NCBI GenBank assembly: GCA_015178975.1
Contig: WHVD01000136.1
Location: forward strand, 62,001-126,000
Length of the DNA stretch: 64,000 nucleotides
DNA from: Hysterangium stoloniferum
Lineage: Eukaryota; Basidiomycota; Agaricomycetes; Hysterangiales; Hysterangiaceae
Direction: 5' to 3'
Below are positions 1 through 64,000 of the stretch, piece after piece. The notes under the pieces are model-generated. The model did not search any database. It saw only the letters and a list, made by a program, of their open reading frames with translations, and was not told the DNA's origin. Position 1 is the stretch's first letter. Each line of letters opens with the position of its first letter. Made by a program: the position numbers and the translations under genes.

Positions 1-110
1 TGGCAGTAGGAGCAAAGGTATCAGTGAAGTCAAACCCTGGTCACTGTGCATAGCCTTTTGCAACAAGACGAGCTTTGAACTTGTCAATTGTTTCTGGCAA
101 GTTGGCCTTG
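1..110 (-). pseudogene. Copia reverse transcriptase fragment (downstream part)
   Basis: Minus-strand translation gives the Copia RVT_2 hallmark FKARLVAKGYAQ followed by PGFDFTDTFAPTA. The codon between the two blocks is TGA, where the family normally has an arginine or similar residue, so the frame is broken; CGA to TGA is the simplest explanation. The fragment is cut by the window edge. It continues exactly the protein end of the inverted block at 111-470 (VFVIK followed by ANLPETIDKFK), which shows that the two were once contiguous. Confidence 0.8.
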
Positions 111-470
111 CTAACATCCACAACTATAGAGAATCTACTCCTGTAGTTGAGTCCAGTGATGAGGCAGAGGATTCTCCACTATATTCTCCTCCTCCAGTTG
201 AGTCTGAGGAAGAAGCCCTAGCTGCCAGTGAGAGAGATCTTTACATTGGTGTGGATGAAGCCTTTGAGTTTGCCTACAAGCCCAGTGCTCATGATGATGC
301 ACTGAGAACTCTCAAAGAGGCCTTACAAAGTCCTGATGCTGACAAGTGGTATGGCGCTGTATATACAGAAATACAATCCCTGCTTGAAAATGGCACTTTT
401 CGCCTTGCTAAACTACCTGAGGGTCATAAAGCTATTGGCTCTCGTTGGGTGTTTGTGATCAAGTGTAGCG
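111..470 (+). pseudogene. Copia integrase-RT linker and RT N-terminus, inverted block
   Basis: The plus-strand frame reads NIHNYRESTPVVES, an acidic linker, then DKWYGAVYTEIQSLLENGTF and GSRWVFVIK. These are the start of the Copia reverse transcriptase domain (RVT_2). The flanking Copia pieces on both sides are on the minus strand. Turning this block around restores a continuous protein at both ends: integrase tail ..PPKRY into NIHNYRE, and ..WVFVIK into ANLPETIDKFK. It is therefore an in-place inversion of about 360 bp, not an unrelated second copy. Breakpoints are approximate to a few bases. Confidence 0.75.
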
Positions 471-1084
471 CTTAGGAGGAACTCTGTTTCTGGGTGGATT
501 GTGACGTGGTTGAGGAGGAGGACTCAGTGAACATTCAGAATGTTTAGAGTTGGAATCAGAGTTGGAACTAGGACCAGGAGGCAAAGCATTATTCTGACCA
601 TCTCCCACCTGATTTGGTTCCTGTGGAGCTCCCATCTGAATAGACCTAGAGGGTCCAGGAATAAACAAATCAACAAATTGTGGATTATCAAGAAGAACAT
701 CAGGAGCAGTAGGAGTAGAAAGTATGGCAGGTTTAGACAAGCCTGGTAAGACTCCCTCATCAAAGACAGCATTATTACTGATAATAATCTTCTTAGTCAA
801 GGGATCATAAAACGTCCAACCCTTATAATCTGGAGGATATCCAATAAAGACACATTTCTTTGTGTGAGAGCCAAGTCCAATACGTTGGTCCTTCTGTACA
901 TGCACATAAGCAGTACAGCCAAATACCCTAAGATGTGATACTTCTGGTTTCCTACTATGCCAGACAGTATAAGGCACAGAATGCTTAAGAGCAGTGGTAG
1001 ATGAGCAAGCGCACATGAGCTCCAATCCTCATAATTATTTTCTCCCAATATGACACTACATTTGTAAGTATCACTGGATGCCAT
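471..1084 (-). pseudogene. Copia gag start fused to integrase C-terminal region
   Basis: From 1084 the minus strand starts MASSDTYKCSVILGENNYEDW, the usual opening of a Copia gag. Near 1020 it passes, with a frame change, into the integrase C-terminal region, recognised by HSRKPEVSHLRVFGCTAYVHV and KKCVFIGYPPDYKGW. The residues after that are a Pro/Ser-rich linker ending PPKRY. The rest of gag, the protease and the catalytic core of the integrase are absent, so this is a deletion derivative. Confidence 0.75.
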
Positions 1085-1912
1085 GACATGTCAATATCCA
1101 CCAAGAATTTAACTTAGAAGAACTAAGTAATTGGACAAGCAGTTGTAACACCGCCTTGCTCAACAAGGTTACCGTGATATTGCAAGGAAGGTAAAAACAA
1201 AGGCCCACTGAAAAGCACAATGCCAACAGTTCAAGTTCAATGTATCCAAAAGACCGTGTTAAAAGGTAAAATGACATGGCACAGACCCAGATGATACTGT
1301 GAAGCGCTTGAGGTGTAAGGGAAGAGTGTGACTGGAGAGAGAGAGGTGACAGGGTGTGACAGGGTGAGTCACAAGGGTGAAGTTGCCCAAAAAAGCAAAA
1401 TTGAGTGACAACAAGCGATTTGGAGTGTGGGAATATATTTCCTTTTATGGACATGGGCGCCTAAATGGGCGAAAAATGCGCACAATCACAGGTGCGAGAT
1501 GTGAGTCCAAAAAGCGACCAAATCAGGCCAAAATCCAAGGAGATATAACCAAAATAAAATCCAAATGCAATGTAAAGTGTTTTGGACAAGTAGAAGTTGT
1601 CAGAAAAGATGTGCAAAGTGATGGATTGTGCAGATGACAACCAGAAGTACTGGGGCCCATAACCTGTTGAAACAGTTGAATAACTCTTGACAAACACCCT
1701 GTGAGTGTGAGGAAAGTAAACACTAAGGAGACTTTCCCACACCCACAGTGGAGTATGCTACAGGGTGCTTACCTAAGCACCTACACATCAGTTACCTTAC
1801 TAGGTAACTCACTCAATACTGCACCTACAGTGCTGGGAAAAATACTACAAATATCAGAAGAATATAGGGAACATCATAGACTATGTGAGAGTTGTAATAT
1901 CATACTCTAACA

Positions 1913-2686
1913 AGTTTAGGGTTGCTTGTAAAATGGCATTTTTTGACGCCATTCTTGAACTTTGTACATCTTTCTATATTTGTCGAAATGGATATTGATT
2001 CCTTGCAACGATATGTCTGTGAGCTGTTGGTTGTTCAAAAAAACCACTGTCATGAACTCTTGCTTATACTCAGCTGTTAGCCACCTCTTCCAACAAAATT
2101 ACTCCCCATCGCGTCCCGGGGTCAATGATTAATAGGTGTAGACTTGCCCGATATTGGAGGGCTGGCCGTCAAAACTTGTTAGCACTGCTCTTAATCAGGG
2201 AATGTGTTCCATATACGTCGACTAAAGGGCGACAATCTATGCCCATAGAACAAGTTGCAGATAGCGTAATGGTATTATTTTCAAATGGTTTGACACAATG
2301 CATGATTAGGCTTGTGTAGCATTCTTAGAACTGGGAGTATTTGATGCATCAGTTTTTGGTTGGTGTGGAACCCTTCACCGAGGCGTGACCTATGGCTATT
2401 TATACTGATAGCAAGTACAAGTAACATAGCAAGATTGCCTAAATGATTTAGGTAACAGCAGCTAAGAAATATTCTGAGAGAAATGATGGGTGTGAGCCGG
2501 TGTTCAGAGTATCTCAAGGATACAATCATACACTGGGTCAATAGTGGATCTAAGTGCTCACAAGGCTCGCTGCCCTGGGTCACCTGGCATGCTATCCCAT
2601 GCAGCCAGAAAAAAGAGGTATATATCTGGTTAGATAGGAGCTCTTGGTGGGAATGAGCGTGTGATTTAACAAAATAAAAAACTATA
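1913..2686. other. No recognisable gene
   Basis: No open frame here resembles a known protein. The short frames at 2125-2319 and 2281-2583 have no recognisable motif and overlap on opposite strands. The base composition resembles the surrounding transposon debris. Confidence 0.5.
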
Positions 2687-2780
2687 GCCTCGCACGGGAA
2701 TCGAACCTACAGCCGCAATTCTCTTACCCAGTCAGAGGGACTGTAAAAGTTTTATGCTCTACCAACTAAGCTAACAAGGC
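2687..2780 (-). tRNA. tRNA-like gene, probably tRNA-Lys type, with intron-like insertion; possibly decayed
   Basis: Read on the minus strand, the 94-nt segment has a 7-bp acceptor stem (GCCTTGT with GCGAGGC, allowing G-U), a four-pair D stem, a perfect A box (TAGCTTAGTTGG) and a perfect B box (GGTTCGATTCC). A run of six T follows just downstream on that strand, a Pol III terminator. The anticodon loop region reads ACTTTTA, which would give a TTT (Lys) anticodon, followed by about 20 nt containing a small hairpin (CAGTC/GACTG) at the usual intron site after position 37. The 3' half of the anticodon stem pairs poorly with the 5' half (about three of five pairs) and the T stem has a mismatch, so it may be a pseudogene. 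Confidence 0.6.
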
Positions 2781-2998
2781 AACATGATTGGTGTCATCCA
2801 CATCGTAACACATACTAAACCACAACCCCACCGAAAGTTTGAGTCTGTTATTTTTTCCCCACATTCCAGATGTTTGTCATACTGCACCTTACTTGTGTTG
2901 TACTAGTATTTATATTGATAAAAGATAAATTCGTAAGGTAAGTCAATATATCTTATACGAACTTTGAATATCTATATAGTTCTGCATATGCAAGGTTG

Positions 2999-3540
2999 TG
3001 TTAAGTGCCATGTCGGAACTTATTCTGGAACTATCAGAAAGTCACCGGAAAGTCGGGAACTATCGGATAGGGTCAGGACGTTGGCTTCAGCTTATGTGCT
3101 GTGCCTCTACGCAAACACTCAAAGTCCTTAATTTCAGAAGTGGGACTTACAATGGAAGATACAGATATTCAGAGTTCCGAAGAGTTCCAAATATCTAGCG
3201 TACAGAAAGATGGAAGAAGGAATAAGAAACTAAGTCGATATCAAATCTAAGGTAAAGTACAAATTTGCGGAAACTAATATAAGTCTTCTCGTTATTGTAC
3301 TACAAACTGAGACTATAATAAGATGGAAATGGAAGTATTCTTAAATGGGAATACAATAAGACATATCGGGGAGACAATATTCCGAAATGGGAATATAATA
3401 AACAAACAAGTGAATACTTGTCAACAGACAAATTACCAAATGTGGAACAAGGGAAGAATGCAGAAGATACAGTAACTATGATGTTCCGTAGTCAAAGATC
3501 GGAAGTCGGATATTAAAACATCCAGGAATGGGTTGTAACA
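2999..3540 (-). repeat. 3' LTR of Gypsy family A
   Basis: The 542-bp segment begins TGTTAAG and ends TTGTAACA on the plus strand, so it has TGTTA..TAACA ends. It is oriented on the minus strand: just outside its minus-strand 5' end lies the purine-rich tract AACAGGGGGGTAC (minus strand, 3541-3553), as expected for a polypurine primer next to a 3' LTR. It carries the conserved hairpin at 3081-3103, 82 nt from its 3' end. Confidence 0.75.
3081..3103 (-). other. Conserved LTR hairpin, copy 1
   Basis: On the plus strand the arms are GGC and CAGC pairing with GCTG and GCC around the loop TTATGT, with TT and T bulges. It is a copy of the 23-nt element described under findings; the sense transcript of the element carries the complementary hairpin. 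Confidence 0.6.
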
Positions 3541-3553
3541 GTACCCCCCTGTT
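3541..3553 (-). promoter_or_regulatory. Polypurine tract of Gypsy family A
   Basis: The minus strand reads AACAGGGGGGTAC directly before the LTR start TGTTACAACC. Position and composition fit the primer for plus-strand DNA synthesis and orient the element on the minus strand. Confidence 0.55.
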
Positions 3554-4113
3554 AGGCTGAAATCCCATAGAGGTGATTAGGTAAGGTAGGCGTCACTTTA
3601 GTTTGGCACCTGTTTATGTAAGCAAAAAAGTGACCTGCTCGCACTCCTTTCTGTGCTTCCACAACATAGATAATCTGTAATCAAAGCCCAGGGAAGTGGA
3701 GTTGGGATCCATTCCTCCAGTTCTCAGGTTTAAAACTTGAAAAATAATTCACCCTTGCCAAGTAGTAGGACTTACAAATTTTGACTTTTTTTTTTGAGTC
3801 TCTGAATACTTAAAAATGCATTTCCATGTGATTCTGAGATTTTCAAAATTTCAACAGTGTCAGTATTGGCCGCTTACATAATCATCATGTGATATATTGG
3901 GCAGCCTTGTTTCAAGGCCTAAAATTGGAAAAGAAAACTGTATTAAATCAGTAAATGGTTGTATTAAATTCAAATATATGTACCTATATTACTTACCTAA
4001 GAAAAAGAGGGTATAGTTGCACATGTACTTGTGCAGTAAGCTGTGCACTTGATCACAGGCCACATTACATAAGCAGCACAGTAGCAAATGCACAGTTGCA
4101 CAGTTCTACTACC

Positions 4114-4424
4114 ATGCCTCAGAAGTCTAAAGCTGCACAATCTCACATCAAAAACCTTGGATCCAAGGCACAAAAAAGCCCTCAGTGACAATCAAGGATG
4201 TCCCAGATAATGATAACTTCAATTGCAAACCAGTTTCTCTCAATCTAGATCAAAGCAATGAAAGGATGTATGAGAAAGCATTTATTGTGCATGAAGAAGA
4301 TGGATCTCTCACCTTGGTGGGCTTTTTTGATGACTTTGAGGAAGAACCTCTACCAGATCTTGCTCCTGATTTGGACTCAGATGATGAAAATGATGAAAAT
4401 CCTAGAGATTATTACCCAGAGATT
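4114..4424 (+). pseudogene. N-terminal fragment of an unidentified transposon protein
   Basis: An ATG at 4114 opens a basic stretch (MPQKSKAAQSHIKNLGSKAQKSP). After a frame change near 4185 an acidic frame follows (DNDNFNCKPVSLNLDQ, then EEEPLPDLAPDLDSDDEND), ending at the solo LTR at 4425. Basic starts of this kind with an acidic linker are common in fungal DNA-transposon proteins, but I do not recognise the family and no catalytic domain is present. Confidence 0.4.
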
Positions 4425-5265
4425 TGTTAGGATACACACTCAGGCTGGGTTTCCGGAGAAACCTGCGGGATATCTGGTAGGACTTGGCTTCAGCTTATAG
4501 GCTGCGCCCTCGCTAGATCGTGTTGTCCAATTTCAAACGGACGGATGGGGATCCCGGGGAGTCCGGGCGGGGTTCGTGGGTCGTAGGTCGTAAGTCGGGG
4601 GTCGTGGGTCGTAAGTCGGAGGTCGTGGGTCGTGAGTCGAGTTGGTTGAGAGAGATAGATGCGCCGGAGCCCCTGGGCTCCGACTAGTGTGAGCGATGTG
4701 AATCGAGTAAGGTTTTTAGAGTGGAAAATATTATTAGATTACTGGGGGGAATCTAAGCTAATTTTCTGACTGGATTGTATGTACAACATCTGCCAGTTTA
4801 TATAGACCGTGGAATGCATGACATACCAAATCCAGTAATAATGAAATGAAACTAACAAAACATAAAACGGGAATAGTAAACACCAAATTGGTGTTAGGAA
4901 CAGAACAGAACGGAGCGGAGTCCGAATCGTGACAAAGCATAACCCATAACAGGAAACGGAGCGGGAGTGGAGTCCTAAATCGTGACAGGTCATTTGACTA
5001 AAATGGGAATGGGGCTCGATTAGAGCGGTGACGGGATTCTAAGCGGGGACCGGTGACTGATGCGTGGGACGAAGATGGACATAGACAGAGATGGAGTCCG
5101 GGGGAAGTCCGGTGACTGATATGTGTCGTAATGAGGTCGAACGTAACGAGTCTTGATGTAACGGAGTCCGGGCGGGAAATCCTATAAACAGACGATTGGT
5201 GCTTGTAGTGCATGGGGGCATACGGGTTAGTGCCCGGAGTCCGGCGGGATTGTCCAGTTGTAACA
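4425..5265 (-). repeat. Solo LTR (Gypsy-type), TSD AGATT
   Basis: The 841-bp LTR starts TGTTAGGA and ends GTTGTAACA, flanked by a perfect 5-bp duplication AGATT (4420-4424 and 5266-5270). It has no internal region. The hairpin lies 61 nt from its plus-strand left end, so it is oriented on the minus strand. It belongs to the same LTR group as the solo LTR at 29,841-30,728, with long stretches nearly identical. It contains short GTCGTGGGTC/GTAAGTCG repeats at about 4570-4640. Confidence 0.85.
4486..4508 (-). other. Conserved LTR hairpin, copy 2
   Basis: Same stem as the other copies (GGC, CAGC / GCTG, GCC) with loop TTATAG and a C bulge on the plus strand. It is flanked by GGACTT on the left and CTCGC on the right, as in the family B LTR. 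Confidence 0.6.
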
Positions 5266-5481
5266 AGATTCAAGAACTCTCTGTATTTTTTGACTTCATA
5301 ATAAATTTTTCAAAAATTTGATTTGCAAATTTGGCCACTCTTGGCACTTAGTAATATGATTACATAAGGTGCTGAACTAAAGTGATGCCTACCTTACTGA
5401 GTGATTGAAGTGACAGCTAATTGTTATGTGTCGTGAAATTTACGCAATTATGGAGGTGAGAGTTTCGGCTGCTGTCCTGAG

Positions 5482-5488
5482 TATAAAA
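5482..5488 (+). promoter_or_regulatory. TATA box of the antisense gene, family A
   Basis: TATAAAA lies 56 nt upstream of the ATG at 5538, inside the element and outside the LTR. The family B copies have the same heptamer 57 nt before their ATG. Confidence 0.6.
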
Positions 5489-5537
5489 ACCTCCAAATAT
5501 TCGAATTAACGTTTTTATTTCTTTATCCACAACTTGC

Positions 5538-6649
5538 ATGTCAATTCGTCAACTGTTGTTCAACACTACCCCGGAAGATTCAGACACCGAAATTGCCATA
5601 CTTCAAAAAATGTTGAAGGTCGCAATGGAGGAGATGAAGCAGCGACAAGAGGAGGAGGAAAAGGTTTTGATGCAGGAGTTGAAAAAGGCAGAAGAGGCGG
5701 AAAAATGGGAGTTGGAGCGAGTGAAGGTGGAAAAGGAGGCATGGATATGGAAGACGGTGGAGGTTCAGAAGAAGAAGGAAGAGGTGGAAAAACTACAGTG
5801 GGAGTCTGAGGCGGCGGAAAAATGTAAGGAGATAAGGGAAGGAAAGGTAAGTCCAAACCATAAGTTTCTGTAGTTCCATCCGATAACTATTGGGTACAGC
5901 GAAAAGCCGTGGAGGTGGAGGTAGAGGGAGAGGCTGGGCCTTCGAGTCCTAAAGTAAGTACCATTTGTAAGAGGTCGGAAGTTGATTAACTTCCGAATAC
6001 AGAAGCAAAAGGTCAAAGCTCCGGAACGGATGGAAGTCCTCCATGACATTCTGTGTCATCAATGTTCAATTCGGAATATGACATGCTGGAAACAAAAGGT
6101 AAAATGGGGTGGAACTTGCTATCCCTGCATGGTCCTCAAACTTCTGTGCACACTCGCTGTGAAGAGTGTTCCAAAAGTGAGAAGGCTCAGAAAACTAACG
6201 ATGTGGAAAGTTCGGGAGTGGCCAATGCGGTGGGAACTGAGATGCCGAACACAGATAGTATGGGCGTCGAACTCCTCAAGGACACCATCGACGCGTTAGT
6301 CTTTATCGGGACAGAACTTATGAAAATGTGGGATGCACTGGATTGCCATAATGATATCCAGGAAAAGGGTTTCCATTCGTTGACCCGGAATTTCCGGAGG
6401 CAAAACGAGTTTCTGGAGAAGGTAATGGTTAGCATCGGTATTATTGCAGTTTCCGAGAGGTTTTCCAATAAGGCAAGGGAGCAACCAAATGATCCGTTGG
6501 TGGAGTGTGTCGAGAAAAGGTGGGAGTCAGGAAAAGGACCGGAAAGTGAAGATGAAGAAGTACAGGATATGGTGGAAAGTGCGGAGATCGTGGATGATAT
6601 GGGAGTTGAAGCAGAAGGAGGGTTTGGGGTGTCAGAAACATTAAAATAG
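5538..6649 (+). CDS. Antisense coiled-coil / Cys-cluster gene of Gypsy family A (decayed)
   Basis: Exon 1 (5538-5846) encodes a short N-terminus and about 80 residues of Lys/Glu-rich coiled coil. It ends at a GTAAGT donor. Exon 2 (5900-5953) encodes an acidic stretch ending GPSSPK before another GTAAGT, and exon 3 begins at 6003 after an AG with KQK. These boundaries and residues match the family B gene. Exon 3 has CHQCSIRNMTC, the C-x2-C-x6-C half of a Zn2Cys6 cluster, then after a frame change CEEC without the last cysteine, then a helical C-terminus that reads open to 6649. The gene faces pol (stop at 6740) and has its own TATA box. The cluster looks damaged, so this copy is probably inactive. 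Its function is unknown; a transcription-factor-like role is inferred from the family B motif. Confidence 0.6.
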
Positions 6650-6739
6650 TTGCAAATATATTTTTAACTTGTATGATTTCAAGAATGAGTGTGATATCGG
6701 AAGTATCAGAAACTGAACAGAAAGAAAATGGAAAAAGGG

Positions 6740-7594
6740 TCAAAGTGATGATAAAGGTCCGGGTTTGCTCGGATAAGCTGTGTGGAAGTCAGTAACAATT
6801 TCCATAGCGTGTCCAAGTTCTGTGGCCAATATCCATGAAGTTTCCTCGTTGGTACCTTCATAACCTGCCCATTTGACTAAATAGAGCAATTTACAAGTAC
6901 GTTGGCGATTGTTGATTTCAGAATCCAAAAATTTGGAAACTTCAAATACAGGCACTCTGTCAATGATGACTGGAGGGGACGGAGGTTGAATACATTCCGG
7001 GATTTTGTTAGGAGCACATGGTTCTAACATGGAAATGTGGAAGATGGGGTGGACTGCTCACATACTATCGGAAAGTCGGAGAGTCCATGAAAGTGAACCA
7101 GCTTGTGCTATAATTTCAAAAGGGCCTAAGAATTTCTCAGTGAGTTTTTTAGAAGGTCAGGTGGTATGGAAGAATTGAGCTTTTACAAAAACCTGATCAC
7201 CAATTTTAAAATTAGGAGGCAGGATCCTGTTTTTGTCCATGGAACGTTGGTAATATTCCTGTGCGGAAGAAATAGCTTTCTGAAGTTCTTGATGTAATTC
7301 ATCGAGGTCGGTAATAAATTCTTGAGCACGGACAGAAGCCAAATCTTGTTCGGAATGTACTGTGAGATTTGGATTATAGCCTTTGTTGGCGAAAAAAGGA
7401 GATACGCCGGTAGTTGCATTCAGAGAGTTGTTGTAGGTGAATTCTGCGATTGGAAGAAGGGATTTCCAGTTGTCCTGTTGATAATTGCAATAGATGCAGA
7501 GATACTGTTCCAATGTTTGATTAACACGTTCCGTTTGTCCATCACCTTCCGGGTGATATCCCAAGGTGAAGTGTGAAGGGTATGCATATATCAT
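6740..7594 (-). pseudogene. Gypsy family A pol remnant: integrase end and chromodomain
   Basis: The 7594-7157 frame has GYHPEGDGQTERVNQTLEQY (the glutamate end of the integrase catalytic core) and the FFANKGYNPN and KIGDQVFVKAQFF blocks. The 7030-6740 frame has a chromodomain (LLYLVKWAGYEG...EETSWI). Between them the minus strand reads KKLTEKFLGPFEIIAQAG, then a TGA where family B has arginine (DNMRAVHPVFH). Upstream pol is missing. It is most similar to family B and clearly non-functional. Confidence 0.8.
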
Positions 7595-7602
7595 GATCAG
7601 GC

Positions 7603-8210
7603 TGTTAAATATTAGACATATTATAGTACATTATTATCTAGTATTGTTTCCTTTCTTTAATTCCTTATACCTTTCGAGTGTACCTTTGTTTCTTAGTTCA
7701 AAGCTTTGTGTATACCTGTGGGCACACTCGGCACCAGAAGAAGAGACACTTTTTACCCAGCAGACACCCCCTCATAACAACCCAGACGTCGAATAGTGAG
7801 AGGTGTCAAGGGTAACATCTCGGCTAATTATAAAGGTAGTGTTTTCTCACATACTAATAGTCTTTGGACTCAAACTGCGAAGGTCGAGTCCCACTCTCAA
7901 GTCTTTGCACTCATTGACACTGTAGTTGACTCGCGCTGCTATCTCTCTACCCTAGATATTCAGTCTTCGCTGATTATCTCTCTCACTTCTAGCTACAAGT
8001 TGTACCGTAAAGGTCAACTCTTCTATTCTCTTGTTCTAGTTGTCACGAGCAACTGTACAGTTGCTCTTGTGATGTGTAGTGCATCTCTCTACTAGTACTA
8101 TCAGTCTAGTAACCTACTGTATTGTACTGAATGGTCAATACTTACTAATAGTAGTTGAATAAACACTATTCTTCATATATCGAGTGGTCAGAATCTATCG
8201 ACTCTTCACA
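7603..8210 (+). repeat. 5' LTR of Gypsy family C
   Basis: It begins TGTTAAAT after the family A integrase remnant and ends CTCTTCACA immediately before a primer-binding-like sequence, giving TG..CA ends and 608 bp. Its left boundary is inferred from the TG and from the loss of family A homology; no partner LTR is in the window to confirm it. Confidence 0.55.
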
Positions 8211-8230
8211 GTGGTGATCCGAGCCGGACC
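8211..8230 (+). promoter_or_regulatory. Primer-binding site candidate of family C
   Basis: TGGTGATCCGAGCCGG begins 2 nt after the LTR end. TGG complements the CCA tail of a tRNA and the next bases could pair with an acceptor arm. I could not identify the tRNA. Confidence 0.45.
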
Positions 8231-8287
8231 GTTCTTTTCCTATGAGGAAAGATCTTATTATTTGACTACTAAGACTCGAGCACATGA

Positions 8288-11267
8288 ATGACTACGGGCA
8301 AGAACCAAACACCGAGGTCTTCGTCAACTCTGAGCAGTTCCATGCCTCGTCAAAGACCCACTAACTTAGAACCACCCCGTAATGTCACCTTGAGGAAGTC
8401 TTTGTCGACCTTTCAAGGATCAGCTCCTCCGGAGGATCCCTCTGGAGTAGTAGCTGGATCATCAATGAACATTCCCCCTGATCCACCTGAGGAACGCTCA
8501 TCAACCGGGCAGTTGAGCACCCCTGGAGCCAACGTTGAGCCTAGTTGAGCACCCGAGCCCATTATCACATTCCCTCCGAGACAGGTTTTCCTTAAGCAGT
8601 TCCTCGGAGCATATGGTTTACGCTCAGCCCATCGACTTGCAATGGGATATGTACTACACCGATCAAATCTCCAAGGATCAGGTTACTCCCTTTATGGAGG
8701 AGTACAATATGGATTACCTCCTTTTACCAGTGACTGTAGCAGTCTGGTTAGGTCGTTATCAGATGATCTTATTGGCACGGGATTTATTCACGTGACCAGG
8801 GAGCCTTGAGGACTTGACCCGATTCATTCCCGAATGGTCGAATGAGGTGACAACCGCTATGGAGGGAGGAAGAAGGATTATCAAGCGGGAGGTGTTCTCT
8901 CTATTCCTTGAAGCACTTCATACCCATGATGATGTGTTGCAAATCCTACACGTCCTGCTTGGTGGAGATCATGTTGTGCCTAAGGTTGACTACCAGTACA
9001 TGTACATCCGTATGTTGGAGGAGTCTCTCAATGGAGTCACACCAAATCTATCATTTGCATACTTCACCTTAAGGGGTCGGTTGAAGCGAAGCCAAAGAAG
9101 ACTCGATAATATGGTTTTAGAGGTACTCCTTCCCTATAATGACTCAATTCAGGTCCCCGATTCGCCTCTCTCCACGACTAATTCGTTCATTCACAACCTA
9201 AATGGGTCTCCTGATACTCGTTTCCTACATTCTCTCAACCGTTCCGTGATATTGGAGGATTTTCCACTGGACATGAGGATGCAGGTGATAGAATGCCTTC
9301 AGGAAAAGAGGATTGAGGTCTGCGCTCCTTTTCATCAACCTCAGCCACATCGACTTCTGAACATGACAGAGATCGAGAGACAAATCGCGATGGAACCCGG
9401 CCCAGTGCCTCTCCAGGGAGATCATTGCTCTCACATCATGTTTGAAGGAGTCTCGAACAGCCCTAACTTTGGGAACGAGGTGACCACTGTCAGAAACTGA
9501 TCGGTCACCAGCAAGGGTCGACTGTCTTTCTCTACAGCATTCACTGAGGGTATAGCTGGCCCAGTCGCTGGTCGAGGATCACTGAACTCAGACGGTCCCC
9601 GCCATTCTCTGCCGATCGCTTCGAATCCTTTCTTGTCATCAGGAGGACCCCCTAGCAATTCATCTGGGAGTTTGAATACTTCAGACCAAGGAGGGAATTC
9701 AGGACGTGGGGAGCGCCACAATGGAGTGCCTAATATCTCCTTTCGAACTCCGATGTGGTCTCAAGCTAGCGCACTTATCGATGACTTACCTAAGGAGAAG
9801 AAGATCACTCTTAATACCAACAACATCAAGATCAAATGGTCTGACCTCCCTGAATACGACGGAGCCCAATCCAAGGCCCTGGATTATATCATGGACATCA
9901 TGAGTCTCACAGAAGTATCAGACTCTTTGAGCGTGCTGTTAGGAGTTGCTCTGCCAAGACGACTCACGGGCGATGCTAAGGTCTGGTGGAGCACCCTAGA
10001 CTGTGAGCATCATACTGAATTCAGTCAATCTCATGGGTCGTTTCTTTGGGGCATTGTGGAAGGATTGCTTGGAACTCACTGGTGTGAATCCTTGGCCTTA
10101 GAATGGGAAGCCATGAAATTTCGACAAACTGGTCACGATCATGAGACACCCATCCACTACATCCAGTGGAGAGTTAAACTCTATCGTTTCCTGTACAGGT
10201 TCCACCAAGACAGAGGGGATGAAACCCACAGACTCATTCTCACACTGCCCACAGAATCGCTTTATCTTCTTCAAGGACAACCCATTGATGACATCATGAG
10301 TTTGCAGACTTATGCTAATAACCTGCAAGAAGCTCTGATCAACACTTGGGTCCAAACGCACCGGGAACGTTACCGGTTCCAGAAACCGCGCGTCATGTTA
10401 TCGGAAGGTCAGGAATTGGATTTTAGGCCACGAACGACCTCTCTTCACCTACCCACATTCTCGTCAGTGAGACTAATGAGAGAGCCTCGACAAGAAGGAT
10501 CGTCCCAGATGCTGCTAACCCAATGCAGGGAAAGTGTCACGGAAAAATGTTCTTTGAGAGGAGCAACAAGAAAGAAGAGCTCGGTCAAACCCACCAAGGA
10601 ATGTTGGATATGCAGAAGTCTGGAGCATTTCAAGATAGATTGTCCTCATGCTGACAAAATGTCTCATTATATCTCTATCAACAAATGCTCCACACAGGAT
10701 ATGTCAGAGGAAACTGAGGAGCAAAGGTTATATGAAGTGGTCCATGGACTATCTATACAAGGACAAGTAAATAGTTCTGATGATGAATTGACTATTGTTC
10801 CCATTTATGCACCTCGGGTCAGAAATGATCTAGTAAGGGAGGAAAATCGAACGCCTGATGAAGCTCTTCCATCTGAGGTCTACGTATCCATACTCGCTGC
10901 AGATTTCTTCAAAAAGGGAGATCGGTTGAGTGCACACTGGCAGGACCTTGAGGGCCTGACCAAGAACCACCGCCAGACTCAGGATTATCACAAACAAATC
11001 AACTCAGACTCACTCTGTTCACCTGGAGCTGACGTTGACACATTCCCATTTGATCCTGGAAACCCCCCTGACTTACTACCATATGATGACTCAGATTTGG
11101 AGGACAGCAACAGCGATCTGGCATTGGATTCCTCCTCGAAACATATTCCTTGTCAAAGTGAGCACAGGAAAGTAAGCCTGTCCCTGGGCAAGGAAAGTAG
11201 GAGACCTAGAATCCAGTACCCTCATCCCAGTCGACTGATGAAGGAGGATACTACGATCCTTTATTGA
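8288..11267 (+). pseudogene. Gypsy family C gag
   Basis: The frame is broken into pieces 8288-8548, 8535-8795, 8814-9500 and 9633-11267. The last piece (544 codons) has the capsid-like retrotransposon gag region (for example KVWWSTLDC and LGTHWC near residues 115-150) and a CCHC zinc knuckle CWICRSLEHFKIDC (C-x2-C-x4-H-x4-C) near residue 330. The following residues to 11267 are an acidic linker to the protease. The stops near 8550, 8795 and 9500 are in what should be one frame, so the gene is not expressed as a full polyprotein. Confidence 0.75.
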
Positions 11268-11329
11268 AAATGGGACCCCCCCAGTGGTTACTCTAGCATA
11301 GGAGTTGCAGCGCTCCATGTTTTTGGTCA

Positions 11330-14300
11330 TGTAGGAACTCCCGATTCACCTGAATGCATTAAAGTCAGAATGGACACGGGAGTGGATCTTTCTCTCATAT
11401 CGTAGGAATTCTACAAGGGGCTGCAGGGCCAGTACAAGTTGAAACAGGGACTCAAGCTATGTCTACTCCAGCTCATGGGTAATGCCAAGGTCATCGGATA
11501 TGTTAATATTCCTATTTACCTGGAGGACAACAGTGGAATTTTACTGAAGTTCACAGTGGAAACTTATGTCGTGAGAGGAATGATGGTGCCAATTCTCTTA
11601 GGAGAAGATTTCCATGTTAACTACGAAATTGGTACCCTAAGAGATCAGCCATTGGGATCTAGGCTTATTCTCCCAGGACAACAGGGTTTTATTCCAGCCA
11701 GTTCTTCTAAGGAACCTCAACCTTTGACCTTCACCGTCAACAAGGCCCCTTTCGGGAAGCATCAGAAGGAGCAACCCAAACTCACCTCTCTTCCTGATAA
11801 AGGCATGTGTACTGAAAGAGTTGCGCGAGCCTTGGAAGACTGCACCATCAATCCGGAGTCAGCCAGACTAGTACCTACTTTTGTCGAAGACCTAATGGGC
11901 AAGGAGTGGATTGTCGAAGGAATTGTATTGCAAAATGAGGATGGTTCCATATTAGCCACCCCTATCACGGCAATTTCAAGGAATAGTGCATCAGTACCCT
12001 TGGCCAACCCGTCGTTAATCCCTAAGATTATCCGACGAGGGGAGACAATTGGGATAATTCATGACCCCGCTCATTGGGCTCACAAGCCCAGGTCACATGA
12101 GGAGAGGGGTTTAATGGGAGCCGGCGTGACCAAGATTGCACACCTTATCGAAAGTCTCTCTCAACTTGAGGAGGACTGTCAATTCGCCTCAGAAAGGCCT
12201 AAGCCACCTGTTGAACCAGAGGTTGCGGACGATTTCAAACTGCCTGGTCCTAAGACAGCCACGGTGGCTGATAATGAGAAACTGGCCTCAGAGGATCTCC
12301 ACAAGCTAGTCAATTTGGGACCAGATATACCAACGGAAGTTCTGCCACATCTCAGATCAGTTTTGACTGAGAACGTTAAGGCTTTAGGAGTCAACAGACG
12401 GTTAGGGCAAGTGGAATGCAGGGTCCCTATCCCCTTGAAAGAGGGTGCCCAGCCCATCTCCATGCCTATGTTCCCCTCTTCCCCTGCCAATAGGAGAGTT
12501 ATAGATGAGCAAATGGATACCTGGTTCCAACAGGGTGTCATCGAGCCATCTAAAAGTCCCTGGGGGCGCCGGCTTTCGTAGTATATCGCAATGGTAAACC
12601 ACGGGTGGTCATTGACTACCGGAAACTCAATCATCTCACTGTTCCAGATGAATTCCCTTTACCACATCAATCGGAGATCATGCAAGCACTGTCAGGGTCA
12701 AATGTCCTCTCTTCTTTCGACGCGTTAGCTGGGTTTACTCAATTATAAATGTTTGAGGACGATAAGCCCAAAACAGCCTTCAGAGGGCTGTGGCAATTTA
12801 AAAGGATGCCGTTCAGGCTCAGAAACGGCCCCTCCACGTTTCAGCATGTTATGCAAACGGTTTTAGCACCCTACCTATGGATTTTTTGTCTGGTTTATAT
12901 CAATGACATAGTAATATTCTCTAAGAATTGGGATGATCATCTGCTCCACCTGAATCAGGTGCTCGGCGCTATTGCTTCGGCCGGCATCACTCTCTCTCCC
13001 AAGAAATGTTTTATTGGATATGATTCGATCTTGTTGTTGGGTCATAAAGCATCCAGGTTGGGTTTCTCGACCCACCAAGAGAAAGTTCACACTATATTGG
13101 AACTGGCCCCACCCACTAAGGTTTCTGAACTGCAACGGTTCCTTGGGATGGTCCTTTACTTTTCGGCGTATATACCATTCTATTCATGGATGGTGTCCCC
13201 TTTATTCTCACTCCTAAGGAAGGGAACACCCTGGACATGGACCGCTGAACATGTCAGAGCTTACGAGGATGTTAAAGCCATGCTAGGATCAGCACTGGTG
13301 CCGGGACATCCAGCTAGTGGGATGCCCTATCGGCTGTATACAGATGCTTCAGATTTTGCCCTAGGCTGTTGTCTCCAACAAGTTCAGAAGATGGCTTTAG
13401 GAGACTTAATGGACACTAAAATCTATGCCCAAGCCAAGTTGGCTTTCGACTGCGTGCAGGATGTGCCATCCTTTGTTCATCAGTATAAAACCAAGCAGCC
13501 CGAGATTGAGTGGTCAGACTCATGGGGACCCACTTTCGAGGAGACCGAAGTTACCGTTGAACGAGTCATCGCATATTGGAGTCACACTCTGAAAAGTGCT
13601 GAACGTAACTATTCCGCTACTGAACGGGAAGCGTTAGCAGCAAAGGAAGGACTAGTCCACTTCCAACCCTTCATTGAAGGTGAACATGTTCTGCTCATTA
13701 CGGACCATGCAGCTCTGCAATGGGCTAGATCATATGAGAACACTAATCGTCAACTAGCCACATGGGGGGCGATATACACTGCATTTCCAGGTCTCGAGAT
13801 TCTACACCAAGCAGGAAGAGTTCACAGCAATGTGGACCCACTGTCCAGACTCCCTCGAGTACCGGCCTTCGTGAGCCCTATTAGAGATGACTTGCAAGCT
13901 ATCACCTCAACCTCTCTGGACAAGAGTACTAAGGAAAATCTATGGAAGGATGAACCTGCAAAGAAGGTGGTCTTCTCTATCATATATGATTCTATGGAAC
14001 CTTTTGGAGCAACTCAAAAGGTCCGACAGTCAGAATGGGATTCTCATAATGCAGTAAGGAACGATCAGGAAGACGAGTCTGACTTTGCATTGCATCACCC
14101 TCAGTTGCTAATCAGTATCGAGGAGGGATACATAAAGAAATTTTTAGAGGGTTACTCGAAAGACCCCATTTTCAGGAATCTCTACGCCCTAGATACCCCT
14201 TCACCCAATGTGGTTGTTACTCCTGCTCACAACTTTGTGGGAGCAAACAGACTCTTGTACTTTCGTGACTCAGACTGGAAAGGTCGAGTCTGTGTACCCG

Positions 14301-16208
14301 GTACCATGACTAACTCTATCTTAAAGTTGGTACATGATAACCCTTTTGAGGGAGCACATGCCAGAGGTCAGCAGTTGTTCAAGCTAATGAAAGACTGGTT
14401 CTTTTGGCCAAAAATGCTGCAAGATTGCATGTCATACATGCGTACCTGTGACATCTGCCAAAAGACCAAGGTCGATTGCATCGCTCATCAAGGAGCCCTC
14501 AGACCTGCCGACATACCTTTTAGGCCTTTCGAAGTAGTTTCTATGGACTTGATCACTGGACTACCCGACTCAGGAAAGGATGTGTATTCCGCAGTCTTTG
14601 TCGCCATTGATAAATTGACTCATTTCGCTATTTCAATACCTACTTTCTCGAACCTTACAGAAGGATTTGCATGAATATTTGTCAAACAGGTAGCCAGCCC
14701 CTTCGGACTGCCCTCTTGAATAATTTGTGATCGGGACAAGAGATGGACCTGCAGGTTCTGGCGGGAAGTCTGTAAGATTTATGGTACCACCCTCGCGGTA
14801 TCTTCAGCTCACCATCCCCAGACGGATGGACAAATGGAGAATATGAATGCAACCATAGAACAGATGCTTCGAGCCTATTGTGCTTCTGCTAGGGAAAGCT
14901 GGTCCCAATGGATTGAGGTGGTTGTCCACACGTACAACTCAACTGTTCACAGTTCCATGAACTACACTCCGGCCTTCCTATTAATGGGATACCTTCCAAG
15001 AGGAATGTCTTGAGTTCTAGGAGGTGACGAACCCCTAGTCCCTAGAGAACTATCAGACAGCCCTATGGCCGACCAATGGATTCTCAAACTGGAAAATCAT
15101 TGACAGATGGTGCGGGATTCAATCGCTCGAGCCCAAGAAATTCAAGCACGAGCATATAACAAGAAGCAAAGACCTGTAGAAGACATCTCTGAGGGAGACC
15201 TCATATTGGTGAACCCCCACTCCCTCGAACTGGTGGAAGTCAAGGGAACTGGGAAGAAACTAATACAAAGATGGATTGGACCATTCGAGGTCCTGGAGAA
15301 ACTGAACCCTCAAGTATTTAGGCTTAAGATTCCCCCAGAGTGTCAGGGCAATATATATAATATATATTTTTGCCATTTATTTTTGATTTTAGTTTATTTT
15401 AACTATATCTACATGTAGCAGTACAGGCATGGTGCAAGAGCGATTATGTAATTGTGCTGCCACCTGCACGAAAAGCAGCACAGTGCAGTAACACCACGAC
15501 ATGACATAGCGGTGGCACGATGCAAGTGATGGCGCCGACATAAGGCTGACACTGCCACCCACGCCCTGATGGTCATACAGTGGTGGCCACGCAGCAACAC
15601 AGTGATGCAGCACAACAGCACTGTGATGTGATGTAGTGGCGGCATGGCGCAAATGACGGTGCTGACATAAGGCCGACGGTGCCACCTACACCCATGGAGG
15701 CCTCCTTGTGCGCTGGCACTGCAACTGCAGTCGGAGCCTATGCAAACACCGGTGCACCGCGCGGACCTACACAGCGCTGGGCGGGATTACATAAGCACCA
15801 AAGCGCAGCTATGCAATGTAGGGTGCATACATGCTGTTTTTAGTATTCTTCTCAGTTTTTTCATAAATAAAAAATATTAAATAAATAGTATAAATAGGGG
15901 GGCATGTACATAGTTGGTCTTTAGTTTCAATCTCTTAGGAATCCCACTAAAACAAGTGTAATCTCCCCTGTCATTGAGCTGTCCCCTTTCACTTCATATC
16001 TTTGTGTTTTATCTTGTGTTTGGTAGCCCTGTTAGTGTTGCCCTAACACGGAGTATCCGATGCATCCAGTCATTAACCGGGACCATCTACGGAAATACCA
16101 ACCCTCTCCTCTCAACCTCAGTCCAAGACCCCAACTCAAGAACCTAAGAGAGTTGAAACCAGATCATGAAGAATATGAGGTCGAAGCTATTGTTGGACAT
16201 CGAAAACA
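11330..16208 (+). pseudogene. Gypsy family C pol (PR-RT-RH-IN) with inactivating changes
   Basis: In order: an aspartic protease with VRMDTGVDLSLIS near 11,370 followed by a stop and MVPILLGEDF near 11,590; RT with DYRKLNHLTVP near 12,615 and the active-site box at 12,896-12,907, where the usual YIDD or YVDD reads Y-I-N-D; RNase H with YTDASDFALGC and ITDHAALQW; the integrase HHCC finger (HDNPFEGAHARG..CDICQ) and catalytic core (SMDLITGLPDSG, CDRDKRW, HHPQTDGQMENMNAT). Stops occur near 12,580, 12,747, 14,672 and 15,010. The tail HPVINRDHLRKYQPSP..EYEVEAIVGHRK at 16,060-16,208 completes the protein after the LTR insertion at 15,341-16,048; the rejoined reading is ..IPPEYPMHPVINRD. Confidence 0.8.
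15341..16048. repeat. Solo LTR inside family C integrase tail
   Basis: It starts TGTCAGGGCAA and ends TTGCCCTAACA, a TG..CA unit of 708 bp with short terminal inverted repeats. The flanks are CAGAG (15,336-15,340) and CGGAG (16,049-16,053), a 5-bp duplication with one mismatch; the right flank restores the integrase frame. It contains TATAAATAGGGG near 15,890 and an imperfect duplication of about 128 bp at about 15,500-15,690. No homologous copy is in the window. Confidence 0.7.
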
Positions 16209-16215
16209 GTGAAAC

Positions 16216-16937
16216 TGTTAAGAACTGAAAACTGACTAATGTCGGTGGCTGACAGGGACCGATCGGAAGGACTTGGCTTCAGCTTATGTGCTGCGCCCTC
16301 GCAAATATCTGTAGGATGTCCTTAAATTTCGGGCGGGCGAAGACTAATCCTAATGAGTACCTTTTGGCGTGATACCGATCGGAATCGAAGGACAAGTCGA
16401 GCATCAGGCCAAGGGGTCGGGGCCAAGAGTGGGCGAGCACACACGAAGGCGGATGGGGGGATTCTTAGTATGAGACTGATACAGGCATATGAGGGTATTC
16501 TGAGTCGATATTCTGATTGCCTAGTGACTACAACTACAGCGGGTTCATATACAAGTAACAGGCGTCTGGAAAATACTAATGGGGAGAAGGGTGGAACACG
16601 GTATTAACAATAAGCTTGACTAGGAACGGGAAGTTTATGATTAGTTCGGAGGCCGATGATAACTGAGAGCGGGATTACAATAAAAGGAAATAGTTCAAGG
16701 ACTACAAATATAGATAGACATATGCGAAACATAAGATTGGACGGATCAACATAATAAAGGGGACGTATCAAAGTTTGACCAGACAATACGAGTTATTTTG
16801 ACGTGGGCGTAAACGGAGTTTGATCTTCGCGAAAACATTCGTCAGCTTCGGGGCCAATGGTTTCCGAGAGGATGACTTGAAACGTTGACAAGTGGCGATA
16901 ACCTTGGGACCAATAGGGTTGCGACACGGTCGTAACA
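16216..16937 (-). repeat. 3' LTR of family B, left arm
   Basis: The plus strand begins TGTTAAGAACTG and ends GGTCGTAACA, 722 bp. It is the inverted partner of 23,292-24,012 (721 bp). The minus-strand purine tract at 16,938-16,952 marks it as a 3' LTR read on the minus strand. Confidence 0.85.
16275..16297 (-). other. Conserved LTR hairpin, copy 3
   Basis: Plus-strand arms GGC, CAGC / GCTG, GCC around TTATGT with a C bulge. It lies 59 nt from the LTR's 3' end. Confidence 0.65.
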
Positions 16938-16952
16938 GTATCTCCCCTTTTG
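16938..16952 (-). promoter_or_regulatory. Polypurine tract of family B, left arm
   Basis: The minus strand reads AAAAGGGGAGATAC directly before TGTTACGACC, the LTR start. The same tract precedes the right-arm LTR. It fixes the orientation of the copy. Confidence 0.7.
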
Positions 16953-17053
16953 GCCGAAATCCCAAGGAGGCCGAAAATCTAGATCCCGTACGTAAAACTT
17001 GTCGGGTACGGCTGGGTGTGTCAAAACATCATGTGACTCGGCAAAATTTTGCA

Positions 17054-17060
17054 TATAAAA
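17054..17060 (+). promoter_or_regulatory. TATA box of antisense gene, family B left
   Basis: TATAAAA lies 57 nt before the ATG at 17,111, between the gene and the 3' LTR. The mirror copy is at 23,169-23,175, and family A has the same spacing. Confidence 0.65.
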
Positions 17061-17110
17061 GTTTGAGGGTTCCTGGCGCTTGAAATTTTACTTCCCTTCC
17101 TTTAACCACC

Positions 17111-18089
17111 ATGACCATAGGCTCGGGGTCAAAACCCTTCCCGGTTAGGTTAACAGTTGCGCCCATGTCGGTGCCGAGTGGTACGGCGAACGCGAAGGAG
17201 CGTCGGCATATACTCGAGCAGAAGAAAAAGGCACGTGAAGAGGAGGAGTGGAAGGAGAAGGAGGAGTTGGCGGCCATCAAGGCCGAGGAGAAGAAACAGG
17301 CGGCAGAAGAGGCCACGCGCAAGCACTGGGAAGCAGTGCTTGCAAAGAACAAGCAGCAGGAGGCCGATCGGGCGCGGGAGGAGGCGGCGAAAAAGAAGTG
17401 GGAGGGAAAGGTAAGTCGGCTCTGGTTTCTTTTGTGAACCCTACTGACAATATTTGTTAGCGCAAGGCTGCAATGCCTTCAGAGTCTGATGACGAAGAGG
17501 GAGAGGAGGACGAGGAGGATGCACCGGGGCCGTCGAGCCCCAAGGTGGGTTCGATTTCCTTAAATAAAACTTCCCTAAATAATTTTTCCTATAGAAACAA
17601 AAGCAGGCCCCCAAGGCGGGGCCCGAAAATGACCCCAAGTGCAATCAGTGCACGAAATGGGGTCGAACCTGTCATCCCCGGACCAATGGTCGGGGCCGCA
17701 CTTGTCAAGAGTGCGCCTATCAGAAGCTTGGGTGTGTTTTCCCGGGGGCCGATGGTTCATTCCAGGAGCAACAGGCCGATGCTCTAGAAGAGCAAAACCG
17801 CCTCATGCGGACCTACTTCTCGGAGACAAGTCGGTTCTGATATGAGACATTGCGACAACAAGGGCTCATAACTGAGCAATTGCGACTCTTGGGCGTCGGG
17901 CTGGAGAAACAGACCAGTGTTATCGAGTCTCTCGGTGGTCAACTTGAGCAGTATTTGGAAGTCTCGAGTTGCGATGGGCATGAAATTGGGGTTTCGGAGA
18001 AGGTCGGTGGTGTGGTATTGGTGGCTGTCAGTGCGGAGGAGGGTTCGGAGGCCGGAGAGGAGGGAGAAGTTGTAGAGGGAGAAACTTAG
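17111..18089 (+). CDS. Antisense coiled-coil Zn2Cys6 gene of Gypsy family B, left copy (one stop)
   Basis: Three exons: 17,111-17,410, 17,461-17,544 and 17,595-18,089, with GT..AG introns of about 50 nt. Exon 1 encodes a short N-terminus and about 70 residues of Lys/Glu/Ala-rich coiled coil. Exon 2 is acidic (DDEEGEEDEEDAPGPSSPK). Exon 3 has a cysteine cluster C-x2-C-x6-C-x10-C-x2-C-x6-C (CNQC..RTC, CQEC..LGC), the spacing of the fungal Zn2Cys6 binuclear cluster, then a second predicted coiled coil (NRLMRTYF..GLEKQTSVIESL) and an acidic end. A TGA at 17,838 interrupts this copy where the right copy has CGA. The gene is convergent with pol, 96 nt apart. The known family role of Zn2Cys6 is DNA binding; its role here is inference. 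Confidence 0.7.
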
Positions 18090-18185
18090 ATAATGAAATT
18101 ATATCGGTTTTTCTTTAAAACAAACAAATCATAGCGTGAAAACATAAGGCATAGTCGGAAAAAGGTCAGGTACCGCGTGATAGAC

Positions 18186-19748
18186 TTATAAAGAATTGAG
18201 AGGACCGGGTTTGTTTGGATAAGCTTGGTGAAACCCTAAAACGATTTCCGAGGCATTACCGAGCTCTGTAGCTAGGATCCATGAAGTTTCTTCATCTGTA
18301 CCTTCATAGCCAGCCCATTTGACCAAATAAAGTAATTTGCATGAGCGTCGGCGATTGTCGATTTTTGAGTCTAGGATCTCTGATATCTCGAATTCGGGTT
18401 CCCCATCAATAATCATGGGTGGAGGTGGTGGTTGTATGCGATCGGGTATACTGTTAGGAACACAAGGTTCTAACATAGATACATGAAATACCGGGTGCAC
18501 TGCACGCATGTTGTCGGGGAGCCGAAGCGTCCATGAAAGCGTGCCGGCTTGTGCTATAACTTCAAACGGACCTAAATATTTTTCAGAGAGCTTCTTAGAA
18601 GGTCTAGTAGTTCAGAAGAACTCGGCTTTAACGAATACTCGATCTCCGATCTTGAAATCAGGAGGCGGAAGTCGGTTTTTATCCGCAGACCATTGGTATC
18701 GTTCTTGGGCCGTTGCAATAGTTTTACGAAGTTCTTGATGTAGCTCGTCAAGGTTGGTAACAAAGTCTTGAGCACGGGTGGATGCGAGATCACGTTCCGG
18801 GTGGATTGCGATGTTGGGGTTGTAGCCTTTATTTGCGAAGAAAGGCGAAATGCCGGTAGTGGCATTTGGTGCGTTGTTATATGCGAATTCAGCTAGCGGT
18901 AGTAGTGATTTCCAATTGTCTTGTTGATAGTTGCAATAGACATGGATGTATTGTTCCAAGGTTTGATTCATGCGTTCGGTTTGTCCATCGCCTTCCGGGT
19001 GATAGCCTGAAGTGAAATGTAGCTTTATGTCTAGTGCTTTTCCGAGTGACCTAAAGAAGTGAGAAACAAACTCGGATCCGCGATCGGATGTGACATGCGA
19101 CAGAACGCCATGCTTGGAGAATACATGGGTGATGAATAATTCAGCTAACTGTACAGATGTTATCGTGTCATATGTTGGAATGAAAATACTTTGCTTTGAG
19201 AGCCGATCCACAACAACTAGGATTGCTGTGTGACCTTCAGATGCTGGTAGGTGCTCGATAAAATCCATAGAAATCGAGTTCCAAGGTTTTTCCAGTATCG
19301 GTAATTGTTTGAGTAGGCCATATGGTTTGTGTCGCTGTGATTTAGAGCGTAAACACATAGTACAGGATTTACAATAGTGCTTAACAAAATCTCGGATGCC
19401 GGGCCATGTATATTCTCTTCTAATGAGTGAGAGGGTCTTATTGAGGCCGAAATGTCCCGAGATTGGGTGGTCGTGCTTATGTTGTAGGATTCGCAGCCGA
19501 AGGGTGTCGGAATCCGGTACATAAATGTGATTGTCAAGTCTAATGAAACCTTGTGAGTCTAATGACCATCGGGGTTGATCGGGGTCGGACGGGTTATCGA
19601 GGTGTGCTTTGGTGACTGGGTCTAATGGAATTGCCGATAGTATATCTTGATGTAACTTTTCGGTATCCATAAGGATAACACTTCGCAAGACTGGATGAAT
19701 GAGATAAGTGGCTCGGATAGACGCAGACAGTTGTTCCGATGAAAACAT
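18186..19748 (-). pseudogene. Gypsy family B pol, left copy (integrase and chromodomain, 5'-truncated)
   Basis: The 19,748-18,612 frame runs from FSSEQLSASIRATYL through the integrase zinc finger (HKHDHPISGHFG..CKSCTMCLRSK), the catalytic core (SMDFIEHLPASEGH, SDRGSEFVSHFF, GYHPEGDGQTERMNQTLEQY) and KIGDRVFVKAEFF, then a stop. The chromodomain with its lead-in follows at 18,509-18,186 (LLYLVKWAGYEGTDEETSWI). RT and RNase H are missing, because the arm ends at the palindrome junction 19,749. All integrase DDE positions visible are intact. Confidence 0.85.
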
Positions 19749-19749
19749 A

Positions 19750-22045
19750 ACACAGTTGAATATTTAGGCTTTATGATGGGACCTGATGGTCTCCGCATGG
19801 ACGACTCTAAAATTCAAGTCATTCAAGATTGGCCGGAACCCCAGAAGGTTAAGGATATTCAATCCTTTCTAGGCTTCGCCAATTTTTATCGTCATTTCAT
19901 TCACAACTACTCAAAAATTACCGTTCCGCTCACCCGTCTTACTCGTAAAGACGCCCCGTGGAATTTCTCCGAAGAATGCCGATCGGCATTCCAGGAATTG
20001 AAAAGTGCGTTTACATCCGCCCCTATTTTGTCGCACTGGAAGCCCGACGTTCAACTCATCGTGGAAACTGATGCTTCGGACTATGCGCTTGCCGCGATAT
20101 TGTCCATTCTGGACACCGATGGTGAAGTACACCCAGTAGCTTTTCTGTCTTGCACATTTTTGGCGCCCGAACTCAACTATGACGTTCACGATAAGGAATT
20201 ACTCGTAATATTTGAAGCTTTCAAGACATGGCGACATTATTTGGAAGGCTCGGCCCACCCGGTAGATGTTATTACAGACCACAAAAATTTAGTTTACTTT
20301 TCAACCACAAAACTTCTCACCCATCGACAAGCTCGATGGTCCGAATACCTCTCTGCTTTCAACATGGTAATTCGTTTCCGCCCTGGCCGCCTTGGTGGAA
20401 AACCCAACGCTATGACTAGACGATGGGACGTCTATCCTAAAGAGGGGAGTAGCGACTACGCCACAGTTAACCTGCATAATTTCAAACCTATGTTTTCATC
20501 GGAACAACTGTCCGCGTCTATCCGAGCCACTTACCTCATTCATCCAGTCTTGCGAAGTGTTATCCTTATGGATACCGAAAAGTTACATCAAGATATACTA
20601 TCGGCAATTCCATTAGACCCAGTCACCAAAGCACACCTCGATAACCCGTCTGACCCCGATCAACCCCGATGGTCATTAGACTCACAAGGTTTCATTAGAC
20701 TTGACAATTGCATTTATGTACCGGATTCCGACACCCTTCGGCTGCGAATCCTACAACATAAGCACGACCACCCAATCTCGGGACATTTCGGCCTCAATAA
20801 GACCCTCTCACTCATTAGAAGAGAATATACATGGCCCGGCATCCGAGATTTTGTTAAGCACTATTGTAAATCCTGTACTACGTGTTTACGCTCTAAATCA
20901 CAGCGACACAAACCATATGGCCTACTCAAACAATTACCGATACCGGAAAAACCTTGGAACTCGATTTCTATGGATTTTATCGAGCACCTACCGGCATCCA
21001 AAGGTCACATAGCAATCCTAGTTGTTGTGGATCGGCTCTCAAAGCAAAGTATTTTCATTCCAACATATGACATGATAACATCTGTACAGTTAGCTGAATT
21101 ATTCATCACCCACGTATTCTCCAAGCATGGTGTTCCGTCGCATGTCACATCCGATCGCGGATCTGAGTTTGTTTCTCACTTCTTTAGGTCACTCGGAAAA
21201 GCACTAGACATGAAGCTACATTTCACTTCAGGCTATCACCCAGAAGGCGATGGACAAACCGAACGCATGAATCAAACCTTGGAACAATACATCCGTGTCT
21301 ATTGCAACTATCAACAAGACAATTGGAAATCACTACTACCGCTAGCTGAATTCGCATATAACAACGCACCAAATGCCACTACCAGCATTTCGCCTTTCTT
21401 CGCAAATAAAAGCTACAACCCCAACATCGCAATCCACCTGGAACGCGATCTCACATCCACCCGTGCTCAAGACTTCGTTACCAACCTTGACGAGCTACAT
21501 CAAGAACTTCGTAAAACTATCGCAATGGCCCAAGAACGATACCAACGGTCTGCAGATAAAAACCGACTTCCGCCTCCTGATTTCAAGATCGGAGACTGAG
21601 TATTCATTAAAGCCGAGTTTTTCCAAACTACTAGACCTTCTAAGAAGCTCTCTGAAAAATATTTAGGTCCGTTATAGCACAAGCCGGCACGCTTTCATGG
21701 ACGCTTCGGCTCCCCGACAACATGCGTGCAGTGCACCCGGTATTTCATGTATCTATGTTAGAACCTTGTGTTCCTAACAGTATACCCGATCGCATACAAC
21801 CACCACCTCCACCCATGATTATTGATGGGGAACCCGAATTCGAGATATCAGAAATCCTAGACTCAAAAATCGACAATCACCGACGCTCATGCAAATTACT
21901 TTATTTGGTCAAATGGGCTGGCTATGAAGGTACAGATGAAGAAACTTCATGGATCCTAGCTACAGAGCTCGGTAATGCCTCGGAAATCATTTTAGGGTTT
22001 CACCAAGCTTATCCAAACAAACCCGGTCCTCTCAATTCTTTATAG
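19750..22045 (+). pseudogene. Gypsy family B pol, right copy (RT end, RNase H, integrase, chromodomain)
   Basis: It starts inside RT at VEYLGFMMGPDGLRM, then RT connection (WPEPQKVKDIQSFLGFANFYR), RNase H (LIVETDASDYALAAIL, DKELLVIFEAFKTWRHYLEG, VITDHKNLVYFS), and the integrase finger and core as in the left copy. At 21,597 TGA replaces the CGA of the left copy (KIGD-stop-VFIKAEFF). At about 21,670 a 7-bp deletion (GTTTGAAGTTATA to GTTATA) shifts the frame. The chromodomain frame resumes at 21,722-22,045. The RT fingers and palm are absent. Confidence 0.85.
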
Positions 22046-22141
22046 GTCTATCACGCGGTACCCGACCTTTTTCCGACTATGCCTTATGTTTTCACGCTAT
22101 GATTTGTTTGTTTTTAAGAAAAACCGATATATTTTCACCAT

Positions 22142-23118
22142 CTAAGTTTCTCCCTCTACAACTTCTCCCTCCTCTCTGGCCTCCGAACCCTCCTCCGCAC
22201 CAACAGCCACCGATACCACACCACCGACCTTCTCCGAAACCCCAATTTCATGCCCACCGCAACTCGAGACTTCCAAATACTGCTCAAGTTGACCACCGAG
22301 AGACTCGATAACACTGGTCTGTTTCTCCAGCCCGACGCCCAAGAGTTGCAATTGCTCAGTTATGAGCCCTTGTTGTCGCAACGTCTCATATCGGTACCGA
22401 CTCATCTCCGAGAAGTAGGTCCGCATGAGGCGGTTTTGCTCTTCTAGAGCATCGGCCTGTCGCTCCTGGAATGAACCATCGGCCCCGGGAAAACACACCC
22501 AAGCTTCTGATCAGCGCACTCTTGACAAGTGCGGCCCCGACCATTGGTCCGGGGATGACAGGTTCGACCCCGTTTCGTGCACCGATTGCACTTGGGGTCA
22601 TTTTCGGGCCCCGCCTTGGGGGCCTGCTTTTGTTTCTATAGAAAAAATTATTTAGGGAAGTTTTATTTAAGGAAATCGAACCCACCTTGGGCTCGACGGC
22701 CCCGGTGCATCCTCCTCGTCCTCCTCTCCCTCTTCATCATCAGACTCCAAAGGCGTTGCAGCCTTGCACTAACAAATATTGTCAGTAAGGTTCGCAAAAG
22801 ACACCAGAGCCGACTTACCTTTCCCTCCCGCTTCTTTTTTGCCACCTCCTCCCGTGCCCGATCGGCCTCCTGCTGCTTGTTCTTTGCAAGCACTGCTTCC
22901 CAGTGCTTGCACGCGGCCTCTTCTGCCGCCTGTTTCTTCTCCTCGGCCTCGATGGCCACCAACTCCTCCTTCTCCTTCCGCTCCTCCTCTTCACGTGCCT
23001 TTTTCTTCTGCTCGAGTATACGCCGACACTCCTTCACGTTCACCGTACCACTCGGCACCGACATGGGCACAACTGTTAACCTAACCGGGAAGGGTTTTGA
23101 CCCCGAGCCTATGGTCAT
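22142..23118 (-). CDS. Antisense coiled-coil Zn2Cys6 gene of Gypsy family B, right copy
   Basis: Mirror copy of the gene at 17,111-18,089, with the same three exons and intron positions on the minus strand (start 23,118, stop 22,142). The cysteine cluster reads CNRCTKRGRTC and CQECADQKLGC, spacing C-x2-C-x6-C-x10-C-x2-C-x6-C. The codon that is TGA in the left copy is CGA (SRYRYETLRQQG), so I see no inactivating change in this copy once the introns are removed. It lies between the pol end (22,045) and the 3' LTR, convergent with pol. TATAAAA lies 57 nt upstream on the minus strand (23,169-23,175). I know no Gypsy protein of this make-up; capsid-like gag features and zinc knuckle are absent. 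Confidence 0.75.
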
Positions 23119-23168
23119 GGTGGTTAAAGGAAGGGAAGTAAAATTTCAAGCGCCAGGAACCCTCAAAC

Positions 23169-23175
23169 TTTTATA
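23169..23175 (-). promoter_or_regulatory. TATA box of antisense gene, family B right
   Basis: Minus-strand TATAAAA 57 nt before the ATG at 23,118, mirror of 17,054-17,060. Confidence 0.65.
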
Positions 23176-23276
23176 TGCAAATTTTTGCCGAGTCACATGA
23201 TGTTTTGACACACCCAGCCATACCCGACAAGTTTTACGTACAGGATCTAGATTTTCGGCCTCCTTGGGATTTCGGC

Positions 23277-23291
23277 CAAAAGGGGAGATAC
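23277..23291 (+). promoter_or_regulatory. Polypurine tract of family B, right arm
   Basis: AAAAGGGGAGATAC directly before the LTR start TGTTACGACC at 23,292. It shows that the downstream LTR is the 3' LTR of the plus-strand pol. Confidence 0.7.
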
Positions 23292-24012
23292 TGTTACGAC
23301 CGTGTCGCAACCCTATCGGTCCCGAGGTTATCGCCACTTGTCAACGTTTCAAGTCATCCTCTCGGAAACCATTGGCCCCGAAGCTGACGAATGTTTCGCG
23401 AAGATCAAACTCCATTTACACCCACGTCAAAATAACTCGTATTGTCTGGTCAAACTTTGATACGTCCCCTTTATTATGTTGATCCGTCCAATCTTATGTT
23501 TCGCATATGTCTAGCTATATTTGTAGTCCTTGAACTATTTCCTTTTATCGTAATCCCGCTCTCGGTTATCATCGGCCTCCGAACTAATCATAAACTTCCC
23601 GTTCCTAGTCAAGCTTATTGTTAATACCGTGTTCCGCCCTTCTCCCCATTAGTAATTTCCAGACACCTGTTACTTGTATATGAACCCGCTGTAGTTGTAG
23701 TTACTAGGCAATCAGAATATCGACTCAGAATACCCTCATACACCTGTATCAGTCTCATACTAAGAATCCCCCCATCCGCCTTCGCGTGCGCTTGCCCACT
23801 CCCGGCCCCGACCCCTAGGCCCGACGCTCGACTTGTCCTTCGATTCCGATTGGTATCACGCCGAAAGGTACTCACTAGGATTAGTCTTCGCCCGCCCGAA
23901 ATTTAAGGACATCCTACGGATATTTGTGAGGGCACAGCACATAAGCTGAAGCCAAGTCCTTCCGATCGGTCCCTGTCGGCCACCGACATTAGTCAGTTTT
24001 CAGTTCTTAACA
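23292..24012 (+). repeat. 3' LTR of family B, right arm
   Basis: A 721-bp unit from TGTTACGACC to AGTTCTTAACA, inverted partner of 16,216-16,937. The two LTRs differ by scattered transitions, several at CpG sites, so the copies have diverged since they were joined or were different copies before. Confidence 0.85.
23931..23953 (+). other. Conserved LTR hairpin, copy 4
   Basis: The plus strand reads the complement of copies 1-3 (GGC, CAGC / GCTG, GCC around ACATAA), 59 nt from the LTR 3' end. This is the form present in the sense RNA. Confidence 0.65.
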
Positions 24013-24785
24013 GATTCCCTCAATTCTAACTATGCATCCCCTTTCCACTGCTGCCCAGTATGAGAACCTTTTTCTACTTAATGCTGGCCATTCTGCCAGA
24101 CATATTTCAGTTTCTGCTGGCTATAGCTATGCTACTATCTCTAGACTTTGTTCTAAACACTGTTCCCACCTTTCTAAGTCCTCTGGTGGTCACCCTTCCA
24201 AAATCTCCACAGCCAACATACATTTTGCACAACACCTTATCAGCTCTGGAAAGGCTGATACAGCTGTAGATGCAACAAAGGCACTTTGCACTATCACCAA
24301 CCAGTCACTCAATCCTCAAACAGTGCATTGTGGACTCAAGGCAGCTGGGATGAAGCCTGTGGTAAAGAAGAAAAGGCCTCTTCTTTCTAAGAGGCATAGG
24401 AAAGAGAGGATGGATTTTGCTTTGGCACATCAGGATTGGACTGTGGAGGATTGGAAAAAGGTGGTGTGGTCTGATGAGACCAAAATTAATAGGCTGGGGT
24501 CAGATGGCAGGAAGTGGGTGTGGAAAAAGTGTTATGTATTTTTAGGTTTTTCCGATTTTTAACCAATCTCCCCCTAAACAAATTGATAAAAACAAGTTCA
24601 AATGTACTTATATTGCGACGAAATTATTGTACAATATTCTCCTGAATTTAACCTGATTTTTACAATTTATTTCATATTTTTATGATTTAATTTGGGAGAA
24701 CTATCGAAATTCTACTGTTTATTCTTTTTTAACTAAAAATCTTCGAAGTCGGCCTTCTGGCGCTTATTGCACAACGCGCGGGAAT

Positions 24786-25033
24786 ATTCGTCACAAAAGG
24801 TGACATTCGTCACAACGGTGACATTCGTCACAACGGTGACATTCGTCACAACGGTGACATTCGTCACAACGGTGACATTCGTCACAACGGTGACATTCGT
24901 CACAACGGTGACATTCGTCACAACGGTGACATTCGTCACAATGGTGACCTTCGTCACAACAGTGACTGTCGTCACAATGGTGACCTTCGTCACAACAGTG
25001 ACTGTCGTCACAACAAGTGACCGTCGTCACAAA
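24786..25033. repeat. 18-bp minisatellite, self-complementary unit
   Basis: Tandem copies of GTGACATTCGTCACAACG: eight or nine near-identical units, then about five with altered spacers (ACCTTC, ACTGTC). Each unit contains GTGAC and GTCAC, so adjacent units can pair in two registers. All six frames are open through much of it, which explains the long but meaningless frames there. Confidence 0.9.
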
Positions 25034-25348
25034 ATGCGACGACTTGTCACAAACGCGACACGCGCGGGAAAATTATGTAATCAGCGCGCGCACGAAATCA
25101 GCAACTTCGCGACGCGCGAGAACATTACATCAGCATATATGCTACAATGGAAAGTAGCAGAAACTCCTGGAATATTCCAGCAGATTCCAGGTAAAATAGC
25201 TAAAAATAGGTAAAACAAGTAGCTAGAACATTCTCCCATGTCTCAGATTTTACTGTATATAAGGAGCTCTGCTCCACCACTGAAATATAACTTATTTTAA
25301 CCCATTTACTACACCACATCAGTGTGCCACTGCATCAGCAGTTATATT

Positions 25349-25588
25349 CCACCCCTAGTTGGGCTGTTGGATAAATATATATAAACACTTAGTCACCTCT
25401 AGTTGAGCTGCTGACCTAAGCTATCTCAGGATCCCTTTGCCACCTCTAGTTGAGCTTCTGGTAATAATCCTACCCCCTTGTCACCTCTAGTTGAGCTTCT
25501 GACAAACAACTTGTTCCCCTTTTGCCACCTCTTAGTTGAGTAGCTGGCTATCCTTTATTACTAATCCACCTCTAGTTGAGTTGTTGGC
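25349..25588. repeat. Six dispersed copies of a 20-mer inside the LTR
   Basis: CACCTCTAGTTGAGCTTCTG-like units lie at 25,349-25,370, 25,393-25,413, 25,441-25,461, 25,482-25,502, 25,525-25,547 and 25,567-25,588. Starts are 41-48 bp apart, and the sequence between units is not repeated. They lie downstream of the TATA box, so they would be in the transcript. Confidence 0.85.
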
Positions 25589-26933
25589 TATAAATTAAAG
25601 TAATAAATATTTTAGGTTATATTGAGATTAGAAATACATATATTCTAATTTCTACCCGGTTTTTGGCATAAACAAATACTGAGAATATTCTTGCAGAATC
25701 CTTAAGACTACATTAAGATCCTGATAAGTTAGTATCACAGTAGACCCTGTAGGTTAGTGTAAATAAAGCATATATTAGCCAAATAGTGTTTTATTCTATA
25801 TCTAATCTTTTGACCTGTTTATAAATATTTTTACTGTTTGATAAATAGTATAAAATATATATAAACTAGCTAGAATCGAAGTCGAATCTAGTTTCGGAAT
25901 CAGTGAATTGTTATTCATATTTTAGTAGTGTTTTTACAGAAAAAGAACAAGCTTGCACAAGCAGCTCTCAAAACCTTCTTTGCGAAGTAGGGTGCATATA
26001 TTCAAGTAAACTCTTGACTTCAGGGGTTCTAAGTCTATTTAGGCTGCCACTGATTAATATCAAATACTTAAATTATTTTACCTTGCAGTGAATTGAGTAT
26101 TTGCACATTTTGATAGAGCATTGGACTCCTTTTTCGGAAAATAGTATTAAAATAAGGCTAATACATCACAAAAAGGCAGGGGAGGGCTTGAGTGACAGGC
26201 TGGTTGAGGGAACCCTGAAGTTTGGTGGTGGATCTTTAATGGTTTGGGGGTGCATGCTGTGGGAGGGGGTTTGGTATGCATGCAAGATTGATGGAAGGAT
26301 TGATGGGGATCTCTACATCCAGGTTCTGGAGGATGACCTGCAAGCCAGTCTTAAGGACTATGGTAAATCTGCCAATGGTATCATCTTCCAGTAAGACAAT
26401 GACCCCAAGCATACCTGCAAGAAGGCCCAGAATTGGTTCCAAGAAAATGGTTTCAGGGTTCTCTCATGGCCAGCACAGTCTCCTGACTTGAGTCCCATTG
26501 AACACCTATGGAATCACCTGAAGAAGAGGTTGGCAGGGTATGAGAATGCACCCCAGGGGATGGAAGAGTTGTGGGAGAGGGTGGTAGATGAATGGTACAA
26601 TATTGATGAAAAGGTGTGTCAGGATTTGATTTAAAGTATGCCTAGGAGGGCTTCAGATGTATTAAAGGCAAAGGGTGGCTACACTAAGTACTAAATACTA
26701 GTAATTTCCTGCCTAAATGTGTCAGTTACAAAATGTATCCAATGAATGCTCTCCATTGAAATATTCATAGTGTTTCCATATATGGATATTACATAATATA
26801 GTTCTACCATATAACTATATACATGATAGGTCATGTTCACAAATATTCTGGTGATTTCTACTATTTTATCTACTGGGATATAGCATATATAAGCTGAAAC
26901 TACAAAACATTGGATACATTTTGTAAGTCACTG

Positions 26934-27554
26934 TATATATTCACCCTGTCGATGAAGTAAGAGGGTATTACCAGTCGCAAGAGCTCATGAAAGTGTTGTT
27001 GAAGAAGTTACGACAAGTTAGATTTTGATTATTAATATGACACTAATTTTACAGATATTTCGACTGACTTCCCTCACTCCTTTTGTGGCCCTTTTATGTT
27101 TTTCTTCATATCACTATGACTATATTATGATTTAATAATGAAATCATTCGTGACATTGAAATGAGACATGTCAAAGATATTTGAGATTGTTGAAGAATAG
27201 TTGAATCAGAAGTCAAGTTGGAAGTCAAGTTGGAAATCAAGAAGGAATGTCAAAGGAATGTCAAAGAAAGTTAAATTGAATATTATTGAAATTTGAGCTT
27301 GTATGTTCATGACACATTGTGGAATGCACATGCATGGTACTGGTGTACAGCCTAGCTGCATTGCAGAATGTATGCAGCACAAACACATTCAGTCAGAGTC
27401 CCACTGTGTCACTGGCACACACTCTGTCCTTTTCTTGATTGTACCATGGTTGTATGAGCATTAAACTCACACATACATTTTCAGCTATTCCACAGAAAGT
27501 GGAAGAGGGCTTTAGAAACCTCCACTATGTCCCTTATATTTCACTCACCACCAT
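26934..27554. other. No recognisable gene
   Basis: AT-rich sequence between a mariner element and the DIRS-like remnant. There is a short GGAAGTCAAGTT-type repeat at 27,210-27,240. No supported coding region. Confidence 0.5.
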
Positions 27555-28940
27555 TCACCAACTGGTGCCATTGTGGCCAAAGGGCTAGAGGGCAAGAATG
27601 AGAAGAGTATCAGTATAATCAACTGGCTAGCAGCTGCAGCAGCTGCAGTGGATCGCATCAGAGCACATGCTGGTTCAAATAGAGTGAATGCACTTGTAGC
27701 ACACCACACCATCATAATATCTGTTGCAAAATCACATAGCTGAGAAGTCACCATGGATTATGATGTACAGCAGTGGGAAGCAGCAGCTCATAGTTTGCCT
27801 CATGACTTAAGCTGTCTGGACACTGAAGCACTGACAATTATATCAATGTGAATGGCACTGCACACTCTGAAAACAATCTTTCCCATGGCCACCCCACCTA
27901 AGCACCCACAATCAGCTGGAGCACCATCCCAGCTGGTATCACCAGGGAAGAGACTGTGCACTGAGAAGGATACATCTCATTGTTTTTAGTGTGGAATCAA
28001 GGATACTTTCCTTCTGATTGCAGGGCAAAGCTCACAATGGCAGGAAAGAATGCTGTCTCGATCATGCAGGGTGCCAAAAACAAGCAGGCCTAAACTGCAC
28101 CCAATGCATGTATGTAAATAGGGCGATGGCTGCATCAATGCATGCAGCATCTGCTTCAAGGATGACCACAAAGCAGGAGCTTGCAAACAACTTTGGCCCA
28201 AGAATGGTCATAACAAATGTGGTTTGTATATTGAGTGAATATGGTATATTACAGGATTGGCAGAATATTATAGCAGGTTTAATCAACAGATTTGACATCA
28301 GGGTGAAAGACTACATTACACAAACAGCTATTTTTCAAAAACCACAAATCTTCATTAACAGATATGGACTTTATAAGCAGGTATATAAGGAGTGAGCAGG
28401 AAGAAGGTCATTACTCCAAAGGCTTTGTGCCAGAGGACCTAGAATGGGTCACCATTTCAGATATCTCCCTTGGGACTAATCCCAAAACTGAATTTGAACA
28501 CTTATTGTATGATCCAGGACCTCTCTTTCCCTTGAAATGACCCAAATCATTCCTCCATAAACAGCCACATAAATTCCGACAATTTCCCAATGGAATGAGG
28601 GACATTTTCAGAGGTGGCAACATTAATTTTATCATTACCAGAAGGTTCGGTAGCAGCAACCTTCAACATATCAGTGGCTTACTGAATACATAACTCCCAT
28701 AAGGCCAGACCAGCAGAACACTTACTGCATTTTTTGGGACAGCTTAGTGTACATTGACTGGGTGGTTGCATTCAGTTTGGCCTCAAGTGCTGGGGTATTT
28801 GGCAGCATAGCAGATACAGTGGCTCACAAAACTGTCCCAATGTTTTGGTAATTCCCATTAAATGTTTTATAACCAATCAAATAAATTTCCTAAAATAGTG
28901 AGAATATTCTCAGAGATGCCCTAGTATACTAGCTGTTATA

Positions 28941-29834
28941 TTACCAATATTTATGGACATTGGTGTTACAGTGAATATTTACAAATAACCAATCATTGGG
29001 ACAGTTTTGTGAGCACCCTTTTTGAATCAGATATCTTGCTACTGTATCTAATACCTGAATCTGATTTTCAGAAAGCCATTTTTGTGCCATCTTGGATGTA
29101 TGCTTTGGGTCATTGTCTTGCTGGAAAATGGCCTCATCTTCTGGAATCTCCAAATATGTATCTATGTAATGCTCTGGAACAAATTCTGATCCAAGATCTC
29201 CACATACTGTATTGTGCAGAATCCTTCCTTCCTTCAATTTTTGCAAACCTTCCCACTCCATTCCAACCCATACAGCCCCAGACCATGATATTTCCACCTC
29301 CATGCTTGTAGGTTGGATTGTCCTATCAGAAAGTGGTTCTCCAGCTTTCTTCCACACATATTGATGTCCATCTGACCCAATCTTATTGATTTTGGTCTTA
29401 TCAGTCCACAATACCCTCTTCCAGTCATCAACTGTCCAGTTTTGGTATTTGAGGGCAAACCTTAACTTGGCCTTTCTATGTTGAGCCTTGAGCAAGGGCC
29501 TTTTTGCCTTGACTACAGCTTTGAAAGTATGCTGTTTCAAGGTCCTCCTGACTGTTTGGGATGAGACATGATGTTGATTGATGGAATTAATGTAGAGTGT
29601 GGCCTGGACAGCATTTTCTAGCTTGCCAGAGGTGATTTGATGTATGATTCTCCTTTGGTCAGTAGGAGAAAGCTTGGAAGGACATCCTCCTTTCAGGTTT
29701 ATGTCCATCTCCTGACCAATTCAAATGATAGTAGACATGCTAAGACCTGTTATAGAGCCCACATTCCTATTGGAGAGTTCATTTTGTAGGAGGGAGATGG
29801 CTTGTTCTCTCTTGAGAGGAGAAATAGTTTTCAT
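28941..29834 (-). pseudogene. Tc1/mariner-like transposase 2, truncated
   Basis: Starts ATG at 29,834 (MKTISPLKREQAISLL, then HTH SNRNVGSITGLSMSTII), followed by TGA at 29,723-29,721 where IRQEMD would be expected. The remaining frame has VVKAKRPLLKAQHRKAKLRF, the first Asp box VLWTDKTKIN and the second FQQDNDPKHTSKMAQKWL. The third acidic residue and about 80 C-terminal residues are missing; the frame runs directly into the TIR. The copy is inactive. Confidence 0.8.
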
Positions 29835-29899
29835 GATGAGTGTTAGAATACGTACAGGGCGGGTCTCTAGAGAAACCCGCAGGATATCCGGTAGGACTT

Positions 29900-29922
29900 G
29901 GCTTCAGCTTATAGGCTGTGCC
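29900..29922 (-). other. Conserved LTR hairpin, copy 5
   Basis: Arms GGC, CAGC / GCTG, GCC with loop TTATAG and a T bulge; 59 nt from the LTR's 3' end. Confidence 0.6.
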
Positions 29923-29979
29923 CTCACTAGATCATGTCATCCAATTTCAGACAGGTGGACAGGATATCCGGTAGGACTT

Positions 29980-30002
29980 GGCTTCAGCTTATAGGCTGTG
30001 CC
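29980..30002 (-). other. Conserved LTR hairpin, copy 6 (duplicate of copy 5)
   Basis: Identical to copy 5, produced by the 80-bp tandem duplication within the same LTR. Confidence 0.6.
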
Positions 30003-40443: not shown

Positions 40444-43400
40444 CTAAAACAGTTTCTCCAGTGGGTCAATAACAGTGCCCAACTATTGATCCCATTAATA
40501 AAACAAATATATGTTTAATGAATAAGTAACGCACCTTCTTAACGACTCGGGGCAATGTTTGTCGTTGGAAACTAACCCTGGTATTCCATTCAGTCCCAAT
40601 AGGTATGTCCATCGCCTTTTCAAACTGTGCCTTGCTCGTATAAGGGTATGGGAGGTCCTTGACAAGATATTTAGAAGCCTTTTTGTCTTTCCTTTCGGAA
40701 ATAATAAGATGTGGTTTTCCATAGTCTGCACGCGTCTTGGGATCAATACCAGCGACTTTCTTTATGAATTTTTTCGCTTTCGGATTTTTTTTCGCACCTG
40801 GACCCCCCCATGAGCCCTATCAGATCGAACATATAGTCAAACTAAAACATGAGAGAAGAGAGAATGATATACGAACCCAACCGGGAAGTGTGTGATCCTC
40901 TTCGCGAGGCGCGTCCTCTTCAACCTCCCGCTTTTTCAACTTTTCAAAGTCCTTCACAAGAAGTGAGCACCCCTGAGAGCATCAGGGAAATAATCATACT
41001 TGAACAACGTTGTCACCAGCGAACGCCATAGCTACAAGGTCCCGCTGCTGGAATGCCTTCGTTCCTTTGCCTTTGTCGTTGGCTTTGACATGCTGCTCTT
41101 GCGCCTCTATTTCGCTATCTGCATCAGAATCTTCAAACGCGGCGTCGACTTTCAGTCCATTTTGATGTGCCTTCTGCTTCGTCTTAACCTTACTAGATAT
41201 CCCCCCGACCAGCTCGTTGGCTTGGGTAGTAGGTTCGTCGGGTATCTCTAGAACATCATCCATGGAAATCTCGACGGTTGCGTCGTCGCGCGCTTTCTCG
41301 CGTTCGTCGACATGCTTCTTTAATTGCTTCTGCGTCTGATTCTTTGTTTTGGCGGCACCAGAACTGTCTTTACCGATCACAATTTCGTTCTTCCGACGTG
41401 ATTGTGTGATGACAGTTTTACCAGGTTGGAGCCAGGGATTGACTTCTGGTAAAGCACGAGATACAGATGGTGGAGATAATGGTGGCACATCCTCTTGCGA
41501 CAACGGAGGAGAGCGTAGTGAGGTGAATGAATCCACAGCAGGCGATAGAACAGCATGGTCTGATGATTTGAGGGTGCTGGAACTGTCAGAGGGAGCTAAA
41601 GGTCGGGCAACGTTCTATTATATGATGAAATGACGATAGGCATGGAATATTATTACAAACTACACTTACCATTAATTGACCTGGCCTAAATGTCATCCTA
41701 CCGCCAGTACGTTGTATTTGAACGTCATCAAGGCCATCAACAAGATCTCCACCCTCCACAACCCCATCCTCACTGCCACCGATCCTGGCCATCTCACCAC
41801 GAAAGTCATCTGCGGCGTCCCCAACGAGACGAGCATCTCTAGCCATAGCCTCTTGCATAAACTTCATACCAAACACGCCTTTCTTCTTTATCGGTAGGGA
41901 GTTGTCGTCATGGGCCCCTTCCTCAATGCGACGTACTTCCTCGAAAGCTTTGGCTTTGATGTCCGCAACGTCATCATCCTCATCCTCATCGTCGGAGTCA
42001 CTTTCACCATCGCCTTGTATCTTAGCTCGCAACCGCTCGCCTTTCTCCAGCATTTCCTCAATTTCTTTCCGCTGATCGACTTCCAACTCGCCCCTGCCTT
42101 TCATGGCTCTGGCCCATTTCCCAGTATTTTTATGTCGGAGAGTCGCACGCTCACGAGCTCGTTCCACCTCGTGTTTCATCCGCTCCTCCTCGTCATCCTC
42201 GTCACCTCCCCCCTCAGCTTCTTTAATCAAATTGCCAATCTTTTCCCGAGTCTTTCTTTGGATTTTCCGATAAGTCTTGCTCTTGATCTTAGCAATACGC
42301 TTTGCCTTAGCTTCGGCACGGAACAGGAGTTCTCGCGTCTTGCGAAGCTCTGCCCGGCGTTGGGCGACCTCTTCGACGGAAAGATGGTTCATCTTTAATT
42401 CTTCGGTCTTGGTAATCTCAGTTTCATCGCGCATCTGAGCCGCTTTCAAAAGTGTATCGACGGCACTCTCAAGTTCGGTCGATGGCTGTGGCATGGGAGT
42501 TAGAAACGAAAAAGATAAATGTCGAATTGCATCGCACTTTAAACTTGGATGCTAAACCGGCATTTGAAGCATTGATCTTTTGGGGTACTTGTAATGGAAA
42601 GCTAAGATGGTCAGCCTAAGTTTGATTGAGTTACGGAGCGATATATAATGTGAGAAGTTGGACCAACCTCTTTAATTCTCTTCATTGTAGCCTTCCATTT
42701 ATCAACTTCTTCTTTAGTTTGTTCATAAGCAGCTTCTCGATCCAGTCGCTCCTGGGTACGAAGAGGCAGAGGGGCTGGAAGAGCATCACCCTTGGTCAAA
42801 GGCTTCGTCGATTTTTTGAGGGCCAGAAGCGATGGATTCGAAGCTAATGGCGCCAGGAGATCGTCAAGTTGTAACTTAGAACCTACATGCCCATTAGATT
42901 GAAGTTATAGAACAAGCGGAGTGAGGCAAAACCTGCTGCTGCGTGGACTCCGAACTCTCCCTCTGCGCCTGCTTCAGTGCGCTCTTGAATCATACGACGC
43001 TTCCGAGGAACATTAAGGGCCTCATCTTCAGCCTTGTCAGTAGCCTCCTCAGCTTTGCGCTTGGTACCGTATTCTAGCTTGGAGACAAATGCATCAAGGT
43101 TATCAAGGGCTTCCTCGTCAGACATTGGCTCGTCATCTGATGGTGCAAATGGATCCTGGATGCCCACGTTTCTTCTTGGTTTAGTCACTTCCTCTCCTTC
43201 CTCTCCTTCCTCATCCTCATCCCCATCCCCATCAGCTTCTTCGCTGTCATCTCCAAGATCTAATTCACCCCGACCATCTAGGACGTCTAAAACATCCAAA
43301 AACTCGTCACTGTCGCCTTCTTCCTCCTCGTCTTCCCCTTCTTGTGAGCTTCCATCGGAATGAACTCCTGGCTGGACCTCCTCATCCAGGTCAACCTCTG

Positions 43401-43871
43401 CAAAACGAACTGCTGACTTTGATTTCGCCTTCGCCTTAGCATTTTGTGGTTTCTTCTTTGAAGGCTACGTTACCTTCGTTCAGCGAGGAAGTAACAGTAA
43501 TGATGAATACCTACCTTCGCAAAAGAAAATCCTGCAAAACGATCCTCATCGCTTTCTTCGAAGGCGTTATCACTGTCAATTTCTTCGTCATCCTCGCTAT
43601 TAATAACGTCGGCCTTGTCTCCAAGGTCCATTATCCTCGCTCGCAAAGCACTGTAGTCCACCTCATCAGCATCAAAGTCCGCCTCAACCCCCATTTCTTC
43701 TTCCTTGTCCAACGACAATTTAATCGCTGATCTCCTGTTTTTTTCAGAAGAGTATTCGTAGACATCATCGGCGGTTTGAACGGCAGCCTTGCGTGCATGT
43801 CGTTTTGCAAATCCCGCAGCGTTGGCCTTCCGTTTGGACTGGAAATTTTTTTTGCTCAAAGTGGGAGGCAT
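40444..43871 (-). CDS. UTP14: U3 snoRNP component Utp14
   Basis: Start at 43,871 (MPPTLSKKNFQSKRKANAAGFAKRHARKA). At least seven exons; acidic low-complexity segments (DGDGDEDEEGEEGEE) alternate with basic ones. Family blocks: DNLDAFVSKL; LLAPLPLRTQERLDREAAYEQTKEEVDKWKATMKRIKE; KIKSKTYRKIQRKTREK; LRHKNTGKWARAMKGRG; KFMQEAMARD; NPWLQPG; FAGDNVV; then PGWGSWGGPG, RADYGKPHLIISERKDKKASKYLVKDLPYPYTS, PIGTEWN, and the last exon GTVIDPLEKLF with stop at 40,444. It is part of the small-subunit processome in the nucleolus, needed for 18S rRNA maturation and activation of the helicase Dhr1. Divergent from SNU114. Confidence 0.95.
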
Positions 43872-44125
43872 ATTGTAAAATTACTGGGGATAGACCTTGT
43901 GGCAGGGGGTAGAGGGATTGAGGTAATAGGCGAAGATTGCAATGAAGCTTCGCCGAATTGCAGGAGGTAAAAAGAAGGTGCCGTGGCGTGCCGCTTGCAT
44001 CCGCGATAACGTAATACCAGCGCTCACCACGAAACTTAACGCGTTACATCGCGTTGGGTCGCCTTAGTTGCTCATTTCTTTCCTTTCGTTCCGTATAAAG
44101 AAGACGTAGTCTTTAACTCTAAAAA
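43872..44125. promoter_or_regulatory. Shared divergent promoter, UTP14 / SNU114
   Basis: Only 254 bp separate the two start codons, so the region must serve both genes. No TATA box is evident. Confidence 0.6.
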
Positions 44126-47100
44126 ATGGCCTCCTTAGAAGACTACGATGAGTTTGGAAACTATATTGGTGCTGACCTCGAGTCAGATGAGGATGAGGAC
44201 AATGGTCTTCCAGAGGAATTCCAGCAGCGACCGCAGATGCAGGAGCAACCTTTGGAAGGTTTCGATGAAGAGCCTGGACCAAATGATCAGGCACTCATGG
44301 AAATTGACGGTGCGTTCGTTTTAAAATTGTGGGATCATTGTTGAATATTAAGTTGCAATTCCACATTCGTTCTGCCTAGTAGAACCTACCCACACTGCCG
44401 TTGTATTACACGAGGACAAAAAATACTACCCCACAGCAGAAGAGATCTACGGACCAGACGTGGAGACTCTCGTTCAAGAAGAGGACGCCCAACCGCTCAC
44501 ACAACCCATTATCGAGCCGGTGAAAGTGAGGAAATGGGCTGTTGAAGAAAAAGGGCTGCCAGAAACGCGATTTGACAAAGGGTGCGTTGCATATATATCA
44601 TTATTCACGCAAAAACCTATTCATGCGGCATACCAGATTTTTGGTCGACATGACAAACTATCCTGAAATGGTACGGAATGTCGCTGTGGTAGGACATTTA
44701 CATCATGGAAAAACATCGTTATTGGACATGCTGGTGTTTGAAACACACAAGCTTACCTGGGATGCTGATCGCCCCGTTCGGTATACCGACACCCACATTC
44801 TTTCCCGCACACGGGAGATCTCTATCAAATCATCTCCTATGTCCCTTATCCTGCAGACAACAGCGGGAAAGTCCCATCTTTTCAATTTCATTGATACTCC
44901 CGGCCATGTAAATTTTGTGGACGAGGTGGCAGCAGCCATGCGATTAACGGATGGCATTATCGTCGTCGTCGATGTTGTGGAAGGGGTATGCGTTTCCACA
45001 CCCCTCCCCGCGGTTGAATCTCATTTTTTGTAGGTGATGGTTAATACAGAATCCATTCTTCGTCATGCAGTCAATGAAGGCATCCCCATCACGTTGGTTA
45101 TCAATAAGGTTGACCGTTTAATCCTTGAATTGCGTATCAAACCGCACGATGCATATTACAAAATTCGACATACTATCGAGGAAGTCAACACGTTCATAAG
45201 GTTTGTCATTTGGGTGTATTTTACATTCCAAAATCAAATGTCTTTCCATACAGCGCTATTAATTCTGATCCAGAATTGCGTCTAAGTCCTGAACGTGGTA
45301 ATGTTGCATTTGCTAGCACGGACCTCGGTTGGTGCTTTACTTTGAGGTCATTCGCGCAGATGTACGCAGACACCTATGGTACCACCATTCTATTTTTTGG
45401 TATTTTAATGTGCTAAGCTTTTTCAGGGTCATTCGACGTATCGTCATTTGCCGAACGTCTCTGGGGGGACATCTATTTTGACGAAGAAGACCGTAAGTTC
45501 TCTCGCAAAGCCGCCGACCCAGAGTCTCCGCGTACATTTGTGCACTTCATCCTTGACCCCGTCTACAAGATCTACAGCTCTGTTTTGAGTGAGGAAACCG
45601 ACCAACTCAAAGAAACCTTAGAGGGTTTGGGGATTATTTTGAAGCCGCTTATGTTTAAGATGGATGTGCGTCCTCTACTCAAAGCCGTATTGGATCAGTT
45701 CTTCGGTACCGCCACTGGTTTGGTCGATATGGTTGTTGAGCATATTCCATCGCCTGTCGAAGGCTCTGCTTTGAAGGTACATAACATCATCTTTTGAACA
45801 ATATCGGTAGTTGAATAATGTGTTGTGACCAGGTCGAGCGGACATACACCGGCCCTCAAACGTCTGAACTTGTCGAGAATATGCGCGAGCTGAAGCGAGA
45901 TGGACCTACAATGATTCAGATCACAAAATTATACCAGACTACAGATGCACAAAGTTTCCGTGCATTTGGGCGTGTCATGTGTGGGACAGTGCGAAAAGGG
46001 ATGGAATTGAAGGTCTTAGGAGAAGGATATTCACCTGAAGATGAAGAAGATATGGTCAAAGCTGTGGTGGAAGACGTGTGGATATATCAATCACGGTATT
46101 TTACTTTTTTTAGGATTATATCGAACGCTCTAATCTTTTCCCAGGTATGTCATCGAAGCCCAGGAAATTCCAGCTGGCAATCTTGTCCTCCTAGGCGGTA
46201 TCGAAGGCTCGATCTCCAAAACGGCTACACTTGCCTCCACAGACATTGACGATGACCTCTACATATTTCGACCAATCAAGCATATTACCCAATCCGTCTT
46301 AAAAATTGCTGTTGAGCCCATTGCTCCTTCCGAACTTCCCAAAATGCTTGCTGGACTACGGAATATCAATAAATCGTACCCACTCATACAAACGAAAGTG
46401 GAGGAAAGCGGGGAGCATGTTGTTATGGGAACTGGAGAGCTGTACTTGGATTGTGTTATGCATGATTTACGAAAAATCTTCGCAGAGATTGAGATTAAAG
46501 TCTCAGATCCGACGACTAGATTCTGTGAGACGGTGTTGGAAACGAGTGCGTTAAAGTGTTACGCTGATACGCCTAATAAAAAGTGCGTATTGACCAATTA
46601 TCTGATTGTGTTTACTTAGACGTCCGTGTAGAAATAAGGTTACCATGATCGCTGAGCCGCTTGAGCGTGGCGTTGCGGAGGATATCGAAACAGGACGAGT
46701 CAATATGCGGATGTCAGCAAAAGACCGTGGCAAGTTCTTTGAAGAGAGGTACCAATGGGATTTACTTGCGTCACGGTCAATATGGGCTTTTGGTCCTGAT
46801 GACAATGGTGCCAATATATTGCTGGATGATACCTTGCCCTCCCAGGTGGACAAAAAGCTCATAGGGACGGTGAAGGAACACATAAAGCAGGGCTTCCAGT
46901 GGGCATCTCGTGAAGGGCCATTATGCGATGAGCGTGAGTGCAAAGTCCTCCATTTTCCGGCCTAAATCTAATCTCTTCACAGCAATGCGCAACGTGAAAT
47001 TTCGCATCCTAGATGCCAGCCTCGCGCAAGAGCCAATATTCCGCGGCGGCGGCCAAATCGTCCCAACCGCCCGCCGGGTCTGCTACAGCTCCTTCCTCAT

Positions 47101-47551
47101 GGCGACCCCGCGGCTCATGGAGCCCATCTACTACGTCGAAGTGCAGGCCCCCGCAGACTGCATCTCGGCCGTCTACACGGTGCTCGCGCGGCGGAGAGGC
47201 CACGTGACGCAGGATATCCCGAAAGCGGGCTCGCCCTTGTACACGATAAAGGCGTTGATACCCGTCATCGACGCGAACGGCTTCGAGACGGACCTGCGTA
47301 CGGCGACGCAGGGACAGGCGTTCTGTCTGCAGATCTTCGACCACTGGTCTATCGTCCCCGGCGACCCCACTGACACGTCCATCCTTCTGCGGCCCCTGGA
47401 GCCCGCGGCGGGCCAGGCGCTGGCGAGGGATTTGGTGTTGAAGACGAGGCGGAGGAAGGGGCTTGGTGATCAGATTGCGGTGTCGAAGTATCTCGATGAT
47501 GAGTTTGTCCTTGCGTTGTCGGCGTCTGGGCATGCTGACTTGCTGGGGTGA
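44126..47551 (+). CDS. SNU114: U5 snRNP GTPase Snu114 (EFTUD2)
   Basis: Start [26 protein letters not shown], the typical acidic N-terminus. The GTPase domain has G1 GHLHHGKTS near 44,693, G3 DTPGHVNF near 44,893 and G4 NKVDR near 45,103. EF-2-like domains follow, with [14 protein letters not shown] and the C-terminal domain IV-V part ([26 protein letters not shown].., [16 protein letters not shown].., [16 protein letters not shown]). Ends at 47,551. About ten exons with small GT-AG introns. The protein is the EF-2-like GTPase that controls Brr2 unwinding in spliceosome activation and disassembly. The last exon has a much higher GC content than the rest. Confidence 0.95.
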
Positions 47552-48140
47552 GGGAGGGGTTTTCTGCCACTGTTGTTGTGTAATATGGTGTACTTGACAA
47601 AAAGAAATTGTTATAGGTGCAGATCTTTAATGAGTTTGAGGTTATATTTATATATATACTTCAATGAGTGCTACTTAAAATGCTATTAGCTGGAGACACG
47701 TCAATGACCACAACACCTCCACCTCAGCAATTATCACTTTACCTTCAAATAAATATATATGTATATACGACACATCACCGTGACGACTCGCTTCAGTTCT
47801 CAATTCGCTTTATAGCTGATGCCTTAGGTTAAATACAAATAGTATGAAAAAAGCGAGAAAAGAAAAAAAAAAAAGGTCAGAGGAAAGAGAACCGAATCCC
47901 GAATCTCTCCATCCCCATCGCCCCCCCTCCCCAATATCAAAAGCTTCATCATCATCATCCACCAACCTTCAATCAAGCCCCAATCCATCCCCCGCACAAG
48001 AAAAACCTCCAAGCCCATCCAGTAACGGAATTTTGATGCCAAGTTAGCAATAACTTTTCGTTATGCGATCCTCCTGCACATACCATCCCACCCCCACCCC
48101 CCGCACACGCCACGCTCCCTCCAATCATTTCATCACTAAA
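47552..48140. other. Intergenic between SNU114 and calnexin
   Basis: Convergent 3' flanks. The Ser/Pro/Lys-rich frame at 47,844-48,047 and the low-complexity CATCATCATC tract look like non-coding sequence. Confidence 0.5.
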
Positions 48141-50223
48141 CTATTTCCGCTTTTTAACAGGTGCCTCGGTCTTCTCCCCACCCGCAGGCGCAACAGGAGC
48201 CGTCTCAGTTTTCTTCTTATCATCAGGAGTTGGTGCGTCCGTCTTTTTCGACGACTGAAAAAAACACAACAGACATTTATTTAGTCATGCGATATAACTC
48301 GACAGAAGAAGAGAAAACCCACCTTAGTAACACCACCCTGCTGTCCACCGACCAACCCAAACACGGCACCCAACATCCCAAAGAGCGTGAGAATCGCACC
48401 GACAAGAACAGCGCCAGTCTCCGGAGCAGCCTTGAAGGCCTCAACAGGGTCGACCTTTGCGGCATCAATGAACGCGAAGACTTTCTGCCTGATAAAGGCA
48501 ACAGGGTCTGCCTTCCAGTCAATTGTGGCGGGTTCCTCCTCGACGTCAGGGATGGCACTCTTAGCAGCCTCGAGGGGCTTCCTGATGTCGAAGGTGGCAG
48601 CAGCGAGGGCTTTTGCGTCCTCGACGGAATGGCCGACGTAGATGTTGTCGAAGAGGATATCTTCGGTCATGGTCCAGATTTCGATTCCGACACCGCCCTA
48701 AGAGATCGGAATAGCTTGATTAGTGAAAGTGTGAGCAGAGGAGCGGGTGGAACTCACGATCCTCTTGAGGCTCTTGGCGGGTTCCTTATCCTCGAAATAA
48801 TCGGGGTTAGGGATCTTACGGGGAGCCCAGATGCCCTTGTAGGCAGGGTTATCAATCATAGGGGGGTACCACTTGCCTTTGTAGGCAGGGTTGGCTGTCA
48901 TGGGCCTGAAAAGAAAAGGAACGATTAGTAAAACATGTAGCAAAGGCACAACAAGATGGCACACCTCTTCCATTCGCCACATCCGGGAGCCTCGTCACAT
49001 TTGGGGTTCCTGATGCTAGCAGCGATCCACTCGCCATCTTCTTCATCCTCCCATTCCTCGGGCTTTTGCGCCTCGGGGTCAACAACCATATCGGGTTCAT
49101 CATCAAGCCATCCTTCGGGCTTCTCAGCCTCCTCGTCGAGGATCTCGTATGGTGCATCTTCATCCCAATCTTCGGGCTACGGGTCCAAAGCGGAATTGAT
49201 TAATCGTGACAACGCTTACAGCATGGCAAGACATACTTTAGTGGCCTCAGGATCGGCAATCTTGCTTTCATCAACCCAGTCTTCGGGCTTCTTGTCCTCG
49301 GGATCATCAATTTCCTTGGCTGGGTTAACAGCCGGGTCAAAGTCCTCCAAGAGGTTTCCAGTTTTAACACTCTCTCCGTCAATGGAGAGGTCGAAAGTGT
49401 TATCGGGACTACAGGAACTAATGTAAAAAACGGCGCATATATACTACTTATAAAGAACACGCACTGAACAACGAGTGTGTAAAGCTTGGTTTCTTTTCCA
49501 ATTGAAGGAGTGGGGGCGGCCTGGAGGTGCTTTTCTTCGAACTCGCCGGTCTTGGGGTTGCGGTGGCGGAAGATAAAGTGCACCTACGGGAGGAGATTGC
49601 GCGCGTTCGTCAAATTTCCCATTTTTTTCATTTCGTTCACACGCAGGGGCACACACACACCTTGCTGCCGGGGCAGGTCATATCGGCCCCAAACATGACA
49701 ACCCACGGGGTCTTGTCGTCGAACTCGCCATATGACTGGTATCCCTCCTCGAGGAGCTTGAGGTAGCCGCCGCCGCAGTTGCCGCCCTTCTGGAACTTGG
49801 CCTCGTACTGGATGACGACCGGCTGGTCCTTGATGCCGACGGGCTTCAGAAGGGGCGCAGAGATCGCGTGGTGGCCCGCCTTGGTCTTTGCAACGAGACC
49901 CTTCTCGCCTTCGACGGTGGGATCCAGGTGCGCCTCGACCTCCCACTTGCCGACGTACGAGAACGTCTCGCCGCCGACGGGGGTCTTCTTTGTTGCTTCT
50001 GAGGGAGTCCAGCGGTCCGACCAGTCCTCCGTGAACTGTTCTAGGAAAGGGGCCTTGATCGTTGTGGGCTGTTGGATGGTTTTTTCGTGTGAATTGGTAT
50101 GGAGTGACGTGTCAGCTTCCTGAGTTGGGGACTTACCACAAACTTGGCAGTGAGCTCGTCATTGGCGGTGACGAGAGCAGCTGAAGCTAGAGCGACGAGA
50201 GCAGAGATGGCAGTACTCCGCAT
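48141..50223 (-). CDS. Calnexin
   Basis: Starts [20 protein letters not shown], a signal peptide. Luminal calreticulin-type domain: [54 protein letters not shown]; then P-domain repeats ([55 protein letters not shown] and ..[10 protein letters not shown]), a membrane span ([15 protein letters not shown]) and a short basic cytosolic tail ending KKRK at 48,141, which fits a KKxx ER-retrieval signal. It is an ER lectin chaperone for monoglucosylated glycoproteins. Multi-exon. The gene has the same strand as its neighbour F-box gene. Confidence 0.95.
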
Positions 50224-51034
50224 TGCGAGAGTCAGTGACGAGGGGGAAGTAGACCTGAGATGAGAAAGAGAGGCAAGAGTAAGAGAAAGTAACTTGTCTT
50301 GGATGCGTGACCAATGAGCGCCTTACTTATAACCCGTCCAATTTCGATGCCACGTATACCAACGCAGTTTATTCCCACGCTTCAGACGAATCTTCTCGCA
50401 GCCTGTCTAATTCGTCAAAGATAAGTAACCATTGGGAGCTGAAGGGACATCATTGTCATCATCACTTATGAATGAACTGGCTTTTAAGATTCCAAGTTGT
50501 TGTAGTTGATATTTCTTGGGCGAGAATGACCTGGTTATATGCACCTTAGGAACAGGCATAACAACATGCCACCAATGGTGCCAAATTTCATAATACACGG
50601 CACCCATTAAATACGAAAAATAATACCTCACAGAAAAGGACAATTTCACAAATTCACACTTCGTTCAATCCAAAATTAATACAAAATACAAGATTCTTTT
50701 TCTGTCGCTACATTTCAGCTTCAACGAGCGAATATAAAAAAAAGCTGGTGCGGGCGATATGAAACGCTCTACATAAACACTGAATCAACGGAATCGATAT
50801 CGATATCAGCACTGTCTAGCAGTGGATCAGTGGATGGTCGTCACTGATATCCAGCACAAGAAAAAAAAATGGGGGGGGGGAGGATATAGGAATCGAATCG
50901 AAAATCCACGCATACAAGTCTTTTTTTGTGGGAGGAAGGCGCGCGGAGGTGAGGTCATGGGGTAACCATGCGCCTTCGTCACATGCCATGGTGGCTAATC
51001 GGCGCTCGCTCACGTCAACCGTCAACGTCAACAA
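50224..51034. other. Intergenic, calnexin promoter side
   Basis: Has an A9/G10 homopolymer tract near 50,866. No supported gene. Confidence 0.5.
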
Positions 51035-53443
51035 CTAGAGCGGCGGCACGGGAGAGTCTTTAACGGATATCTCAGGTCCGACCTTGCTGATAATAAACGG
51101 CCCCTGGAGGACGATGCTCGTTATCGATGGACCACCAGCCGTGCGACACGTGCCGACAATGGTCCCAGCCTGGGTCATATTCCCAGCGAATATCCAGCGA
51201 CCCTGATTCTGGTCAGAAGGCTGCAGTTCGCTTTGAGTTCATGCGACGTCATACGCACAGGACTGCTCACCGAAACCCGCACGAGAACAATCAGCCCGTC
51301 TAATTTACGCACGCGGCCGTAGTACGTATAGTGCCCCCAAGCAGTGCCATGTAAGTAGTCCGTCTGTGGGAGTTAAAAATGTCATCAATCATAACAACAC
51401 ATGCACACAAATCGTGCATTACGAACCTCGCCTGTTATGATCACATCGAGAGTCGACACCTCCTCTCCAACACCTTCCTCCTCAAAGTCCATCTCAACAT
51501 CCTCAAACACATCAGCGTGCGGCTCATCAGCATCCATATCATCAGACTGCGAGTCCGTATCTTGCGACTGCCGTTGCATATGTCTAGACATCGGCGCAAC
51601 ACGTTGTGGACGAGGCATCGGTGTCGGAACAGGGGTTTCCATCCCTTCATCCCATGTCTGATAGCGCTTTTGCGAGAATTGTGGGTCCGGCTCCATAGGA
51701 TCCTCGACCAGGACGGTATTCTGCAGCAACCCGTGAGCATATCCAATATCTGTCACACAAGAACATCCACACACCCCATGTGGCCGGAAGTTACGACGAA
51801 CGGCAGGATCCACACCAACCGGGAAGTACGCATTCTGTACCCCGCCATCAACGCTCATATAATCGGTGCCAACTGGTGGATCAACCGTTACGTGTTCCCG
51901 TAAGTTCGCATGGAAAAATACGTTCCACCTAAAGCACCAGTCAGATTGACTCAAAACGATAACAGATGAAAACGGATGAACGTGTACATGTAATGCGTAT
52001 GCTCAGGCAGCGTATTACGCACAGTCGCGAGGGTCGCAGGATGAAGATCCGCCATCCTCTGCGTCATTTGAAGATCTGGCAACTGTAACACGCCAGTCCA
52101 ATCATTAGGCAAAAATAACAACAAAGATAACAGAACACCACTCACAGCCATACGTCCAAGCCAGTTGCCTGTGAACATACCTGGCCGATACAGTGTATGG
52201 AACCAAGTATGCATTAACGGCACACTCCTGTATATCAACGCATCCGCCACAGCCCGCATACGATAGAAGGCATGATCCCAACGTGCACTGCCTCTCGGCG
52301 GATTGATCAGACCGGACAAATTCTCCCGCTCACTCCCAGCCCGCGGCGTCTCGACGCCGATGGCCATAGCACGGAACGTGTTGAGTTCCTGCCAGTCAGC
52401 CGCGGTCGCGCCCTCCCGACCCTGCGCGATGGCTTCGGCACGCGTAGCAGGGAGGTTCGGCAAAATACCTATAGGTATTTTCTCCCTGCGATTTGTGATG
52501 ATGAGGAAGGCGCTAGGTGCTACTGGAGGCGGGGAGACTGTGAGTCGATGGCCAAAGTAAACGAGCGTGATCGGGGGGGAGATTGGCATGGTGATCGCAT
52601 TCCTCAGAGAGCCTGGGGGGACAGGGGGTATGTTGTCTATTTGGTGTACTGTTGACAGTGTTATCGGAAGATGGGCATGTCCATACTTGTGCAGTGTATC
52701 AGTAAAGCTATTAGACTACGTCTGATTGGACATACTCGATGACACCCCATGACGATAGTCTCTAAAGCCTCGCACATACTTTCTGTCGTATTCACATCCT
52801 CACGCAACACGCTTTCTGTGAAAAGGAAGGTATGGGATCAGCTCATGCGGGCGGGGATGGATTTCGGCAGGAACGCACCTCGATCGCTCACAATGGCAAA
52901 GCTGGCAACAGCAAGCTGCAAATACACCGACTCTAGCGGCCAACCATCACCATCGCGCTCACGTTCGACCAAAAGGAGGATGACCCTCCGCAAGAAATCC
53001 TCGACACGGGCACACTCTAGTTGGCGCATGTTCTTCCCATCATCGTCTAGTAACATGAGATATATTTCCCACAGGAGATCCGTGAACGTGTGCTCCTGCC
53101 ACGGGACATTGCCGAGGATGCGCTGTATCCAGATGCCGCTCCTGACTTCCTTGAGAAGTTTACACCGACGTTTGAGCACGGATGCAAAGATATTTGGGGT
53201 GAGCACGGATTCTTGGCCGAGTCTGCGCCTGGGAGCATCTGAATCGAACATTGTTTGGAAAATGAGGAGATAGAGATCATCGTGGGTTTCCACACCACGC
53301 TCGGCGGAGCCTAAAAGTGAATCATGGACGCTTCTGGAGAGGAGGAGGATGTCGGTGAGATGGTGGATTGTGTGGAGGCTACCGACGAGCTCAACGACGA
53401 TAATCTGCTGAACCTCGTAGGGGAGATCCGTCCAGGAGACCAT
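51035..53443 (-). CDS. F-box-like domain protein
   Basis: Starts MVSWTDLPYEVQQIIVVELVGSLHTIHHL (53,443), an F-box-like helix pair (DLPYEVQ.., then LLLSRSVHDSL). The next exon encodes SVLREDVNTTESMCEALETIVMGCHR, then HAHLPITLSTVHQIDNIPPVP joins MPISPPITLVYFGHRLTVSPPP, then a globular part, an acidic low-complexity part (SDDMDADEPHADVFEDVEMDFEEE), and a last part ending TDYLHGTAWGHYTYYGRVRKLDG.., VKDSPVPPL, stop at 51,035. The join across introns near 52,700-52,840 is my reading of GT-AG sites. F-box proteins are substrate adaptors of SCF ubiquitin ligases; the substrate here is unknown. The middle and C-terminal regions are not recognised. Confidence 0.65.
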
Positions 53444-56183
53444 GGTGGGGGGAAAGAAGAAAGGTAGCTGTGGGGGTGTTGCGCCGGGTAGTTGAATAAG
53501 GTAAGCATTCTTTAAGTATGTCGGTCAAAATACACAAGACGTCTCCGTCACCATATTGAGCCCTGGAAGCTGACTCAGCCGTGACGGACTGACGGGCACC
53601 TGATCCGGGCACCTTGAATCAATTTTTATGTACAGTCCAGTATTACCGAGGATAATTTTATAAAACTTTAAAAAAAAACATGGTCTTTAAAAAAATATAG
53701 CGTACGAAATAAACTTTACCACGCTTGCAAGATACAAGGCTTTGGATTGAACGTGGCTGCGTTGGGTCGGATTACGCTTAAATTTTTGGGTTCAGACAAG
53801 TAATAACCAAGGACTTAGCCCGTCGACGGAAGTTCACCCCATATACGGGGCTCATATCCATTAATTATTTCCGTCCAGAAAGCGGGAACCGGGGAATCGC
53901 TCCTGATGCGGGATTCGCCGGACAAGCGCGGGGGATGGATCCACAGACTTTGTTTCCCTAAACGAGAAGCGGGGAACATTTTTGATAAGGGGGAAATCAG
54001 CACAGCTGCCTCACAGCCAGTGGGGGCATAAAATGAAGGAGGTGGTGAGTCGTGGTGAGTGATAAATCCTTCATTCCCGCCGAGCAGCCAAGCCACCTTC
54101 ATTTACCTCTGGCTTCACTGCACGCGTCGACGTTTCCATGAAAGATCACAGTAAGCAGCACCCGATGCACTTGAGAAGACAACACTTGGCAGGCAGCGGC
54201 AAATCGCGAGGCAAGTGCAATCCCGCTTCTGCCAGTCAGAAATAGACAAACCTTGTCCGCTCCTGCCTCCTTTTGAGGGTAAGGAAGTTTTCAGCGGATC
54301 ACTCTACGCCGCCCGAATACGACAGAATTCCACTTCCTGTCCTCAACATGTATACACGCGCACACGAATCGTCAAGCGGTGCCGCATGAACACGGCACCT
54401 CGTTTGCATGGCAAGGGCGTAGCGCTTCACCCTGGGAAACATGTAATAAAATAATATTTGTCAAAGAAACGGAGAGTGCCTTTCACGAGATCACCTTGCG
54501 GGGAAACATTGTTGAGAACTTGTGCGTTCCGCGTCGCTGGTAACGACACAGCGCAATCGCATCTATTTTATCCAAGTTATACATGATTCATACAACCGCG
54601 GTTGATCCTACAAGTATAGATATAAACATCTGTTCTTGGAACGAAAAAGGCATGAGCGACCGGAGTACGGTCTATTTGCGGTCTGCACTGACTTTCGGGC
54701 AAACGGGCAGATCCAGACTTCATATGACCAGGACCTCCAAGGCGTTCATAGAACCCGTCTCGTTATGGCAAGTCCGATAATGGCTTCAATTTACAAATCC
54801 GGTAGCGCGAGGTGTCCGTGCCTTAACATCATCAGCACCACCCTAGGCTTCGATTTTCCCCGCACTTCCATTTGATATCACTAGAGCCATTTTGGATATA
54901 GCACACACACTAATCTCCACCGCGAGCCCAAATCTAGGTCGCCCAACAAGGTCTCCGGCTCCCAAGCGGCCGCCCCAATAATCTAGCGATGAGCGTCATC
55001 CTAACATAACCAAAAAGGAAACGGTGATTCAATAGCAGGCCCCATCCGACCCGGGTATGAAGCACAGCAGGGCAACAGCTGTGCTACTTCAGTCGAGCTC
55101 GCTAACCGAAGATATAAATTGAACCCTGGAATAATACTCCCGCTTCCATGTGCTCGAGAACTCAAATGCCAGTGCCTAGGCCGAAAACCAAAAGTTCAAC
55201 CCATCATCGGATCGACAGTGGCCTGCTTATCTCTATACGTCCATCGGATTTCGGCGGAGGATCCCTCGACGAGAGTCTCGTAGAGTGGCAGACTCCTCCT
55301 TGTATCGTGTGAACCAAGAATTAGTATAAATATAGCAAGCTGCCGATTTCGAAGGGCCGACCCTTCTCACATGAGTCAAAAACCTGCCTGCCGCCTATAT
55401 GCAACAGGAGAGCTATTTTCAGTGGAAACTGGTCCGTCAGCCAGAGACAAGCGAGTGCTACGCTGCATGCAAGCGACGGAAGGGAGGCGTGGGCTCTTCT
55501 CGACTCTGACAGGTCTGCACTCCTGAAACCGCCCTGACCCGTGCTCGCCTACCCACCCATGAGCCGTCTCGACCCCGGGGTCGTGGGTATCCCTCTCGCC
55601 GAACCGTCCGATATACCCACACGGTGCCAATGTGTCGAGGTAAAACGAAGGAACCGACGCATTATTACATGGAACGCCCAGCGCTTGAACGCGCATCATC
55701 GTTTTTCATCCTAATCCCCAGCAATACTATTGTCTGCCAATTCACACTTTGTGAGAGTGCCACGCTTTGCTAATGGAGCTCATGCGCGGGTGCAAGTCTA
55801 CCTCGCCGGCACGGGGAGGAATACTCGGCTTGAATGGAGCTTGTTGCTATGCTGGTCCGATCTGTAGCTGTGAGTCTCGGCCCCTCAGGGTACGACAACA
55901 ATCATCCACTTCTTCCTTGCGCACGTATGGGCGTATGGATAATCAAACATCCTGACGCGCCTCTTCAGCCTTCCTTCATCAAGGGAGGGCTACAATAACA
56001 AAGTCGCATCGTAAAAACAGAATCTAGCGGATGGCTTGCACGATAACCAGCGCGGGGGAACCTAGAACGCAGCTATTTTTACGGACCTCACTGCCCTCCC
56101 ACCCTTGAAGCCCGTACTTGCCCTCCCCAGCAGTTTTTCTAGCAGCTGGCGCCTATCGCCTTTCCCATCACAACGCAGAACCG
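53444..56183. other. 2.7-kb region without a supported gene
   Basis: Several short frames on both strands (for example 53,815-54,102 minus and 55,376-55,699 minus) lack known motifs, introns or length. There is no clear transposon similarity. It may contain regulatory sequence, a non-coding RNA, or decayed sequence. Confidence 0.45.
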
Positions 56184-57681
56184 ATGTCCCCGAAGAGACC
56201 TTCTACAATGACAGGTAACGAGACAGCGACTTGAAACAGTGTTATACTGCACATGGCATGCAGACATGGGCTTGGTTACGGCCGGGCCTACGAAGGCTTG
56301 TCCTGGCGGAAGGTTCCCCCCCCCTTCCCCAGTGGGCTTCTTTCCTTCAGTGCCATTCTATTCAAACGTCATTAGACTGAGCCTACAAATCTTCGGAGAC
56401 CTCTCTCTGTGGAAATGCTGTCTCCGTCTAGAGGTTTTTGTTTCTGCCTTCCGGTGAGGCTTGGAGCCCTAGTGGTATCCCTTTTTTCTTTCTCAGGTTC
56501 TTTAATTCTTGCTGGAGTCATATTTCATACACTATCCAGTGAGTCCTGCGAGACGTTTTTTCTGTAGAATTATATGTAATCGCTCTCTTTGCTATCAGCT
56601 CTTTCTGCACATGTAACCCCGAGCCAGGCAGCAGCATTCTATCTTGCATCTTTCTCATGGATTTCCCTTGCCTTGGCTTCACTTATAGGGTTTGTCGTAT
56701 AATCACTATTACCTACCACCTAGCTAGATTGACACCGTAAAAATCGTGAACCAGATTCATCGCATGTCTCATGCAACATCCACTGATCCTTTCTATGGTC
56801 TCGTGGTTCATGATTTATCATCTCCCCGTCGGCCTATTCTGCAACGTTTTCCTTCTTTCGATCCTGTTTCATTCATACCGTGATGGCGAAAAAGTCCTGC
56901 AATCCGGGCAGTGTGTCGGATTGTTCCGCGGGGGGATATGCAGTGCCCTGATATCCACGGAGAAGCTCACCTGGGCGTACCTCACGATCCTCCTCCCTGC
57001 CTGTGTCTGGCAAATATGTTTGTCTGCTATTTACTCCAAGCGCACATCATCTGACGCTCAACCATAATGTCCGCACGTCTGACAGATGTCCATGTCATCC
57101 TTAAACGATCCCTATTCGTCATCAGCGGCGACTGGGCGATCCAATACGAAGAAAAGGAAGAACAGCGCGGCAGAAATAGCGCGGCGAGACCCCAGCGGAG
57201 CACGACCATTTCGCAGACCGTCGGCAGGGGTGGGCGTCGGCGCGCGAAGGCGTTATGGTTTACAATGGAGACGACGCCGGGTCCGGCATCGGACGATTCA
57301 TTCCTTCCCAGTATGGCCATTTCGCCGATGGCGTTCAAGGCTCCTGGTTCTCCGCGCAGCCAGCCTTCCCCGTCTTCTTACCCCCCCTTGCCGTCCCAGA
57401 GGCTTCATAAGAAGCCATCGGAGGTGACCTTGACTTCCGTCGGTGGGGGGTCTCTGCCGGAGAACCCCTCGCCGGACGTTCCGTCCCCTGGCAAGGGGGG
57501 AGAGAACTCGACAGGTAGATCGACAGTTGCAGAGATGGAGTTCCTGCGCCACGATCCCGCAACGTCTGCTTTCCACGGTGGTGGTATGCTCGGTGGACGC
57601 GGTAGAGCGACAACACGACGTCTCGAAGAAGTGGATGGGCTGTCAGAAAGAAGTGTGTACTCAGTCGCAATAGCGAAATAA
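56184..57681 (+). CDS. Four-TM membrane protein with long hydrophilic tail, unknown function
   Basis: A gene model of my own: exon 1 (MSPKRPSTMTG, 56,184), then GSLILAGVIFHTLS after a TTTCTCAG acceptor, a short TM exon (AAFYLASFSWISLALASLIGFV), an exon with PLILSMVSWFMIYHLPVGLFCNVFLLSILFHSY and YLTILLPACVWQI, then an intron of about 70 nt ending CTGACAG at about 57,085, and a last exon with a Ser/Pro/Gly-rich soluble tail ending SERSVYSVAIAK at 57,681. Four hydrophobic segments, cytosolic-type tail. I do not recognise the family. The exon joins are inferred and the start could be the second ATG at about 56,208. Confidence 0.55.
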
Positions 57682-57887
57682 GACGGTTCCCGGCTTAGAG
57701 ATCTATTTGCGGCTGTATATAATATCATTCAGGAATCAAGTACACGAATCCACTGTATTCAAATGGCTGTTAACCGTGATACTGAAACAGACACTTCTGT
57801 GAAATAAGCGAGAGTTGCACCCTATAATTTCGAAGTTGATGCCGGCACATCCATATTCCTTGTTAGATGACGACATAGTTCTTCAGC

Positions 57888-59678
57888 TTAATTATCGAAT
57901 TCAATGTTAGCATAAAACATCCCATTCATCACACAGAAAGTCATACCGAGAGTCTTCGGGGATTCCTGAACAATCTGCGCTCAGATTTAACGACATCATC
58001 AGTATATTCACCAAAAAAAAGAAAGGGGGGGGGGGGAGAACCATACCAAATGACCCACGCCAGGAAGGCACACATTCGACGAATTGGCTGGCCTTCTCCA
58101 TACAGTCGCCTGTGTCATGGCGAAGCCGCCAGTCCTAATTGCAAATTCATCAGGTCACAAAAAAGTGCACACCGCGCCGAATCTCGATTACGTCGCCCCC
58201 CGAGAGTCAGAATCACGAATCACCCACATTTGGCTGCTGTCTCCGCTCATGATCCAGTGCAGGGCCATCTGGGGATCCAGTGCCTTTAATTCCGTCCATG
58301 CCTCGTGGGGCACAAGCCACTCGCACAGGGCTACGATTTCATCTGTGGGATGGAGCTTCAGATGGACCGGCGTGTCCATTCGCAGGGAAGTTTCCCCCTC
58401 TGCCCCAGCAGTCGAGTCTATCGTACCATGTCTCACATAGGACTCGATGACTGCGGGATCCCAGGACTTAGTGCCCGGAAGTTTCTGGAGAGAGGTCATT
58501 GCAGCGCGCCTGGACTCGTTCTGCGGGGTCAACTGCGTCCGCCAAGACGATGCCATGCGACGCACCGCGACGGCCACCTGGCTGGCTTGCGCAAGGTATT
58601 TCTGAGAAGACGGGAAAATAGCGACCCTATTTCGTACGATTTAGGAACGATGAGGGGATCGATTAGCACAAGCGATGAGAACAGCTTTGGGTGGGTGACA
58701 GCAGCTAACGAGCTGGAAAGGCCCTTAATTTAGGCTCAGGCTGTAATATCCGCTTGGACTCACATGGCAGCTCCCCCGATGGACTGACCCAAGCCCACCA
58801 CTCTCCGAGAGGTTGGCCCTGAAACGTAATCCAAGAATGTTGGCAAAGTCCCCGGCGTAATTTCTTCAGGCATGTAGTGCACGAGGAAGTTGTTAATATC
58901 GCGGACATGATCTTGCCAGTCAACTGCGTGCAATGTCAGCTACAGGGGAAAAGGGAGAAAGTGCTGGTCTGCACATATATCGCTACGATTCCCGTTATTA
59001 ATTACGCCCGAGTCGCCGTGTTGCACAGCTTCAAACGACCAAATTTCATCGATAAACACACCAGAGTGTCCTTGACATGCTAATAGCGACAGCAGATGTT
59101 TTAGGGTAGGCTCCCATACCTCCATAGAGTAGCACGACATTTATCCAGTCAGACCTCGAATACTACGACTAAAGAGGAAAAAGGGTCACCTGTCTGGGGA
59201 ATCCTATAGCATGTGTTAGGAATAAAGTGATTCCTTTACCAGCCGCTCTCCGATGTTGGCTCTGGCCTTCAATCGGAACATACCGATCTACACAATTCCA
59301 TAAAACAGCCTCCGATCGGCCTCTCTCCGAGGCCTGCGCCTTTGGCGTTTCGTGCAACAATTTTTTATCTATAAAGCCCCTTGTGAAAGGCTTTGCGTCA
59401 ATGATCTCAGGCGAGTTGAGTGCCGCCTCTCTTAGTTTTGAGTCTGGGGGAAGGGTGCGAGGAACTGCAGCCGGAACGATATGTGACGTTCTAACATAAC
59501 CTGGCAAAGCGGTTGACGAGGGCTTGGGCACTGCGGACGCTGGCGGTTTATTGGCTTGCTGAGACGGTGGACGGAGGGGAATTAGGGGGCGTAAATGGCA
59601 AGGTTCTTCGGCTACGAGCGTACGTGGCTCGGGCTGTAGATAGGACGCAGGAGGCCGTGATTTAACACTAGAGTTCAT
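57888..59678 (-). CDS. Alpha/beta-hydrolase superfamily protein
   Basis: ATG at 59,678 (MNSSVKSRPPASYLQPEP). After a Pro-rich stretch come the family blocks: GITLFLTHAIGF (oxyanion part), CQGHSGVFIDEIWSFEAVQHGDS, DWQDHVRDINNFLVHYMPEE, the nucleophile elbow GLGQSIGG (G-x-S-x-G), a cap region DPAVIESYVRHG..TSLRMDTPVHLKLHPTDEIV, and at the end VCLPGVGHL, joined by an intron to IVQESPKTLG, which holds the likely catalytic His (GVGHL). Stop at 57,888. The last intron contains a C13 tract. Substrate unknown; the family includes esterases and peroxidase-like enzymes. Confidence 0.75.
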
Positions 59679-60469
59679 TGGCAAAATCAGACGACGAGAG
59701 TTCGTCCGTGCAAGTACTTGACTTTTTAAGTACTTCTAATTGGCGAAGAGCTAGGCCTCGATCGGGATCACCGGCCAAGCGAGAGTAGTACTTACGACGG
59801 TGGCTGCACCGCTTAAGTTTAATGAGTTACTCGGAGCTTCGAGTGTTTTTACACTAATATATCTACGGTTGGCACATGTCTTTGCCTCGCCGCCGAGAAA
59901 TACCCCAGGTGGATGTGCGGATGCATTTCCTAAATTTGGGCACCGACATCTACCATATCCACCTTGTAATGCCCAGACATATTTCCTTCCTAATAAAATG
60001 GCACGTCGCTATGATTGCATACCCCCAACCTTGCACGAGTATTTCCATGATTAGGATTGTTGCTCATAGTCCTTGTATCCATCAAACACCGTAGCCGTGC
60101 CAGGAAAACCTGGGATAAGTATCATGAAATTCCAAGCAAATTACATTAAAACTCCATTGACTTATTAGATACATTCCGTCCAAAGTCCAAGAAATTTTTG
60201 TAAAGGGGAATGAGCAACACGGAAAGAGATATTACTTTTCATCTGAAATTGTAGTGGTCGCGCTAGGGAGTCTTGCCGAAGACAGTAATATCTGCGAGCG
60301 GCAATAACGATGACATTATATTTTCATCGTGCTCTCCCAGAGATTTTTGCAAGTATCAATATGTTTCAAATGCACTATTTCAGACGCATCTTGGGGGGAT
60401 CCAAAATACAATTTTTGGCGCTCTGTCGTGGTTCCACAGGAAATCGATTCCAGCGAGACGATGCCCATG
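59679..60469. other. Intergenic between hydrolase and transporter
   Basis: Short overlapping frames at 59,800-60,094 lack any motif. Nothing recognised. Confidence 0.45.
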
Positions 60470-62158
60470 TCAGTCTCTTAGGACAGGTGGCAGATGCGTC
60501 GTCATCTCGGCGCGTCTCACAATGACGAGCGCTGTTGTGACCGCTGATATGAACAGGACGATTGCGCACCCACCGAACACAAGGCGTCGGGCCTCGCTGA
60601 CCCCCGTGAGAAGCGCGACAGTCACGAAGACATTCAGCGGGACGCGTGAAAGCGCAGAAAGCGTCGCGCGGTGCTCATCAGAAATGATGGAAGAACGAAG
60701 CATGCCTATTGCGTGAAATCCAGAGTTAAGACAAAGTACAGCGCATGTTTCTCTCGTTGGCGACTGACCTTGAACGGGGTAATACATGCCCACACACGCC
60801 TCAAATATGCAGAATGCCCAGAATCGGTGACGGACGTCCGCCGTTGTTACGGAATAAAGAAGGACAATGGCCGCAACAGTACAGACCAGGGAGGAGAGTT
60901 TTGCATGTAGCGTGACGGATGAATCGACGTCTCGTCCTGGTGGTGGGTATGACACGATCGCGGTATAAATGAGAGAACCGAGCATCATGGCGACCATAAG
61001 GCTTGCGAATATATATCCTAGGGGGAGAGGGCGCGACGTTGGAGAGACTTCCTGCAGTGACGGCACCCATAGAAAGACGAACAGGTACATGGACCCTTCG
61101 AAACAAGTTTGGGTAAACACAATGACCGAGAGAGACAGATCTGCGGATGTTATAGCAATGGCCAGAGCACACATCCATTATTCTGTACGAACCTTTTCGC
61201 ACAATCTTCCATGCAACTTTCAACCTGGAGATTTGGAAAAGATCTGTTTCACCGCCTGTGCTCCCAAAATTTTCTGACCATAGACCATTGATCAGGAACC
61301 AGGCAAGTACCAGTGCTCCGGCACTGGCAATGAAAGGCGTCTGGAAATTGTGCGTTGATGCCACCAGATGATTGCTGGCAACACCGGCTGCCGTCGCCAT
61401 AAATCCATTGATAAGCGTCGCACTGCCCAGTATTTTTGATAGTTCGCCTTCCGTCAAATTGAGAGTCGAAGAACACGACATGAGCCATGATTCGAAGCAG
61501 GAAAACAAGATGGATGTGGATAGTCCTGCGACCGCACGCCCAAACAGGAGAATGAGGAACGAAGGAAAGAGCGTGCAGATGCAAGCGAGTGTGTAGGTGA
61601 CACAAAACACCAGACACAGCCGCTTCCGGCCGTATTGGTCTGCCCATACGCCAACGAGGGGGGCAGTGAATCCACCAGAAGTAAATCCCGTGATGAACAA
61701 GATGGCAACTATTCGCTCAGGAAATTTGTATTGCTCGTTATATAGCGAGTAAACGTAGGGCCCCTGAAGAGCGTGAACTTGGGAAATCCTGGGATAATGC
61801 ACCCGGGGAGTACGCTCACCTGGAGCCAGTCCGCTCCCATCACTATAGCATAGACCAGCAGATACTTCCTTGCCAGCGTCCTATGCCCTGTCGTTTCCCC
61901 GGTTGACAGCTTCCATCCTGGACCATCATGTCCATTAGTCACGGGGACGCCGGCGGTCTTCGAGGAAATATAGCGTTGTACGACAACAGTACAGACGCAG
62001 AACAGAATTAGAACGACCAATTGTAGTTCGTAGAACCCATAATCTGAGGGGAAAGAAGGTCCCGTGGTCATTAGTGCCCAAGCTCGGACAAGTGAGGTTC
62101 GAAGTAAGAGTAGTTGGAGCGAGAAACCCGAGAATGACTGATATGTGCTTGAACTCAC
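60470..62158 (-). CDS. MFS transporter, molybdate-anion transporter type (MFSD5/MOT2-like)
   Basis: Spliced from several exons. Blocks: ARKYLLVYAIVMGADWLQ joined across an intron to GPYVYSLYNEQY, GFTSGGFTAPLVGVWADQYGRKRLCLVFC (MFS motif A), LFGRAVAGLSTSILFSCFESWLMS, TLINGFMATAAGVASNHLV, VFTQTCFEGSMYLFVFLWVPSLQ, FWAFCIFEACVGMYYPVQG, and AEMTTHLPPVLRD with stop at 60,470. ADWLQGPY followed by the GRxxAG-like motif is characteristic of MFSD5. The known role is molybdate uptake. The first exon and its ATG are uncertain: an intron with a GTGAGT donor at about 62,162 and CCCCTCAG acceptor precedes the first clear TM segment. Confidence 0.8.
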
Positions 62159-62533
62159 CAGACACCGGGAAAAGCCCGAGCTCCAATATTTTTTAGGATC
62201 CTTAATAGAGGCTCATGTTATATAAACTCCGCCAATCACTCATCGATCATTCAAGCGGCTATTGATTTAAAATGGGTTTCTGGCAGCCGTTCCTGGGAAT
62301 CTCCCCTGGTGGTCCTCGGGGACTGCCCCTGCACGCTCATTGCAGGGGCGGCCACGCTTAATCCTGGAAGCTGTCTGTCAACGCAGCAGGTGGAGGATAC
62401 TTGGTAGCAACCAGCGTATCTTATGGCAAGCATTCGCACAACGGTGGGCAATAATAGCTAATTTAATATTTACCCCCTGGCTACCACTGCAAGATATAAT
62501 TATCCTTGCGCATCACAATTTTTACCGAGAAAG
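62159..62533. other. Intergenic, transporter 5' flank
   Basis: Includes a TATATAA box on the minus strand near 62,220. No supported gene. Confidence 0.45.
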
Positions 62534-63475
62534 TCAATCTCCCTCACCCCGTTCTGCCATCTCCAAACCCTTCCTGAAACCCTCCAAAGTCCGCGCCAGC
62601 TGCCCCCCACCCGCCTGAGCCAGCACCCCTGCAATCTGCATCGCCGGTGCACCGATCAATCCCAACAACTGGGACCTCAACGTGTCCAATGTCGGCAGCC
62701 GCGCCACACCCTCCAAGCCCGCCCTCACAAACAGCCTGCCCTCGATCAGCGCGCCCTTGATCTCCAGTTCTGGCGGCAAGTCCGGGCGCACGCGCTTTGG
62801 CCGCCGGCCAGGCGTCGGGTTCTCGATAACCGCACGACGGGCGGCCGCCCGCGCCTCCGCGTCCTGCGCGGGTGTGAGCGGGGGCTTCTTCGGCGGCACG
62901 GCGCGGTCGAGAGTGCGCATGAGCGCGGCGAGCTGCGGTGGGTGGAGGGAGGGCAGCGCGAGCACCGCCAGCGCCCCCGGCGTGACGAGGCGCGCGAGCG
63001 CGCGTTTGTGTGCCATGTCGATGTCGAGGCGCTCTCGCAGCGCGACGCCCAGTATCCCCGTGCGCACAACCATGAGCCTGGGCACTTCTGGCGCGGCAGA
63101 TACCGGTGCGGGATGCAGCGCGAGCGAGGGCGAAGGGGCGGGCTTGAGAGCTGCGATATCCTTCCGCAGCTTAATCAGCTCGTGCACGGAGAAATTCTGG
63201 TGTGTGAGGAGAAGCAACGCGGCATTCCTCTCGAGCAGCCGGGTGTACTCGTTGAGAAGAAAAGTCTTCCGGGCTGAGTATTCACGAGTTTTTTTCTGGG
63301 GATAAACGCGAGGTGGCGAGACCGATACTACATATGTTCGTGTCTGTATCGATGATATTGGTATTGAAGCCTTTGTTGTCCCTACCGGACGGGGCAGCAT
63401 ATTGAAGACGAGGGTGTGACGCATGTCACGTCTGTCACAACTCCCATTCAAGTTGTGGCCCTTCAGTGGTCCCAT
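62534..63475 (-). CDS. MRPL11: Mitochondrial ribosomal protein uL10m
   Basis: Single-exon gene. ATG at 63,475 (an in-frame TTG lies further up). The N-terminus is basic and likely a mitochondrial targeting sequence; alternative ATGs at 63,424 and 63,403 would give shorter leaders. Blocks: YSARKTFLLNEYTRLLERNAALLLLTHQNFSVHELIKLRKDIAALK; LMVVRTGILGVALRERL; ALARLVTPGALAVLALPSLHPPQLAALMR; PPELEIKGALIEGRLF; LRSQLLGLIGAPAMQIAGVLAQAGGGQLARTLEGF. These fit the L10 N-terminal domain and the C-terminal helix that binds L12. Component of the mitochondrial ribosomal stalk base. GC-rich central part. Confidence 0.85.
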   Translation of the reverse strand: MGPLKGHNLNGSCDRRDMRHTLVFNMLPRPVGTTKASIPISSIQTRTYVVSVSPPRVYPQKKTREYSARKTFLLNEYTRLLERNAALLLLTHQNFSVHELIKLRKDIAALKPAPSPSLALHPAPVSAAPEVPRLMVVRTGILGVALRERLDIDMAHKRALARLVTPGALAVLALPSLHPPQLAALMRTLDRAVPPKKPPLTPAQDAEARAAARRAVIENPTPGRRPKRVRPDLPPELEIKGALIEGRLFVRAGLEGVARLPTLDTLRSQLLGLIGAPAMQIAGVLAQAGGGQLARTLEGFRKGLEMAERGEGD

Positions 63476-63551
63476 CAAACAGTGCAATTATACTTTTACA
63501 CCTTGTTCTCCCTTTTTGTAAATTAATTATAGCCGGGACGTTATGGCAACA

Positions 63552-63558
63552 TATAAAA
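63552..63558 (+). promoter_or_regulatory. TATA box of the gene at the right edge
   Basis: TATAAAA lies 53 nt upstream of the ATG at 63,605, in the divergent gap between this gene and MRPL11. Confidence 0.5.
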
Positions 63559-63604
63559 GAGAAAACCAAGTGGTTCATGCGTTTCCTTCTGAGCAGCGTC
63601 CAAC

Positions 63605-64000
63605 ATGTTCTTTAGTATCCCTTACACTATGAACTTGAGCACCATCCTGGGGTCTGCACCAACCATCCATCACCTACCAGTAGTCGATGAGGTACAAATG
63701 GTAGCCTCTGACAACCTGTCCAAGTATCTTTCTGAGGCAGTTTTGCCGCCTATGATTCATGGCTCGAGTGCCCCGCCAGTCATACCTGGAAAGCACAAGG
63801 CGCACGCCAACCATCTCCAAATCCAGCCCGAAAAACACCGCAAGTGGTTCACGACTATTATTCCTTCAAAGCCCGCCAATATGTACCCAGACGAGGCAAA
63901 AGCGTGTATGTCGTCTCTCTGTCATTTCTCGCTATTTTTTCTTAATATGACGCGCAGACTGCACAGAGTCTCTTCCCAGAAGCCCCCTTCATCAGCCGAA
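63605..64000 (+). CDS. Unrecognised protein, 5' part (cut by window edge)
   Basis: Starts MFFSIPYTMNLSTILGSAP; an open exon of about 100 codons with PVVDEVQMVASDNLSKYLSE and HRKWFTTIIPSKPANMYPDEAKA, then a GTATGT donor at 63,904, an intron to CGCGCAG near 63,958 and a second exon (YCTESLPRSPLHQP) running off the end. I do not recognise it. Divergent from MRPL11. Confidence 0.5.
   Translation, partial: MFFSIPYTMNLSTILGSAPTIHHLPVVDEVQMVASDNLSKYLSEAVLPPMIHGSSAPPVIPGKHKAHANHLQIQPEKHRKWFTTIIPSKPANMYPDEAKACMSSLCHFSLFFLNMTRRLHRVSSQKPPSSAE

Follow-up and report, generated by a model that had tools for sequence, protein, structure and literature searches.

What does a spliced gene running antisense to pol belong to, the retrotransposon around it or the host, and what might its product do? 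The question is raised by a 64,000-nucleotide stretch of the Hysterangium stoloniferum genome (contig WHVD01000136.1, positions 62,001 to 126,000; hereafter the window), in which Gypsy elements of two families, A and B, carry such a gene. The initial annotation of the window read it as a retrotransposon-borne Zn2Cys6 regulator, kept by selection and possibly acting on the element or the host. We examined the window copies together with related copies, including those of a type C, from the searched genome (111,116,353 bases in 554 contigs).

The antisense gene and its place in the element

Positions 16216-24012 comprise two 5'-truncated family B elements arranged head to head, with the joint at 19749/19750; no target-site duplication was found around the pair, the flanks reading GAAAC and GATTC. 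Because the inner edges of the LTRs lie at about 16937 and 23292, the antisense gene falls within the element. Its stop is separated from the pol stop by about 95 nt, within the annotated 90-97 nt. Both introns of the arm 1 gene are 50 nt long. Both copies are broken, that of arm 1 by an in-frame stop at codon 210 and that of arm 2 (23118-22142, minus strand; coordinates derived by hand) by the loss of one base in exon 2 and one in exon 3. The features of the pair are as follows:

16216..16937, minus strand: LTR of arm 1 (3' LTR; family B element on the minus strand), inner edge between TAACA and GTATCTCCCC
17054..17060, plus strand: TATAAAA of the arm 1 antisense gene, 57 nt 5' of the ATG
17111..17410, plus strand: arm 1 gene, exon 1 (100 codons; charged and, by eye, coiled-coil-like)
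17461..17544, plus strand: arm 1 gene, exon 2 (28 codons; acidic; GPSSPK at its end)
17595..18089, plus strand: arm 1 gene, exon 3 (six cysteines and a C-terminal helix; in-frame stop at gene codon 210)
17640..17735, plus strand: six-cysteine stretch C-x2-C-x6-C-x10-C-x2-C-x6-C, Zn2Cys6-like (in 23/23 family B sequences; fold match)
18187..19749, minus strand: 3' part of pol, arm 1 (integrase to chromodomain), 5'-truncated
19750..22046, plus strand: pol, arm 2 (RT to chromodomain), 5'-truncated and broken in frame (domains as in copy L022)
22142..22635, minus strand: arm 2 gene, exon 3, one base missing
22686..22768, minus strand: arm 2 gene, exon 2, one base missing
22819..23118, minus strand: arm 2 gene, exon 1
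23278..23288, plus strand: polypurine tract, arm 2 (sequence and place identical in 12/12 two-LTR copies)
23292..24012, plus strand: 3' LTR, arm 2 (its first ~160 nt correspond to the U3 part that, in type C, diverges along with the gene)

The layout recurs in complete elements, for which the annotation had proposed searching the host genome. In family B, twelve copies are bounded by two full LTRs and contain the same polypurine tract and the three-exon gene between pol and the 3' LTR; three others with partial or interrupted LTRs (L011, L014, L021) are outside this count. The sequence following the 5' LTR is nearly identical in all 12, a 5-bp target duplication flanks 10 of them, and the paired LTRs are 94.4-99.4% identical, differing mostly by transitions. 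In copy L022, Retrotrans_gag is followed by RVP_2, RVT_1, RT_RNaseH, Integrase_H2C2 and rve in that order (gag, then PR-RT-RH-IN), and the end of pol resembles Chromo PF00385 (residues 1203-1256 of 1270; E 5.3e-5) at a score below the cut-off (23.5 bits against 25.1). With this gag and pol order, the LTRs, the polypurine tract and the 5-bp duplication, the elements are Ty3/Gypsy and probably chromoviruses. An initial search of the genome listed 1394 candidates for B and 391 for A. The gene comparisons below use 23 family B sequences (L008-L028 and the two window copies, out of 20 fetched B stretches plus the window), which match the window best at the DNA level and thus form a non-random sample; L001-L007 were excluded as window copies or loci duplicated in a later fetch.

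The genome was also searched with integrase only, so that the gene did not steer the choice. Among the 111 scored matches listed, 91 have exon 3 of the gene downstream on the opposite strand: at 76, a match to the family B exon 3 lies 300-3000 nt downstream (five of these are type C places, at 724-727 nt), and 15 of the other 35 have a match to the type C exon 3. None of the 150 listed matches to the B exon 3 was on the same strand within 3 kb of an integrase match. Three of the 20 listed integrase matches without exon 3 are explained: arm 2 of the window is frameshifted, C549:425 is at a contig edge, and at C95 the whole gene is present as DNA. Complete copies and the integrase-first search thus support well the view that the gene is retrotransposon-borne.

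The family A copy in the window has the same orientation, with the antisense gene at 5538-6649 and pol on the opposite strand:

3531..3549, minus strand: family A 3' LTR, inner edge, with polypurine tract, parted from the gene by a later insertion
5482..5488, plus strand: TATAAAA of the family A gene
5538..5846, plus strand: family A gene, exon 1
5900..5953, plus strand: family A gene, exon 2
6003..6649, plus strand: family A gene, exon 3 (six-cysteine spacing as in B, followed in the window copy by a frameshift)
6755..7574, minus strand: 3' end of family A pol (71% nucleotide identity to family B pol)

In this copy an insertion at 3584-5394, an element that has inverted ends and a TA duplication, places the polypurine tract and LTR edge (3540-3549) about 2 kb from the ATG. 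Seventeen of the 20 other family A copies have the LTR edge 184-188 nt 5' of the ATG, and in the remaining three it was not found within the stretch fetched. In two family A copies taken whole, repeat pairs flank the same layout on both sides. Family A is older than B and mostly decayed: just one of 21 sequences is fully open, and GT..AG is kept at intron 1 in 19 and at intron 2 in all 21.

Reading frame and purifying selection on the protein

Eleven of the 23 family B sequences keep the ATG, the length and the full 292-codon frame, and all 23 have GT..AG at both introns, which occupy equivalent positions in A, B and C, as annotated for A and B. The TATAAAA, which the annotation placed 56-57 nt before the ATG in every copy, stands at 57 nt in 19 of the 23 and at 54 nt in two; in the other two no exact TATAAAA was found. 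The type C gene is represented by L051, which was picked out of stop-free sequences; its exons, of 309, 81 and 513 nt, are intact. Its 170-residue exon 3 is identical at eight scored type C places among those listed, the query's own included; as several sit on small contigs, duplication in the assembly may account for some of them. In three open examples, one each of B, C and A, the predicted frame alone lacks internal stops, every other frame having 3-16. The reverse-strand frame that shares the wobble positions gives a dN/dS of 0.28 between B and C, yet it contains six stops in B and five in C.

Comparison of the 11 open B copies with C gave a dN of 0.23-0.25 and a dS of 1.8-2.4, which is near saturation, for a dN/dS of 0.10-0.14. 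Neutral simulations, with and without CpG excess, gave 0.72-0.87, with a mean of about nine stops for B and C and six for A. The differences between L022 and C fall 58/64/153 on the three codon positions. Common variants within family B are mostly CpG changes and carry no selection signal of their own. Three open family A copies, two of them chosen for an open exon 3, gave pairwise values of 0.19-0.28, and across all 21 family A sequences (210 non-independent pairs) the median was 0.238 (range 0.148-0.843). In these pairs dN = 0.094 x dS + 0.055, a line that fits selection during spread followed by neutral decay after insertion. Thus the protein is under purifying selection, dN/dS being far below the neutral simulations in both the B-C and the A comparisons, and the annotation was right that the gene is kept by selection. 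A chance open frame is ruled out by the codon-position and dN/dS results.

A zinc-cluster-like domain in the predicted product

The spacing C-x2-C-x6-C-x10-C-x2-C-x6-C, annotated for family B, is common to A, B and C, and the six cysteines are retained in all 23 B sequences. Zn2Cys6 domains follow the pattern C-x2-C-x6-C-x(5-12)-C-x2-C-x(6-8)-C, which the x10 and x6 spacers of the three types fit. The PF00172 profile check proposed with the annotation did not bear out the assignment: the cysteine region scored 13.7, 11.0 and 12.1 bits against a gathering score of 21, and with full-length proteins the profile reached E 5.5 in one of six. We therefore call the domain Zn2Cys6-like and do not file it as a PF00172 member. 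AlphaFold modelled the cysteine region, at low confidence, as two CxxC-led helices, then a linker and a helix, and all 16 structure entries among the matches listed for this model are Gal4-type factors. The conserved cysteines and this low-confidence fold match speak for the annotated Zn2Cys6 identity, but the profile score stays below its cut-off. No significant Pfam family was found for the whole proteins, and a sequence search of the PDB gave nothing relevant. The two protein homologues found, among the best 8000 candidates by shared words that were scored, are both from Hysterangium stoloniferum; for residues 122-320 of the family A protein no homologue at E <=10 was found among 579 candidates. 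Protein P0001 of that species meets one place of the searched genome, at 96-98% identity over two short pieces and 78-80% over two more, which suggests a host close to Hysterangium stoloniferum. Modelling, at low confidence, supports a product with a Gal4-like (Zn2Cys6-type) DNA-binding-like domain.

The type C mosaic and the proposed role of the gene

In most of the compared integrase part, type C and L022 are 96-99% alike. The likeness of C to four B copies is 52-77% across the stretch that runs from the pol end over the gene and into U3; starting about 150 nt into the LTR it is 81-97%. Its integrase segment differs by 1.9-5.5% from 22 B copies, which differ among themselves by a median of 4.0% and at most 6.3%, and in the tree it falls into a group with nine B copies that has a local support of 0.996, with weaker support for the branching within. 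In the gene, C is at least 32.7% from every B copy, B copies being at most 5.5% from one another. Over the first 160 nt of U3 the C-B difference is at least 32% (median 35%; B-B median 5.1%), and in the remainder of the LTR it is no less than 8% (median 11%; B-B median 4.8%). Synonymous divergence between B and C is about 2 in the gene and 0.26-0.36 in the pol end (four B copies, all 320 codons compared). Because the C pol lies inside the B radiation and the gene and U3 start differ by about one-third, the gene and the first ~160 nt of U3 would have been replaced as a block. Related elements thus appear to have swapped the two together, as judged from one C locus.

We consider it reasonably likely, at a probability of about 60%, that the gene is an accessory gene integral to fungal Ty3/Gypsy chromoviruses and encodes a Gal4-like (Zn2Cys6-type) DNA-binding protein controlling transcription of its own element. 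Antisense transcription would start at the TATA box, which lies immediately inside the 3' LTR. The introns would be read on the antisense strand only and kept in the genomic RNA, which would explain their persistence. The protein would enter the nucleus, dimerise and bind sites in U3, acting as an activator or a self-limiting repressor. U3 drives gag-pol from the 5' LTR and borders the antisense gene in the 3' LTR, which could put both under a single regulator. CGG-type sites occur in U3 of B and C; an enrichment of TCGGCC in U3 was noticed post hoc, and these words are no better conserved than other CpGs. We infer control of the element, which is favoured over control of the host because the gene is part of the element and the adjoining U3 start is exchanged with it; nothing found in these analyses pointed to a host role. 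The joint replacement would fit a matched regulator-plus-target cassette. More tentatively, and with the odds against it, the gene and U3 start might travel as a unit that sets specificity, in which a Gal4-type element regulator is exchanged together with the sites it recognises. Template switching would carry this unit from one chromovirus lineage to another, much like phage immunity regions, and so let a lineage escape self-repression or host silencing.

It is less probable that the protein is an anti-silencing factor that would bind the element's own non-coding DNA and lift silencing, like VANC of Arabidopsis VANDAL. VANC is not known to be a zinc-cluster protein, and no tandem target repeats were noticed in U3, which argue against this reading. 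In its favour, many differences between copies are CpG changes, suggesting that these elements may be methylated, and the gene and U3 start diverge jointly, as VANC proteins and their targets do according to the available text of PMC5735166. We regard as improbable an integration tether or nucleoprotein factor that would enter the cDNA complex and guide insertion to CGG-rich sites. A likely DNA-binding protein is indeed encoded in the same element as integrase, and Zn2Cys6 proteins bind CGG triplets, but the chromodomain-like pol end already offers targeting, and it would be odd for a particle component to have an antisense promoter of its own. A host transcription-factor gene recently captured as a passenger is very unlikely: Zn2Cys6 genes are common in fungal hosts, but the equivalent introns and cysteines of A, B and C place any capture before their split, selection persists between families, and none of the matches met in these analyses, which were not aimed at one, was a host gene of origin. 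Least credible is that the antisense RNA itself is functional, through double-stranded RNA or interference with gag-pol, the frame being incidental. The convergent arrangement and the discussion of such roles for plant antisense ORFs (available text of PMC7264820) speak for it; but the dN/dS (0.10-0.14 for B-C, median 0.24 for A), the third-position excess and frames that stay open at 33% nucleotide divergence all need protein-level selection, and the dN/dS and codon-position results contradict antisense RNA as the sole function.

Such a gene suggests that retrotransposons may run their own transcription control. The recognisable DNA-binding-like domain, the predicted spliced structure, the protein-level selection and the swap between B and C make the question of function directly testable, and the swap points to the DNA to examine for binding.

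Antisense genes at this place are already known from plants and from Boty of Botrytis, as far as the available texts describe them; new here is a type C pol within the B radiation while the gene and the first ~160 nt of U3 diverge by about a third. A search of titles and abstracts, confined to papers outside subscription, found no zinc-cluster antisense gene in LTR elements. Botrytis is an ascomycete, and brtn of Boty was reportedly treated by Zhao et al. in 2011. The available text of PMC8365987, PMC4227169 and PMC5987419 presents Boty/BcGypsy1 of Botrytis cinerea as a Gypsy element with an additional antisense gene, brtn, and by that description it resembles our elements as a fungal Gypsy with a CHROMO-bearing gag-pol and an extra antisense gene. 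The plant LTR elements Grande (gene23), RIRE2 and Retand (TRP28) share the antisense position between pol and the 3' LTR; in the available text of PMC7264820 and PMC11963269 the Grande gene has its own promoter and a nuclear product, and TRP28 is predicted to bind DNA (PF04195). They differ in having plant hosts and, for TRP28, in the PF04195 domain. The main texts of these two papers contain no words starting with 'intron' or 'zinc', and the review among them (PMC7264820), in the text available, calls the functions of antisense genes of plant LTR elements yet unknown. With Gal4-type Zn2Cys6 factors (PF00172) the product shares six cysteines in compatible spacing; in contrast to them, the gene is borne by a retrotransposon and the domain sits mid-protein, behind a long charged stretch. 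VANDAL is a plant DNA transposon and the fold of VANC differs, so the likeness to VANC is by working principle alone. That principle, in the available text of PMC5735166, is element-encoded, sequence-specific DNA binding with fast change of target.

Arrangement of family B copies

Window positions 16216-24012 hold a head-to-head pair of family B elements (Gypsy elements with a three-exon antisense gene between pol and the 3' LTR), both 5'-truncated and meeting at an asymmetric joint at 19749/19750; the pair has no target-site duplication. A tandem repeat of CATTCGTCACAACGGTGA type with 18-bp spacing (24742-25047) lies next to the right LTR. In L017 (positions 1-9899), a copy fetched from the same genome, a family B element is nested in a sequence that resembles a related element of greater age; the antisense gene of this outer sequence is 72% identical to B, and its pol end 87%.

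Insertion upstream of the family A antisense gene

The leader of this gene is interrupted by an inverted-end element:

3584-5394, inverted-end element, ends of AGGTAGGCGTCACTTTAG type, TA duplication

Contained within it is an LTR-like repeat (4441-5266) with a second occurrence in the window at 29855-30729.

A shared stretch at the polypurine tract

Families A, B and the divergent type C have in common a GGCCGAAATCCCA..GAGG stretch adjoining the polypurine tract (PPT), the surrounding sequence differing:

3551-3573, PPT-adjoining stretch
16950-16975, PPT-adjoining stretch
23250-23277, PPT-adjoining stretch

It could serve as an antisense promoter site or take part in plus-strand priming.
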